Part shown: positions 1 to 64,000 of the stretch, piece by piece
Layout: the number at the start of each line of letters is the position of its first letter
Position numbering within the stretch: position 1 is the stretch's first letter
The notes under the pieces: generated by a model
Database searches by the model: none
Told to the model about the DNA's origin: nothing
The model's input: only the letters and a program-made list of their open reading frames with translations
DNA from: Veronia nyctiphanis
GTDB taxonomy: Bacteria; Pseudomonadota; Gammaproteobacteria; Enterobacterales; Vibrionaceae
Reading direction: 5' to 3'
NCBI RefSeq assembly: GCF_004116385.1
Contig: NZ_PEIB01000020.1
Span: forward strand, 1 to 64,000
Length of the DNA: 64,000 bases
Translations under genes and position numbers: made by a program

Positions 1-53
1 ACGGCGGACTGTTAATCCGTATGTCGCTGGTTCAAGTCCAGCAGGGGGAGCCA
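1..53 (+). tRNA. tRNA-Asn (GTT), 3' part, cut by window start
   Basis: The first 53 bases are identical to the 3' part of the complete tRNA-Asn at 418-493: anticodon arm with GTT, variable loop, T arm, acceptor 3' strand and CCA. The first 23 bases lie outside the window. It was probably an intact gene, followed directly by its own terminator. Confidence 0.93.
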
Positions 54-60
54 CTATTTA

Positions 61-88
61 AGCCCTAGTCGAAAGACTGGGGCTTTTT
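61..88 (+). terminator. Intrinsic terminator of first tRNA-Asn
   Basis: A ten-base stem with a GAAA loop (AGCCCTAGTC/GACTGGGGCT) is followed by TTTT. The same hairpin design recurs after each tRNA-Asn copy in this array. Confidence 0.85.
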
Positions 89-311
89 CGTTTCTGGCTT
101 TTGATGTTAACGTCCGGTGCCAATCCTCGATTCACCTTTTCATGCTCTCTCTACAAAAACACAAAGCGAAGTTCCTCCAGACCGCACCCGCCTGAAAGAA
201 TATTTAGACTGCTATTTCCAGTGCCAAAGCGACGTTGAGGAATAAAATGATGAAAAACGAGGCAAATCAGTCAAAAAGAGAACAAACAAACATTTTTTAT
301 CAAAAAACGGA

Positions 312-340
312 TTGACTAAAAACGCGAAAACCGTTTTAAT
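312..340 (+). promoter_or_regulatory. Sigma-70 promoter for the tRNA-Asn at 418
   Basis: A -35 box TTGACT (312-317) and a -10 box TTTAAT (335-340) are separated by 17 bases. They are followed by a GC-containing discriminator (TCGCTCCG), typical of stringently controlled tRNA promoters. The predicted start lies about 70 bases before the tRNA. The rest of 89-417 shows no gene I can support. Confidence 0.6.
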
Positions 341-417
341 TCGCTCCGTTGTCAGGAACATGCCGCTCTTATTGAGTGAAAACAAAAATGACAACTAAGC
401 TTACAAAAGCTTACTGT

Positions 418-493
418 TCCCCCTTAGTTCAGTTGGTAGAACGGCGGACTGTTAATCCGTATGTCGCTGGTTCAAGTCCAGCAGGGGGAGCCA
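418..493 (+). tRNA. tRNA-Asn (GTT), complete
   Basis: This is a 76-nt tRNA with a seven-pair acceptor stem (TCCCCCT with AGGGGGA), discriminator G, encoded CCA, D arm AGTTCAGTTGGTAGAA, anticodon loop CTGTTAA with GTT, and T loop TTCAAGT. The body closely matches E. coli tRNA-Asn. It reads AAC/AAU codons in translation. Confidence 0.97.
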
Positions 494-500
494 CTTTTCT

Positions 501-529
501 AGCCCTGGTCAAAAGACCGGGGCTTTTTT
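501..529 (+). terminator. Intrinsic terminator of complete tRNA-Asn
   Basis: Stem AGCCCTGGTC / GACCGGGGCT with an AAAA loop, followed by TTTTTT. It is repeated almost exactly at 628-656. Confidence 0.88.
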
Positions 530-574
530 CTTTCTGCTGCTTAATAAATTGAATGGTTGATGCGAGGCATCAAT

Positions 575-620
575 ATGTCGCTGACCTCGGCGGCCCCGTT
601 AAGCCCAGCAGGGGGAGCCA
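575..620 (+). pseudogene. tRNA-Asn 3' remnant
   Basis: The sequence matches the tRNA-Asn anticodon-arm end (TATGTCGCTG) and the acceptor 3' strand with CCA, but the T arm is scrambled and the 5' half is missing. It cannot fold as a tRNA. It is followed by an intact copy of the tRNA terminator. Confidence 0.7.
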
Positions 621-627
621 CTTTTCT

Positions 628-656
628 AGCCCTGATCAAAAGACCGGGGCTTTTTT
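628..656 (+). terminator. Second copy of tRNA-Asn terminator
   Basis: A near-identical copy of the hairpin at 501-529 (one change in the 5' arm) with a TTTTTT tail, sitting behind the tRNA remnant. Confidence 0.75.
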
Positions 657-829
657 CTTTCTGCTGCCTAATAAATTGAATGGTTGATGCAAGGCATCAA
701 TATGTCGCTGACCTCGGCGTCCCCACCTGGGCGGTTCCACCTTATGCCCCTACCCCGATTGCCCTGCCTCAGCGGTTCTACCTAAGCGGCTTCTCCTGAG
801 CAGACCATCGAATACTGGGATGAACGGTT

Positions 830-1887
830 TCAACAGTAAAACTGCTCGACCAAAAATGGAGTGATTTTTTTCAGTGGCAAGACGTGGTCGACCGCGCCTA
901 ACTCAATAGCAACCTTTGGCATTCCCCACACGACGGAAGAGGCTTCATCTTGTGCGATCGTTAATGCACCTTTTTCATGCATCATCTGCATGCCTGATGC
1001 GCCGTCTTTTCCCATTCCGGTGAGTAAAATCCCAATGGCTCTTTCCCCTGCCGCTTTTGCGATAGAACTGAAAAGAATATCGACAGAAGCTTATGCCTCA
1101 TCACAGGCGGGTCATCATTCTGACGACAGTAGTACCGCTTACCTTTTTTGATAACCTCAATGTGCTTGTCGCCCGGTGCAACATAAACCCTACCTTGCAC
1201 CAAGGGGGCTTGCTTGGCTGTCAGTTCTTCGACGTGAAGATCGGACTCTTTGTCCAACCTCTCTGCAAACGAACGACTGAACACCGATTTGATGTGTTGG
1301 GTTACCACAATAGGTGGCATTTTTGCCGGCATATTTTCCAGTAACACTTTCACAGCTTCCGTGCCGCCTGTTGATGCACCGATAGCAATCACATCAACAC
1401 CGTTGACATCAAAACGGCGACGAGAAACATCTAGGTTAGTAGGTTGAGCACCACGGCCTGTATGGTAAGCGTCAAGGTTGGCCCCTGCTGCTGTTTTCAC
1501 TTTCTCAATCAATACATCACGGTAACCTTCAAGCTCTCCAGCAACATTCTTCTTTGGCTTGGGAAGGTAATCGACGGCCCCAATCTCAAGGGCTGCGAGG
1601 GTGACATCCGCACCATGATTTGTCAGTGTGGAAATCATGACCACAGGCAACGGGTGCAAGCGCATCAGGTTGCGAAGAAACTGAACCCCGTCCATCTTTG
1701 GCATTTCAACGTCCAGGGTGATGACATCCGGTTTGAGCTTTTTTATCATCTCACGGGCTTCATAGGGATGTTCGGCAGCCCCCACGACCCGAATGGTGGG
1801 ATCGCTATCCAATATCTCCGTCAGCAACGCGCGGAATAAAGCGGAATCATCAACAACCAGTACTTTGAGTTTACGCTTTCTTGTCAT
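830..1887 (-). CDS. cheB: Chemotaxis protein-glutamate methylesterase/deamidase CheB (frame break in sequence)
   Basis: CheB removes methyl groups from chemoreceptors and is activated by phosphorylation from CheA. The receiver domain (about residues 6-125) has the acidic pair Asp13/Asp14 and the phosphorylation site Asp59. The methylesterase domain carries Ser172 in GASTGG and His198 in TQHIK; the catalytic Asp follows in GMGKDG. The reading frame breaks near 1089. Adding one G to GAAGC there joins ...PPVMRHK to a normal CheB C-terminus ending at 830, so I read one gene of about 353 residues and take the break as a read error. It is the last gene of the che operon; its ATG overlaps the cheD stop by one base (TGATG). 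Confidence 0.93.
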
Positions 1888-2522
1888 CAGAAAAGCTCCG
1901 AGTCGCCCGAATCCACTTTCGGACTCTGCAAAGTACGCTGGTATTTTTTATCAAACCTTTGGACGTCACCTTTGTAACTTCGCATCTTTTTTACCCAGGC
2001 TTTGCCCGTCTTAGGCTCAAAAATCAGCTTTCTTGGAAAATCATCACCGAGGTCATTACTCACCAATACCAGACCTTCGCTTGTGACATAGTCAATGGCA
2101 AACGCAATGTTCTTTTCCCCAACGGCAGTACACTGCCCCATTACCACACCGCCACCGAAAAGTTTTACCTGTAATCTGTGTTTTTCTGCACCCTGCTGTA
2201 TCAAGGTGTTAATCAGTAACTCCATCGCATAATTGCCATAGCGCGCCGCTCGGGAGCGCCACTGTGTAGGCGTCCATTCAGCAATATCTTCGCTGGTACC
2301 GAGAGGCAGCATAAAGTGGTTCATACCGCCAATACCGATTTCCGGGTCCCAAATACACGCGGAAATGCATGAACCTAGCCCCGTCCCTATCAACTCATCA
2401 TCTGATGTCACGTACACTTCACCCGGGTGAATTTTCACCATCATTTTCTGGAGACTAGGGTAGAAATAGCGGGATACACTCGCCCCTTTGGGGTGGCCTC
2501 TTAGTTCGAGAACCTTATGCAT
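1887..2522 (-). CDS. cheD: Chemoreceptor glutamine deamidase CheD
   Basis: CheD deamidates specific glutamines of chemoreceptors and in several bacteria also modulates adaptation through other Che proteins. The 211-residue product shows the CheD catalytic Cys52 in GTGLGSC and the partner His69 in GGMNHFMLP, plus the KLFGGG motif. The C-terminal 40 residues are charged and variable. It lies between cheR (32-base gap) and cheB (one-base overlap), the order seen in F7-type (Aer2-type) systems such as the Pseudomonas che2 cluster. Its presence fits the soluble receptor encoded just upstream. Confidence 0.95.
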   Translation of the reverse strand: MHKVLELRGHPKGASVSRYFYPSLQKMMVKIHPGEVYVTSDDELIGTGLGSCISACIWDPEIGIGGMNHFMLPLGTSEDIAEWTPTQWRSRAARYGNYAMELLINTLIQQGAEKHRLQVKLFGGGVVMGQCTAVGEKNIAFAIDYVTSEGLVLVSNDLGDDFPRKLIFEPKTGKAWVKKMRSYKGDVQRFDKKYQRTLQSPKVDSGDSELF

Positions 2523-2554
2523 AAATAGTTACATTCACAATGAAAATGCCTGTG

Positions 2555-3412
2555 TTAGAGCTTGCGATAGATTGTCTGGCCGAGGTTTTCAAAGTACTGC
2601 CCCATATCGCCGATATTCTCTGAGTGACCGATGAGCAGAACGCCACCGGGTCGGAGTTGTTCATAAAAGCGCTGTAGGAGTTGCTGCTGAACCTTCCGAT
2701 CAAAATAAATCATGACGTTACGAAAGAAGATAACGTCCATCTTGTTTTTATGGTCCCATTTTGTCATTAGGTTCAATTGTTTAAACGTCACCAGTCGCTT
2801 CACATCAGGTTTGATTCTCATCAAGTCCTGTTTACTGCCTGTACCTCGCTGAAAGCCCACTTTTAGCGCATCAATCGAAATGGATCGCGATGCCTCGACA
2901 TTGTACATCCCATCTCTGGCTGTCCCCAGCACGTGGGTATCTAAATCTGTCGCCATTACCCGGCATTCTGCAGTGTCACCAATATCTGAAAGAGCGAGAG
3001 TGATCGCGATGGAATACGCCTCTTCGCCTGTAGAGCAACCTGCTGACCAAATTCGGACATGACGTTGGTTTTGATCTTGCCACTGGGGGATCAGATGATT
3101 GGTAATAAAATCGAAATGGTGCCTTTCACGGAAAAATTGCGTTTTGTTGGTGGTCAACGCATTAATAAAGGCGACTCGTTCCTCAGGGTCAGTTTCTACC
3201 AGACGAAGATAGTCTTTGAAGTTAAAAAAACCGTGGCGCCTTAACCGTCTGGCGAGGCGCCCGTAAACCATAGAATACTTTCGATCCGCTAAACTGATAC
3301 CCGTTTCTTTGAGCATGAATTGCTTAATGAAATCAAAATCAGCTTCAGAAAAAGAAAACTCCCTGACTTCTCTGTTATTTTCTGAACGATTAAGTGATTT
3401 CAATAGGCTCAA
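2555..3412 (-). CDS. cheR: Chemotaxis protein methyltransferase CheR
   Basis: CheR methylates receptor glutamates using S-adenosylmethionine. The all-alpha N-terminal domain (through RRLRRHGF and the NALTTNKTQFFRE motif) is followed by the SAM-binding domain with WSAGCSTGEEAYS and FFRNVMIYFD. The frame is open from a GTG at 3430, inside the receptor gene, but a GGAGG at 3425-3429 on this strand sits ten bases before an in-frame TTG at 3412. I prefer that TTG, which gives 285 residues. The start therefore lies just after the receptor stop codon at 3415, suggesting translational coupling. The receptor ends in EWEEF, a pentapeptide of the kind that binds CheR. Confidence 0.94.
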   Translation of the reverse strand: MSLLKSLNRSENNREVREFSFSEADFDFIKQFMLKETGISLADRKYSMVYGRLARRLRRHGFFNFKDYLRLVETDPEERVAFINALTTNKTQFFRERHHFDFITNHLIPQWQDQNQRHVRIWSAGCSTGEEAYSIAITLALSDIGDTAECRVMATDLDTHVLGTARDGMYNVEASRSISIDALKVGFQRGTGSKQDLMRIKPDVKRLVTFKQLNLMTKWDHKNKMDVIFFRNVMIYFDRKVQQQLLQRFYEQLRPGGVLLIGHSENIGDMGQYFENLGQTIYRKL

Positions 3413-3414
3413 AG

Positions 3415-5884
3415 TCAGAACTCCTCCCACTCGTCATCGGGGTGTTCATTCTGGACAATGTCACTGTTAGCCACCCGTTTGACCTTCGCCTTACTACGCG
3501 CAGCCTCTGCTCTATCAGCCGCTTTTTTCCGCCTTTCATTTAGCTCAGCCTTGTTTTCCAGCTCTTCTTTTCTTTTGGCTGAGACTTTTCTTTTTGCTGG
3601 CGGTTTAGTCGCTTTTGAGGAGGTGTCGCGCTTCCTGATCGAGGGCGTGCGGATTTCTTCCGACATCGCAGCAGATTCATCGACTTGGAAGAAATTAATC
3701 AGGTTAAGGAGCTCTTTACCTTCTTCTCTCAAGGACTGGCTCGCTGCCGTCGCTTCCTCTACTAAGGCCGCATTTTGTTGCGTCATTTCGTCCATTTTTT
3801 CAATGGCTTTCGAAATTTCGTCGATGCCCGTTGCTTGCTCTTTACTCGCAGAATTGATGTTTGAAATCAATGTGGACACTTCGGCAACCGCATCAACAAT
3901 TTGGTTGAGTACTTCACCCGACTCATCAACAAGACGCGATCCCTCAGACACTTTCTCAACACTGTCTTTAATGAGATCTTTGATTTCTTTTGCAGCACCC
4001 GCACTTCGTTGCGCCAAGCTACGTACTTCGCCTGCAACCACAGCAAAACCACGGCCTGATCGCCCGCTCGCGCTGCCTCCACTGCCGCATTAAGCGCTAA
4101 CAGATTGGTTTGGAAAGCGATCTCATCTATCACACCAATGATGTCAGCAATTTTCTTACTGGCCTGATTGATTTCACCCATCGCAGAAACAGCCTGACTG
4201 ACAACCTCTCCGCCCTTCTGAGCTTTGGTGCTGGCATTGTCAGAAAGTTTATTGGCAGCTTCGGCACTGTCAGCATTTTGCTTGACCGTCGCTGTCATCT
4301 CTTCCATGCTTGCCGCGGTTTCTTCTAGACTCGCAGCCTGCTCTTCGGTGCGCTCACTAAGGTCACCATTACCTTCCGCAATTTCATTTGATGCCGAGGC
4401 AACTTTTGTCGAGGAAGCCGTGATCTTGCCAACCATGTCACGCAAATTGTTGATCGAGCTGTTCACCGCATTACTCAGGGCTTTGAAATCACCTTGGTAG
4501 TTATCAGGCATCTCGACTTTTAAATCGCCCTCAGCGACTTTACTCATCACGCCCTGACACTGATTAAGCGGCTCAACAATGCTATCAATCAGCCCATTAA
4601 TGGCTTCACCTAAATTCTGCATAAAGCCCGTGTACTTGCTTGTATCAATACGAGAATCAAGGACACCGGACGATGCATCGGCTATCAGTTTTTGCACATC
4701 ACGTTGGCCTGCATTTTGCTGTGTAACGTCTTCCCATTGAAGTGCAGGTCCTAGATATGTACCTGAGGCGTCGTACATCGCGATACAGGTAAGATCAAAC
4801 TCAAGGCCACCGACAGCGATATGAGAAGTGAACGGCATGCGCTCTGGGCTAGAAAAGATTTCACGTTGGTGCGCGGGGTTTTTGTGAAAAATATCAACGT
4901 TAACGCCTTCAAGTTTGTCGGCATTAAACCCGGGAAAGAGTTTCTGTAGATCACTCTCCCGGCTCTTCAACATATTTCTCAGTGAAGGATTAGAGTATTG
5001 AATGATGCCGTTTTTATCGGCCATCATAATATTGGTCGTCATCCCCTCTACTGCGGAGACAAGCCGACCCACCTTGGTCTCTTGTGCTCGCACATCTGTC
5101 ACGTCACGCCACTCAAGGCCATTGCCGAGATAATTACCCGCACTGTCAACAATCGCCGATACGTTGAGTTCAACAATCAGCTCGCCGATGGTGATATCGG
5201 TTCTGTATGGCAAGTTGGCAGGGTTCGACATCAACTCACGCTGATGGGCTGGATTGGTGTGGAATTCATCAATACAGCGACCCATCAACCAGTCTGGCGT
5301 CGCTCTGAAACCTGACCAAATTTTACGGAATGCGCTTTCATGAAGTTCGAACAGCTTCAGGGTTTCTTGGTTCATATACGTGATTTCAAAATCACGGTTG
5401 ATCATCACCATCGCTGTTAATGACTGATCAATGGCTGCCTGCAGACGGGCCCGCTCACCATCACGCACCCGCTGTTCAGTGACGTCTTCCCACTCGAGGT
5501 ATTGCCGATGTAATTGCCCTGCTCGTCCTTTATCGCACCTACGACCAAATGCAGTTTGACGTCTTTCACGTTGATCTCAGTTTCATAGGGCATGTTATTG
5601 GGATCAGCCAAAATCCCGCGCTGATGCGCCGGATTCTTGTGAAAAATGTCAATACACTGACCAATGATCCACTCACGCGATGCGCGAAATGAAGGGTCCA
5701 GCGTTTGAAAAAGCTCTTCATGTATCGCAAGCAACTCTACAGATTTTTCATTTACATAAAAAACCTTTAAATCTCTGTCGACCATCATCAGAGCCGTCTG
5801 AGCACCATTTAATGCAGACGCGAGATGTTTAGACAGTTCGCCTGCATCATCTTCTTTTTTTGAATTATTGTTCCACCACGACAT
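3415..5884 (-). CDS. Soluble chemoreceptor with three PAS domains, Aer2-like (two frame breaks)
   Basis: This methyl-accepting chemotaxis protein of about 823 residues has no membrane segment. Three tandem PAS domains (about 26-140, 150-265, 275-390) each carry an F-H-x-N-P-A-H-Q-R motif (His82, His209, His334) and a terminal W-E/R-D-V-T (Trp132, Trp259, Trp384). These resemble the heme-ligand His and oxygen-stabilising Trp of Aer2-type PAS-heme domains. HAMP-like helices follow (about 390-490), then the signalling hairpin tip ([21 protein letters not shown]), a Lys/Arg/Glu-rich linker and the C-terminal EWEEF tether. The frame breaks near 5498 (one base restores NTLEWEDVT) and near 4055 (one C/G restores [15 protein letters not shown]). 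The start is the ATG at 5884 behind GGGGGAA. Oxygen or gas sensing is inference from the family. Confidence 0.9.
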
Positions 5885-5907
5885 TCTCAGTTCCCCCACG
5901 GGTTGAG

Positions 5908-6381
5908 TTAGGTTGCACTCATATCCGGTTGAGCCACACTATGTAGCTCGTCAAAATCAAACAATTGATCAAGGTGAATTAACACCACATGACGCCCGTT
6001 AACAGATGCAATGCCGTCAATGAGCTTTTGGTCGATCTTTACGTAGCCAGGTGCCGACTTTATTTGCTCTGACGTCAGTTGATATACCTCAGCCACAGCA
6101 TCAACAATGATGCCCAACGACTGCTCTTCTTCATTCTTCACAATCACCACGACCGTGGTGTTATTGAGTACCGCAGCCGTCATACCCAGTCGTTGCCTCA
6201 AATCAACGATGGGGATATATTCGCCACGTAATTCAAGAACACCCAGCATATAGCTGGCTGTATTTGGTAGGCTCCTGACCTCTGCTGACCAACCCCGAAC
6301 TTCTTTTACATCAAGGATGTGGACACCATACTCGTCCTCGTCAATCAAAAAGCTCAGATACTCTTTGGCAACCTCAGCCAT
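5908..6381 (-). CDS. cheW: Chemotaxis coupling protein CheW (first of two)
   Basis: CheW couples chemoreceptors to the CheA kinase in the array. The 157-residue product is a single CheW domain: YLSFLIDEDEYGVHILDVKEVRGW near the start, LPNTASYMLGVLELRGEYIPIVDLRQRLG in the middle (about residues 38-66) and the [11 protein letters not shown] strand. It sits between the second cheW (14-base gap) and the PAS receptor. Two CheW genes in a row occur in the third Vibrio cholerae chemotaxis cluster; they may form CheW-only ring positions or serve different partners. This copy is the shorter and more canonical one. Confidence 0.95.
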   Translation of the reverse strand: MAEVAKEYLSFLIDEDEYGVHILDVKEVRGWSAEVRSLPNTASYMLGVLELRGEYIPIVDLRQRLGMTAAVLNNTTVVVIVKNEEEQSLGIIVDAVAEVYQLTSEQIKSAPGYVKIDQKLIDGIASVNGRHVVLIHLDQLFDFDELHSVAQPDMSAT

Positions 6382-6394
6382 GGGTGCCTCCTTA

Positions 6395-6898
6395 TTAAAT
6401 CAAACCATCGATATTGAGCAGGGCGTCTACATCCAGCAGACTCATCACCTGGCTATCTACATTCAGTAAGCCGCTAACGAAAGGCATCACTTCTGAATCA
6501 CCTATCGGCGGTAAAAGGTTGTCTTCCCCGAGATCCACGACATCTGACACGGCATCAACCACAATACCCATGATCTTTTCGCCGTTTTCATCACCTGTTT
6601 TCAGTACAAGCACGACAGTGGTTGGCAAATAATCGGCGCTACCGACGTGAAAACGGAGGCGCAAATCCATCACGGGAACGATCATTCCACGCAGATTGAT
6701 CACGCCGCAGATAAAGTCCGGCGAATTTGGCAATGGTGTTGGGTGCTCCCAGACCCGAATTTCCACAACGGCCTGAATATCGACGCCGTATAGCTCATGA
6801 GCTAAATCAAAACTCAGGAAATCGGATCCCTGAAGACGAACCTCATCGCTTTTTACTGACTCTTCAACTTCCGGGTCCGCTACAGCTTGTTCAGTCAT
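6395..6898 (-). CDS. Chemotaxis coupling protein, CheW-like (second copy)
   Basis: This 167-residue CheW-domain protein has an acidic N-terminal extension of about 25 residues before the conserved core (DFLSFDLAHELYGVDIQAVVEI, LPNSPDFICGVINLRGMIVPVMDLR, IMGIVVDAVSDVV). It differs clearly from the neighbouring CheW and is a diverged paralogue, not a recent duplication. Translation starts eight bases after the cheA stop. Its likely role is coupling or array assembly in the same system; which of the two copies contacts CheA and which the receptor cannot be told from the sequence. Confidence 0.93.
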   Translation of the reverse strand: MTEQAVADPEVEESVKSDEVRLQGSDFLSFDLAHELYGVDIQAVVEIRVWEHPTPLPNSPDFICGVINLRGMIVPVMDLRLRFHVGSADYLPTTVVLVLKTGDENGEKIMGIVVDAVSDVVDLGEDNLLPPIGDSEVMPFVSGLLNVDSQVMSLLDVDALLNIDGLI

Positions 6899-6906
6899 GT
6901 TTTCAC

Positions 6907-9024
6907 CTATGCAGCTATGTCTTTCACCCTATTCAGAAAACCTGTCATCAGCCCCTGAACATCTAAAATAAGCGCTACCGAGCCATCACCAAGGATCGTT
7001 GCGCCAGAAATACCACTGACTCTGGCGTAATTAGACTCGAGACTTTTGATCACCACCTGTTGTTGCCCAAGCATCTCATCGAGCAATAGGCCAATGCGTG
7101 TGCCACCTGCTTCAACCAGACAGAGAAGTTGATGATCAAGATCGCCACTCTCCCCGAGCCCGAATTCCTCTTTCAATCGCAGGATAGGAATGTTCTCGTC
7201 ACGCAGACGATAGAGTTCGACGCCTCCCGTGGCGACCTTGACGCGTTTGGGTTCAATCTGCAGCGATTCGATGATTGAGATAAGTGGCACCACGTACACC
7301 TCATCGCCCAGTTTGACGAGTTGGCCATCAAGTATTGCCAGTGTTAATGGAAGACTGATGCGGAACGTGCTGCCTTCATCAGGAACAGAAGTAACCGCGA
7401 TGTGACCGCCCAGCTCCTCGATGTTTCGTTTCACCACATCCATGCCCACACCACGGCCTGAAACATCAGAGATGACTTCTGCAGTTGAAAATCCGGGAGC
7501 GAAAATCAGGTTATGAACTTGGTTGTCCGACACGTCACTGAGCTGAATATCAGCACTGAGCAGGCCTTTATCGCGAGCTTTTTGCCAAATTTTTTCTTTA
7601 TTTAGCCCAGCGCCGTCATCGTTTACTTCGATGATGATTGAGCTGCCTTGGTGGTAAGCATTAAGCGAGACCTTTCCTTCTTCCGGTTTACCTTTTTCTT
7701 TTCTGACATCTGGCGGCTCAAGTCCATGGTCGATGGCGTTTCTGACTAAATGCACAAGAGGATCAGTGATCCGCTCAAGGACCGTTTTATCCAGCTCTGT
7801 TTTTTCACCTTCGACAACAAGGTCAACCGACTTGCCTAACTGTGAGGAGAGATCTCTGACAAGGCGAGGAAAACGGTTGAACGCGAAACTGATCGGCAAC
7901 ATTCTGATGTTGAACACACTCTCCTGGAGCTCTTTAGTGTTCTGCAAAAGTTGCTCCAGCCCAAGTTGCAAACGTTCAAGCTTATTCTCGTTAAAATTCT
8001 GGCCAAGCTCGGTCAACATGGATTGGGTGATCACCAGCTGTCCAACTAAGTTGATCAAGTTATCAACTTTGTCGATTTCTACCCGTATTGACGACACAGC
8101 GTCAGCTTTTGCCGGCGCTTTGCTGCGCTTAGTATCACTGGCCGCAGCCTCTGTCATTACCTCGGCTTTGGCTTCTTTCCCTGGCGCGTCATTGGTTACT
8201 GCGCCCTCTGCGTGTTGACTGTCCGACTGTTGATTCTCAGGCATGACATCTGACTCCTGACAACTTGGTGCGCTATCGCCACCAGATTCTCTGGTGATCG
8301 ATAATTCACACTCGTCCTCTACCCACTCAAAAATCTCATGAATACTGGCCTCGTCGATATGCCCCTCAAGCGTCACCCTCCAAGAGAGATAAGACATCTC
8401 GGGTTCAAGTTCGGCAAAATCCACCAGCTCATCAGCAATACACTCAATGGTGCAGTCTGCGCCAAGATCAAAAAACTCTCTCAGGATGCGAACGGGATCA
8501 TTGCCGGTAAAGAACATGTCTTTTTCCGGCTTGAACAGGATCACCCAATCACCACTCGAGTTCTCTAAGCTTTCTTCATTAACCGATGCATCGATGCTGG
8601 CATTGCTTGCTGCGTCCTCATCTGAATGCGACTCACCAGCGAGCAGTTCTTCAAATTGCTTGGTGAGCGAAGCGCTCAGTTCATGGTCGAAATCAGTATC
8701 AGTCTCGTAGGCGACCAACATACTGTGTATGCAGTCACCTCCTTTCAACAGCAGGTCTATCGAATAGGCGTCAAGTTTCCGTTTACCCTCCCTCGCCTCA
8801 TCAAGCAATGTTTCCATATCATGGGTAAATATACTGATTTCATTTAAGTTAAAAGTGGCACCGCCACCCTTGATAGAGTGTGCAGCGCGGAAGATCGAGT
8901 TGATGGCCTCGGAATCCAGTTCAGAATCTGGGTCCAGAGCCAGCAGTTCATGCTCCAAGGTTTCAAGATTTTCCCGACATTCCTGATAGAAAATCTTGCG
9001 TAGCTGGTCCATGTCCAAAGCCAT
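6907..9024 (-). CDS. cheA: Chemotaxis histidine kinase CheA
   Basis: CheA autophosphorylates in response to receptor state and passes phosphate to CheY and CheB. The 705-residue protein has an N-terminal Hpt domain with phospho-accepting His49 in AAHSIKGGGATF, a P2-like region (about 155-245), an acidic Ala/Glu-rich linker and a P3 dimerisation domain (from about 310, KVDNLINLVGQLVITQSML). The ATPase domain follows with N-box LVRNAIDHGLE, G1 DDGAGL and G2 GRGVGMDVVKRNI, then a C-terminal P5 CheW-like domain ending with DGSVALILDVQGL. It lies between cheY and the two cheW genes in the minus-strand operon. Confidence 0.97.
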   Translation of the reverse strand: MALDMDQLRKIFYQECRENLETLEHELLALDPDSELDSEAINSIFRAAHSIKGGGATFNLNEISIFTHDMETLLDEAREGKRKLDAYSIDLLLKGGDCIHSMLVAYETDTDFDHELSASLTKQFEELLAGESHSDEDAASNASIDASVNEESLENSSGDWVILFKPEKDMFFTGNDPVRILREFFDLGADCTIECIADELVDFAELEPEMSYLSWRVTLEGHIDEASIHEIFEWVEDECELSITRESGGDSAPSCQESDVMPENQQSDSQHAEGAVTNDAPGKEAKAEVMTEAAASDTKRSKAPAKADAVSSIRVEIDKVDNLINLVGQLVITQSMLTELGQNFNENKLERLQLGLEQLLQNTKELQESVFNIRMLPISFAFNRFPRLVRDLSSQLGKSVDLVVEGEKTELDKTVLERITDPLVHLVRNAIDHGLEPPDVRKEKGKPEEGKVSLNAYHQGSSIIIEVNDDGAGLNKEKIWQKARDKGLLSADIQLSDVSDNQVHNLIFAPGFSTAEVISDVSGRGVGMDVVKRNIEELGGHIAVTSVPDEGSTFRISLPLTLAILDGQLVKLGDEVYVVPLISIIESLQIEPKRVKVATGGVELYRLRDENIPILRLKEEFGLGESGDLDHQLLCLVEAGGTRIGLLLDEMLGQQQVVIKSLESNYARVSGISGATILGDGSVALILDVQGLMTGFLNRVKDIAA

Positions 9025-9048
9025 GACTAACTCCTATTCCACAGGCAA

Positions 9049-9408
9049 TTAGAGAACTCTTTGCAGAGTCTTCAACAAGGTTTCAGGGTTAAATGGCTTC
9101 ACTATCCAGCCTGTTGCCCCGGCCGCTTTACCCATAGATTTCTTTTCCACGGATGATTCGGTAGTGAGCATTAGAATTGGTGTGAATTTGTACTGAGGAA
9201 CAGTCCGGACTTCTTTGACGAACTCAAGACCACTCATATTTGGCATGTTTACGTCAGAAATAATTACGTCGTACTGACTAGCTTTGGCTTTGGTCAGAGC
9301 ATCAGCGCCATCATTGGCAGTTTCGACAACATAGCCGGCTTCTTTTAATGTGTGGCTGACCATTTGACGGATCGAGACTGAATCATCCGCCGCTAATATT
9401 TTTTGCAT
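9049..9408 (-). CDS. cheY: Chemotaxis response regulator CheY
   Basis: A single receiver domain of 119 residues with the acidic pair Asp8/Asp9, phosphorylation site Asp52 in SDVNMP, Thr82 in MLTTES and Lys104 in IVKPF. It is the output of the CheA encoded just downstream. Whether it binds the flagellar switch is uncertain: F7 systems in Pseudomonas and Vibrio cholerae have not been shown to drive normal chemotaxis, so the output may be another target. It is preceded by a small STAS-domain gene, suggesting an input or output other than motility. Confidence 0.95.
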   Translation of the reverse strand: MQKILAADDSVSIRQMVSHTLKEAGYVVETANDGADALTKAKASQYDVIISDVNMPNMSGLEFVKEVRTVPQYKFTPILMLTTESSVEKKSMGKAAGATGWIVKPFNPETLLKTLQRVL

Positions 9409-9432
9409 ATACTCACCCTGAAATAGTTATCA

Positions 9433-9711
9433 CTATTGAAAGCCATTCATCGCTAACGTTTCAGTCAGTCCCAGTATTCCTGCTGCATGAACAAGTTCAT
9501 CGGACACCGACTCCCATTGCCAATCGACGTTATTCTGTTCACAGTGACGTTTTACTGAGAGCAGGAGTTGAAGCCCTGGGGTGTCTACCCGGACCACCTC
9601 TCCACCGACAACTGTCAGACCGCGACTGTTTTCACTCAATTCGTTTTGAAAACGTTCCTTCAAGGCCAACACCTGTGAAATGTCTACCTGATCGCCCAAA
9701 GACACGCTCAT
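9433..9711 (-). CDS. STAS-domain protein at head of che operon
   Basis: This 92-residue protein reads as a single STAS domain of the kind found in anti-sigma-factor antagonists, MlaB and lipid or transporter regulators: DQVDISQVLALKERFQN, then the VVGGEVVRVDTPGLQLLLSVKR core. In classical antagonists a Ser/Thr in the core is phosphorylated; here the DTPGLQLL segment has Thr where Ser is usual, so phospho-control is possible but unproven. It is the first gene of the che operon, 24 bases before cheY. Its partner is unknown. The name cheX would be unsafe. Confidence 0.8.
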   Translation of the reverse strand: MSVSLGDQVDISQVLALKERFQNELSENSRGLTVVGGEVVRVDTPGLQLLLSVKRHCEQNNVDWQWESVSDELVHAAGILGLTETLAMNGFQ

Positions 9712-10084
9712 TTGTATGCTTCCCGAAGAATTAAAAAATGAATTGTCAACCTCACGCTTTTGTAAAGTGTAGCAATTGTGAGCAAAATGTTTCTTTTTTG
9801 AATGAACTGTTTTTCTGTTGCTTTTTAGAGATGCAACTGGAGATGCAAATAACGTCGTTATCCAGTCGTGTAGACGCCGTACTTTAGGAGCGAAAGTGAA
9901 AAGGAATCATCGATATTGTTATTTAACAAAACGACGTAAATACAGCCGACAGCACCCAAACTTGTTCGCGATGTCAAATCGAGAGCCATGGGGCCGACTA
10001 AGATGGGTTACCTGAAGGCGATGATTTAAAGAAGCGAGTTTACTGGAATCAATTCGACTGAAAACAGCTGCGGTTTGCCAAGGT
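9712..10084. other. Intergenic region between mrcB and the che operon
   Basis: About 370 bases hold the upstream region of the minus-strand che operon and the tail side of mrcB. A TTGACA lies close to the STAS start on the minus strand, but no -10 box at proper spacing follows. A 65-codon plus-strand frame at 9818-10015 has no recognisable protein and no good ribosome-binding site. No gene is supported here. Confidence 0.5.
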
Positions 10085-10113
10085 GAAAAAAAGCCCCGCT
10101 GACGCGAGGCTCC
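10085..10113 (-). terminator. Intrinsic terminator of mrcB
   Basis: On the minus strand a stem GCCTCGC / GCGGGGC with a GTCA loop (one mismatch) is followed by seven T, about 15 bases after the restored mrcB stop codon at 10128. Confidence 0.75.
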
Positions 10114-10127
10114 TTATTAACAACGAC

Positions 10128-12541
10128 TTACCCACTGAAGAGACGTTCAAGCCAGCCAACAGGCCCGCCTTTACAATAACTTTTCCATTTGCCCTCAGCA
10201 TCCCATACCGGAAGCGTTAACTGACTGTCGCAGTCCGGCACATAGGTTCCTTTTTCAACATGGTAAGCGTCGTCGTCAACTGACTTGGCCAAGTTAAGGC
10301 CAGGGGCTGTGGCTCACGGCGTTTAATGTAGTCGGCGTATACGGGCAACGCCCCCGACGATCCTGTCAACCCCGTTGATTTGTTATCATCCCGCCCTAAC
10401 CAGACAGTCACCACTTCACGCCCGTCAATACCGACATACCAACTGTCACGGTTGTTGTCTGTAGTCCCTGTTTTACCTGCCAGCGCCGCCCAGCCAAGTG
10501 ATCCATTCAGTTTTCGCGCAGTCCCCGATGTCACCACTTTTTTCATCGCATAGACGGTGAGCCAACTCGCCTGAGACGGCACAACCTGCTGCGACTTGGG
10601 CCAGTGGCGATATAGCACATCCCCTTCTTGTGTCACCACAGAACGTAAGGCCGTCAGTGGCGCTTTGCGACCGCCACTGCCAATGGTCTGATACATCTGA
10701 GTGACTTCCATCGGCGTTAAAGTGAAAGCCCCCAACAGCAAAGAAGGAACCCGGGTGATTTGGTCTGGATCAACACCCAAATCTGCCATGGTGCTGATCA
10801 CCTTGTTCAAACCGATATCCAGCCCAAGATTGACTGTTGGAATATTGTAGGATTTCTCTAACGCTGTAATCAGTGGAACCTGTCCGCGGAACTTACGGTC
10901 GTAGTTTCTGGGCTCCCATACTGTGCCATCGCTGTTGAGGCTCAGAGGGTTATCATCCAGTGGTGTCATCAGGTTGTATTTGTCCGGCTCGGACAAGGCC
11001 GCGAGAAACACTGGCGGCTTAGCCAGTGAGCCAATTTGACGGCTACCGTTCAAGGCTCGGTTGAACCCTGCATACCCGGGACGACTTCCACCAACCATAG
11101 CGCGAATTTCACCGCTTTGCCTGTCAGCGATAACAGCCGCAGCTTGTAAGTTTTTCCCTGCCTTTTTCTTCAGTTTGGAAACCGTGCTGACGACAGATTG
11201 CTCGATAAGCTGCTGTGATAGTGGATCCAGAGTGGTGAACACCCTTAAACCGACACCGGGCGTAAACTGGTTACCGACACGCTCATTGATTTCATGGCGT
11301 AACAACTCGAAATAAGCAGGCTGTTTACGTGTGATCCCCACCTCTTTCTCGATACCGAGCTTACGCGATGCAGCGACTTCGTAGTCTTTTGCAGTGATGA
11401 TCCCCTGCTCCATCATCAATTTCAAAACCAGATCGCGTCGCTTGATAGCGCGTTCGGGATAACGTCTCGGATTGTAATAGGACGGGCCTTTTACCATGCC
11501 CACCAGCATCGCTAGCTGACCGATACTCAACTCATTGATGGGTCTGCCGAAATACAGTCTCGCCCCAAGCGGGAAGCCATGCACCGCATTGCCACCCGCC
11601 TGCCCAAGATATACCTCGTTCATGTAGGCCTCAAGTATCCGGTCTTTGCTGTAGCGGTAATCAAGAATGACAGCAATGTAGGCTTCCTGAATCTTACGCC
11701 ACAGGGTTCTTTCACGCGTCAGGAAGATGTTCTTTGCAAGTTGCTGGGTCAGGGTTGAACCTCCCTGCACCGTGCGTCCCGATTTCAGGTTAGCGACCAT
11801 CGCCCGCGCGATAGCAACAGGAGATACACCGCCATGATGATAAAAATCACGATCTTCCGTTGTCAGCAAAGCATCAACCAGAAACTCGGGAATACCCTCG
11901 CGGGGAACAAATAAGCGTTGCTCTTCCCCTTTGGTGTTCATCATGCCAAGTAATCTCGGTTCAATATTTAAAAAACCAAGCTGCTTACCAGACTTCATGT
12001 CTTTCAAAGAGGAAACACTTTGCTGATCAAAGTTGATCATCACATGACGGGCAGGATCAGCCCCTTCTTCAAAGGCAAAGGGGCGGCGGATAATTTCTAT
12101 ACGGGTTGAAGAAGCCGAGTATTGTCCGGGCTTTACCGGCGTGGAAACACGCTGATAATTGAGTAGGCCGAGCTCTTGTTTCAAATTGGCAATACTAACC
12201 GCATCCCCGGCCTCAAGATGCAGGACACGCCCGTAAACAACGGCAGGTAACGACCACAATTGCCCCTCAAAACGGGCCTTAATTTTGCTATCGAGATAAA
12301 TACCAAACAGCGCCATCACGGCAAAGACACATAAACCAAGTTTGACGCTCAGCAGCGCGAGTCGCTTGAACCAGCGTCTGCCAGTTGACGGTGTTTTCTT
12401 GGTCGTTTTTCTACGGCTTGTTTTCTTGGTGGTCGTTTTCTTCTTGGTAGTTCGAGGTGCTTTTTTGGCACCTGTTTTTCCACTTCCACTCTTGCCTCTT
12501 CCCGTTGTTCCGGGGGCGGTATGCTTAAAAATTGTCAACAT
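10128..12541 (-). CDS. mrcB: Bifunctional penicillin-binding protein 1B (frame break near C-terminus)
   Basis: PBP1b polymerises and cross-links peptidoglycan at the inner membrane. A Lys/Thr/Arg-rich cytoplasmic tail (about 1-58) is followed by one membrane segment (about 60-85), a UB2H-like region and the GT51 glycosyltransferase (TTEDRDFYHHGG with the catalytic Glu; GGSTLTQQLAKNIFL). The transpeptidase has the active Ser in GSLAKP, an S-x-N motif in KSYNIPT and AGKTGTT. As printed, the frame stops early with a non-homologous tail. Adding one base to the G run at 10303-10306 extends the protein to the TAA at 10128 with a Cys-containing C-terminus, giving about 804 residues. The hrpB gene lies directly upstream on the same strand. 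Confidence 0.95.
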
Positions 12542-12564
12542 TTACACTGCTTAATTCAAAGTGG

Positions 12565-15036
12565 CTACTGCTTAAAATGTCTCTTGGTTTTATTGGTCGC
12601 GACATGGTTTGCCGGATCATCAGGCCAGACATGCTTGGGGTAACGTCCTTTCATTTCTTTTTGCACTTCACGATAGGCACCTTGCCAGAAACCCGCCAAG
12701 TCTTGAGTGATTTGCAGGGGGCGTTGCGCGGGGCTCAATAATTCCAACACCAATGTGACTTTACCGTCCGCGATGGTGGGAGACGTCGCCTCACCAAAAA
12801 CTTCCTGCATTCTGACGGCCAGCACGGGCTTTTGTCCTACTTGATAGCGTATCCGGTAGCCAGATCCTGTCGGTACCTTGTACGTTTCAGGGAGCAGTCG
12901 GTCAATGTCTTTTGCCGCTTCCCAGCCGATATACGCCTCAAGCGCGGCATTCAAATCAATCTTATTCATCTGGGACCAACGCGTCACAGAGACCATGAAG
13001 GGCGCAAGCCATGTCTCCAACTGAGCAAGCAGTCCATCGTCACTGATATCAGGCAGATCCGGGCCAATACACCAGTTCATAGCGCAGCGTGCTCGCGTCA
13101 ACAGACTTTCGCTTTTGGTATTCCACGAAAGTGACGAGAGCCCTTTTCGCCTCACCGCTGAAAGCAAGGCGTCGGTTATCCGGCTCTGATCCGGTGAAGC
13201 TATCGCCGTCTTATCAACAACTAGCCGACCTAATCGTCGCTGTCGCTCGGCAATGATTCGCCCTTTGTTGTCATCCCAGTCGACCCATTCAAAATCCGTA
13301 AACAGTTCACTGCGTTCATTTTCAAGCTCACTGATATCAAGTTCAGCCGCCACGAAAATTTTACTGTTACCCTGTTTGACTGTCATCAAATCGGCAACAA
13401 CAAGATAGTCAGCGCCCGTCATGGGATGGTCAGGTTCAAGTTCAGCGCCATGACCATTGCTAAGTTGATATCGACCATCGTTACCTCTTGCTTTGGCAAC
13501 TCGGTCAGGCCATGCCACGGAAGCCAGTACAGGCAACCAATAAAAGGCCATATCTGATGACAATGAACAACCCAGTTTCTCTGCAAAATATCTTGCACGA
13601 CGGGCTTGATTACCCTTCTGGCGTGAAACAGCAACAAGGTGCTTGGCTAAATCAGGTTCACGGAAACCACGTAAAGGCTCTTCTGACCATGCGGCCAGCC
13701 AGCACGCAGTGGATTGTGCAGCCTTATCATCGCATTTTTTCGCAAATGCCAGCATGGCAGCCAATCTTGGTTCTGTGCCGAATGCATGCGCCGCTCGCCC
13801 CATTGCTGTGAGTGTTTGGTTTTCCTGAAGCAGGCCAAGCTGTACCAATAACGCGCTGGCTTGTGTCCAATGCAACTCAGGCGGAGAATCAAGCCATAAT
13901 AACTCATCTGGCGTTGCACCCCATTGTGCCAGTTCGAGCACTGTCGACGTTAAATCACTGGTCACGATCTCAGGCTCTGGCACTGCACGCATGCGCTGAA
14001 AGTTATCTTCGCCGTAGAGCCTCAAACAGTGGCCTGCTTCAATACGCCCTGCTCGACCCGCGCGCTGAATGGCGGAAGAACGGGCAATCTGCACGGTTTC
14101 CAATCGGGTGATCCCCGTTTTGCGGTTGAACCTCGCCACACGTTCGAGGCCAGAGTCAACGACCAAGCGAATTCCCTCGATGGTCAGACTGGTTTCGGCA
14201 ATATTAGTCGCCAGCACAATTTTACGCTTTCCACTCTCGCACGGTGCAATCGCCTGTTGCTGTTCTTTCGGCGATAGCTGGCCATAGAGCGGACAAATCA
14301 ACACATCTTCTGACACACGAGTTTTGAGCTCATCCGCCGTACGCTTAATTTCAGCGACGCCGGGAAGAAACACCAATGCAGAGCCAGATTGGGCGAGCAT
14401 CAATTTACTGACCTCTGCAGCCACCAGCGATTCATAACTTGGTGAGCCGATTCCTCTTTGACGAGACACTGGCATGTAGTCATAGGTGACGGGATGACAG
14501 CGCCCCTCTGAGGTAATGACTGCAGCATCAGGCAACAAAGATAGCAATGCATCGTCGTCCAGCGTTGCTGACATCAACATCACTTTGAGGTCATCACGCA
14601 ACCCTTGCTGTACATCGAGTACTAACGCCAGTGATACATCCGCCTGAATACTTCGTTCATGAAATTCATCAAAGATGATCAGCGACACGCCGTCCAGCTC
14701 CGGGTCGTCCTGTACCATTCTTGTCAGCACCCCCTCTGTTACAACTTCAAGCCGTGTTTGTTTGCTGGTGCGGCTTTCTCCCCTCACCCGCAAACCCACG
14801 GTCTCACCCAGTGACTCACCGCGTTGTGAAGCGAGGTAATTTGCGATATTTCTCGCGGCCAGACGACGAGGCTCTAACATCAGAATTTTCCCCGCCACAA
14901 GATCGCGCTCAAGAAGCGCAAGAGGAAGTCTTGTTGACTTTCCTGCACCGGGAGGTGCCTTAACAATGAGTCTGTCTCGCTTTGTTATCCCCTGAAAGAG
15001 ATCATCCAACACGGTTTCTATGGGCAGTTGTGACAA
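12565..15036 (-). CDS. hrpB: ATP-dependent DEAH-box helicase HrpB
   Basis: A DEAH/RHA-family helicase of unknown physiological substrate in bacteria. It has Walker A APPGAGKST, DEFH box IIFDEFHERS, motif III SATLDD, motif VI QRAGRAGR and the HrpB-specific C-terminal half. The frame is open up to 15087, but the first 17 residues match no family start. An in-frame TTG at 15036, preceded by AAAGG at eight bases' spacing, yields an N-terminus beginning SQLPIETVLDDL, typical of HrpB; I chose it (about 823 residues). It is divergent from thpR, with only about 70 bases between the starts. Confidence 0.95.
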   Translation of the reverse strand: MSQLPIETVLDDLFQGITKRDRLIVKAPPGAGKSTRLPLALLERDLVAGKILMLEPRRLAARNIANYLASQRGESLGETVGLRVRGESRTSKQTRLEVVTEGVLTRMVQDDPELDGVSLIIFDEFHERSIQADVSLALVLDVQQGLRDDLKVMLMSATLDDDALLSLLPDAAVITSEGRCHPVTYDYMPVSRQRGIGSPSYESLVAAEVSKLMLAQSGSALVFLPGVAEIKRTADELKTRVSEDVLICPLYGQLSPKEQQQAIAPCESGKRKIVLATNIAETSLTIEGIRLVVDSGLERVARFNRKTGITRLETVQIARSSAIQRAGRAGRIEAGHCLRLYGEDNFQRMRAVPEPEIVTSDLTSTVLELAQWGATPDELLWLDSPPELHWTQASALLVQLGLLQENQTLTAMGRAAHAFGTEPRLAAMLAFAKKCDDKAAQSTACWLAAWSEEPLRGFREPDLAKHLVAVSRQKGNQARRARYFAEKLGCSLSSDMAFYWLPVLASVAWPDRVAKARGNDGRYQLSNGHGAELEPDHPMTGADYLVVADLMTVKQGNSKIFVAAELDISELENERSELFTDFEWVDWDDNKGRIIAERQRRLGRLVVDKTAIASPDQSRITDALLSAVRRKGLSSLSWNTKSESLLTRARCAMNWCIGPDLPDISDDGLLAQLETWLAPFMVSVTRWSQMNKIDLNAALEAYIGWEAAKDIDRLLPETYKVPTGSGYRIRYQVGQKPVLAVRMQEVFGEATSPTIADGKVTLVLELLSPAQRPLQITQDLAGFWQGAYREVQKEMKGRYPKHVWPDDPANHVATNKTKRHFKQ

Positions 15037-15105
15037 TGTGTGCGCCTTTGTGTAAAACTTAACGATGGGTATTTTAAACAAAATCACAACGGAATGGGGC
15101 AGCGC

Positions 15106-15648
15106 ATGCCAAGATTATTCTTTGCACTGGATCTGGCAGAGAAGCAAAATCTGAGCGCCAGAAAAGAGATCGTAGCTCTCAAAGCTCAGTTATCCGAGGC
15201 AGGGAAGCCGGTTCAAGATAATAACCTCCACCTCACACTCGCCTTTCTCGGAAATGTCAGCGCACAGCACACAAGTCGTCTGCGAAAACAGGCGACATCC
15301 ATCAAAGCAGGTATCATTGAAACAATGACCAGCCAGGTGGGGTATTTCGACAAACCAGGTGCGGTGTGGCTGGGTCTTGATCCCGCCCCCGGTCTCACGT
15401 CGCTCGCAGACACCTTACAATCATTGAGTGCATCTATCACGGGCCAACAATTTGAACAGGCTTACGTACCGCACATTACACTTTTGAGGAACGCATCAAC
15501 ACCTCAACCCATTTCTGTTAAACCGCTTTCCCTGACCTTCAGACGCTTTGGCTTATTTGTGTCAGAGCCTGATCCAGAAAGGAAAGGGGCACGTTACCAG
15601 TGTCTTCAGCACTGGCCATTGAACGAAGGACACATTGGTGAAATTTGA
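15106..15648 (+). CDS. thpR: RNA 2',3'-cyclic phosphodiesterase (2H family)
   Basis: ThpR (formerly LigT) hydrolyses 2',3'-cyclic phosphate RNA ends to 2'-phosphates and can join tRNA half-molecules in vitro. The 180-residue protein shows the two H-x-T/S catalytic motifs of the 2H phosphoesterase superfamily, HLTLAF near residue 44 and HITLLR near residue 125. The frame is open from 15040, but the ATG at 15106 (N-terminus [13 protein letters not shown] six bases upstream) is the family start. Its 3' end overlaps the start of sfsA, so the two are probably co-transcribed. Confidence 0.93.
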
Positions 15649-16348
15649 TCCACCGCTCGAATCTGCAATTTTACTATGCCGATATAAACGCTTCCTTGCA
15701 GACATACAACTACCTGATAACAGTACGAGAACCATTCACTGCGCCAATACAGGTGCCATGACCGGATGTGCAGAGCCCGGTGATACCGTCTGGTTTTCGA
15801 CGTCTGACAACAAAAAAAGAAAATACCCGAACAGTTGGGAACTAACTGAGACCCATGAGGGACAAATGATTTGCGTTAATACCGTCAGAGCCAATCAGCT
15901 CATGATGGAAGCCATAAAAGCGCAACGCATTGAGGGCCTCAACGGCTACGAAGAGTTACACACTGAAGTTCGATATGGACAGGAAAATAGCCGTATAGAC
16001 ATCTTGCTAAAGTCTAAAGGCCGTAAAGACTGCTATATTGAGGTAAAAAGTGTCACGCTTCTGGAGCACAATGGTCAGGGATATTTCCCAGATGCAGTGA
16101 CAACCCGAGGCCAGAAACACCTCCGCGAGCTCGCCGCGCTCGTGACGGAAGGTAAACGTGCAGTACTCGTTTTTGCAGTACTTCATTCTGGAATAAATCG
16201 GGTTTCTGCGGCAAAACATATAGATGCGGTCTATAATCAGTTGCTTATAGAGGCAGAGCAAACAGGTGTTGAGATAATCTGCTGCAAGGCCGAGCTTACA
16301 TCCCAAAAGATGAGCATAAAATCCGTCGTGCCATTCTCTCATTTTTGA
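15638..16348 (+). CDS. sfsA: SfsA family nuclease-like DNA-binding protein
   Basis: SfsA was named for stimulation of sugar fermentation in E. coli and binds DNA; its fold combines an OB-like N-terminus with a nuclease-like domain, and the true activity is unresolved. The 236-residue product has the family motifs [26 protein letters not shown] (restriction-enzyme-like E-V-K) and [13 protein letters not shown]. Start choice: GTG at 15638 with AAGGA seven bases upstream; a TTG one codon earlier is possible. It overlaps thpR by 11 bases and precedes dksA, the same order as in E. coli. Confidence 0.94.
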
Positions 16349-16437
16349 GAATCTTGCAATTATGCTCACGCTGGGTCTGATAAGCACAAAACAAAGATTG
16401 CCTACCCATAGGCTTTCTGATATAGATACCGCCCTCT

Positions 16438-16456
16438 TTTGACCGAGTAGGTCAAA
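16438..16456 (+). promoter_or_regulatory. Inverted repeat before dksA
   Basis: A perfect seven-base inverted repeat, TTTGACC and GGTCAAA around GAGTA, lies shortly before the dksA ribosome-binding site (AGGAGA). It could be an RNA hairpin or an operator. No T run follows, so it is not a terminator. Confidence 0.35.
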
Positions 16457-16477
16457 GTGTATTTAGGAGAACGCTGA

Positions 16478-16927
16478 ATGCCAGAAAGCAAAGTAAAGAA
16501 ATCGCTGGGCATCCTGGCAATTGCCGGGTTAGAACCCTATCAGGAAAAGGCGGGCGAGGAATACATGAACGACCAGCAGGTCGAGCATTTCCGTAAGATC
16601 CTCCAGGCGTGGCGCAATCAGCTCAGGGAAGAAGTAGATAGAACCGTTCACCATATGCAGGATGAAGCGGCCAACTTTCCTGACCCTGTAGACCGTGCTG
16701 CTCAGGAAGAAGAGTTCAGCCTTGAATTACGTAACCGCGATCGTGAGCGCAAGCTGATCAAGAAAATTGATAAGACGCTTCAGCGCCTCGAAGATGATGA
16801 TTTTGGATTCTGCGACTCTTGCGGCGTCGAAATCGGCGTTCGCCGACTGGAAGCGCGCCCAACAGCTGATCTTTGTATCGACTGTAAAACGCTGGCCGAA
16901 ATCAAAGAAAAACAAATGGCAGGCTAA
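16478..16927 (+). CDS. dksA: RNA polymerase-binding transcription factor DksA
   Basis: DksA enters the RNA polymerase secondary channel and, with ppGpp, represses rRNA/tRNA promoters and activates biosynthetic ones. The 149-residue product has the coiled-coil arms with the tip acidic motif ([12 protein letters not shown]), a Cys4 zinc finger (CDSC and CIDC) and the conserved [15 protein letters not shown] start of the globular domain. A strong AGGAGA lies eight bases before ATG. An intrinsic terminator follows, and gluQ begins 64 bases later. The tRNA-Asn promoter at 312-340 is the type of promoter it would control. Confidence 0.97.
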
Positions 16928-16958
16928 CAGCCACGCTATATCGCGAGTGAATACAAAA

Positions 16959-16980
16959 GGGAGCTGTCGCTCCCTTTTCT
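16959..16980 (+). terminator. Terminator or attenuator between dksA and gluQ
   Basis: Stem GGGAGC / GCTCCC with loop TGTC, followed by TTTTCT. It ends 12 bases before the gluQ ATG, so some read-through is likely needed if gluQ has no promoter of its own. Confidence 0.8.
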
Positions 16981-16991
16981 GTTAAATAGCT

Positions 16992-17873
16992 ATGAAGAAA
17001 AGTCATTATATCGGACGCTTTGCGCCATCGCCGTCTGGCCCACTTCACTTTGGATCTCTGGTCGCTGCACTGGGCAGTTACCTGCAGGCCAAATCCTGTG
17101 GCGGTAAATGGCTGGTGCGCGTTGAAGACATAGACCCGCCCCGTGAAGTCCCCGGCTCCGCCGATGCGATATTACGCACCCTTGAGGCCTATCAGCTTCA
17201 CTGGGATGGCCGTGTCATGTATCAAAGCTCCCGATCCGAGGCATATCAAAGCCAGATAGATCAATGGCTGTCTTCTGGCGATGCTTATTATTGCCAGTGC
17301 ACGCGCCGTCAGATACGTGATAGCGGTGGTATTTATCGCGGTACCTGCCGTCATCGCACTCTGGGGCCTGAAGGCTCTGGTGTTCGCATCCAAATCGATA
17401 CGCCTGTGACCGCGTTTACTGATCTTCGCCACGGCGAAATACAGCTCGACGCTGAATTTGCTACGGAAGACTTCATCATTAAGCGCAGAGATAATCTTTT
17501 TGCTTACAACTTGGCAGTGGTGCTTGACGACATTGAGCAAGGCATCACCGAAGTCGTTAGGGGGGCTGACATGATTGAGCCGACAGGCAGGCAGCTTTCA
17601 CTCTATCAAAAGCTCAATGCTAATAATGTCAGCTATCTTCATTTGCCATTGGCCCTAAACAGTAAAGGCTGCAAACTTTCCAAGCAAAATCATGCACCGG
17701 CCATCAATGATGAGAATCCCGGGCCTGCACTTGAAGCAGCATTGGCATTCTTAAATGTGCCAATTCCCGCTGCATTAACGGGTGCGCCAGCCAGTGAACT
17801 TTTACAATTGGCCATACAACATTGGGACCCGTCTCAACTACCAACTGAGACCGAAGTTATCACGGCATTCTAA
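16992..17873 (+). CDS. gluQ: Glutamyl-Q tRNA(Asp) synthetase
   Basis: GluQ-RS attaches glutamate to the queuosine base at position 34 of tRNA-Asp. The 293-residue protein is the catalytic half of a glutamyl-tRNA synthetase without the anticodon-binding domain: FAPSPSGPLHFGSLVAALGS with the HIGH-like HFGS, zinc-binding cysteines (CQCTRR...CRH) and a KLSKQN version of KMSKS. The dksA-gluQ-pcnB order is common in gammaproteobacteria. The dksA terminator immediately upstream probably lowers its expression, as described for the Shigella and E. coli dksA-gluQ operon. Confidence 0.95.
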   Translation: MKKSHYIGRFAPSPSGPLHFGSLVAALGSYLQAKSCGGKWLVRVEDIDPPREVPGSADAILRTLEAYQLHWDGRVMYQSSRSEAYQSQIDQWLSSGDAYYCQCTRRQIRDSGGIYRGTCRHRTLGPEGSGVRIQIDTPVTAFTDLRHGEIQLDAEFATEDFIIKRRDNLFAYNLAVVLDDIEQGITEVVRGADMIEPTGRQLSLYQKLNANNVSYLHLPLALNSKGCKLSKQNHAPAINDENPGPALEAALAFLNVPIPAALTGAPASELLQLAIQHWDPSQLPTETEVITAF

Positions 17874-17940
17874 AATGTGGCGGCTTGATGTACTATATGC
17901 CGTCATTTTATTGCCTGACCTGTCATAAACGAGGTGAGTT

Positions 17941-19338
17941 ATCTTTAATCGAGTTACCAGCTTTTGCCGCAAGGTTCTAAATCTGAAAGACAATGAGCGT
18001 AATTTCAGTGAGCTTGTACCATTGGTGCTCCCTCGCGATGAGCACGGTATATCACGTAAAGATATCAGCGAAAATGCGCTGAAGGTGCTCTATCGTTTAA
18101 ATAAAAACGGCTACAAGGCATATCTTGTTGGTGGTGGTGTTCGCGATCTCTTGCTCGATAAAGAGCCAAAAGACTTCGATATCGCGACCAATGCGACACC
18201 GGAAGAAGTCCGAAAGCTGTTTCGAAATTGTCGTCTAATTGGCCGCCGTTTTCGTCTAGCGCACATTCTTTTTGGCCGCGAGATCATCGAAGTGGCAACC
18301 TTCAGAGGTCACCACCAGTCAGATGCAGAAAAAAATACGTCGTCGACATCAAGCGATGGCATGTTGCTGCGTGACAACGTGTACGGGTCAATTGAAGAAG
18401 ATGCTCAACGCCGCGATTTCACTATCAACGCCCTGTACTACGGTGTTGATGACTTCGCAGTGAGAGACTATGCAGGCGGTGTCGCCGACCTTAAAGACGG
18501 TATTGTTAGGTTGATTGGCGACCCCGAAACGCGTTACCGTGAAGACCCGGTGCGTATGCTGCGTGCCGCAAGATTTGCCGCCAAGCTGGATATGACCATT
18601 AGCAAAGAGACTGAAGCGCCAATCCAGCATCTAGCACACTTACTGAAAGATATTCCCGCGGCCCGCCTGTTTGAGGAAAGCCTCAAACTGTTGCAATCCG
18701 GTCAGGGGCTTAATACGTATTTGCTTCTCAGAGAACTCGACTTGTTCGAGCCGATGTTCCCGCTTCTTTGTGAACACTTCACGGAAGACATGAGCAGCAA
18801 AACAGAACAAATGCTGGAAATCGTCCTGCGTTCAACAGACAAGCGTATTGAATCAGGTCAGCGTATTAATCCTGCGTTCTTGTTTGCTGCCATGCTTTGG
18901 TATCCGGTCACCATTCGTGCAGAAGAGATTTCGTTCGAGAGTGGCCTGAGCTATTACGATGCCTTTATGGTGGCATCAAACGACATCATCGACGAGCAGG
19001 TGAAAACGCTGGCAATTCCACGTCGTTTCACTGCAATGATCCGTGATATTTGGTTACTGCAACTGCGTCTCGGTCGCCGAACAGGAAACCGGGCCTTCAA
19101 ATTGTTGGAGCTACCTAAATTCCGTGCCGCATTCGATTTTCTTGAAATGCGTGGCGAAGTCGAAGGTGGCCAGCCGGAAGAGCTGGCGAATTGGTGGCGA
19201 GTTTTCCAAAGTGCAGGCAATGACAGCCGCAAAACCATGCTTCAAGATCTGAATAAAGCATCAGGTAACAAGAAAAAGCCACGTCGCCGCCGCGGTCCAA
19301 CGCGCCGCCGAAATCCACAGGCAAATAAAGAAGCATGA
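17941..19338 (+). CDS. pcnB: Poly(A) polymerase I, probable AUC start codon
   Basis: PcnB adds poly(A) tails to RNA 3' ends and so promotes decay. It has the nucleotidyltransferase core [11 protein letters not shown] with catalytic KDFDIAT, the tRNA-nucleotidyltransferase-like body and a basic C-terminal tail ([13 protein letters not shown]). The first ATG/GTG/TTG in frame is at 18022, but the frame remains homologous upstream: the codons from 17941 read [13 protein letters not shown], matching the E. coli N-terminus FTRVANFCRKVL. A GAGGTGAG lies just before an ATC at 17941. E. coli pcnB is known to start at AUU, so I take the AUC as the start (465 residues). The stop overlaps folK by four bases (ATGA). 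Confidence 0.93.
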
Positions 19339-19817
19339 AAAGAGTGTATATCGCCATTGGCAGTAACCTCGGCGATCCGGTAAAGAAAGCGCAGTCGGCC
19401 ATCAGCGCACTGCAGCTATTACCAGACTCTACATGGGTCGCAAGTTCATCGCTTTACAGCAGTAAACCTATGGGCCCTGCCGACCAACCAGATTACGTGA
19501 ATGCAGTAGTGGCAATGGACACACGGCTGCCTCCTCACACCTTGCTGGACCATACACAGGCCATCGAGCTTGAGTATGGCCGGGAAAGAAAAGCGGAACG
19601 CTGGGGTCCCCGTACGCTGGATTTGGATATCCTGCTTTACGGGAATGAGAACATTGACGATCCCAGGTTAACCGTTCCACACTACGGAATGAGGGAGCGA
19701 GAATTCGTTCTTTATCCACTCGCCGAAATTGCTCCTGACTTACACCTGCCAGATGGCAGTGCTCTTCACCAACTGGTGGAAGTAACCGATAAAAATGGGC
19801 TGACAGTCATTGGCTGA
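19335..19817 (+). CDS. folK: 2-amino-4-hydroxy-6-hydroxymethyldihydropteridine pyrophosphokinase
   Basis: FolK (HPPK) transfers pyrophosphate from ATP to the pterin in folate synthesis. The 160-residue product shows the N-terminal [11 protein letters not shown], the P-x-D-x-x-x-x-V-N-A pterin-site motif ([11 protein letters not shown]) and the signature [15 protein letters not shown] with the Mg-binding aspartates. ATGA overlap with pcnB implies coupled translation; panB follows after about 40 bases. The pcnB-folK-panBC order is conserved in enteric bacteria and vibrios. Confidence 0.96.
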
Positions 19818-19855
19818 TCACCGAAACAACGTGTAAGCAGGCGTAGGGAGAGATG

Positions 19856-20650
19856 ATGAAAAAAGTAACAATTAATACCTTATTAGCATGGAAGCAGGAA
19901 GGGCGGAAATTCGCTTCGGCGACCGCTTATGATGCAAGCTTTGCCCAACTGTTTGAACAACAGGAAATGCCGGTCCTGCTGGTTGGTGACTCACTCGGTA
20001 TGGTCCTGCAAGGTAACAGCGATACCTTGTCTGTTTCCCTGAGTGATATTGCCTACCACACCAAAGCTGTGCGTGCGGGAAGCCCAAATTGCTTTTTGAT
20101 GGCAGACATGCCATTTATGACATACGCCACGCCTGAGCAAGCTTGCCTCAGTGCAGCTGAAGTCATCAAGGCGGGTGCAAACATGGTCAAGCTTGAGGGC
20201 GGTGACTGGCTGGTAGATACCATCAAAATGCTGACTGAGCGAGCCGTCCCTGTATGTGCTCACCTTGGCCTGACGCCTCAATCCGTCAACGTCTTCGGTG
20301 GCTATAAAGTGCAAGGTCGCGATCAAGCCGCAGCGGATAAAATGCTGGCAGACGCCATTGCACTCGAAAAAGCGGGCGCACAAATCATTTTGCTGGAATG
20401 CGTGCCAGCCTCCTTGGCTGAAAAAATCACCCAGTCTGTGCATGTTCCTGTCATCGGTATCGGTGCTGGTAATGTTACTGACGGTCAGATCCTGGTGATG
20501 CACGATATGTTTGGTATCTCTGCCAACTACATGCCACGCTTTTCAAAAAACTACCTCACTGACACGGGTGATATGCGCAAAGCCGTTTCGCGTTATATCG
20601 CTGAAGTAGAAAGTGGCGAGTTTCCCGGTCCAGACCACACGTTTAATTAA
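19856..20650 (+). CDS. panB: 3-methyl-2-oxobutanoate hydroxymethyltransferase
   Basis: PanB makes ketopantoate from 2-oxoisovalerate and methylene-tetrahydrofolate, the first step of pantothenate synthesis. The 264-residue protein has [26 protein letters not shown] with metal ligand Asp, ADMPFMTY and the catalytic region [18 protein letters not shown]. Two ATGs occur in a row (19853, 19856); the second has the better spacing to GGGAG. panC follows 14 bases later. Confidence 0.96.
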
Positions 20651-20664
20651 GGGTTCTTTGCCGT

Positions 20665-21546
20665 ATGCAAGTTGTCGCGGATATCTCTCCAATCAGAGAA
20701 CAAGTAGTGAAGTGGCGTCGTGACGGTAAAAAAGTCGCTTTCGTTCCAACAATGGGCCACCTTCATGAAGGGCATTTGTCTTTGGTCAGAAAGGCCAGAG
20801 AGCTGGCTGACCATGTGGTTGTCAGTATTTTCGTTAACCCAATGCAATTCGATAAAGCGGATGATTTGGTGAACTACCCTCGTACACTGGAAGAAGACAC
20901 AGCCCTTCTTAACAACGAGGGCGTAGAGCTTATCTTCACTCCGACGCCTGACATTATGTACCCACAAGGTCTCGAGCAACACACATCGGTTGATGTGCCT
21001 GTCCTCTCTTCGATCCTTGAAGGCCACTCAAGACCGGGGCACTTTCGGGGCGTCTCCACAGTGGTCACCAAACTGTTCAACATTGTTCAACCCGATGTGG
21101 CCTGTTTTGGTGAGAAAGACTTCCAACAGTTAGCGTTGATCAAAAAAATGACTGACGATCTGGCTCTGCCGATTGAGATCATAGGTCTACCGACTGTTCG
21201 TGAAATGGACGGTCTTGCCATGAGTTCGCGTAACAGCCGCCTAACTGTTGATGAAAGACAGCGCGCACCCGTTTTAGCGAAAACACTTCGTTGGATCAGC
21301 AGCCAACTACGTGGTGGCCGCAGTGACTTTAACGACCTGGTGCTTGATGCCCACGATCAGCTAAGAGCTGCCGGGCTTGAGCCGGATGAAATATTCATTC
21401 GTGATGCAGCCACATTGCAAATGCCAACAGATACCACATCACAGTTAGTGATTCTGGCCGCTGCGTTTCTTGGTCAGGTAAGACTCATCGATAATCTGAT
21501 TGTCGATATGGCACCGACTGTGGAGTCAGTGCCTGAAGCAAGCTAG
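20665..21546 (+). CDS. panC: Pantothenate synthetase
   Basis: PanC condenses pantoate with beta-alanine using ATP. The 293-residue protein has the nucleotidyl-transferase HIGH-like motif [23 protein letters not shown], the GEKDFQQL loop and the KMSKS-equivalent MSSRNSRL. It is the last gene of the folK-panB-panC run and is followed by a strong bidirectional terminator. The aspartate decarboxylase PanD, which supplies beta-alanine, is not in this window. Confidence 0.96.
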
Positions 21547-21572
21547 TCCGAGTCATCACTAGCCTCAGGAAT

Positions 21573-21602
21573 AAAAAACGCCAGCAAATGCTGGCGTTTT
21601 TT
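21573..21602. terminator. Bidirectional terminator between panC and yadH
   Basis: Perfect stem AACGCCAGCA / TGCTGGCGTT with an AA loop, flanked by A and T runs, serving the convergent panC and yadH. Confidence 0.92.
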
Positions 21603-21615
21603 ATTTCCGTATCAA

Positions 21616-22386
21616 TTAACTCCGTAAACCGACGCCTCGGCTTATCAGATACCAAGCAACCGTATAGAGTCCTGCGATAAACATCAGCAATACGCCAAAT
21701 GACGTCGTAATACTGACATCAGAAATCCCAAGAAAACCATAGCGAAATGCATTCACCATATAGACGATAGGGTTCAGCTTGGACACGCCTTGCCAAAACT
21801 CAGGGAGTAAAGACAACGAATAAAAGACACCTCCTAAATAGGTTAGAGGCGTCAGCACAAACGTCGGAATGATACTGACATCATCAAAACCTCGGGCGAA
21901 TATCGCATTGATCAGACCACCAAGAGAGAAGAGTACCGAAGTCAAAAATACCGTGGCGACAATAATACCAAAATGGGCAATTTTGAGGTCAACGAATAGC
22001 AAAGACACCAAAGACACCAGGAAGCCAACCGCCAAACCTCGGCCGACGCCACCGCCAACGTAGCCAGCAATGATGATATAGTTTGGCACGGGCGCAACCA
22101 ACAACTCTTCGAGGTTACGTTGGTACTTGGCACTGAAGAAAGATGACGCAACATTGGAGTATGAGTTGGTGATCACCGACATCATAATCAAGCCCGGCAC
22201 GATGTAGGTCATGTAATCAAAGCCACCCATCTCACCAATCCGACTGCCGATGAGGTTACCAAAAATCACAAAATACAGGCTCATCGTGACAATCGGCGGT
22301 ATCAGCGTTTGTATCCAAATCCGCGTAAAACGGGTAATTTCTTTCGTGAGGAGACTTTTTAACGCCACCCAATACAACTTGTTCAC
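21616..22386 (-). CDS. yadH: ABC transporter permease, ABC-2 type (YadH-like)
   Basis: A membrane protein of 256 residues with about six hydrophobic segments and the ABC-2 signature region (FVLTPLTYLGGVFYSLSLLPEFW). It pairs with the ATPase YadG encoded upstream, whose stop overlaps this start by four bases. Together they form a small exporter conserved next to can and hpt in E. coli and vibrios. The substrate is unknown; ABC-2 exporters typically move polysaccharides, lipids or drugs. Confidence 0.92.
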   Translation of the reverse strand: MNKLYWVALKSLLTKEITRFTRIWIQTLIPPIVTMSLYFVIFGNLIGSRIGEMGGFDYMTYIVPGLIMMSVITNSYSNVASSFFSAKYQRNLEELLVAPVPNYIIIAGYVGGGVGRGLAVGFLVSLVSLLFVDLKIAHFGIIVATVFLTSVLFSLGGLINAIFARGFDDVSIIPTFVLTPLTYLGGVFYSLSLLPEFWQGVSKLNPIVYMVNAFRYGFLGISDVSITTSFGVLLMFIAGLYTVAWYLISRGVGLRS

Positions 22387-23306
22387 GAGCCGGCCTCCAT
22401 GCTCTCGCCCACTAAATTGACAAAGAGCTCTTCGAGACGGTTTGCCTTATTTCGCATTGATAAGACCTGAATGCCTTGCTCAGAAAGCTGTGTAAAGACT
22501 TCATTCAGGCCAACATTTTTATGAACCTCAACTTCCAGTGTATGGTCATCACACTGTTCCCACTTCACACCTGTCAGAGACTTCACCTCGCTGCCGGGGG
22601 CAAGGTCCAAAATGAAGGTCTCCAAATCAAGCTTACTAAGGAGTTTTTTCATCGACGTATTTTCAGCCAGCTCACCCTGATTAATGATGCCAATATTGCG
22701 GCACAACATCTCAGCTTCCTCAAGGTAGTGCGTGGTGAGAATGATCGTAATACCCTGCTTGTTGAGCTCTTCGAGGAATACCCACATTGAACGCCGCAGC
22801 TCAATATCGACCCCCGCGGTAGGCTCATCAAGGATCAATAAGCGAGGCTCATGCATAAGAGCACGAGCAATCATCAGTCGGCGCTTCATACCACCAGAAA
22901 GGTTTCGGGAGCGCTCCTTGCGTTTATCCCAAAGCTCTAGCTGACTGAGGTACTTCTTGGCACGAACTTTTGCTTCTTCGCGTTCAACACCGTAGTAGCC
23001 CGCCTGATTAATAACGACCTGCTCGACAGTCTCGAACTGGTTGAAATTAAACTCTTGGGGTACAAGACCGATCTGGCGCTTAGCAGTGACCAGATCTTTA
23101 TCAATACAGTGGCCAAAAACCTTTACTGAGCCGGACGTTTTATTGACCAAAGAACAAATAATGCCAATGGTTGTCGATTTACCTGCGCCGTTTGGACCAA
23201 GTAACGCATAGAAATCGCCTTCAGATACAGTGAGGCTGATTCCTTTTAATGCCTTTACTTCTGTGCCGTAAACCTTAATTAAGTTATCTATCTCTAATGC
23301 ATACAT
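22383..23306 (-). CDS. yadG: ABC transporter ATP-binding protein (YadG-like)
   Basis: The ATPase partner of YadH: Walker A GPNGAGKST, Q-loop VPQEFNF, signature NLSGGMKRR, Walker B LLILDEPTAGVD and an H-loop in TTHYLEE. A C-terminal domain of about 80 residues is typical for this family. The frame is open to 23414, but family alignment starts at the ATG at 23306 (N-terminus YALEIDNLIKVYG), giving 307 residues. It is divergent from can across about 100 bases that must hold both promoters. Confidence 0.94.
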   Translation of the reverse strand: MYALEIDNLIKVYGTEVKALKGISLTVSEGDFYALLGPNGAGKSTTIGIICSLVNKTSGSVKVFGHCIDKDLVTAKRQIGLVPQEFNFNQFETVEQVVINQAGYYGVEREEAKVRAKKYLSQLELWDKRKERSRNLSGGMKRRLMIARALMHEPRLLILDEPTAGVDIELRRSMWVFLEELNKQGITIILTTHYLEEAEMLCRNIGIINQGELAENTSMKKLLSKLDLETFILDLAPGSEVKSLTGVKWEQCDDHTLEVEVHKNVGLNEVFTQLSEQGIQVLSMRNKANRLEELFVNLVGESMEAGS

Positions 23307-23405
23307 GGTAATAAAATGTTTGCTTACTATTAGTAAAAAGTTGTCGGACATCTTCCGACGAAAAGTACTGTATAGTAAGGGCAAAAGAGTAAATAGGTAA
23401 CCGTT

Positions 23406-24059
23406 ATGGCACAAATTAAGCAGTTATTTGCTAACAACCTCGAATGGTCAAAATCAATTAAGGACAATGACCCAGCTTACTTCGCGGAGCTTGCCAAGGA
23501 GCAACATCCAGAATACCTTTGGATTGGTTGTGCGGACAGCCGTGTTCCGGCCGAGCGTCTCACCGGGCTCGACTCTGGGGAATTATTCGTTCACAGGAAC
23601 GTTGCTAACCAAGTTATTCATACTGACCTCAATTGTTTGTCAGTGATCCAGTACGCGGTTGATGTGCTCAAGGTTAAACATGTTATTGTCTGCGGCCACT
23701 ATGGCTGTGGCGGTGTAAAAGCCTCAATTGATAATCCTCAACTTGGTCTGATCAACAACTGGCTTTTACACATTCGAGATTTATACCTAAAACACAAAGA
23801 CTTTCTGGAAACCAAACCAGAAGACGAGCAGGCGAATTTGTTGTGTGAAATTAATGTCGCAGAACAAGTCTACAACTTGGGTAACTCCACCATTCTCCGC
23901 TCAGCATGGGAACGTGGTCAGGAAGTCAAACTGCACGGCTGGTTCTATGACTTAAATGATGGGATCTTGCGTGATTTAGGTGTGACAGCGACTGACAAAA
24001 AAAGCCTTGAAGAAAACTACGCGACCAGCATGTCGCGGCTTACCGTGAAAAGCCAATAA
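23406..24059 (+). CDS. can: Beta-class carbonic anhydrase
   Basis: Interconverts CO2 and bicarbonate in the cytoplasm, supplying bicarbonate for carboxylases when ambient CO2 is low. The 217-residue product has the zinc ligands Cys42 and Asp44 ([10 protein letters not shown]) and His98 and Cys101 ([10 protein letters not shown]), the same numbering as the E. coli enzyme. The closed resting state of this subclass, where Asp44 binds zinc, is expected. A bidirectional terminator separates it from the convergent hpt. Confidence 0.97.
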
Positions 24060-24082
24060 ACGGTAAGTGAATCTTGGAGAGG

Positions 24083-24110
24083 AAAAAAGCGGTCATCGAC
24101 CGCTTTTTTT
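24083..24110. terminator. Bidirectional terminator between can and hpt
   Basis: Stem AAGCGGTC / GACCGCTT around ATC with A and T runs on both sides. Confidence 0.92.
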
Positions 24111-24127
24111 ATGACATACAGGTAAGC

Positions 24128-24661
24128 TTAGTCTTCGAGCGGAACAACTTTTCCTATAAACGGGAGGTGGCGATATTTCTGCGCATAATCAATACCCACC
24201 CCCACAACAAACTCATCAGGGATCCGGAAGCCATACCAATTCACATCAACTTCCACTTCACGGCGCTCAGGCTTGTCGAGCAGCGTACAAATTCGCACTG
24301 ATTTTGGCTCACGAAGTCTTAGGATTTCACACACTTTACTCAGCGTATTCCCCGTATCGATAATATCTTCCACCAAAAGAATGTCTTTTCCTTTGATGTC
24401 ATCATCTAAATCTTTCAGGATCCGCACATCACGAGTGCTTTCCATCGCATTGCCGTAACTGGAAGCCGTCATAAAGTCAACTGAGTGCGGTATTTCAATC
24501 GCACGAGCCAAATCTGCCATAAAGACAAATGAGCCACGTAACAGACCTACCATCACAAGATCTTCAGAACCTTCATAAAATTTTGTGATCTCAGCTCCCA
24601 ATTGCTGAATTCTTTTTTGTACTTCCTGTTCCGAAATTAAGACTTCTACGGTATGTTTCAT
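24128..24661 (-). CDS. hpt: Hypoxanthine phosphoribosyltransferase
   Basis: Salvages hypoxanthine (and guanine weakly) to IMP using PRPP. The 177-residue protein carries the PRPP loop [15 protein letters not shown], the flexible-loop MTASSYG and the base-specificity region [19 protein letters not shown]. It is divergent from litR across about 225 bases. The hpt-litR neighbourhood matches hpt-hapR in Vibrio cholerae. Confidence 0.96.
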
Positions 24662-24869
24662 AATAAACCCCGACGGTGTACCGCCATAGCTACCTATTTA
24701 TTCAAGGTGGCATATTCTAGCACCCGCCATGCGATGTTCCTATAACTACTAATTGCTGTTTTTTCGGCATAGATCGACTTGGCGGTCGTTGTAACGCGAC
24801 GAATTGCTGGTGTACACTTTCTGCGCAATAAAAATAAATTTATAAATCAAATACATATAGGCATAAATT

Positions 24870-24879
24870 AGTTGGCAGG
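24870..24879 (+). promoter_or_regulatory. Possible Qrr small-RNA pairing site over the litR ribosome-binding site
   Basis: The leader reads AGTTGGCAGG, ending seven bases before the litR ATG. As I recall it, the conserved Qrr core contains CCTAGCCAACTGACG; AGTTGGC pairs with GCCAACT and AGG with CCT, leaving one bulged base. The site covers the likely Shine-Dalgarno. This is pairing by inspection; no qrr gene is in the window. Confidence 0.5.
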
Positions 24880-24886
24880 AACTAAA

Positions 24887-25492
24887 ATGACGACATCTAA
24901 CGGACGAGTTCGTACACGATTATCCCCCAAACAACGCAAGGAACAGTTACTAAATTGTGCACTCAGTGCCTTCTCGAGAAGAGGTATTGCACGTGCAGGT
25001 CATGCTGATATTGCTGACGTAGCAAACGTTTCCGTTGCGACCGTTTTTAATTACTTCCCAACTCGCGATGAGCTGGTTGATGCTGTCTTAGCTGAAGCTG
25101 AGCGTGAGTTCACGGCGATACTGAGCAACAGCGTTTCAGAAGAGCCCAATTCACTGCGAGCAGCGCTTAACCGTGTCACTGCTGAAGTAATTGATGCGGC
25201 ACTTGACGAGCAAGACTGGTTGAAGATTTGGTTTGAGTGGAGCACCTCTATCCGTGAAAATATCTGGCCACAGTTTGCCAAAACTAACCAGAAGTTTATC
25301 GATAAGCTTGCTGAACAATTTCAGGCAGGACTGGCGCGCAATGAGCTCAACACTGAACATAGCCCTGCTGACCTTGCCAACATGGTGAACGGTGTCATTT
25401 ATATGCTCTACCTTCAGGCCAACCAACACGCGGATAAAGAGCAACTTACCGGTAAAGCTCAGTCATACATCAACGTGTTACTCGAAGCCTAA
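24887..25492 (+). CDS. litR: Quorum-sensing master regulator, LuxR/HapR/LitR-type TetR family
   Basis: A TetR-family DNA-binding protein of about 201 residues that matches the Vibrio LuxR/HapR/OpaR/LitR group: RTRLSPKQRKEQLLNCALSAF, then the helix-turn-helix DIADVANVSVATVFNYFPTRDEL, and the conserved ENIWPQFAKTNQK segment. In vibrios it controls biofilm, protease, luminescence, competence and type VI secretion genes at high cell density. The ATG at 24887 behind GCAGGA is preferred to a TTG at 24872. It sits divergent from hpt, as hapR does. The exact ortholog name cannot be settled without the genus. Confidence 0.93.
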   Translation: MTTSNGRVRTRLSPKQRKEQLLNCALSAFSRRGIARAGHADIADVANVSVATVFNYFPTRDELVDAVLAEAEREFTAILSNSVSEEPNSLRAALNRVTAEVIDAALDEQDWLKIWFEWSTSIRENIWPQFAKTNQKFIDKLAEQFQAGLARNELNTEHSPADLANMVNGVIYMLYLQANQHADKEQLTGKAQSYINVLLEA

Positions 25493-25511
25493 TCGGTCAA
25501 AATCGAATAAT

Positions 25512-25540
25512 AAAAAAACCGACTTAACGTCGGTTTTTTT
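25512..25540. terminator. Bidirectional terminator between litR and fbpC
   Basis: Stem AACCGAC / GTCGGTT around TTAAC with long A and T runs on both sides. Confidence 0.9.
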
Positions 25541-25545
25541 ATTTA

Positions 25546-26571
25546 TTAGCTTCGAAAAAGCACAGGGGCGTGTGGCCGAATATCAACGTTAACCTTATCA
25601 CCGTATCCAAGCACTTCGTTCGAGTACACCATCAGTGATTGGCCTTTAATATCTACCTGATAACGACAATTGTCGCCCATAAACTGGACATCGCTGATCA
25701 CGCCATCACCGGATGCGTCAGGGATAATTTTCAGGTTTTGCGGCCTGATGAGCCACGATAAATCACCACTATCAGGTTTTTCGTCCAGAGACCAATCACC
25801 AAGCGGTGTCGTCATTTTTGCGCTTCCATTGACAGTAACGGGTACATAGGAGCCGTGCCCCAAAAAGTCAGCGACAAAACGACTACGAGGATGATAGTAA
25901 AGCTCGGACGTAGAGCCATACTGCTCAATAATACCTTGGTTCATGACCGCCAGTTTGTCGGCAAACGCGAATGCTTCCTCACGACTGTGCGTGACAAAAA
26001 TGGACGTTACGCCCTGTTCTTTGAATATCTTACGAATTTCTTTGATTAAGCTATGACGAACTTGGGTATCAATGTTTGAGAAGGGCTCGTCTAACAAAAG
26101 TAAATCAGGCTTGCTTGCTAATGCACGCGCTATTGCCACACGTTGCTGCTGACCGCCAGAGAGCTGATGTGGATAACGGCTTTCCAAGCCATCAAGTTTT
26201 ACAAGCGCCAGCATTTCGGTAACACGGCTTTTGGTATCGGCCTGACTCTCTCTTTTGAGTCCGAAGGATATATTCTTCGCCACGGTCAGGTGTGGAAACA
26301 AGGCATAGTCTTGGAAGATCATTCCAATGTTACGTTGCTCTGGCGGCACATTCATTTTGTCATCAACAATAGTACGACCATTAATCGTCATTCTTCCGTC
26401 ATCCAGCGGAAGCAATCCGGCGATAGACTTTAACAATGTGGTTTTGCCGCAGCCACTTGCACCAAGCAAACAAACAATCTCGCCTTTCTCAACATTAAAC
26501 GTTAAATCGTCGAGAACGGCTTGGCCGTTATAGCGGCATATGAGGTTGTTTACGGTAAGGGCATCAGTCAT
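25546..26571 (-). CDS. fbpC: Ferric iron ABC transporter ATPase
   Basis: The energising subunit of the periplasmic Fe(III) importer. The 341-residue protein has Walker A GASGCGKTT, signature LSGGQQQRVAIARAL, Walker B LLLLDEPFSNID and a C-terminal TOBE-like regulatory domain (about 270-341). Its start overlaps the fbpB stop by four bases. With fbpB and fbpA it forms one operon in the order A-B-C, matching the Vibrio cholerae fbpABC system. Confidence 0.95.
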   Translation of the reverse strand: MTDALTVNNLICRYNGQAVLDDLTFNVEKGEIVCLLGASGCGKTTLLKSIAGLLPLDDGRMTINGRTIVDDKMNVPPEQRNIGMIFQDYALFPHLTVAKNISFGLKRESQADTKSRVTEMLALVKLDGLESRYPHQLSGGQQQRVAIARALASKPDLLLLDEPFSNIDTQVRHSLIKEIRKIFKEQGVTSIFVTHSREEAFAFADKLAVMNQGIIEQYGSTSELYYHPRSRFVADFLGHGSYVPVTVNGSAKMTTPLGDWSLDEKPDSGDLSWLIRPQNLKIIPDASGDGVISDVQFMGDNCRYQVDIKGQSLMVYSNEVLGYGDKVNVDIRPHAPVLFRS

Positions 26572-28199
26572 GCGTGGCCTCGCTCTAAAGAACGGTTGAT
26601 CAGAATAAGTGGGATGAGTCCTACAAATACCAGTAGAACAGCAGGCATTGCAGCGAGTTCGAGCTGCTCATCGGAGGCATAATTAAAGACGTATGTTGCT
26701 AATGTTTCGAAATTAAATGGCCTGAGCAAAATGGCTGCATTTAACTCCTTCATTGACTCGATAAAGACCAGCAACATTGCTATAAGGCAACCTCGGCGAA
26801 TGAGAGGTAACTGCACGCGCTTTATCATGCTTTTTGCAGAGCAACCCAATGTGCGGGCAGCCATGTCCAATGAGGGAGCAACTTTCTGTAAACTCGACTC
26901 AACACTGCCTATTGCCACGCCGCTGAAACGCACGACAAACGCAGTGATCATTGCAAACATAGTCCCTGAGAGCACCAAGCCTGGACGGCCTAAATCGAAG
27001 TATTTTGCAACGTCGTTGATAAGGTGATCGCCACGAGTGAGGAATATCAGTACACCAATCGCAAGAATAGTACCCGGAACAGCATATCCTAAAGATGCAA
27101 TCCTTGATGGTGCTGCGGAGACTGACTTTCCAGAGAGGCGACGGTAAAAGTTGACGAGAAGGGCGACACCCAGAGCAGCAACAGCGGCAATACCTGATAC
27201 ATACAGGCTGTTCAAACTATATTGAACAAAATCGATGACCGAGCTTGAAGACAGGTAACCCAGCGCAAAAATAATGAGCTGCACAAGAGGTGCGGCAAAG
27301 GCTGCGGCAAATAATCCCCAGCAAAAAACGGTCGCTGCAATCTTGAATTTGCCTCTGAGTTTTACCTTTTCAATTTTGTCAGCACTCACTGTTTGGCTAA
27401 ACAGCTGCTGTTTTCGTCGGCTATACCTTTCACTCGAAATCAAAATAAAAATAACGACCAGCATAATCGCTGAAATTTTTGCTGCTGCATTGAGATTAGA
27501 GTAGCCGAGCCATGTGTCATAAACCGCTGTGGTCAATGTGTTTACAGCAAAGTAACTCACCGTACCAAAGTCACCCAACGCTTCCATAGCAACCAGAGAA
27601 GCACCCACAGCGATTGCGGGACGTGCTAAAGGCAAAGAAACGCGCCAAAAGGCCTGTAACGGTGAACAGCCAAGTAATCTTGCCGATTGTGAAAGAGTTA
27701 CACTCTGTTCCATAAACGATGCACGGGCGAGCAAATATATATAAGGGTATAAAACGAGAGAGAGGACGAAACAGGCCCCTGGGAGCGTTCGCAGATCAGG
27801 AAACCAGTAGTGAGCCGGAGAAGTCCAACCCATAATGTCACGGAGTAGAATCTGAATCGGACCAGCGTAATCAAACCAGTCAGTGTAAATATAACCGACA
27901 ATGTAACCCGGCATCGCAGCAGGTAACACCAATGCCCATTGAAGCCATCGCCCACCCGGGATGTCACAGTTTGCCATGATCCAAGCCGTCGGAATGCCCA
28001 TTAAAATAGACAGTATTACTGTGCCTAAAACAATAACGGCAGTGTTGTAGGTATATGTCCCCATCACTGTCGCCATGAGGTGACCGAATATTTCGTTATC
28101 ACCACCCATGGCCGTGTAAAAAATAGCCAGAATAGGAAAAACCAGCAGCAAGGATATTAGCCAGCTACTGGTTTCAAAAAATCGACTTTTTTCGTGCAT
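26568..28199 (-). CDS. fbpB: Ferric iron ABC transporter permease
   Basis: A 543-residue inner-membrane protein with about twelve hydrophobic segments formed by two fused permease halves. Each half has the EAA-type loop contacting the ATPase (SARLLGCSPLQAFWRVSLPLARPAI in the first, AARTLGCSAKSMIKRVQLPLI in the second). Such double-length permeases are standard for FbpB/SfuB/HitB Fe(III) systems. It lies between fbpA (64-base gap) and fbpC (overlap). Confidence 0.95.
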   Translation of the reverse strand: MHEKSRFFETSSWLISLLLVFPILAIFYTAMGGDNEIFGHLMATVMGTYTYNTAVIVLGTVILSILMGIPTAWIMANCDIPGGRWLQWALVLPAAMPGYIVGYIYTDWFDYAGPIQILLRDIMGWTSPAHYWFPDLRTLPGACFVLSLVLYPYIYLLARASFMEQSVTLSQSARLLGCSPLQAFWRVSLPLARPAIAVGASLVAMEALGDFGTVSYFAVNTLTTAVYDTWLGYSNLNAAAKISAIMLVVIFILISSERYSRRKQQLFSQTVSADKIEKVKLRGKFKIAATVFCWGLFAAAFAAPLVQLIIFALGYLSSSSVIDFVQYSLNSLYVSGIAAVAALGVALLVNFYRRLSGKSVSAAPSRIASLGYAVPGTILAIGVLIFLTRGDHLINDVAKYFDLGRPGLVLSGTMFAMITAFVVRFSGVAIGSVESSLQKVAPSLDMAARTLGCSAKSMIKRVQLPLIRRGCLIAMLLVFIESMKELNAAILLRPFNFETLATYVFNYASDEQLELAAMPAVLLVFVGLIPLILINRSLERGHA

Positions 28200-28263
28200 T
28201 TACAACCACACTAAAAACAAAACTAATTAGGGAGGATATCAATCCTCCCTATTTTATCAATGG

Positions 28264-29280
28264 TTACAGGTCAAACTGCACTTCATCAATCAACTTCACC
28301 GCTTTGGCGTAGTTGTCAGCAATTGTCGTCAGAGGCAAGTCATCTGCTTTGTAGCTACCCCATGAAGAAACAAGCTTCGAGCTCGCTACGCCTTTCTTGA
28401 CTGGCTCTTCATAGTTCACTTCTGCGTACATGCCTTGTGCAAAATCAGATGTCAGGAATTCCATCAGTTTGATTGCATTTTCTTTGTTCGGTGAGAACTT
28501 AGCCAACGCCATGCCGCTAATGTTTACGTGAGTACCGTTTGCATTTTGGCCTGGGTAGTTAAGGTAAACACTGTCAGCCCATGCTTTTTGCTCTTTATCT
28601 GCAAGCATTTTGCCTAGGTAGTAGCTGTTACCCAAAGATACGTCACACAGACCTTCAGAAATGGCTTTCACTTGTGCGCGGTCGTTACCCTGTGGCTTAC
28701 GCGCCAAGTTCGCTTTAACACCTTTCAGCCATTCTTTCGCTTCTGCTTCACCGTGGTTAGCAATAATCGATGCTACCAGAGAAACATTATATGGGTGCTT
28801 ACCAGAGCGAGTACAAATCTTACCTTTGAACTCAGGCTTGGCCAGATCAAGGTAGTCAAAGTCATCACCAAGCTTACCAACACGGTCACGAGAAGAGTAA
28901 ACCGCACGAGAACGTGTCGTCAGTGCGAACCACTCTTCATCTGAGTCGCGGAATTGTGCAGGCACGTTTCCGTCAATCACTTTGCTATCAACTTTCTGAA
29001 CAACGCCTTTGTCTACAAGCTCGCTCAGGCGTGAAATATCAACAGTCAGCAGGACATCGGCTGGGCTGTATTCACCTTCTTGTTGGACTTTCTCAGCCAT
29101 ACCTTTCTTAGCAAACTTCACGTTTACCTTGATTCCGGTTTGCTTGGTGAATTCGTTAAGCATTGGCTCAATCAGAAACGGCTGACGGTAAGAGTAAACA
29201 TTAACTTCTTCCGCTGCTGCCGCAGGTCCTGCGCCAAAGAGTGTTGCCAAAATGGCGGTGCTCAAAACAACCTTTTTCAT
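28264..29280 (-). CDS. fbpA: Periplasmic ferric iron-binding protein
   Basis: Captures Fe(III) in the periplasm and hands it to FbpBC. The 338-residue precursor has a clear signal peptide (MKKVVLSTAILATLFGAG, cleavage near AAA-AE). It has the extracellular-binding-protein fold with the iron-binding tyrosine pair in GNSYYLG and an early tyrosine in NVYSYRQPF. The start is the ATG at 29280; an earlier in-frame start at 29325 adds residues that do not fit a signal peptide. A sigma-70 promoter lies 55-80 bases upstream. Confidence 0.95.
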   Translation of the reverse strand: MKKVVLSTAILATLFGAGPAAAAEEVNVYSYRQPFLIEPMLNEFTKQTGIKVNVKFAKKGMAEKVQQEGEYSPADVLLTVDISRLSELVDKGVVQKVDSKVIDGNVPAQFRDSDEEWFALTTRSRAVYSSRDRVGKLGDDFDYLDLAKPEFKGKICTRSGKHPYNVSLVASIIANHGEAEAKEWLKGVKANLARKPQGNDRAQVKAISEGLCDVSLGNSYYLGKMLADKEQKAWADSVYLNYPGQNANGTHVNISGMALAKFSPNKENAIKLMEFLTSDFAQGMYAEVNYEEPVKKGVASSKLVSSWGSYKADDLPLTTIADNYAKAVKLIDEVQFDL

Positions 29281-29334
29281 CCCTACACGTTCCTTGCTGG
29301 TAATGTTAATAAGAACAGTTATCACTTACATTAA

Positions 29335-29362
29335 AGTATACATTTATAATTTTTGATAGCAA
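29335..29362 (-). promoter_or_regulatory. Sigma-70 promoter of fbpABC with possible Fur site
   Basis: On the minus strand a -35 TTGCTA (29357-29362) and a -10 TATACT (29335-29340) are 16 bases apart. Just downstream, TGATAACTGTTCTTATTA (about 29306-29323) resembles half of a Fur box but is a weak match; Fur control is expected for this operon but not proven here. Confidence 0.55.
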
Positions 29363-29392
29363 GATTGTGAATAAAAGCTGTGGGGGAGAAAC

Positions 29393-29423
29393 AAAAAAAT
29401 TCTCACCTGTTGGTGAGAATTTT
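29393..29423. terminator. Terminator downstream of amtB
   Basis: Perfect stem AATTCTCACC / GGTGAGAATT around TGTT, with a seven-T run in the amtB direction (minus) and TTTT on the plus side. Confidence 0.88.
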
Positions 29424-29454
29424 CATATTTATATCAGTGGTGAGATTGGTTTGA

Positions 29455-30681
29455 TTATTTAACGCTAACAAACTCAGGGTATGCATCGACACCACAATCG
29501 TGAATATCCATGCCTGCCATCTCTTCCTCTTCTGAGACGCGGATGCCCACAGTTGCTTTCAAAATTGACCATACCAACAGGCTAGCACCAAATACCCATG
29601 CGAAGATAACCGCTGCGCCAATCAACTGTGTCACGAAGCTTGCATCACCATTGCTGAATGGAACAACCATCAGACCAAACAGACCACAGGTTCCGTGTAC
29701 CGAGATAGCACCGACCGGATCATCAATTTTCAGCTTGTCGAGACCAACAATACTGACAACAACCAAGGCACCACTTACTGCACCGATAAGTACTGCTGCC
29801 AGTGGAGATGGTGAGAGTGGGTCTGCCGTAATCGCAACCAAACCAGCCAGTGCACCGTTCAGCACCATAGTCAGGTCAGCTTTGCCCCAGGTCATCTTAC
29901 AGAACCCAAGTGCAGCAATCGCGCCAGCCGCTGCCGCTGCGTTTGTGTTCAAGAAAATTTGACCAACTGCAGTTGCGTTTTCGAAGTTAGAAACTGCAAG
30001 CTGTGAACCACCGTTGAAGCCGAACCAACCGAACCAAAGGATAAATGTACCCAAGGTTGCGAGCGGAAGGTTTGAACCCGGGATTGGATAAATCTGACCA
30101 TTTTGCCGTATTTACCTTTACGTGCACCCAGTAACAGAACACCTGCAAGTGCTGCGGCAGCGCCGGCCATGTGAACAATACCTGAACCTGCGAAGTCGCT
30201 GAAGCCCATGTCTGACAAGAAGCCCCCCCCATGTCCAGTAGCCCTCAACTGGGTAGATAACAGAGGTCATCACAATTGAGAACAGCAAGAATGACCAAAG
30301 TTTCATGCGCTCTGCGACAGCACCAGAAACGACAGACATCGCTGTTGCTACGAACACAACCTGGAAGAAAAAGTCAGACTCTAAAGAGTGATCAGCGCCT
30401 TCTGATTGGGTTCCAATCAAGGTGCCGAAAGAGGGTAACCAGCCTGCCTCAGCGTTATCGACGTACATAATATTGTACCCGACAACCAGATAAACGGTGC
30501 ATGCAATCGCGTACAAGCAGATATTCTTTGTCAGTATTTCGGTTGCGTTTTTAGAGCGAACAAGACCTGCCTCTAACATAGCGAAGCCCGCAGCCATCCA
30601 CATAACCAATGCGCCTGACATCAAGAAGAAAAAGGTGTCCAAGGCATAACGTAATTCTGTTACTGTTGTTGATAATTCCAT
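29455..30681 (-). CDS. amtB: Ammonium transporter AmtB (two frame breaks)
   Basis: AmtB forms trimeric ammonium channels in the inner membrane and is blocked by its P-II partner. Three overlapping frames join to a protein of about 408 residues with eleven predicted membrane segments. It begins with an 'MELSTTVTELRYALDTFF' N-terminus and contains FAGSGIVHMAGA (pore region), WFGWFGFNGGS and SVHGTCGLFG. The frame breaks at a run of eight C (30223-30230; seven or ten would restore TWGG(G)FLSDMG) and at a T run (30101-30104; one more base restores KYGKNGQIYPIPGSN). Both look like homopolymer read errors. It is co-transcribed with glnK. Confidence 0.93.
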
Positions 30682-30699
30682 TTTTTAATCCCCCAAGCC

Positions 30700-31128
<429 letters not shown>

Positions 31129-31291
31129 TTATAATCATTGATGAATTTACACGCACAATCAACGCACCAAGTCGGTGCATGCATTTCACCAATACCAAGC
31201 AGATTCATCTTTTGAAGAAGGCGCACCACAATGACGCAATGCAACCTTATTTGAGAAGGGGTAGAGCGAGGTGTATGTTGTTTGATTTGCT

Positions 31292-31693
31292 CTATCTTGC
31301 ACCGTAGCGCTTGATAAAGTCCTGCCATGCATTCAAGACCTGATTGAAGTCTTCAAGCCCACACAAAGAGACGCTTTCTTCATCATAGTCTCTGAGATCA
31401 TCACCTTGTTCATGGCTGTCATTACTGATTTCGGAAGACAACTCTCTCTCAACGACAGCATTTGTCTGCACCAAGGCCTCTTCACGGCTCAGGGTAAGGT
31501 GGAGCTCTTTACCCGCACGTTGCCACTCACCACCAGACACAGAGATGTGCTGTGAAGCAGAAAGCACCTCGGATATTTCTTCAAGGTTGGTACTCACCTC
31601 ATCGACCAACCAGCGGCCAAGTGCTTCATGCCCCATGGAAAGTTCTGCATGGAAACTGCCATCCAACGTGTTGCGGCGAAATTCATAATCCAT
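31292..31693 (-). CDS. yacL: YacL family protein (UPF0231)
   Basis: A small acidic protein of 133 residues that matches E. coli YacL: MDYEFRRNTLDG, MGHEALGRWLVDEV, GGEWQRAGKELHL and the C-terminal YDEESVSLCGLEDF. Function is unknown. It has no signal peptide or membrane segment. It sits directly downstream of acnB as in E. coli, though a terminator separates the two. The 200 bases between its end and the glnK promoter hold no gene I can support. Confidence 0.92.
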   Translation of the reverse strand: MDYEFRRNTLDGSFHAELSMGHEALGRWLVDEVSTNLEEISEVLSASQHISVSGGEWQRAGKELHLTLSREEALVQTNAVVERELSSEISNDSHEQGDDLRDYDEESVSLCGLEDFNQVLNAWQDFIKRYGAR

Positions 31694-31884
31694 GTGTATT
31701 CCTCGGTTCTAAACGGTCAAAGCTGCCCATTTTCAGCAAAACTGACACAGATGCAAGCCAATCTACCTCTTTGCAAAGCCAGTAAATTGGTCGACTTATT
31801 TCTTATACAACAGTATAGGGACCGTCGCAGCAGGCCAGCGTATCAAAGCTAGCACTGCGCGCTAATTTCCCGAATAGCAGGCAT

Positions 31885-31912
31885 AAAAAAAGCCCCCGAT
31901 AATATCGAGGGC
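31885..31912 (-). terminator. Intrinsic terminator of acnB
   Basis: On the minus strand a nine-pair stem (GCCCTCGAT / ATCGGGGGC, one mismatch) is followed by seven T, about 20 bases after the acnB stop. Confidence 0.8.
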
Positions 31913-31933
31913 TTCTCAAGCATGAAGAGACTA

Positions 31934-34530
31934 TCAGACAGCAGCCTGAATAATCACGTCATCTGCTTTTTTGGTGTACTCATCCATACGATGGAAGTTG
32001 AGGTAACGGTATGTATCTGCCGCAGTCGCATTGATCTGCTCAGCATACTCCAGATACTCTGCAACCGATGGGATTTTACCCAGCATCGCACCCACCGCTG
32101 CCAGTTCAGCAGAAGACAGGTAAACATTCGCGCCTGTACCTAAACGGTTAGGGAAGTTACGGGTAGATGTCGAAAGTACGGTCGCACCGTCAGCAACACG
32201 TGCTTGGTTACCCATACACAGCGAACATCCCGGCGTTTCAATACGCACACCAGCACGGCCATAGATACCGTAGTAACCTTCTTCAGTTAGCTGGTCACGG
32301 TCCATCTTCGTTGGTGGTGCTACCCACATACGGGTAGAAAGCACAGAGCCAGACTTATCAAGTAGCTTACCAGCAGCACGGAAGTGGCCGATGTTGGTCA
32401 TACAACTACCGATGAAGACTTCATCAACTTTGTCGCCTGCAACGTCAGAAAGAAGGCGTGCATCATCTGGGTCGTTCGGCGCACACAGGATTGGCTCTTT
32501 GATGTCAGCCAAGTCGATTTCAATCACTTCCGCGTATTCCGCATCCGCATCCGCTTCCATCAGCTCTGGGTTTTCAAGCCATGCTTCCATAGCAGAAATA
32601 CGACGCTCGATGGTACGACGATCGCCGTAACCTTCGCTGATCATCCACTTCAACATCACGATGTTTGATTGCAGATACTCAGAGACAGAATCCTGAGACA
32701 ACTTAACCGTACAGCCAGCCGCTGAACGCTCAGCCGATGCATCAGACAGCTCAAATGCTTGCTCAACGGTCAGGTGATCAACACCCTCTATCTCGAGGAT
32801 ACGACCAGAGAATGCATTGATCTTACCTGCTTTCTCAACAGTCAGAAGACCTTGCTTGATCGCGTAATAAGGGATGGCATGAACAAGATCACGCAGCGTG
32901 ATGCCCGGCTGCATATCACCTTTAAAGCGAACCAGAATTGACTCAGGCATATCCAGTGCATAACACCCGTTGCTGCTGCGAATGCAACCAGACCTGAACC
33001 CGCTGGGAACGAAATACCCAGAGGGAAACGTGTATGTGAGTCACCACCTGTACCAACGGTATCAGGCAGCAGCATACGGTTCAGCCATGAGTGGATAACA
33101 CCATCACCCGGACGCAGTGACACACCGCCACGGTTCATAATGAAATCAGGCAATGTATGGTGCGTGTTGACATCAACAGGCTTTGGATACGCTGAGGTGT
33201 GACAGAATGACTGCATTGTCAGGTCAGCTGAGAAGCCAAGACAAGCAAGGTCTTTCAGCTCATCACGAGTCATTGGGCCCGTGGTATCCTGAGAGCCCAC
33301 TGTAGTCATCTTAGGCTCACAGTATGTGCCTGGGCGAATACCTTCAACGCCACAGGCTTTACCTACCATCTTCTGGCCTAAGGTATAGCCTTTACCTGTA
33401 TCAGCAACAGACTGCGGGCGACGGAACGTATCAGTCGCTGGCAAGCCCAGTGATTCGCGCGCTTTCTCTGTCAGGCCACGGCCGATGATAAGTGGAATAC
33501 GACCACCAGCACGAACTTCGTCATAAAGCACATCTGTTTTTAAAGAGAAGGTCGAAAGAAGGTCGTCGCTGCCGTTGCTGCGAACTTCGCCTTTGTGTGG
33601 GTAAATGTCAATCACATCACCCATGTTGAGCTTGGATACATCCAGCTCGATTGGCAGTGCACCCGCATCTTCCATGGTGTTGAAGAAGATTGGTGCGATT
33701 TTACCACCTAGACAGAAACCGCCAGCGCGCTTGTTTGGCACGAACGGGATATCGTCGCCCATGAACCAAAGCACAGAGTTAGTCGCAGACTTACGTGAAG
33801 AACCCGTACCCACAACATCACCGACGTAAACCAGTTGATGGCCTTTTTCTTTCAGTGCTTCGATTTGTTTGATTGGACCAATAACGCCTGCCTGATCCGG
33901 TTCGATGCCTTCACGGGCATTCTTCAGCATTGCCAGCGCATGCAGCGGGATATCAGGACGCGACCATGCATCTGGTGCAGGTGACAGGTCATCAGTATTT
34001 GTTTCGCCAGTGACTTTGAAAACAGTCATGGTGACTTTTTCAGGCACGTCTGGCTTGGACAAGAACCATTCAGCATCAGCCCATGACTGAAGCACAGTTT
34101 GTGCGTGTGCGTTGCCAGCTTTCGCTTTTTCTTCAACATCATAGAATGCATCAAACATCAGCAATGTGTGCGAAAGTGCTTTAACTGAAAGTGGTGCCAG
34201 AGTGTCATCATCAAGCAGTGACACTAAAGGTTCGATGTTGTAACCGCCTTGCATGGTGCCAAGCAGTTGAACCGCTTTTTCTTTTGACACTAAAGGAGAT
34301 GCGCACTCTCCTTTTGCAACAGCAGCAAGAAAGCCCGCTTTAACATATGCAGCTTCATCAACGCCTGGTGGAATACGATTTTCCAACAGGTCGACCAGAG
34401 TTTCTTCTTCTCCGGCTATTGGATTTTTTAACAATTCAACCAGATTGGCTGTTTGCTCTGCGTCCAGAGGTTTTGGGGCAATCCCCTGAGCAGCACGTTC
34501 TTCGACGTGTTTACGGTAGGCTTCAAGCAC
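31934..34530 (-). CDS. acnB: Aconitate hydratase B (frame break)
   Basis: The main TCA-cycle aconitase, also able to act on 2-methylcitrate pathways, with a [4Fe-4S] centre. Domains in order: HEAT-like helical N-terminus, swivel domain ([19 protein letters not shown]), then the catalytic domains with [11 protein letters not shown] and cluster cysteines in GCSLCMGNQ. Near 32958 the frame breaks; one added G/C restores [15 protein letters not shown] and gives about 866 residues, like E. coli AcnB. The frame is open to 34713, but family alignment and GAGGA seven bases upstream place the start at GTG 34530. Confidence 0.95.
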
Positions 34531-34765
34531 GACTGTTTCCTCATCATTGCGTCTGGCTATTGCACCAGACATCCTTGGAATATATCTCGGCTTACCAGGC
34601 TGGCAAATAATGAAAGCCGCCAACGCAAAAGCTGGGTGCCTGTGCGACCGAGCGGGCATGTTAGCACTTTTTAACCAAAATTTAAAATAAGGCCCCAGAA
34701 CACAACAAGTCACCGCCAGTATGTTGAAAGTACAGCGATATAGTGTTGCCAGAGCCCGTTAAACG

Positions 34766-37080
34766 TTAAAACTGCGTACCCAAACTGAGATAGAAAGAAT
34801 CATGTTCCGAGTCGGTAATGCCATAAGCAACCAACACCGGACCAATAATCGTATCTACCCCCGCAAATATACTGCCAGCATTGTAAAATGGTATGTCTTT
34901 TATCGAAAAGTCAGGGTTATTCCACACTGATCCTCGCTCAATAGAGGCACCCACATAGACAGGCGTTTTAAAAAGACCAAAATCGTTATCTTGAAGGCGA
35001 TACCTGTAGATCAATGAGCCAAAGGCTGAGTTATCGCCACGCAGCCTGCCTTGAGGGAGGCCTGATAAGTTAAATAAGCCACCAAGCTCGCGAAGCCTCA
35101 CAACAAGCTCCCCAGTATCAAAACCAAAACTTGTGATAGCAGCAGCCCTGTCAACATCCGTCCCCTGATAACTTAACTCTCCAAAGAGAGTATGACGTCC
35201 AATGCTTTGAGCATGTGATAATTCGACTTCCACTTGATTGGAGTCGATGACTTTCTCAAAGAGTTGGTTATCAAGAACGGTATCTCTGACTGAGCTCAGC
35301 TGAGCATGGAAGTAACTTCCTGATGACGGAAATACTCGGTTATCAAGGGTATCAAGTGTAATACTGATATACTGCTTGTCTTGGCTAAACTCACGGCGAA
35401 ACAGAGCACCGCCTCTTGTTTCTTCCCCCACCACAAAGTCAGCACCGACGCTAAACTGGCTCCAAAGTTCTGGTTGCCAGCCCAATTCAGCGCCCATTCT
35501 CCATTCTTTCGTTCTTGAGGTCAGAATGATAACGCTTTCCTGTTCATCAATTTTTTTCTCGTCATCCGTCAGATCGTACTGCGTCACTTGCTCAGCGATA
35601 TATTTACCCCATGGACGAATAAAAAATTCCTGTGACGCAACGAGAGGCGCGAACAGTTCTACACCCGCCACTTTTCGATTACCTAACTCAAGCTCAGTCA
35701 TCAGCTCCGCACCGTATTCGCTGAGGCCAGTATTGGTGATTCTGACCCCCGCAGAATAAAGGGTGCTGGTACTGAAATCATCCTCAATATTGACGCGAAA
35801 ATCGAGAAAACTCGGGCCCCAACTTCTTTCTTCGACATCGAGAAACAGAGCATTACTGCCGTCATTTTTATGTATTTCAAAATCAACTGACTCAAAGCGA
35901 TCCAACGCATTGAGGTTGGAAATACTCTCTTCCAGTTTTGCAGTATCGAGAAGACCGAGATCGACATCAAGGCGGTCTTTTAACACCTCATCAGACAGGG
36001 ACGTGTTGTTATTGATAACAACATCAGAAATCGTCATCTGATCGCCAAATTCAAGAAGCTTTCTACGCGCCTGTTTGCGTTCAACATAATCCTGATAGAC
36101 CGCAGAGTCGACTTTCAGTGGCTTAAGCGATGCTTCTGAGAGACGAGTTATTTGATAACCCTTTTGGAGTGCTTCCGGCATTCTGTCGAAATCAGCCGTT
36201 TCCATGTCACCAACAGCGGGTGTCAGTAGCACATCCTTGTCTGATAAATTAGCAATCTGCGCCTTTGTGGTGTTGCGAACGAGAAAGTTAATGAGCTGAT
36301 TACTGACTGATAAAAGGTTTTTAGGTTGTCCGCTTTCGCGTAGTCAGTGCTGATATCAACGGCGATGACGATATCTGCCCCCATCGCCTTAACGATGTCC
36401 ACGGGCATATTGTTCACTGAGCCACCATCCACCAGCAACTTCCCATCTAACTTAACCGGTGGTAATGCGCCGGGCACCGACATACTTGCGAGCATCGCCT
36501 TCGTCAACACACCTTTATCAATCACCACGGTACCGAGGTTTTCAATGTCTGTTGCCACGGCGCGGAAAGGAATCACTAAATCGTCGAAGGACTCCAACGC
36601 TGGCAGTGTTCCTGTCGACTCACGCAGAATGCGCTTCATGTATTGTCCCTGAACAATCCCCTGCGGTGTCTTTATCTCGGTGCCTTCGTAGCCAATGCTG
36701 GCCTGTATATTGTACCTATCGTCAGAGGCTTTCGAATGAACACGGCGGTCCGCCCTGCTCTCTCTATCCTGATATCCCTGATTCCACTCAATCGTGTCTA
36801 TCAATACTTCAATTTCATCTGCACTCATGCCTGCAGCATATAACCCACCAACGTAGGCGCCCATACTGGTGCCTGCAATATAATCGACAGGAATATGCAT
36901 TTCTTCTAACGCTTTTAATACGCCAACATGCGCAGCACCTTTCGCACCACCGCCACTGAGGGCAAGGCCGATTTTAGGTCTTTCAGACTTTTCTTCTGCA
37001 AAGGTTAAAGTTGAGGAGAAAATTGCCGACAAAAGAACTGCAGCGGTAAAAATTCTTCTCAATGAACACTCAAAAACCAT
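34766..37080 (-). CDS. Patatin-like phospholipase with POTRA and beta-barrel, type Vd-like (frame break)
   Basis: A secreted or surface lipase of about 771 residues built like PlpD. It has a signal peptide (about 1-28), a patatin domain with oxyanion loop SGGGAKGAAH, nucleophile Ser in GTSMG and catalytic Asp in DGG, then one POTRA-like domain (about 400-450). A C-terminal Omp85-type barrel ends in the outer-membrane signature LSLGTQF. The frame breaks at 36300-36301; one extra T/A restores FYQSVNQLIN, the same spacing as in its paralogue at 39155-41481. The two are on the same strand and flank an opposite-strand chemoreceptor. The lipid substrate is unknown. Confidence 0.88.
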
Positions 37081-37161
37081 TCGAAGTTGCTCCGCGTTTT
37101 TCCTACTTATAAAAATTCACTACAACGTAGCCGCGCCCCTTGGCGGTTCTCGGAGAGAAAC

Positions 37162-39074
37162 ATGAAGTTTATGCATCTGACTATAAAGCAAAAGCTTATC
37201 ATGGCGTTAGTATCAGCGTGATAACCACCACCCTTATATTGTGCTCGCTTAGCCTCTTTAAATCATACAGCATTATCAAACAGCGCCTGATGGAACGGGA
37301 GTTGCCTATGACACTGGACAGTATCAGTCAGCAACTCGAGGCAGACGTATTTGCACTTGAACATGCCGCAGAGACACTGGCGAATAACCCAATGATGATA
37401 AAAGCCGTTTCAAACCCCGACGTTGATGAAAATCAGCAGATGATCGTTGAGTCTCTGAGAAAACTGAAGCAACAGTACAAGCTGACAGATGCCTCCATCG
37501 CGAACCGCACAACTGCGCATTACTGGAATCAAAATGGCTTCCTCCGTCAATTGAACCGTGGTCAGGATGGTTGGTTTTATGACTTCCGTGATTCAGCCAA
37601 ACCCGAAATGACGCACCTTTTCCGTGAAGCCAACGGTGATATGAAGCTGTTTGTTAATTATCAGCTCACCAACGGACAAACACTGGCTGGGTTATCTCGC
37701 TCCATGGACAGCATGGTAGATATGCTGAACCAATTCACCATTGAGAAAACTGGCTTCGTCTATCTGGCGTCTGGCGACGGTCAAATCAAACTTCATAAAA
37801 ACAGCCGCTTAATAGGAAGCAGCAACATTCGTAACCTTTATCAAGGCGACACCAGCTCGTTGCTGAGGAAAGGTGGCATTAACCTGACAACCGTTCAGGT
37901 CGATGGCGAAGACATGGTTCTGGCATCAGAATACGTGCCCGCGCTTGACTGGTTTCTTGTCGCACAAGTCCCCGAAAAAGAAGTCTTCGAGCAACTTTAC
38001 ACCACAGGTCAGAGCCTCATTTTCATCGCAATCATCGTCTGCCTGATCTTTGCTACTGTTGCCGTGTTTGTTGCCGCCAGCATTGTCCGTCCGATCACCC
38101 AGCTCGCAGATGTGTTTAAAGACATCGGTGAAGGACAGGGAGATTTGCGCCAACGCATTCCGGTCGAAAGTAACGACGAAATCGGGAAACTGGCGCAAGG
38201 CTTTAACAGCTTTGTCAGCCAGATACATCGCCTGATCACTGACGTATCAGACACTAGCCAGTCATTGAATCGCGCGGCAGAAACTGTGTCTTATCAGGCG
38301 AAAACAACCGAAGACAACAGCACAAGCCAACGCGATCGCACCATTCAGGTCGTCGCTGCCATCAACGAAATGGGTGCGACTGTCAATGAGATTGCCTCTA
38401 ACGCAGCGCATGCCGCAGACTCTGCAAATCAAGCCGCAACGGAAACCTCGACGGGTCAGCAAGTTGTTGTCACTGGCCGAGACACCGTTAACCAGCTCGC
38501 CAGAGATATGGACAAAATGGCAGAGGTTATTCGGAATCTGGCTGAGAATACCAACGCAATCGGCAGCATTCTCGAGGTTATTCGTGGTGTTTCTGAGCAA
38601 ACAAATCTGCTGGCACTCAATGCAGCCATTGAAGCGGCGCGTGCTGGTGAACAAGGTCGCGGTTTTGCGGTTGTTGCCGACGAAGTAAGAAGCCTTGCCA
38701 GCCGCACGGCAGAGTCGACCAATGAGATTCAGACGATGATCGACCAATTGCAGCAAGAAGCGCAAAATGCGGTCATTGCGATGGAGCACTCTCAGGCCCT
38801 GACAGGCGAAGGGGTCACAGCCGCTGATAATGCCTCCGGCGCACTGGCACAAATCAATCAACAGATCATTTTAATTTCGGACATCAACACCACAGTGGCT
38901 GCCGCCACCGAAGAACAGTCAACCGTGGTCAATGATATCAACCGGAACATTGAAGACATCAATGAAACGACACTGCGTACCGCTGAAACTGCTGCACTGA
39001 TGTCGGAATCGAGTAAAGAACTGCACCATTTATCCACCCAGCTTGATGGCTTGGTTGGGCGTTTCAAACTTTAA
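37162..39074 (+). CDS. Membrane chemoreceptor with periplasmic Cache-like sensor (frame break near start)
   Basis: A methyl-accepting chemotaxis protein of about 637 residues. One membrane segment near residues 13-33, a periplasmic double-Cache-like region (about 40-280, with GWFYDFRD and [18 protein letters not shown]), a second membrane segment (about 285-310), HAMP ([10 protein letters not shown]...[11 protein letters not shown]) and the signalling hairpin ([18 protein letters not shown]). The frame as printed begins out of register. The real start is the ATG at 37162 after GGAGAG ([19 protein letters not shown]), and one G missing near 37218 explains the break. There is no C-terminal CheR tether. 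The ligand is unknown. Confidence 0.9.
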
Positions 39075-39090
39075 GCCACAATAGATATAA

Positions 39091-39119
39091 AAGCCGCGTT
39101 TCAATGACGCGGCTTTTTT
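39091..39119. terminator. Terminator between chemoreceptor and second patatin gene
   Basis: Stem AAGCCGCGT / ACGCGGCTT with loop TTCAATG and TTTTTT after it on the plus side; the minus side also has TTTTA. Confidence 0.88.
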
Positions 39120-39154
39120 GTAGGTAACTGGTGAACGGTTAATGACGAATCAAG

Positions 39155-41481
39155 TCAGAATTGCGTACCCAGGCTCAAGTAAACAGAATCATATCCTTTT
39201 TCGGTCAATCCATACGCCAATAGTACCGGCCCAATTATCGTATCCATGCCAGCAAAGACACTGCCTGCGTTATAGAAAGGGATGTCGTCAAACGACAAGC
39301 CTGCGCCATTCCATATTGCTGCACGTTCAATAGAAGCCCCCACATATAAAGGCGTTTTGAATAACCCGAAATCATTATCCTGAAGGCGATACCTGTATAT
39401 CAGCGATCCAAGTACGCTGTTGTTACCAATCAGGCGACCTCTGGGCAATCCCGATAGATTGAAAAGCCACCCAACTCACGAGGCTCAATAAGGAGGTTGG
39501 TCTGTTTATAGCTACCAAACGCCGAGACCTCAGTAACATCAAGAATATTTGCGGTTCCAGAATAGGTTAGTTTCCCAGATAACGTGTGTTTGTCATAACT
39601 CGCCGCATGGAGTAGCTCAACATCTAATTGCTTCGACTTTATGTCTGTCGGCCCAAGAATCGCTTCGGCGGTTAAACTGTCAGATACCCAACTATACATT
39701 GCTGACAGATAACTGCCTTTTGACGGAAAAACCCTGTCATCGAGAGTATCCATGGTGTATCTCACATAGGGCCTTTCACGCGAGAAATTGCGCTTAAATA
39801 AATTTAACTGGTTGAGCTCTCCAACCCGATACTCATAACCAATGCTGAGCTCACTCCAAAGCGTGGGTTGCCAGCTAAGCTCTCCCCCCATGCTCCATTG
39901 TTCCTTGCGCTCTATTACAAACGTATCCTTGTAAATATCGTCGGAATCTAGGCTCGGCTCATCACCAGGTTGGAAAAATTCAGTCGCTTGTGTCGCTGAG
40001 TATTTGCCCCAAAAACGACTGGTAAATTTCTGGGATGGACCCAAAGGCACAAATAGGCCTACTCCTACGGCACGGTTGTTACCCATCTCTAGCTCAGTGC
40101 TTAACTCTGCGCCATACTCACTCAAACCCGTGTTGATTATTCGCAGGCCCGTGGTGTAAAACGCGTTGTCGTTGAAATCGTCCTCAATCGAAAAACGAAA
40201 ATCTACAAAGTTAGGCCCCCAACTTCGTTCACGTACTTCAAGGTGTAATTCATTCCCTTCATCTGTTTGATGAAGGTCGTATTCAATCGATTCAAAACGG
40301 TCAAGGGCATTTAGATTCTCAATCGCGGCCTCAAGATCACGCGTATCTATTTTTCCGCTTTCTATACCCAACTTTTCTTTCAGCAAATGTTCAGAGTATG
40401 GCGAGTTATTGCTGATCGTCACCTTTGCCACCTCAACCTGATCGGCATAAACAAGTTGCTTTCTGCGTTGCTGCTTCCTCTCAACATAAGCCTGATATTC
40501 AGCGGACGACACGACCAACGGAGAGAGTGTGGCATCTGATAGCAAAGTGATTTGGTAGCCTTTCTGAAGAGCTTCTGGCATGCGTTCAAAATCAGCCGTT
40601 TCCATATCACCAATATCGGGGGTCAAAAGCACATCCTTTAGAGACATATTGGCAATTTGAGCCTCTGTGCTACTTCTTACCATGTAATTGATCAATTGAT
40701 TGGTAACTTGGTAGAAGCTCTTTAACTTGTCTGCCTTGGCATAATCGGTACCAATATCAACTGCAATAACAATGTCAGCGCCCATGTCTTTCAACACATC
40801 GACAGGCATATTATTCACGGGTCCACCATCCACCAAGAGGGTGCCATCAACATTTGCAGCGGGCAGCACACCGGGAATGGCCATACTGGCAAACATAGCT
40901 TTACTCAATATTCCTCGGTCAAGGATCACAGGGGTGAGGTTTTCGATATCTGTCGCAACAGCACGGAACGGCAAGACCAATTCATCGAATGAGGTGAATT
41001 CAGGAAGCGATCCTGTCGATTCACGCAGAATACGCTTCATATATTGCCCCTGCACGATACCCTGCGGGGTCTTTATTTCCGTTCCATCAAAGCCAATATT
41101 GACCCTGAGATTGTACTTGTCATCAGAGGCCTTCGTATTAACCCGACGCATTCCACGCTCTGCTCTATCCTGATAACCCTCAGTCCACTCGATGGATTCA
41201 ATAAGCACTTCGATATCATCAGCAGTCATCCCAGAGGCATAAAGCCCTCCCACATAAGCCCCCATGCTGGTGCCCGCAATGTAGTCAACCGGAATATGCA
41301 TCTCTTCTAGCGCTTTCAGCACACCGACATGGGCCGCGCCTTTTGCACCTCCACCACTCAGGGCCAGCCCTATCTTGGGTCTCTGCGGAAAGTCATCGGC
41401 GAAAGACGATAACGAAAATAAAAGAGACATCAGTGCCAGCATCACTGCCAATCGTTTGCTGAAAGAGAAAGCACATCCCAT
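39155..41481 (-). CDS. Patatin-like phospholipase with POTRA and beta-barrel, second paralogue (frame break)
   Basis: A paralogue of the protein at 34766-37080, about 775 residues, with the same layout: signal peptide with a hydrophobic core (LAVMLALMSLLFSLSSF), patatin domain (SGGGAKGAAH, GTSMG, DGG), POTRA-like domain and C-terminal barrel ending LSLGTQF. The last 95 residues are nearly identical in the two copies. The frame breaks at the A run 39462-39465; one more base restores GGFFNLSGLPRGR. The start is the ATG at 41481; a TTG three codons upstream is less well spaced. High similarity suggests duplication with sequence exchange in the barrel. Confidence 0.88.
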
Positions 41482-41639
41482 GAAAGCCAACCTGCTGAGA
41501 ATATGGAAAAGATAAGTACCGAGCGAACGCTAAGTCACTACCAATGACTATAAAGCAACTCAGCGCTGCAACTGAAACTTTTGAGAGGGAGAGATATTCT
41601 GCAAGCAACCAAAGGTTGCACGCGCGATCGTTGGGCATA

Positions 41640-41668
41640 AAAAAAAAGCGCCCAACTGGACGCTTTTC
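41640..41668 (-). terminator. Intrinsic terminator of lpdA
   Basis: On the minus strand an AAGCGTCC / GGGCGCTT stem (one G-T pair) with an AGTT loop is followed by eight T, at the end of the pdhR-ace-lpd block. Confidence 0.8.
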
Positions 41669-41694
41669 TTACGGTGCTAAATCAGCCAGAAGAA

Positions 41695-43122
41695 TTACTT
41701 CTTCTTCACCGCTTTTTTGTTTGGCAGGTCAGTGATTGAACCTTCAAACACTTCAGCAGCCAGACCAACAGACTCGTGCAGAGTCGGGTGAGCGTGGATA
41801 GTCAGTGCGATGTCTTCTGCATCACAGCCCATCTCGATCGCCAGACCGATTTCACCCAGCAGTTCACCACCGTTAGTACCAACGATAGCACCACCGATTA
41901 CACGGTGAGTCTCTTTGTCGAAGATGATCTTCGTCAAACCATCAGCACAATCAGACGCGATTGCACGGCCAGATGCTGCCCATGGGAATGTCGCCACTTC
42001 GTAGTTCAGACCTTCTGCTTTCGCTTCTTTCTCAGTCTTACCAACCCATGCAACTTCTGGCTCAGTGTATGCAATTGAAGGGATCACTTTAGGATCGAAG
42101 TAGTGCTTCTTACCAGAGATAACCTCTGCCGCTACGTGCGCTTCGTGCACACCTTTGTGTGCCAGCATTGGTTGGCCAACAATATCACCCACAGCGTGGA
42201 TGTGCGGTACGTTAGTACGTAGTTGCTTGTCAACGTTGATAAAGCCACGCTCATCAACTTCAACACCCGCTTTTTCAGCGTCAAGCAGCTTACCGTTAGG
42301 GATACGGCCGATTGATACCAGAACAGCGTCATAACGAACAGGCTCAGCAGGTGCTTTCTTGCCTTCCATCGTCACGTAGATACCATCTTCTTTCGCTTCA
42401 ACCGTGGTCACTTTCGTTTCCAGCATCAGGTTGAATTTCTTATTGATGCGCTTAGTGAAGACTTTGATGATGTCTTTATCTGCCGCTGGAATAACCTGAT
42501 CGAACATCTCAACAACGTCGATATCAGAACCCAGCGCGTGGTAAACGGTACCCATTTCCAGACCGATGATACCGCCACCCATAACCAACAGCTTCTCTGG
42601 CACTTCTTTCAGTTCCAGCGCATCAGTTGAGTCCCAGATACGTGGGTCTTCATGCGGAATAAATGGCAGTTCAAGAGGACGTGAACCCGCTGCGATGATC
42701 GCGTTGTCGAAGTTAACAGTTGTCTGACCGTCTTCGCCTTCAACCACGATGGTGTTAGAGCCAGTGAATTTGCCGTAACCGTTAACTACGCTAACTTTAC
42801 GCATCTTCGCCATGCCACCAAGACCGCCAGTCAGTTGATTAACAACCTTCTCTTTCCATACGCGGATCTTGCTCAGATCAGTTTGTGGTTCGCCAAAAAC
42901 AACACCATGCTCGGCCATTGCTTTCGCTTCTTCGATAACTTTTGCAACGTGCAGCAGGGCCTTCGATGGGATACAACCCACGTTCAGACAAACACCACCC
43001 AGTGTGCTGAATTTCTCGATAAGTACGGTTTCCAGACCTAAATCGGCACAACGGAAAGCCGCTGAGTAACCAGCAGGGCCTGAACCCACGACAACGACCT
43101 GGGTTTTGATTTCTTTACTCAT
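41695..43122 (-). CDS. lpdA: Dihydrolipoyl dehydrogenase (E3)
   Basis: The FAD enzyme that reoxidises lipoamide in pyruvate and 2-oxoglutarate dehydrogenases. The 475-residue protein has FAD motif GSGPAGYSAAF, redox disulfide CLNVGC, NAD motif GGGIIGLE and the C-terminal His-Glu pair HAHPTLHES. The start is the ATG at 43122; the frame is open to 43164 without family similarity. The 255-base gap before it holds a -10-like TAGAAT on the minus strand with a poor -35, so it may have its own promoter as lpd does in E. coli. Confidence 0.96.
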   Translation of the reverse strand: MSKEIKTQVVVVGSGPAGYSAAFRCADLGLETVLIEKFSTLGGVCLNVGCIPSKALLHVAKVIEEAKAMAEHGVVFGEPQTDLSKIRVWKEKVVNQLTGGLGGMAKMRKVSVVNGYGKFTGSNTIVVEGEDGQTTVNFDNAIIAAGSRPLELPFIPHEDPRIWDSTDALELKEVPEKLLVMGGGIIGLEMGTVYHALGSDIDVVEMFDQVIPAADKDIIKVFTKRINKKFNLMLETKVTTVEAKEDGIYVTMEGKKAPAEPVRYDAVLVSIGRIPNGKLLDAEKAGVEVDERGFINVDKQLRTNVPHIHAVGDIVGQPMLAHKGVHEAHVAAEVISGKKHYFDPKVIPSIAYTEPEVAWVGKTEKEAKAEGLNYEVATFPWAASGRAIASDCADGLTKIIFDKETHRVIGGAIVGTNGGELLGEIGLAIEMGCDAEDIALTIHAHPTLHESVGLAAEVFEGSITDLPNKKAVKKK

Positions 43123-43377
43123 TCTGACCTCATTGTAATCTTTTGTCCCTAACAGGCTAATCACGGATTTTATGCTTTGATTTGCTGCTTATTGTGCCGA
43201 GTGCCGTTATGAGGGCTATCCCAGTTGGGGCCGTCATTCTAGCGCCGACAGTGCGAGCAGAAAATGTTAATCCAGTTAGCCTGTGACCAATACATCAATT
43301 CGCGCCAGTTAGACCCCCGGTCTTAGCAAACCTGAAACGCTGTCGCAGGCTTGCCACTGGCGCAAACGGGTGGTGCG

Positions 43378-45260
43378 TTACAGTACCAGACGACGAATGT
43401 CAGACATTACGCCATTCAGGTAAGTAATAAAACGCGCACCCTCTGCACCGTCGATCACGCGGTGATCGTAAGACAGAGACAGAGGCAGCATCAGACGTGG
43501 TTCGAAGTCTTTACCGTTCCATACTGGTTTCATTTCAGACTTAGACACACCAAGGATACCTACTTCCGGTGCATTCACGATTGGTGTAAATGCAGTACCA
43601 CCCAAGCCGCCCAGGCTTGAGATAGTGAAGCAGCCGCCTTGCATGTCAGACGCAGTCAGCTTACCAGCACGGGCCTTCTTCGAGACTTCCATCAGCTCAA
43701 GAGACAGCTCATGGATGCCTTTCTTGTTCACGTCACGGAATACAGGAACAACCAGACCGTTTGGTGTATCGACAGCGATACCGATGTTCACGTATTTCTT
43801 CAGGATCAGGCTCTCACCGTCTTCAGACAGTGAAGAGTTGAACGAAGGAAAGGCTTCAAGCGCTTTCGCTGCTGCTTTCATGATGAACACCAGCGGGGTG
43901 ATCTTCATGCCTGAGTCTTTCTTCGCTTCAATTGCATTCTGTTCTTTACGGAATGCTTCCACTTCAGTGATGTCAGCGTTATCCCACTGCGTTACGTGCG
44001 GGATCATTACCCAGTTACGATGCAGGTTCGCGCCAGAAATCTTCTTGATGCGAGACAGAGGCTTAACTTCTGTTTCACCGAACTTGCTGAAATCAACTTT
44101 CGGCCAAGGCAGAAGACCCAGGGCAGCGCCGTCATCTTTACCAGATGCAGCCGCGCCAGCAGAACCTGATTCAAGACGCTTAAGCGCATCTTTCACGAAG
44201 TTTTGAACGTCTTCTTTCACGACACGACCTTTACGGCCAGTGCCTTTCACTTTGGCAAGATTAACACCAAACTCACGAGCCAGACGGCGAACAACCGGAG
44301 ACGCGTGTGCGTACTCGTTGTTTTCTTCAAACTCACCAGTCGCTGCTGGTGCAGACGCCGCTGGAGCCGCCGCTTTAGCTGGCGCAGATGACGCCGGAGC
44401 AGCTGCTGCTGGCGCAGGCGCCGCGGCAGGTGCAGCACCCGCTACCTCGAATACCATGATCAGAGAGCCAGTCGATACTTTATCGCCCGCTGCTACTTTG
44501 ATTTCTTTCACAGTACCTGTAAATGGTGCTGGTACTTCCATTGAAGCCTTATCGCCTTCAACAGTGATCAGAGATTGCTCTTCTTCAACCGTGTCGCCAA
44601 CCGCTACCATGATTTCGGTAACTTCTACTTCGTCACCACCGATATCAGGAACGTTAACGTCTTTTGCTGCAGAAGCCGCTGGTGCAGCTGCAGGAGCCGG
44701 AGCAGCCGCTGGCGCAGCGCCAGAACCCGCTACTTCGAAGACCATGATCAGAGAACCGGTAGACACTTTGTCACCCGCGTTCACTTTCAGCTCTTTCAGC
44801 ACACCCGCGAATGGCGCTGGCACTTCCATTGAAGCCTTGTCGCCTTCAACAGTGATCAGAGATTGCTCTTCTTCGATGCTGTCACCAATAGCAACCATGA
44901 TTTCAGTCACTTCACTTCGTCATCGCCGATATCTGGCACGTGAACTTCTTTCAGTTCAGCGGCAGCAGCTGGCGCAGGCGCAGCGGCAGGCGCTTCTGCT
45001 GCTGGAGCAGGTGCCGCTTCCGCAGCACCCTCAGCCTCAAAGATCATGATCAAAGAGCCAGTCGACACTTTGTCGCCTTCCGCTACTTTGATCTCTTTAA
45101 CAATACCCGCTTGAGAAGCAGGCACTTCCATTGATGCTTTGTCGCCTTCAACATTAATCAGCGACTGTTCTTCTTCTACTTTGTCACCAACACTGACGAG
45201 GATCTCAGTAACTTCAACCTCATCTGCACCGATGTCAGGAACATTAATTTCAATAGCCAT
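43378..45260 (-). CDS. aceF: Pyruvate dehydrogenase E2, dihydrolipoyl acetyltransferase (frame break)
   Basis: The core of the pyruvate dehydrogenase complex. Three lipoyl domains in tandem, each with the lipoylated Lys in [10 protein letters not shown], are joined by Ala/Pro-rich linkers. An E3/E1-binding domain ([24 protein letters not shown]) and the catalytic domain with [12 protein letters not shown] follow. The frame breaks at 44913: GAAGTGAAGTG should read GAAGTGGAAGTG, which joins lipoyl domain 2 in register. The result is about 627 residues, the E. coli size. The Ala/Pro linkers create long meaningless frames on the other strand. It lies 13 bases after aceE. Confidence 0.96.
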
Positions 45261-45273
45261 GTCTAATTGCCTC

Positions 45274-47946
45274 TTACGCGTACAGTGGGTTCACTTTCTG
45301 AGTGTCGATGTCGAATTTCTTGATAGCTTCAACTACCACAGACTTCTCAACATCACCACGCTTCGCCAACTCAGTCAGCGTTGCTACAACCACGTAGCCA
45401 GCGTTAACTTCGAAGTGACGACGCAGGTTTTCACGGCTATCAGAACGGCCGAAACCATCAGTACCCAGTACACGGAAAGACTCAGCAGGAACGAACGCGC
45501 GCACTTGCTCGGCGTAGTTCTTCATATAGTCAGTAGCAACGATAGCAGGCTCTGTACCCATGACTTGTGCAATGTATGGAACTTTCGCTTCATCCATTGG
45601 GTTCAGCATGTTGTGACGGTCACAATCCTGACCATCGCGAGTCAGCTCATTGAATGAGGTCACGCTGTATACGTCTGAAGTGATACCGAAGTCAGCATCC
45701 AGAATTTCTGCTGCTTTGCGAACTTCATTCAGGATGGTACCAGAGCCCATCAGCTGAACTTTCTTCTTACGACGTGCTGAACCTACAGTTTCCAGCTTGT
45801 AGATACCCTTACGGATACCTTCTTCAGCGCCTTCAGGCATTGCCGGCTGTGCGTAGTTCTCGTTCATCAGCGTCAGGTAGTAGAACACGTTCTCTTGATC
45901 AGGGCCGTACATGCGACGGATACCGTCTTGCATGATCACAGCAACTTCGAATGCGAAGGTTGGATCGTAAGAGATACAGTTAGGAATAGTACCTGCCTGA
46001 ACGTGTGAGTGACCGTCTTCGTGTTGTAGACCTTCACCGTTCAGCGTTGTACGACCAGCCGTTGCACCCAGCAGGAAGCCGCGCGCTTGTTGGTCACCCG
46101 CCATCCATGCCATGTCGCCAACACGTTGGAAACCGAACATAGAATAGTAGATGTAGAACGGGATCATTGGCAGGTTGTTGGTGCTGTAAGACGTCGCAGC
46201 AGCAACCCATGAAGACATCGCACCCAGTTCGTTGATACCTTCTTGCAGTACCTGACCAGACGTCGACTCTTTGTAGTAAGAAACTACACCGCGGTCTTCT
46301 GGCGTGTAGTTCTGGCCATGCGGGCAGTAAATGCCGATTTGGCGGAACAGACCTTCCATACCGAAAGTACGTGCTTCGTCAGCAATGATAGGAACGATGT
46401 TCTTACCAACGCCTTTGTCTTTCAGCAGCACGTTCAGGGCACGGACAAATGCCATGGTGGTCGAGATATCACGCTTCTGCTCTTCCAGCAGAGGCTTGAA
46501 GCTATCCAGCTCAGGCAAAGTCAGCTCATCAGTGAACTTAGGCAGACGCTGTGGCGTGTAACCGTGCAGCGCGTCACGACGGGCATGCAGGTACTTGTGC
46601 TCAGCAGAACCTTCTTCCAGTTTCAGGTAAGGCAGGTTAACCATGTCTTCGTCAGAAACCAGATCTTGCAGGCCAAGACGGTCACGCAGATGCTGAACAT
46701 GGCTCATGTCCATCTTCTTCACCTGGTGCGCAATGTTCTTACCTTCTGCCGCTGCCCCCATGCCGTAACCTTTAACGGTTTTCGCCAGGATAACAGTTGG
46801 GCGGTCAGAGGTTTCCTGCGCGCTCTTGAATGCAGCGTACAGTTTAGACGGCTCGTGACCACCACGTTTCAGTGCCCAGATCTCGTCGTCAGTCATGTCT
46901 GCAACCAGTGCAGCTGTCTCAGGGTATTTACTGAAGAAGTGCTCACGAACGTAGGCACCATCTTTCGCTTTCAACGTTTGGTAATCACCGTCAACGGTTT
47001 CGTTCATCAGCTGCAGCAGTTTACCTGAGGTGTCTTTCGCCAGCAGTTTGTCCCAACCGCTGCCCCAAACCACCTTGATAACGTTCCAGCCAGCGCCTTT
47101 GAACAGACCTTCCAGTTCTTGGATGATCTTACCGTTACCCATCACAGGGCCATCAAGACGCTGCAGGTTACAGTTAATGAGGAAGCACAGGTTATCCAGC
47201 TTCTCACGAGCAGCGAAAGAGATCGCGCCGCGTGATTCTGGCTCATCCATCTCGCCATCACCCAAGAAGGCGTAAACACGCTGGTTAGACGTCTGCTTAA
47301 GACCTCGGCCATCAAGATATTTCAGGAAACGCGCCTGATAAATAGCTGAAATAGGACCAAGCCCCATAGAAACAGTTGGGAATTGCCAGAATTCAGGCAT
47401 CAATTTCGGGTGCGGGTAAGAAGGCAGACCTTTACCGTCTACTTCCTGACGGAAGTTGTCGAGTTGCTCTTTAGTCAAACGGCCTTCAACGAAAGCACGC
47501 GAGTAGATACCCGGAGAGATGTGACCTTGATAATAAACCAAGTCACCGCCGTCCACCTCGTTAGGCGCACGGAAGAAATGGTTGAAGCAAGTCTCGTAGA
47601 AAGCAGCAGAGGACTGGAATGACGCCATGTGGCCACCCAGCTCAAGGTCTTTTTTCGAGGCGCGCAACACGATCATGATCGCGTTCCAACGAATGATAGA
47701 GCGGATACGACGCTCCAGGTTTACATCACCTGGGTAAGCCGGTTCTTTATCAGCTGGGATGGTATTTACATAGTTGGTGGTGATGCCGGTTGGCATATCA
47801 ACACCTTCAAGGCGCGCTTGCTCCATGACTTGCTCAAGCAGGAACTGTGCACGTTCTACACCTTCTTCACGAACGACTGATTCCAGAGCTTCTAGCCACT
47901 CTTGGGTTTCAAGTGCGTCCACGTCATTTTTCATGACTTCAGACAT
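45274..47946 (-). CDS. aceE: Pyruvate dehydrogenase E1 component
   Basis: The thiamine diphosphate-dependent decarboxylase of the pyruvate dehydrogenase complex, homodimeric type. The 890-residue protein includes the ThDP motif [10 protein letters not shown]...[14 protein letters not shown]-type segments and the C-terminal transketolase domain. Length and motifs match E. coli AceE (887). It is followed by aceF after 13 bases. A strong intrinsic terminator lies 55 bases upstream, between pdhR and aceE, so supply of transcripts depends on read-through or on an unseen promoter. Confidence 0.97.
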
Positions 47947-48001
47947 GGCGATCTATCCTTTCGTTGATTGACTCATACAAAACAAAAATTTTTTGCAGCT
48001 G

Positions 48002-48044
48002 AAAAAGCGCATCCCGACAGCTTCTGCAAGCTATCAGGACGCGC
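48002..48044 (-). terminator. Strong hairpin terminator between pdhR and aceE
   Basis: On the minus strand a 17-pair stem (three G-U pairs) with loop GCAG, from GCGCGTCC to GGATGCGC, is followed directly by TTTTT. It starts ten bases after the pdhR stop and ends 55 bases before aceE. Confidence 0.85.
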
Positions 48045-48053
48045 CAATTGCAA

Positions 48054-48818
48054 CTAGTCCTTGCGCTGTTGAATTCGGCGTAAAGAGCGCTCTCTTCGGC
48101 TCTCCTCTCTGCCAAGGTCCAACAGGGTTTCCTCGATAAAAGCCAGATGTGCGTGCGACGCTTGCCGAGCCTGTTCTGGCTCTCCGGCAGTAATCGCCTC
48201 TACAATATCGGCCCTATGTTTACTCACCTTATCCACCACCTGCGGGCGGCGATTAAGTAATTCAAAGTTCTTTAAAATGTTTTGCTCCAGCAACGGAGCA
48301 AGGCTGCGAATAATATGCAGCAGCACAACATTGTGAGACGCTTCAGTCACCGCAATCAGATAATGCATCACGGCTTCGGCTTCAGCTTTTAAATCACCTT
48401 GTTGTTGTGCCTGACGAATCTGGTCGTGAAAACGGCAAATTCGTTCAAAATCTTCATCCGTTCCACGCAGCGCCGCAAAGTATGCAGAGATCCCCTCCAG
48501 TGCGTGACGGGTTTCCAACAAATCGAGTTGGGATTCAGGGTGTTCTGACAGCAAATCAAACAATGGGTCTGAAAATCGCTGCCATAACTTATCGCTGACG
48601 AAGGTACCGCCTCCCTGTCGACGGTTCAGCAATTTCTTGGCTTCCAGCTTTTGAATCGCCTCCCGTATGGAAGGCCGGGAAACATCGAACTGTTTTGCCA
48701 GTTCTCTCTCCGGTGGCAATTTCTGCCCCGGTGAAAGGCTCCCCTCAAGAATCAGACTCTCCAATTCCTTCTCAATCACATCTGAAAGCTTGGGTTGACG
48801 AATCCGTTGATATGCCAT
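48054..48818 (-). CDS. pdhR: Pyruvate dehydrogenase complex repressor PdhR
   Basis: A GntR/FadR-family repressor that releases DNA when pyruvate binds. The 254-residue protein has the winged helix-turn-helix [26 protein letters not shown] and an all-helical FCD effector domain with metal-site histidines. It heads the pdhR-aceE-aceF block as in E. coli. A perfect operator overlaps its own -10 box, which predicts autorepression. Confidence 0.95.
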
Positions 48819-48870
48819 CTTTTCTTATTTTATTTTTGGCGCCTGACAACCAGAACGCACTACATCGGTA

Positions 48871-48887
48871 AATTGGTAATACCAATT
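48871..48887. promoter_or_regulatory. PdhR operator overlapping pdhR promoter
   Basis: AATTGGTAATACCAATT is a perfect palindrome matching the PdhR box ATTGGT-N3-ACCAAT. On the minus strand its edge overlaps a -10 TATAAT (48885-48890), so bound PdhR would block the pdhR promoter. Confidence 0.9.
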
Positions 48888-48999
48888 ATAGAATACGTGG
48901 AAAAAGTTACCAGACAGAGGCGAATTTGTCCACTTTTACTTGGTACCGGGTATTGACAATATTCTGACGTACCAATGAAGAATTACACGACAAATGCTC

Positions 49000-49014
49000 A
49001 TTGGTCTGACCATT
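49000..49014. promoter_or_regulatory. Second PdhR-like half-conserved operator
   Basis: ATTGGTCTGACCATT differs from the PdhR consensus at one base of the right half. It lies about 115 bases upstream of the first operator, just past the ampD stop. It might be an auxiliary site; it could also be chance. The remainder of 48891-49036 shows no gene. Confidence 0.4.
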
Positions 49015-49036
49015 GGAATTTAGGTCAAAAAAACAG

Positions 49037-49588
49037 CTATTCCAATAATGCGCGATATTTGTTCCAGTTAAATGACGGTCCTGGGTCAGTTTTTCTGCCG
49101 GGTGAAATCTCTTGGTGCCCGGCAATCCGCGCCGGCGTGATCGCCGGATAGTGCGCCATCAGTGCTTTGGTTACTTGCTGTAACGCCTGATACTGCTGAT
49201 CGGTGTAAGGTAAGTCGTCCGTGCCTTCCAGCTCGATACCGATCGAAAAGTCGTTGCATTTACTTCGTCCATCAAAACACGAAACGCCTGCATGCCACGC
49301 GCGCTTATGAAAGGGAACATATTGGGTCACACTTCCATCACGTCGTATAAGACAGTGTGCCGAAACTTTAACCGCTCGGATTGTATCAAAAAAGGGATCT
49401 TCATCACTCTCTAACTGACCAAGAAAAAAGTCAGTGATAAAAGGGCCACCAAATTTACCCGGCGGCAGACTGATGTTGTGGATCACCAGAAGCGAAATAT
49501 CGTCTTCTTCACGATCATCACAATGGGGGGAAGGTATATATTGTGCACACTGCAAAAGGTGACGGGTTATATCCATTTTAAGGTTCAA
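49037..49588 (-). CDS. ampD: 1,6-anhydro-N-acetylmuramyl-L-alanine amidase AmpD
   Basis: Cytoplasmic zinc amidase that trims anhydro-muropeptides during cell-wall recycling; in species with ampC/ampR its loss derepresses beta-lactamase. The 183-residue product has the zinc ligands His in LVIHNISLPP, His in GHQEISPGRKTDPG and the Asp of the same segment, with RAWHAGVS in between. It is divergent from nadC across about 155 bases. No ampE follows, unlike in E. coli; the next gene on this strand is pdhR. Confidence 0.95.
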   Translation of the reverse strand: MNLKMDITRHLLQCAQYIPSPHCDDREEDDISLLVIHNISLPPGKFGGPFITDFFLGQLESDEDPFFDTIRAVKVSAHCLIRRDGSVTQYVPFHKRAWHAGVSCFDGRSKCNDFSIGIELEGTDDLPYTDQQYQALQQVTKALMAHYPAITPARIAGHQEISPGRKTDPGPSFNWNKYRALLE

Positions 49589-49681
49589 TTGATTGTGGCC
49601 TACAGCAAGAATAACCCCTTAAGAGCCTCTGTGCGATGCTAATCCCTCCTTTCTCTGGCACCTGACGTGGCCAAAAGGTAA

Positions 49682-50647
<966 letters not shown>

Positions 50648-50655
50648 TAGCATTT

Positions 50656-50674
50656 GCGGCGCACTTCGCGCCGC
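50656..50674 (+). terminator. GC-rich hairpin after nadC
   Basis: A perfect seven-base stem GCGGCGC / GCGCCGC with loop ACTTC lies just after the nadC stop. Only a weak T-rich tail follows (TGAACATTTCTTT), so it is a weak terminator at best. The remaining 170 bases before pilA hold its upstream region, with no clear promoter. Confidence 0.5.
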
Positions 50675-50843
50675 TGAACATTTCTTTGCTAATTCACTCT
50701 CACAATGAAACTAACCACCTAATCAATTACTTGCATTTCTTGTTTACTACTCGAAGTTCACAGTTTCTTTACTGTCTAGATTTCTTCACTGCCAGTAAAT
50801 TGACGCCACACACTGTTTACGTGTTTATACCTAGGAGATAGTA

Positions 50844-51266
50844 ATGAGGAAGCAACAAGGATTTAGTTTGATTGAGCTGCTTATCGTGGTGGCAATCATC
50901 GGAACTCTCGCAGCCATTGCAGTACCGGCTTATACTGCACAAAAAGATAAGTCAGATGTGGCGGCAGCAATGGCATCATTAAAAAGTTTGCTGGCTGGTG
51001 CAACACTGGCTGTTCATGAAGGACAGACAGTGGCCTCATACGTCACTGGCCTTGATGGGACTGCATCAACAACACTTGTTATAAATGGTATAGGTACAAT
51101 CCAAGATGCAACGGCTGGTAATGTCCCGGGAATAAAAATAGTAATTTCAGACGGTACTTTTTCTGGAAAAGATATCAAATATTCTCAAGCTGGCACTATT
51201 TGGAAGTGTGACTACGACAAAACAATCACTGGCGTTACGATTGATGGCTGTTCAGCAAGACCTTAA
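50844..51266 (+). CDS. pilA: Type IVa major pilin PilA
   Basis: The pilus subunit. The 140-residue precursor has a short leader MRKQQG cut by PilD before FSLIELLIVVAIIG, with Glu at +5 and the long hydrophobic helix. The globular part is short and ends with a cysteine pair (KCDY ... DGCSARP) forming the disulfide loop typical of type IVa pilins. A strong AGGAG lies nine bases before ATG. In vibrios the pilABCD locus makes the competence or chitin-regulated pilus; that role is inferred. Confidence 0.95.
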   Translation: MRKQQGFSLIELLIVVAIIGTLAAIAVPAYTAQKDKSDVAAAMASLKSLLAGATLAVHEGQTVASYVTGLDGTASTTLVINGIGTIQDATAGNVPGIKIVISDGTFSGKDIKYSQAGTIWKCDYDKTITGVTIDGCSARP

Positions 51267-51268
51267 GC

Positions 51269-52960
51269 GTGCAGTTTGATTGCCTAAATGCTCTGAACGA
51301 AAATGGCTTTATAACTTCGGAGCAAACAACGGCGATACAAGTCTACATGGAGAAAAGTGGTAACTCATGCCTTACCTCAAATCTCCATGTAGGCGCTGTC
51401 ACGCCTTCAAGTCTTACAGAATTTATAAGCCAAGTTTACAATCAAAAGGTTTACTCTATTGAGGACTTTGCCTACGAAAAAACTGTGCAAAGTATAGATA
51501 GACAAGACTTAGTACTTCGGCATGAAATACTTCCTCTTGAGCAGACAGACACCCTAGTAACACTTGCGATAAGTGACCCAACCAACCTAGAAGCCCAAGA
51601 CGATTTCCGCTTCGCAACTGGCCGATTAATAAAGCCGATACTCGTTGATCACTCCCAGCTAATGGGAGCTATCAGGAAACTCTATGGTAACGCGATAGCG
51701 CAACAAAGTTCCTCAGCTAGTGTCAGTGAAGATGAGCTGGCAGAACTCGCTGCAATTGATGAAAGCAACGAATCGGAAACCGCACTGAATGACGACGCGC
51801 CCGTAAGCCGCTATATTCAACGCACCTTGATGGATGCAGTGCGTAAAAACGCCTCTGATATTCATTTTGAACCCTTTGAAGACAGCTATCAGATTCGCTT
51901 TCGTCTAGATGGTATTTTGCAACTCTATAGCACACCACCCGTCGGTATATCTCGTCGCTTATCAACACGGATAAAAATTCTCGCCAAGCTGAATATCGCA
52001 GAGCGCCGCTTGCCTCAGGATGGCCGAATGAAACTCGATATCGGTAACGGACAAAGTATTGATATGCGGATTTCCACCCTACCAACATTGTGGGGAGAAA
52101 AAGTGGTACTCCGTCTGCTCGACAGTGGGAATATCGCACTTGATATCAGCGAGCTTGGCTTTGATGTGATTCAGCAAAAGCATTACCTGAGAGCGCTGGA
52201 CAAGCCGCAGGGAATGATACTGGTCACCGGACCAACAGGCAGTGGTAAAACGGTCTCTCTTTATACTGGTCTTAAATACCTCAATACCACAGAGCGCAAC
52301 ATCTCAACTGCCGAGGACCCGGTGGAGATAAACCTACAGGGCATTAATCAGGTCAACATAAACAACGATATCGGACTCGACTTTTCCACTGCCCTGCGCT
52401 CATTTTTACGTCAGGATCCAGACGTAGTGATGGTGGGCGAAATACGTGACCTTGAAACCGCTGAAATCGGGATCAAGGCCTCGCAAACAGGCCACCTTGT
52501 GCTGTCCACCTTGCACACCAACTCCGCAGCCGAAGCCATCACTCGCCTCGCAAACATGGGCGTAGCAAGATATAACTTGTCAGCATCGTTATCGCTGATT
52601 ATCGCTCAGCGCTTAGCGAGGCGGCTGTGTAATCATTGTAAGCAGCCTCAACAAACCAGCGACCCGACAATTGAAGGCTTGCTACGTCACTATCCCTCAA
52701 TCGATATAAGCAAAGCACAGCAGGCTAATCCCGATGGCTGTGACCATTGTAACCATGGCTACCTTGGCCGTGTCGGTATTTATGAAGTCATGCCTGTCAG
52801 TAGAGAGCTTCGTATTGCCATTGAAGAAGGGGAAGGCGCCCTCAACCTTGAAGACAAAGCTTGCCAACAGGGCATGGATAGTCTCATCCAGTCTGGTATT
52901 ACCAAAGTGAACCTTGGTGTCACCAGCCTCAGTGAACTGATGCGGGTCACCCAGTTGTAG
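51269..52960 (+). CDS. pilB: Type IV pilus extension ATPase PilB
   Basis: The hexameric cytoplasmic motor that drives pilus assembly. The 563-residue protein has an N-terminal MshEN-type domain, then Walker A TGPTGSGKTVSLYT, the Asp box, Walker B DPDVVMVGEIRD, the His box GHLVLSTLHTNSA and the zinc tetracysteine (CNHCKQ...CDHCNHGYLGRVG). The start is a GTG two bases after pilA with a weak ribosome-binding site, suggesting translation coupled to pilA and lower expression than the pilin. Confidence 0.95.
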   Translation: MQFDCLNALNENGFITSEQTTAIQVYMEKSGNSCLTSNLHVGAVTPSSLTEFISQVYNQKVYSIEDFAYEKTVQSIDRQDLVLRHEILPLEQTDTLVTLAISDPTNLEAQDDFRFATGRLIKPILVDHSQLMGAIRKLYGNAIAQQSSSASVSEDELAELAAIDESNESETALNDDAPVSRYIQRTLMDAVRKNASDIHFEPFEDSYQIRFRLDGILQLYSTPPVGISRRLSTRIKILAKLNIAERRLPQDGRMKLDIGNGQSIDMRISTLPTLWGEKVVLRLLDSGNIALDISELGFDVIQQKHYLRALDKPQGMILVTGPTGSGKTVSLYTGLKYLNTTERNISTAEDPVEINLQGINQVNINNDIGLDFSTALRSFLRQDPDVVMVGEIRDLETAEIGIKASQTGHLVLSTLHTNSAAEAITRLANMGVARYNLSASLSLIIAQRLARRLCNHCKQPQQTSDPTIEGLLRHYPSIDISKAQQANPDGCDHCNHGYLGRVGIYEVMPVSRELRIAIEEGEGALNLEDKACQQGMDSLIQSGITKVNLGVTSLSELMRVTQL

Positions 52961-52970
52961 GAGCACAACA

Positions 52971-54200
52971 ATGAAAGACGACAATAAGAAGCAGAAGCTC
53001 AGCGCCTTTCATTGGCGTGGCACCACACTCAAAGGTAAAAAAGTCAAAGGCCAGATGCTGGCCATGGAAGAATCTGTTGTTCGCGCAGCGCTTGCTGATC
53101 AACAAATCAAAATCCAGAAAATCCGCAAGCGCGGCGCATCCTCCTTACAACTTCGTCAACATACAGCAAAGCCAGAAGATATTACCTTATTCAGCCGCCA
53201 GATGTGCACCATGCTGACCGCTGGTGTCCCACTGATTCAGGCAATGCAACTGGTGCGCAGCAGCTGCAAGAAAGCAGGGATGAAACACATCATCTCGCAG
53301 GTCTGCCAGCAAATTGAAGCGGGTTCGTCATTTTCTCAGGCTTTGCGCACCAGCTCGCCGCTATTCGATGAGTTTTTTTGTGATTTGGTGTTTACTGGCG
53401 AAATGACAGGTCAGCTTGATAAAGTTTTTGGCCGCATTAGTCTTCAACGTGAGAAACAGGAAGACATGCGCCGCAAAGTCAAAAAAGCGATGATCTATCC
53501 AAGCATCGTATCCTTCATCGCTCTGGGGGTCACAATTTTCATGCTGATCTTTGTTATCCCTAAATTTGAAGAGGTTTTCTCATCGTTTGATACAGAACTT
53601 CCATGGTTTACCTTACAAATTCTAAAAGCCTCTGACTTCATTACTCAGCACGGCGTTGCTGTCGGACTGCTATCTTTAGTTGCGGTACTTTTATTTCGAC
53701 AAGCATACGTCAAGTACATGCACTTTAGGCTCAAAATCAGTCACTTTTCATTAAAGATACCGATATTCGGCGATATCTTCACTAAGGCCAGTATTTCCCG
53801 TTTTTCTCGCACGCTTGCCACTACGTTTAGTGCAGGTATCCCCTTGTTAACGGGGCTTCAGTCTTCTGCGAAAACGGCGGGTAACCTTCATTTGCAGCGC
53901 GTGGTTGAAGATATTCAAAAGAAAACTGCGGCGGGTCAGCCTATGCACATAGCGATTCGCGAAAGCGGCGAGTTTCCAGAGCTATTGACCCAGATGGTGA
54001 TGATCGGTGAAGAATCAGGTTCGCTAGACGACATGCTCAACAAAGTCGCGGCCATTTACGAAGAAGACGTCGATAACACAGTCGACAACCTTGGCAAGAT
54101 CATTGAACCCATGATTATTCTCGTATTAGGTGGCGTAATAGGCTCACTGGTTATCGGTATGTATCTGCCTATCTTTGATCTGATGAGCGTGATCGGATAA
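52971..54200 (+). CDS. pilC: Type IV pilus inner-membrane platform protein PilC
   Basis: The inner-membrane platform (GspF family) on which pilin is added. The 409-residue protein has a duplicated GspF domain: FSRQMCTMLTAGVPLIQAMQ in the first and FSRTLATTFSAGIPLLTGL in the second, each with the GE-x-TG/SG motif (TGEMTGQLD, IGEESGSLD), and three membrane segments. It starts ten bases after pilB and is followed by pilD after an 81-base gap. Confidence 0.96.
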   Translation: MKDDNKKQKLSAFHWRGTTLKGKKVKGQMLAMEESVVRAALADQQIKIQKIRKRGASSLQLRQHTAKPEDITLFSRQMCTMLTAGVPLIQAMQLVRSSCKKAGMKHIISQVCQQIEAGSSFSQALRTSSPLFDEFFCDLVFTGEMTGQLDKVFGRISLQREKQEDMRRKVKKAMIYPSIVSFIALGVTIFMLIFVIPKFEEVFSSFDTELPWFTLQILKASDFITQHGVAVGLLSLVAVLLFRQAYVKYMHFRLKISHFSLKIPIFGDIFTKASISRFSRTLATTFSAGIPLLTGLQSSAKTAGNLHLQRVVEDIQKKTAAGQPMHIAIRESGEFPELLTQMVMIGEESGSLDDMLNKVAAIYEEDVDNTVDNLGKIIEPMIILVLGGVIGSLVIGMYLPIFDLMSVIG

Positions 54201-54281
54201 TCAACAAAAGCGAAGCCTGCCCATAGTCGACACCAACGGTTGGCGTTATCATGACGTCAATCTCTTAAACCGGACAATCTC

Positions 54282-55149
54282 ATGGATTTTCTTTTTCAAT
54301 CTCACGGTCTTTATATCGGCATCATCGCGCTATTCGGCCTGATCGTGGGCAGTTTCCTCAATGTAGTCATTTACCGCCTGCCAAAAATGCTTGAACAACA
54401 GTGGAAACAAGAATGCCATGAATGTTTCGAGGAGTTTCCAGCGCCCACTGAGCAAAAAGCATTTAACCTCAGCATCCCCGGCTCGCATTGTCCATCCTGC
54501 AAAAAGCCTGTGAAGCCAATCGACAATGTTCCGGTATTAAGTTGGCTACTGCTTCGTGGTAAGTGCAAACATTGCAGCGCCAAGATAAGCGCTCGCTATC
54601 CGATGATTGAACTTTTAACCGCTGCTACTGTTGGTGTTACAGCATGGGTGATTCCCGGTTCATGGTGGTCTTTGGCGGTTGTGTTTGCCACATTTGCTTT
54701 GATTGCCCTGTTCTTTATTGATTTTGACACCATGCTGCTGCCCGACCAGATAACCCTCCCCTTGATGTGGCAGGTATTTTGATGGCGCTGCTCGGCTACT
54801 CACCGGTTTCCCTCGAGAGTGCAGTGATTGGCGCAATGGCAGGCTACCTTTCGCTGTGGTCTGTGTATCAAATATTCAGACTCATTACAGGTAAAGAGGG
54901 CATGGGCTTTGGCGATTTCAAACTGCTTGCCGCGCTGGGCGCATGGCTTGGCTGGCAACCGCTACCATTGGTGATTCTTCTGCCTCTTTCGCTGGTGCTA
55001 TCGGCGGAATAATTATGATGCGGGTTTCAGGCAAAGGAAAAGATCAGCCTTTTTCTTTCGGCCCCTATCTTGCGGTAGCGGGGTGGATATCGTTATTGTG
55101 GGGAACTGAAATAATCGATTGGTATCTGAATAACTATATTGGCCTGTAA
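54282..55149 (+). CDS. pilD: Prepilin peptidase and N-methyltransferase PilD (two frame breaks)
   Basis: An aspartyl protease that cuts leaders from pilin and type II secretion pseudopilins and methylates the new N-terminus. Three frames join to about 290 residues: N-terminal [12 protein letters not shown], two zinc CxxC motifs (CPSC, CKHC), first catalytic Asp in [10 protein letters not shown] and second in [14 protein letters not shown], with about seven membrane segments. One G is missing at 54769-54770 (restores [12 protein letters not shown]); a second base is missing between 54978 and 54990 (restores ...[10 protein letters not shown]). Both breaks look like read errors. Confidence 0.92.
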
Positions 55150-55150
55150 A

Positions 55151-55762
55151 ATGACATACGTAATTGGCCTGACTGGCGGTATTGGTAGCGGGAAAACAAC
55201 CGTATCTGACTTGTTTGCAGAACAGGGCGTAGATGTTGTTGACGCTGATATTATTGCCCGTCAGGTGGTAGAACCCGGCACCGAAGGCCTGAATAAAATC
55301 GCCGATAAGTTTGGTAGCGGCATGCTCACCGATGAAGGCACATTGAATCGCTCAGCACTGAGAGAGCACATTTTTTCTCACCCTGAGGATAAAGAATGGC
55401 TGAATCAGTTATTGCACCCAATAATCCGCCAAAAGATGAAAGACGATTGCCAGCAGGCAACCTCGCCATACTGCTTGCTCGTGGTGCCTTTGCTGGTTGA
55501 GAATAATCTTATTTCGCTTATTGATCGCTTGCTGGTTGTTGATGTAAGCGAAGAAACCCAAATAAAACGTACCGTGCAGCGCGATGGCGTTTCACGCCAA
55601 CAGGTCGAAAATATTCTCGCCTCGCAAGCGAGCCGTGACGCAAGAAAAAAAGCGGCCGATGACCTTATTACAAATGAAGACAACAGTGATACACTCAAAG
55701 AGCAAGTCGTTGTTTTGCATAACAAGTATTTGACACTCGCCACACAGGAAGACGGTCAATAA
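55151..55762 (+). CDS. coaE: Dephospho-CoA kinase
   Basis: Last step of coenzyme A synthesis, phosphorylating dephospho-CoA. The 203-residue protein has the P-loop GLTGGIGSGKTT, DADIIARQVVEPGTEG and the lid region RDGVSRQQVENILASQ. The start at ATG 55151, just after the pilD stop, is preferred to a TTG four codons earlier. Its stop overlaps the zapD ATG by one base (TAATG). Confidence 0.96.
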   Translation: MTYVIGLTGGIGSGKTTVSDLFAEQGVDVVDADIIARQVVEPGTEGLNKIADKFGSGMLTDEGTLNRSALREHIFSHPEDKEWLNQLLHPIIRQKMKDDCQQATSPYCLLVVPLLVENNLISLIDRLLVVDVSEETQIKRTVQRDGVSRQQVENILASQASRDARKKAADDLITNEDNSDTLKEQVVVLHNKYLTLATQEDGQ

Positions 55763-56502
55763 TGAGCAGCGATACTCTTTACGAACATCCCTTAAATGAG
55801 CAGGTACGCGTTTACCTGCGCCTTGAGCACCTGCTTAATCAACTCGATCAAGCAGGCGAAATGTTGTCTCCTCACGATGCCTATGTCTTTTTTAAAAGTC
55901 TGTTCGATCTGATGGAAATCCTTGAGCAGGTGCAAATCAAAGGCGATCTGGCAAAAGATCTCGACAAGCTAAAAATCAAACTCGAAAACTGGGCAGGCGT
56001 GCCTGGTGTTGACCGTGAACGTTTGGACATTTTGATCACCCGCACAGCGCAATTGCAGCAAAGTCTGCTGCAAAGCCCTCGATTAGGACAATCACTGAAA
56101 GCCGATAAGTTTCTCTCTGGTATTCGTCAACGCTTTAATATACCGGGCGGCACATGCAGCTTTGACCTGCCGATACTGCATCACTGGCAAAGCCTGCCGC
56201 TGGTGCAAAGGCAATCAGACACCCAACGATGGCAAGATAGCTTACGCTCATTAAAAAATGCGCTTGGCTTGTGGTTATCGATTACTCGAGAGAGTGTAGG
56301 GCCTATAAGTAGCAATGTCCGAAATGGTTTTTTCCAGCAAGATATTGAAAATGCGAGTTTGTTGCGAATTTTCATATCACCGGAGCATCAATGTTATCCG
56401 TTGATTTCCGCACATAAAAGTCGATTTGCAATGCGCTTTATGCCGTTTGACGAAACCGTGGAAGTTGCAGAGAATATGGCATTAAAAATAGCTATCTGTT
56501 GA
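55762..56502 (+). CDS. zapD: Cell division protein ZapD
   Basis: A dimeric cytoplasmic protein that cross-links FtsZ filaments and stabilises the Z ring. The 246-residue product matches the ZapD family ([18 protein letters not shown] at the N-terminus, [27 protein letters not shown]). It is coupled to coaE and followed by yacG with the same order as in E. coli. ftsZ lies 5.4 kb further on in this window. Confidence 0.95.
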
Positions 56503-56510
56503 GACGTATC

Positions 56511-56714
56511 GTGAGCAATAACAACCCACCACCGACAATCGTAAAATGCCCAACTTGCAGTAATGCTGTTGTATGGGGCGAAGTCAGCCCTTATCGACCT
56601 TTTTGCAGTAAACGCTGCCAGCTTATTGATCTGGGAGAATGGGCTGAAGAAGAAAAGCGCATTGCAGGCGCACCGGATATGTCGGACAGTGACGGCTGGT
56701 CTGAAGATCACTAG
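56511..56714 (+). CDS. yacG: DNA gyrase inhibitor YacG
   Basis: A 67-residue zinc protein that binds GyrB and inhibits gyrase in E. coli. It has CPTC and CSKRC zinc ligands within [17 protein letters not shown] and the acidic C-terminus [14 protein letters not shown] at 56511 ([15 protein letters not shown]) fits the family better than the TTG at 56499 that overlaps zapD. It converges with mutT across a shared hairpin. Confidence 0.94.
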
Positions 56715-56736
56715 CTCAGCGAGTCGTTCATAGAAA

Positions 56737-56757
56737 AACGGAGGCGAGGCCTCCGTT
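56737..56757. terminator. Hairpin between yacG and mutT
   Basis: Stem AACGGAGGC / GCCTCCGTT around GAG, with AAAA before it (a T run for mutT on the minus strand) and TTATTTATTTT after it for yacG. Confidence 0.8.
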
Positions 56758-56772
56758 ATTTATTTTCAAGTC

Positions 56773-57177
56773 TCACTGAAATCGCGCTAACAGTTTTTCT
56801 AACACGACCTGATTGGCTTCAGGAAAGTCGTAAGAGGGAAGTGACGAGAGCTCTGTCCACTCGCCTTTTTGTCCCTCATTGCCGAAAGGTTTACCTTCAA
56901 AGTGTTGAATTAAATAGAAATCAAAACTCAGTGCCTTCTCCGGGTAATCGTGACTCATGGAAAGGAATAACTCGGGTGCTGATACCTTGATCCCAACTTC
57001 CTCTTCCAACTCACGAATAACTGCTTGTTCTGCACTCTCGTTCTCTTCGACTTTGCCGCCAGGAAACTCCCAAAAGCCACCTTTATGTGCCTTTGCCTCT
57101 CGCTGGGTAATAAACACCTGTGTCGCATCGGCGTTTAGAATGATACCTGCAGCAATATGAACACGTTTCTTTTCCAT
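56773..57177 (-). CDS. mutT: 8-oxo-dGTP diphosphatase MutT
   Basis: A Nudix hydrolase that removes oxidised guanine nucleotides before they cause A-to-C transversions. The 134-residue product has the Nudix box GGKVEENESAEQAVIRELEEE, read as G-x5-E-x7-R-E-x2-E-E-x-G with one stretch in VEENESAEQAV, and the N-terminus EKKRVHIAAGII. The start at ATG 57177 follows AAAGGA; the frame is open to 57195. It lies downstream of secA, as in E. coli, but a strong terminator intervenes. Confidence 0.95.
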   Translation of the reverse strand: MEKKRVHIAAGIILNADATQVFITQREAKAHKGGFWEFPGGKVEENESAEQAVIRELEEEVGIKVSAPELFLSMSHDYPEKALSFDFYLIQHFEGKPFGNEGQKGEWTELSSLPSYDFPEANQVVLEKLLARFQ

Positions 57178-57206
57178 GTTCTTGTCCTTTGTCATTTACT
57201 TGCCAT

Positions 57207-57233
57207 AAAAAAGGCCGCTTAGCGGCCTTTTTT
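57207..57233. terminator. Terminator between secA and mutT
   Basis: Stem AAGGCCGCT / AGCGGCCTT with long A and T runs on both sides, between the secA stop and mutT start. Confidence 0.9.
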
Positions 57234-57251
57234 CTTTGAATGTTATATTAC

Positions 57252-59969
57252 TTAGCCGATTTTGCCGTGGCATTGCTTAAACTTCTTGCCTGAACCACAC
57301 GGACAGGGCTCATTACGACCAACCTTGCGGGCGTCACGAGTCACGGTACCTTCACCCGTCTGGCCATCAGCCAATGGGTTTTCAGCATTGGCATGGCTCA
57401 TTTGCTGACGACGCGCTGCTTCTTCTGCTTGTGCGCGACGTTGTTCTTCCATTCTGTCGATTTCTTCTGGCTGCTGAACACGCACCTTACTCAGCGTCAG
57501 TACAACGTCTGATTTCAGTGACTGTAGAAGCTCTTCAAACAGTTCGAACGACTCACGCTTGTACTCTTGCTTCGGGTTCTTCTGCGCATAGCCGCGAAGG
57601 TGGATACCCTGACGAAGGTGATCCATTGCAGCCAAATGCTCTTTCCACAATGTATCCAGCGTCTGCAACATCACCGCTTTTTCGAAGTGACGCAGTGTCT
57701 CCGCACCTGCAAGCGCTTCTTTGGTCTGATAGACGTCAACGATTTGAGCCAGAATGCGCTCACGCAGCTGCTCTTCATACAGCTTATCATCTTCGTCCAA
57801 CCATGATTGGATGGGTAACTCAACATCAAAGTCAGACTTCAAGCGCTGCTCTAAACCTGCGATATCCCACATGTCTTCCAAAGACTGTTGTGGTATGTAC
57901 TGACTAACAACCGCATCAACCACATCTTCACGGTTAAAGCTGATCATCTCGCTGATATCTTCCGATTCCATCAGCTCATCACGCAGCTCGTAAACCACTT
58001 TACGCTGGTCGTTAGCAACGTCATCGAATTCCAGCAGCTGTTTACGAATGTCGAAGTTGCGTCCTTCAACCTTACGCTGCGCATTTTCAATCGCTTTGTT
58101 GACCCAAGGGTGTTCAATCGATTCGCCCTCTTCCATACCCAGCTTCTTCATCATGTTAGAAACACGCTCAGAAGCAAAAATACGCATCAGCGAATCTTCC
58201 ATTGAGAGATAGAAGCGTGATGAACCCGGGTCACCCTGACGACCAGAACGGCCACGAAGCTGATTATCGATACGACGAGATTCATGTCGCTCAGTACCAA
58301 TGATATGCAAACCACCAGCCTCTTTAACCTTATCGTGCGATTCACGCCAAGAGGTTTTGAGCGCTTCAATTTGCTCATCGGTTGGATTTTGCAGTTTCTC
58401 AGCTTCTGCCTGCCAGCTACCGCCCAATACGATATCTGTACCACGGCCCGCCATGTTGGTCGCGATAGTGACTGCACCCGGCGAACCCGCCTGAGCAACG
58501 ATATCGGCTTCTTGTGCGTGGAATTTAGCGTTCAGAACCTTATGACTGATACCTGCCTTTTTCAGGGCATTAGAAAGCAGCTCAGATTTTTCAATGGAAA
58601 CTGTACCCACCAGCGATGGCTGACCTTTGGCACTGCGTTCCTTGATGTCTTCAATGATAGCATCAAACTTTTCACGCTCAGTCATATAAACCTGATCGGC
58701 CATATCATCGCGCACCATCGGCCTGTTGGTTGGAATAACCACAGTATCCAGACCATATATAGACTGGAATTCAAAGGCTTCGGTATCTGCCGTACCTGTC
58801 ATGCCTGACAGACGATCGTAGAGACGGAAATAGTTCTGGAAGGTGATTGATGCCAGCGTCTGGTTTTCATTTTGGATTTGAACGCCTTCTTTGGCTTCAA
58901 CAGCCTGATGAAGACCCTCTGACCAGCGACGACCCGGCATAGTACGACCAGTGTGTTCGTCGACGATAACAATCTCACCATCTTTGACGATGTAGTCGAC
59001 ATCTTTCTCGAACAGTACATGGGCACGTAATGCCGCATTAATGTGGTGCAGCAGCGTAATATTGGTTGGCGAGTAAAGCGTATCGCCCTCTTCCATCAAG
59101 CCGTTTTTCTGCAGCAGCTCTTCAACAAACTCCTGGCCATTTTCTGTCAGGTGAGTCTGGCGGCCTTTTTCGTCAACTGTGAAGTGACCGTCACCCCGAT
59201 ATTCTTCGCTGTCTTCTTTTTCTTGACGTTGCAGTTCAGGTATTAATTTATTGATGCGGGTGTACATCTCCGAGCTATCTTCAGCCGGACCAGAGATAAT
59301 CAGTGGTGTGCGCGCTTCATCGATAAGGATGGAGTCGACTTCATCCACAACGGCAAAATATTTTTCACGCTGAACACGGTCCTCTGAACGGAATGCCATA
59401 TTGTCACGGAGGTAATCGAAGCCAAACTCGTTGTTCGTTCCGTAAAGAATGTCTGCTTGATATGCTTCTTTTTTCGCCGGTGGAGCCATGTTTGGCACGT
59501 TGACGCCGACGGTCATATCGAGGAATTCAAACAAGGGTCGGTTGGTTTCAGCATCACGTTTCGCCAGATAGTCATTTACCGTGACGATGTGAACGCCTTT
59601 ACCGGTGAGTGCATGCAGGTAAGCTGGCAGTGTTGCTGTCAGGGTTTTACCTTCACCTGTGCGCATTTCAGCAATTTGGCCATTATTCAGAACCATTCCG
59701 CCGATCATCTGAACATCAAAATGGCGCATGCCGTACACACGCTTTGAAGCTTCACGAACGGTGGCAAAAGCTTCTGGCAATAGTGAGTCGAGTTGTTCGC
59801 CTTGCTCTATGCGCTCACGAAACTCTACAGTTTTCGCTTTCAGTTCTTGGTCAGACAGAGCCTCGAATTGAGGCTCCAGCGCGTTGATCTCTTTTACGAC
59901 TTTACGCAGGCGACGCAGGGTGCGCTCATTGCGGCTTCCGATCACTTTGGTCAGTAGTTTCGATAACAT
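57252..59969 (-). CDS. secA: Preprotein translocase ATPase SecA
   Basis: The motor that pushes preproteins through SecYEG. The 905-residue protein has Walker [22 protein letters not shown]-type [21 protein letters not shown], the second ATPase domain ([26 protein letters not shown]) and the C-terminal zinc/SecB-binding tail ([17 protein letters not shown]). The start is the ATG at 59969 ([15 protein letters not shown]); the frame continues to 60041 without similarity. No secM-like arrest gene with its F-x4-WI-x4-GIRAGP motif is present upstream. Confidence 0.97.
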
Positions 59970-60364
59970 GGCGTTGCCGTTTCTCTCTTTATCTGGCCAT
60001 GGCTTTAGCCACAGCGGGAAATATTTGCCTCGTAGCAGCAAGGGGCTCAGTCAGATAGGGAGCCAATCAATGCGCGGGGTATTCGTTGCTGATTCAGCAC
60101 TATAAGCAATGAATCTTGTGTCAGACAGGTGATTTTTCAAGATCAAGCTTGCGCTTTTTTTCTCACGTATCAAACTGTCAGCAGAGTCAGTACGAAGCAA
60201 AACATGATATTTGGCCGTTATAATAAGTCATTATGCGGCTGCATCCCACACGAATTGTGGCCACAAACACTTTGATTAATAAAATTTAGATGTTGTTCAT
60301 TAACCCAGATTGTTCTAAAACAAGAAGTGAACACAGAATCATCTTTTGAAACAGCGAGTAACGT
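59970..60364. other. secA-dciA divergent upstream region
   Basis: About 395 bases carry the promoters of divergent secA and dciA. On the minus strand a frame without ATG runs to a TGA at 60051 and would encode about 60 residues ending RIDWLPI, but it has no resemblance to SecM. A short hairpin (TGGCT-AA-AGCCA) lies just before the secA start codon. I see no gene that can be supported. Confidence 0.4.
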
Positions 60365-60819
60365 ATGCGTGACCACAGACCACAAGCGACACAGGACTTA
60401 CTGGCTGAGAGTTTACCCGGACAAATCCAGCAGCGCGCTTTAGCCCTGGCTGATTTAAACCAACGCGTTCTCGGGCTTTTGCTCCAGCATCGGCAAATCA
60501 TTGTCGCGTCGCAAATTACCGAAACGGCATCCTGATTATTGAATGTGGCTCTTCATCTTGGGCAACCCGGTTGAACTACGAAAGAATGAATTTGCTCAGC
60601 ACGCTTCGGCGTGAACTGCTCAGGGACTTATCAACCATTGAAATCAAGATAAATCCTTCTCTCGCAAGTACAACACCTGATCAGCGCAGAAAATCTGAAC
60701 CTGCCTTTCCAGAGCGAGTTCTTAGTCTACAGGCAGCAGAATACCTCAAAGTGCTTGCGTCTGGAGCTGAAGGAAAAGTGAAGAAAAGGCTGGAAGAACT
60801 TGCTAAGCTGGCCAAATAA
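60365..60819 (+). CDS. dciA: DciA-type replicative helicase loader, DUF721 (frame break)
   Basis: DciA helps load DnaB helicase in bacteria that lack phage-derived DnaC/DnaI, including Vibrio cholerae. The ATG at 60365 begins RDHRPQATQDLLAESLPGQ. Near 60492 one base is missing; adding a G continues into HCRVANYRNGILIIECGSSSWATRL, the conserved DUF721 KH-like core, and the Lys-rich C-terminus EGKVKKRLEEL. The product is about 151 residues. It lies between lpxC (convergent) and secA (divergent), the position held by secM in E. coli. Confidence 0.9.
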
Positions 60820-60871
60820 ACGAATTGAGAAAAAAGAGTTCCTCCATTAGGAGAACTTTAGGACTGGCAAC

Positions 60872-60897
60872 AAAAAACCGACATTCGTCGGTTTTTT
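60872..60897. terminator. Bidirectional terminator between dciA and lpxC
   Basis: Stem AAACCGAC / GTCGGTTT around ATTC with A and T runs on both sides. Confidence 0.92.
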
Positions 60898-60925
60898 AAA
60901 TATAGCTCAAGGTGTTACCTAAGAA

Positions 60926-61843
60926 CTAAGCCAGAACCATTCCAGGTTCAGCAAATCGGACTGGCAACTCTTCTTCTTGCTCAAACGTGGTCCACTCCCA
61001 CGCTTCCTGATCAGCAAGCACAGCTCTCAACAGTTTGTTGTTAAGCGCGTGGCCAGGCTTATACGCGCGCATTTCGCCAATAATGTTATGGCCACACATA
61101 TATAGGTCTCCAATAGCATCGAGAACCTTGTGTTTGACCAGTTCATTGTCATAGCGCAGACCGTCTTCATTCAAGATACGGTAGTCATCAAGACCAACAG
61201 CGCAATCTAAGCTACCGCCGAGGCACAGGTTTTGTGACTGGAGGTATTCAAAATCGCGCAAGAAGCCAAACGTTCTCGCACGACTGATGTCTTTGATGAA
61301 TGCCTGAGAAGAAAAATCGAGAACTAAGTTCTGTTGTTCCGCTTCAATCGCTGGGTGATTGAAATCAATGGCAAAGTCGAGTCTGAAACCATCATACGGT
61401 AAGAGTTCAGCCCACTTGTCGCCATCTTCGATGCGAACAGGTTTCTTAACACGAATAAAGCGCTTAGCCGCGTTAAGCGTTTCAATGCCCGCAGATTGAA
61501 GCAAATAAATGAATGGGCTTGCGCTGCCATCCATAATCGGGATTTCCGGTGCATCCACTTCGACAATGACATTATCAATGCCCATTCCAGCCAGTGCAGC
61601 ATTGAGGTGCTCAACCGTTGAAATACGCACACCGTCATCATTGACCAGAGCTGTGCATAGCATGGTGTCGCGAACCGACGCTGGATCAGCTGGAAAATCA
61701 ACAGGTGGATTTATATCCGTCCTGCGATAAATAACGCCGGTGTTTGCTGTAGCCGGGCGCATGATCAGTTTGACCTTGCGACCAGAATGCAAACCAACAC
61801 CTGTCGTCTGAACAATTGATTTTAATGTCCGTTGTCTAATCAT
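60926..61843 (-). CDS. lpxC: UDP-3-O-acyl-N-acetylglucosamine deacetylase
   Basis: The committed, zinc-dependent step of lipid A synthesis. The 305-residue protein has the zinc ligands His in [10 protein letters not shown] and His/Asp in [12 protein letters not shown], and the catalytic His in [10 protein letters not shown]. The start at ATG 61843 ([14 protein letters not shown]) is the family start. It is the last gene of the ftsA-ftsZ-lpxC block. The C-terminal end ([12 protein letters not shown]) is the region FtsH recognises for degradation in E. coli. Confidence 0.96.
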
Positions 61844-61935
61844 CTGAATACCAAAAATGTCCAAGCGTTAGCTGATACACGAAAAATAACGCGCAATGCT
61901 AACATGCAACCTGATGTAAACCAAGCTACCGACGA

Positions 61936-63113
61936 TTAATCTGCCTGTTTACGCAAAAATGCCGGAATATCTAGGTAATCCTGTTCAGCTTTTTGCTTAG
62001 GCACAACGTTTGCGTTGTCGCTTGGCACGGGTGTTTCAATGCTCGGATTCAGCGTTTTCGCTGGTTCCGTTTTTGGCTGAGGCTTACTTTCAGCAGCAGC
62101 CGGTGTGACTGGCTGTTGTTTTTGGTTACCTGCCACCAATGTAATATCTGGCTTACGCTCTTGACCGATACCTGTCGCAACAACCGTCACGCGCAGTTCA
62201 TCGCTCATTTCTGGGTCCATAGATGAACCGATAACAACGGTAGCATTGTCAGAAGCGAACGCTTTGACGGTGTTACCGACAGTCTCAAATTCGTCTAGGC
62301 GCATGTCAAAACCAGCGGTGATGTTGACAAGCACGCCGCGCGCACCAGCAAGATCAATGTCTTCAAGCAGTGGGCTAGAAATAGCCATTTCAGCCGCTTC
62401 TTCAGCACGCTCTTCGCCAGTTGCCACTCCACTACCCATCATCGCGTGCCCCATTTCAGACATCACGGTACGAACGTCTGCAAAGTCAACGTTAATGAGG
62501 CCCGGGCGAGTAATTAGCTCTGCAATGCCCTGTACCGCATTGCGAAGAACATCGTTTGCTTTCGCAAACGCATCAAGCAATGTAATACCGCGACCCAGAA
62601 CCTTCAGCAGCTTTTCGTTCGGGATAGTGATGAGTGAGTCCACGTGCTTGGACAGCTCTTCAATACCCTGCTCAGCAAAGACCATGCGCTTCTTGCCTTC
62701 AAAGCTGAAAGGTTTGGTCACAACAGCAACTGTCAAGATCCCAAGCTCTTTCGCTACTTCAGCAATGATTGGTGCTGCACCCGTTCCGGTGCCACCGCCC
62801 ATTCCTGCTGCGATGAAGACCATATCGGCCCCTTCTAGCTCAGCTTTAATGCTTCGCGATCTTCTAGAGCTGACTCACGACCTACTTGCGGGTTTGCACC
62901 TGCACCTAGGCCTTTTGTGATGTCTCCACCAATTTGAATAACGTTGCTGATACTGGTTTTACGCAGTGCCTGAGCATCGGTATTCACAGTGATGAATTCC
63001 ACACCTTCAATGGACTCACGCACCATATGTTCGACGGCATTACCACCACCGCCACCAACACCAACAACTTTGATAACCGCGTCGTTGGACATTTCCATCA
63101 TCGGTTCAAACAT
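61936..63113 (-). CDS. ftsZ: Cell division GTPase FtsZ (frame break)
   Basis: The tubulin-like protein that forms the Z ring. The GTP-binding signature [12 protein letters not shown], the N-terminal [15 protein letters not shown], the T7 catalytic region [11 protein letters not shown] and the C-terminal peptide [14 protein letters not shown] (FtsA/ZipA/ZapD contact) are all present. As printed, the frame stops after [13 protein letters not shown]; one extra A in the run at 62845-62847 restores [13 protein letters not shown]. FtsZ is essential, so this break is almost certainly a sequence error. Length about 392 residues. Confidence 0.96.
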
Positions 63114-63145
63114 GTGTTCTCTCCGTATTTCCTGTTCGCATCAGG

Positions 63146-64000
63146 TTAAAATTCTTTTTTCAACCAACCACCAAGCATACTGAACACACTTGAAACAGTA
63201 CGTTTAGACTCAGGTTCGCTGGTTTCGTTCAATAGATTGTCTTTTCCGTAGTGGAGTAAGCCAACCGCCGTCGCACAATAGGGTGCTTCTACATAATCAG
63301 TGAGGCCAGTAACACCCTCAGGTTTACCTACCCTTACCTGGCTCTGAAAAACACGCTCTGCACATTCCACCAAGCCTTGCATTTGAGCTGCGCCACCTGT
63401 TAGCACAACACCAGCAGCAAGATGGTGTTTCACGCCCTGACTTCTGAGGCGCTCCTGAACCCTTGTCAGCTCTTGCTGAACCAGACCCAGTAATTCCGTA
63501 CAGCGTGGCTCTATGACTTCAGACAATGTCTGTCGCTGCAGGCTTCGAGACGGACGACCACCGACGCTGGGTACTTCTACCTTGGCATCTTTATTGACCA
63601 TATCGCTGACCGCACAACCGTACTTCACTTTAATTTTTTCTGCGTCACCCAGCGGCGTGCCAAATGCATAAGCAATGTCGCTGGTAATAACATTTCCGGC
63701 ATAAGGAATCACTTCAGCATGGCGCAGGGCACCGCCAGTCCAAACCGAAATATCCATTGTGCCGCCACCTATATCCACCACACAAACACCAAGCTCTCGC
63801 TCATCAGGTGTAATTACCGCATGACTCGCAGCCAGCCCAGAGAAAACAAGCTGGTCGACCTGAAGACCACAACGCTCAACCGCTTTCTCTATATTTTTGG
63901 CCGTATCATTGTGACAAGTGATTAGGTGCACGCTGGCTTCCATTCGGACGCCAGACAAACCAAGCGGGTTTTTTATGCCCTCTTGATAATCGATTTTGTA
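63146..64000 (-). CDS. ftsA: Cell division protein FtsA, 3' part, cut by window end
   Basis: The actin-like protein that anchors FtsZ filaments to the membrane. The visible part covers the C-terminal 284 residues: KNPLGLSGVRMEASVHLITC, the phosphate-binding VVDIGGGTMDISVW and the adenosine motif VVLTGGAAQMQGL. The amphipathic C-terminal helix (SMLGGWLKKEF) is the membrane-targeting sequence. The frame runs through the window edge, so the start is missing. It precedes ftsZ by 32 bases. Confidence 0.96.
   Translation of the reverse strand, partial: YKIDYQEGIKNPLGLSGVRMEASVHLITCHNDTAKNIEKAVERCGLQVDQLVFSGLAASHAVITPDERELGVCVVDIGGGTMDISVWTGGALRHAEVIPYAGNVITSDIAYAFGTPLGDAEKIKVKYGCAVSDMVNKDAKVEVPSVGGRPSRSLQRQTLSEVIEPRCTELLGLVQQELTRVQERLRSQGVKHHLAAGVVLTGGAAQMQGLVECAERVFQSQVRVGKPEGVTGLTDYVEAPYCATAVGLLHYGKDNLLNETSEPESKRTVSSVFSMLGGWLKKEF

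Follow-up and report, generated by a model that had tools for sequence, protein, structure and literature searches.

A tri-PAS Aer2 chemoreceptor in a chemotaxis operon of Veronia nyctiphanis, and the variation of PAS number and heme ligands among its relatives

The chemoreceptor gene found in the analyzed stretch of Veronia nyctiphanis DNA (positions 1 to 64,000 of contig NZ_PEIB01000020.1, below called the window) is almost certainly an ordinary aer2, the product of which would be a cytoplasmic chemoreceptor with three PAS domains that senses heme-bound oxygen and controls the F7 CheA of its own operon. The receptor was assigned to Aer2 because of its F7 operon, its signalling domain of the 36H type and its CheR tether EWEEF. 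The Aer2-type identity put forward in an earlier reading of the sequence alone was confirmed, as the heme His, the O2-contact Trp, the HAMP region followed by a 36H domain, the CheR pentapeptide, the F7 cluster and the cytoplasmic location were all found. Heme binding, O2 binding, the roles of the single PAS domains and the sign of the response are predicted for this receptor by analogy with studied Aer2 proteins. The tri-PAS architecture is already known, and the receptor adds one member to it. The coordinates of the features are collected in Table 1.

Table 1. Features of the aer2 region and of other frameshifted genes in the window
Feature	Position	Strand	Basis
aer2, soluble tri-PAS chemoreceptor, ~823 aa once two frameshifts are read through; ATG at 5884, stop codon ending at 3415	3415..5884	-	ORFs, Pfam domains, orthologs in one open frame
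PAS1, ~residues 25-138, H82, W132; first frameshift just before W132	5471..5812	-	PDB match, alignment
PAS2, ~residues 152-265, H209, W259	5090..5431	-	PDB match, alignment, AlphaFold2 model
PAS3, ~residues 277-390, H334, W384; ortholog of V. cholerae Aer2 PAS2 (6CEQ)	4715..5056	-	PDB match, alignment, AlphaFold2 model
HAMP region; Pfam HAMP_2 at residues 419-481, HAMP_2/HAMP at 419-483; further upstream HAMP presumed by analogy with V. cholerae Aer2	4440..4712	-	Pfam
MCP signalling hairpin, 36H (Tsr) type; second frameshift near 4056	3722..4440	-	Pfam, Tsr alignment
C-terminal CheR-tethering pentapeptide EWEEF and stop codon	3415..3432	-	motif of PMC7184735
cheY, response regulator	9049..9408	-	ORF and Pfam
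cheA: Hpt, dimerisation, ATPase and CheW domains	6907..9024	-	ORF and Pfam
cheW, first	6395..6898	-	ORF and Pfam
cheW, second	5908..6381	-	ORF and Pfam
cheR methyltransferase; start overlaps aer2 end	2555..3430	-	ORF and Pfam
cheD	1887..2522	-	ORF and Pfam
cheB, one frameshift near 1088	836..1902	-	Pfam, comparison with congener
cheB, mrcB, acnB, two neighbouring patatin-like genes: one-base indels	836-1902, 10131-12379, 31937-34551, 34769-37098, 39158-41382		comparison with congener

The three pairs of FHxNPAHQR and WxDVT signatures were located exactly where the sequence-only reading had placed them, in a numbering from H82 to W384 that is valid only with the pieces of the aer2 reading frame joined across both frameshifts, as that reading had tacitly done. 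The His signatures are FHKNPAHQR at residue 81 (H82), FHTNPAHQR at 208 (H209) and FHKNPAHQR at 333 (H334), and the Trp signatures are WEDVT at 132, WRDVT at 259 and WEDVT at 384, where the DVT that follows each Trp is a DxT motif. In the alignment with the P. aeruginosa and V. cholerae Aer2 PAS domains, which that reading had suggested as a check, all three His residues fell on the heme-ligand column and all three Trp residues on the O2-contact column, and the misplacement of these residues that was named there as a refutation was not observed. The first His of each FHxNPAHQR signature aligned with H234 of P. aeruginosa Aer2, and the Trp with that of the sequence QWTDRT, 49 residues on, which we take to be W283, the O2 contact of this protein on the last PAS strand. 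H234 is the heme ligand of P. aeruginosa Aer2 (PMC13401364). The ligand residues are identical in PAS1, PAS2 and PAS3 of the window protein, and the 6CEQ chain of V. cholerae Aer2 has a Leu in the Trp column.

When each PAS domain was searched singly against PDB sequences, the sole matches were 6CEQ (V. cholerae Aer2) and 3VOL and 4HI4 (P. aeruginosa Aer2). The E values of these matches ranged from 1e-11 to ~1e-46, with the best value for each domain being 1e-19 for PAS1, 6e-17 for PAS2 and 5e-46 for PAS3; because each domain matches Aer2 PAS chains, the repeats are not a chance resemblance. An AlphaFold2 model of the PAS2-PAS3-HAMP segment had a mean pLDDT of 76, with mostly 80-90 in the PAS domains. 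The PAS2-PAS3 model superimposed on 6CEQ with a Z score of 18.4 and 1.3 A over 106 residues at 66% identity, and on 3VOL and 4HI4 with Z scores of 17.6 and 17.2. These three structures were the top neighbours of the model by Z score, with a clear gap to all other PAS structures.

In the signalling half of the protein, only one HAMP domain scored in Pfam, and MCPsignal was found at residues 546-703. The hairpin aligned with that of the E. coli serine receptor Tsr (36H) with no internal gaps except for the placeholder at the read-through. The EWEEF tail fits the CheR motif x-[HFYW]-x2-[HFYW], and a tether of this kind has been reported to be fundamental to Aer2-like receptors (PMC7184735). No membrane-spanning stretch was found in the receptor by hydropathy, the maximum over 19 residues being 1.3 as compared to 2.65 in an anchored relative, which bears out the earlier description of the protein as soluble. 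The gene order around the receptor is cheY-cheA-cheW-cheW-aer2-cheR-cheD-cheB, and the F7 class of the operon was assigned from this order and the receptor class rather than from a CheA tree. One further cheA is present elsewhere in the V. nyctiphanis genome.

Three PAS domains have been observed before in Aer2 receptors. The sequence-only reading had taken one or two PAS domains as the known limit, which does not hold, as V. vulnificus Aer2 is already a tri-PAS-heme sensor (Stuffle et al. 2022; also Orillard & Watts 2022). According to a review, its three N-terminal PAS domains all bind heme with similar O2 affinities, PAS2 regulates the signalling of PAS3 and PAS3 passes the signal on, while the wording on PAS1 is ambiguous (Stuffle et al. 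2022, in PMC13401364). Compared by description, not by sequence, the V. vulnificus and window receptors are both Aer2 chemoreceptors with three N-terminal PAS domains and show no architectural difference. The same review describes L. interrogans Aer2 as a heme oxygen sensor which also has three N-terminal PAS domains; it differs from the window protein, in which no membrane span was found by hydropathy, in being membrane-bound, and its signal output is described as opposite (PMC13401364). P. aeruginosa Aer2/McpB (3VOL, 4HI4) shares with the window receptor the heme His, the O2-contact Trp, the order of HAMP and signalling domain after the last PAS and the F7 system, but its single PAS is preceded by three HAMP domains and followed by two. 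In the dual PAS-heme Aer2 of V. cholerae (6CEQ), PAS2 is orthologous to the window PAS3 (E 5e-46), but the middle PAS is absent; according to the domain tree, this lineage may have lost PAS2.

The survey of related genomes for three-PAS forms that the earlier reading had called for covered 297 genomes of the same family, 88 of which had strong aer2 relatives, and it showed that three is the commonest number of PAS domains (60 of the 83 full-length family orthologs). The remaining full-length genes encode two (eight genes), four (10 genes), five (three genes) or six PAS domains (two genes). All His and Trp residues are kept in 54 of the 60 tri-PAS orthologs. Tri-PAS forms are also present in other families of the order, and a scan of genome contigs with a single sequence returned four distant relatives only. 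Hence, the tri-PAS Aer2 of V. vulnificus represents the usual form in the family and not an exception, and three PAS domains as a novel domain number are ruled out by the published case (PMC13401364) together with the survey. Six PAS domains were observed at L094 and L099, five at L019, L091 and L096, and four at L085, L092 and others as well as at L125 (Vibrio sp. THAF64); every His and Trp is retained in these four- to six-PAS receptors.

In a phylogeny of the individual PAS domains, which is approximate and carries no formal test, PAS1, PAS2 and PAS3 of the window protein fell into three separate clades together with their counterparts from other genera. The extra PAS copies of the larger receptors mostly grouped with PAS2, and the two-PAS receptors of the V. 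cholerae type carry PAS1 and PAS3 types. Taken together with the PAS numbers of the survey, these clades suggest that three PAS domains are ancestral in the family and that V. cholerae Aer2 is a reduced form.

By analogy with these systems, the window receptor would form a cytoplasmic dimer in which three PAS domains are stacked. Each of them would hold one b-type heme on its conserved His and contact the bound O2 with its conserved Trp, and the stack would be followed by one or more HAMP domains, the 36H signalling hairpin and the CheR-tethering tail. Binding of O2 to the hemes would alter the PAS core, and PAS3, which adjoins the HAMP unit, would relay the signal via its DxT motif and control the F7 CheA of the same operon. 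PAS3 would more likely be the output sensor, and PAS1 and PAS2 would most likely modulate it. In five tri-PAS orthologs of genus g9 (L022-L025, L112), the His is lost from PAS1 and PAS2, while both His and Trp are kept in PAS3, which agrees with such a role of this domain.

A different suggestion of the sequence-only reading, that three PAS domains in series widen the oxygen range or sense several gases, found no support in the comparison with V. vulnificus. The three PAS domains of the window protein are mutually diverged and belong to clades kept separate across genera, so that each position has its own conserved role, which would fit three hemes that are tuned to different oxygen levels or gases and thereby widen the response range. 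However, such tuning is unlikely, because the V. vulnificus hemes, as reviewed, are similar in O2 affinity and their domains differ in signalling role (PMC13401364), and because all three PAS domains of the window protein have identical ligand residues.

The sole other genome of the genus (G001) contains an aer2 ortholog (locus L117, positions 10096-12786) in one open frame and in the same operon; its flanking genes are also the same and include mrcB and hrpB on the upstream side. In this congener receptor the heme-ligand position is occupied by Tyr in PAS2 and by Phe in PAS3, and in PAS1 the His is kept, the Trp is replaced by Phe and the NPAHQR sequence is lost. The PAS domains of the congener were farther than those of the window protein from 54 other sequences in every comparison, with median identities of 0.39 versus 0.61, 0.56 versus 0.65 and 0.59 versus 0.67, although the 54 comparisons amount to one relative-rate test as they share ancestry. 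The HAMP and signalling domains of the two receptors were about equally distant (0.56 versus 0.58 and 0.78 versus 0.79). The PAS domains, but not the HAMP and signalling domains, evolved faster in the congener than in the lineage of the window receptor. No further PAS-heme candidate turned up when the congener genome was searched with PAS3. The simplest reading of these substitutions is that heme-based O2 sensing by PAS2 and PAS3 has been lost in the congener; alternatively, the heme may be held by another ligand residue. This loss of ligands is a mildly new point, which lies outside the window.

A tentative view, to which we give somewhat less than an even chance, is that the signalling scaffold of Aer2 stays fixed, with PAS number and heme loading changing on it as modules separate from each other. 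The number of PAS domains would vary from two to six by loss and duplication, mostly of the middle domain, and the tri-PAS receptor of the congener, with its ligands lost but its output half conserved, would be a natural non-oxygen (or redox/energy) Aer2. The two congeners, of which one has three intact heme sites and the other has lost ligands, together with the naturally occurring receptors of two to six PAS domains, provide a comparative set on the role of the extra hemes and on F7 output.

Two one-base frameshifts, located around 5500 and 4056, divide aer2 in the window into three overlapping open reading frames (5899-5417, 5468-3867 and 4041-3415 in the ORF listing). Relative to the syntenic DNA of the congener, one frame change is also seen in each of at least five further genes of the contig, namely mrcB, cheB, acnB and two patatin-like genes. 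The 61 aligned full-length relatives of aer2 each have one uninterrupted frame, and nearly all of them conserve the stretches that span the two junctions. The frameshifts are best explained as probable assembly indels, because other genes of the contig are broken alike and the full-length orthologs are open at these sites. The presence of three reading frames in place of one could also mean that aer2 was inactivated by two frameshifts and is a pseudogene in this strain. This is very improbable, given that the frame changes extend to housekeeping acnB as well as to mrcB and cheB, and that conservation of the Aer2 protein is otherwise complete beyond both breaks, with every ligand residue present. 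Programmed frameshifting was set aside, as the frame runs uninterrupted through the two junctions in the aligned full-length relatives. The two patatin-like genes of the contig are paralogs, and both match the same congener protein.

That the PAS domains hold another cofactor, for example a flavin, or none, and that the receptor senses the redox or energy state, is scarcely credible. In favour of it, PAS folds in general bind many cofactors and the congener keeps the gene though its heme ligands are lost; against it, the window protein has three intact His/Trp pairs and its best matches are heme-bound Aer2 structures.

At the start of the contig (window positions 1-620), a tRNA-Asn gene is located at 418-493, a second partial copy of it lies at the very start, and a diverged repeat of the 3′ flank of tRNA-Asn follows after position 600; the contig terminus may represent a collapsed tRNA repeat.
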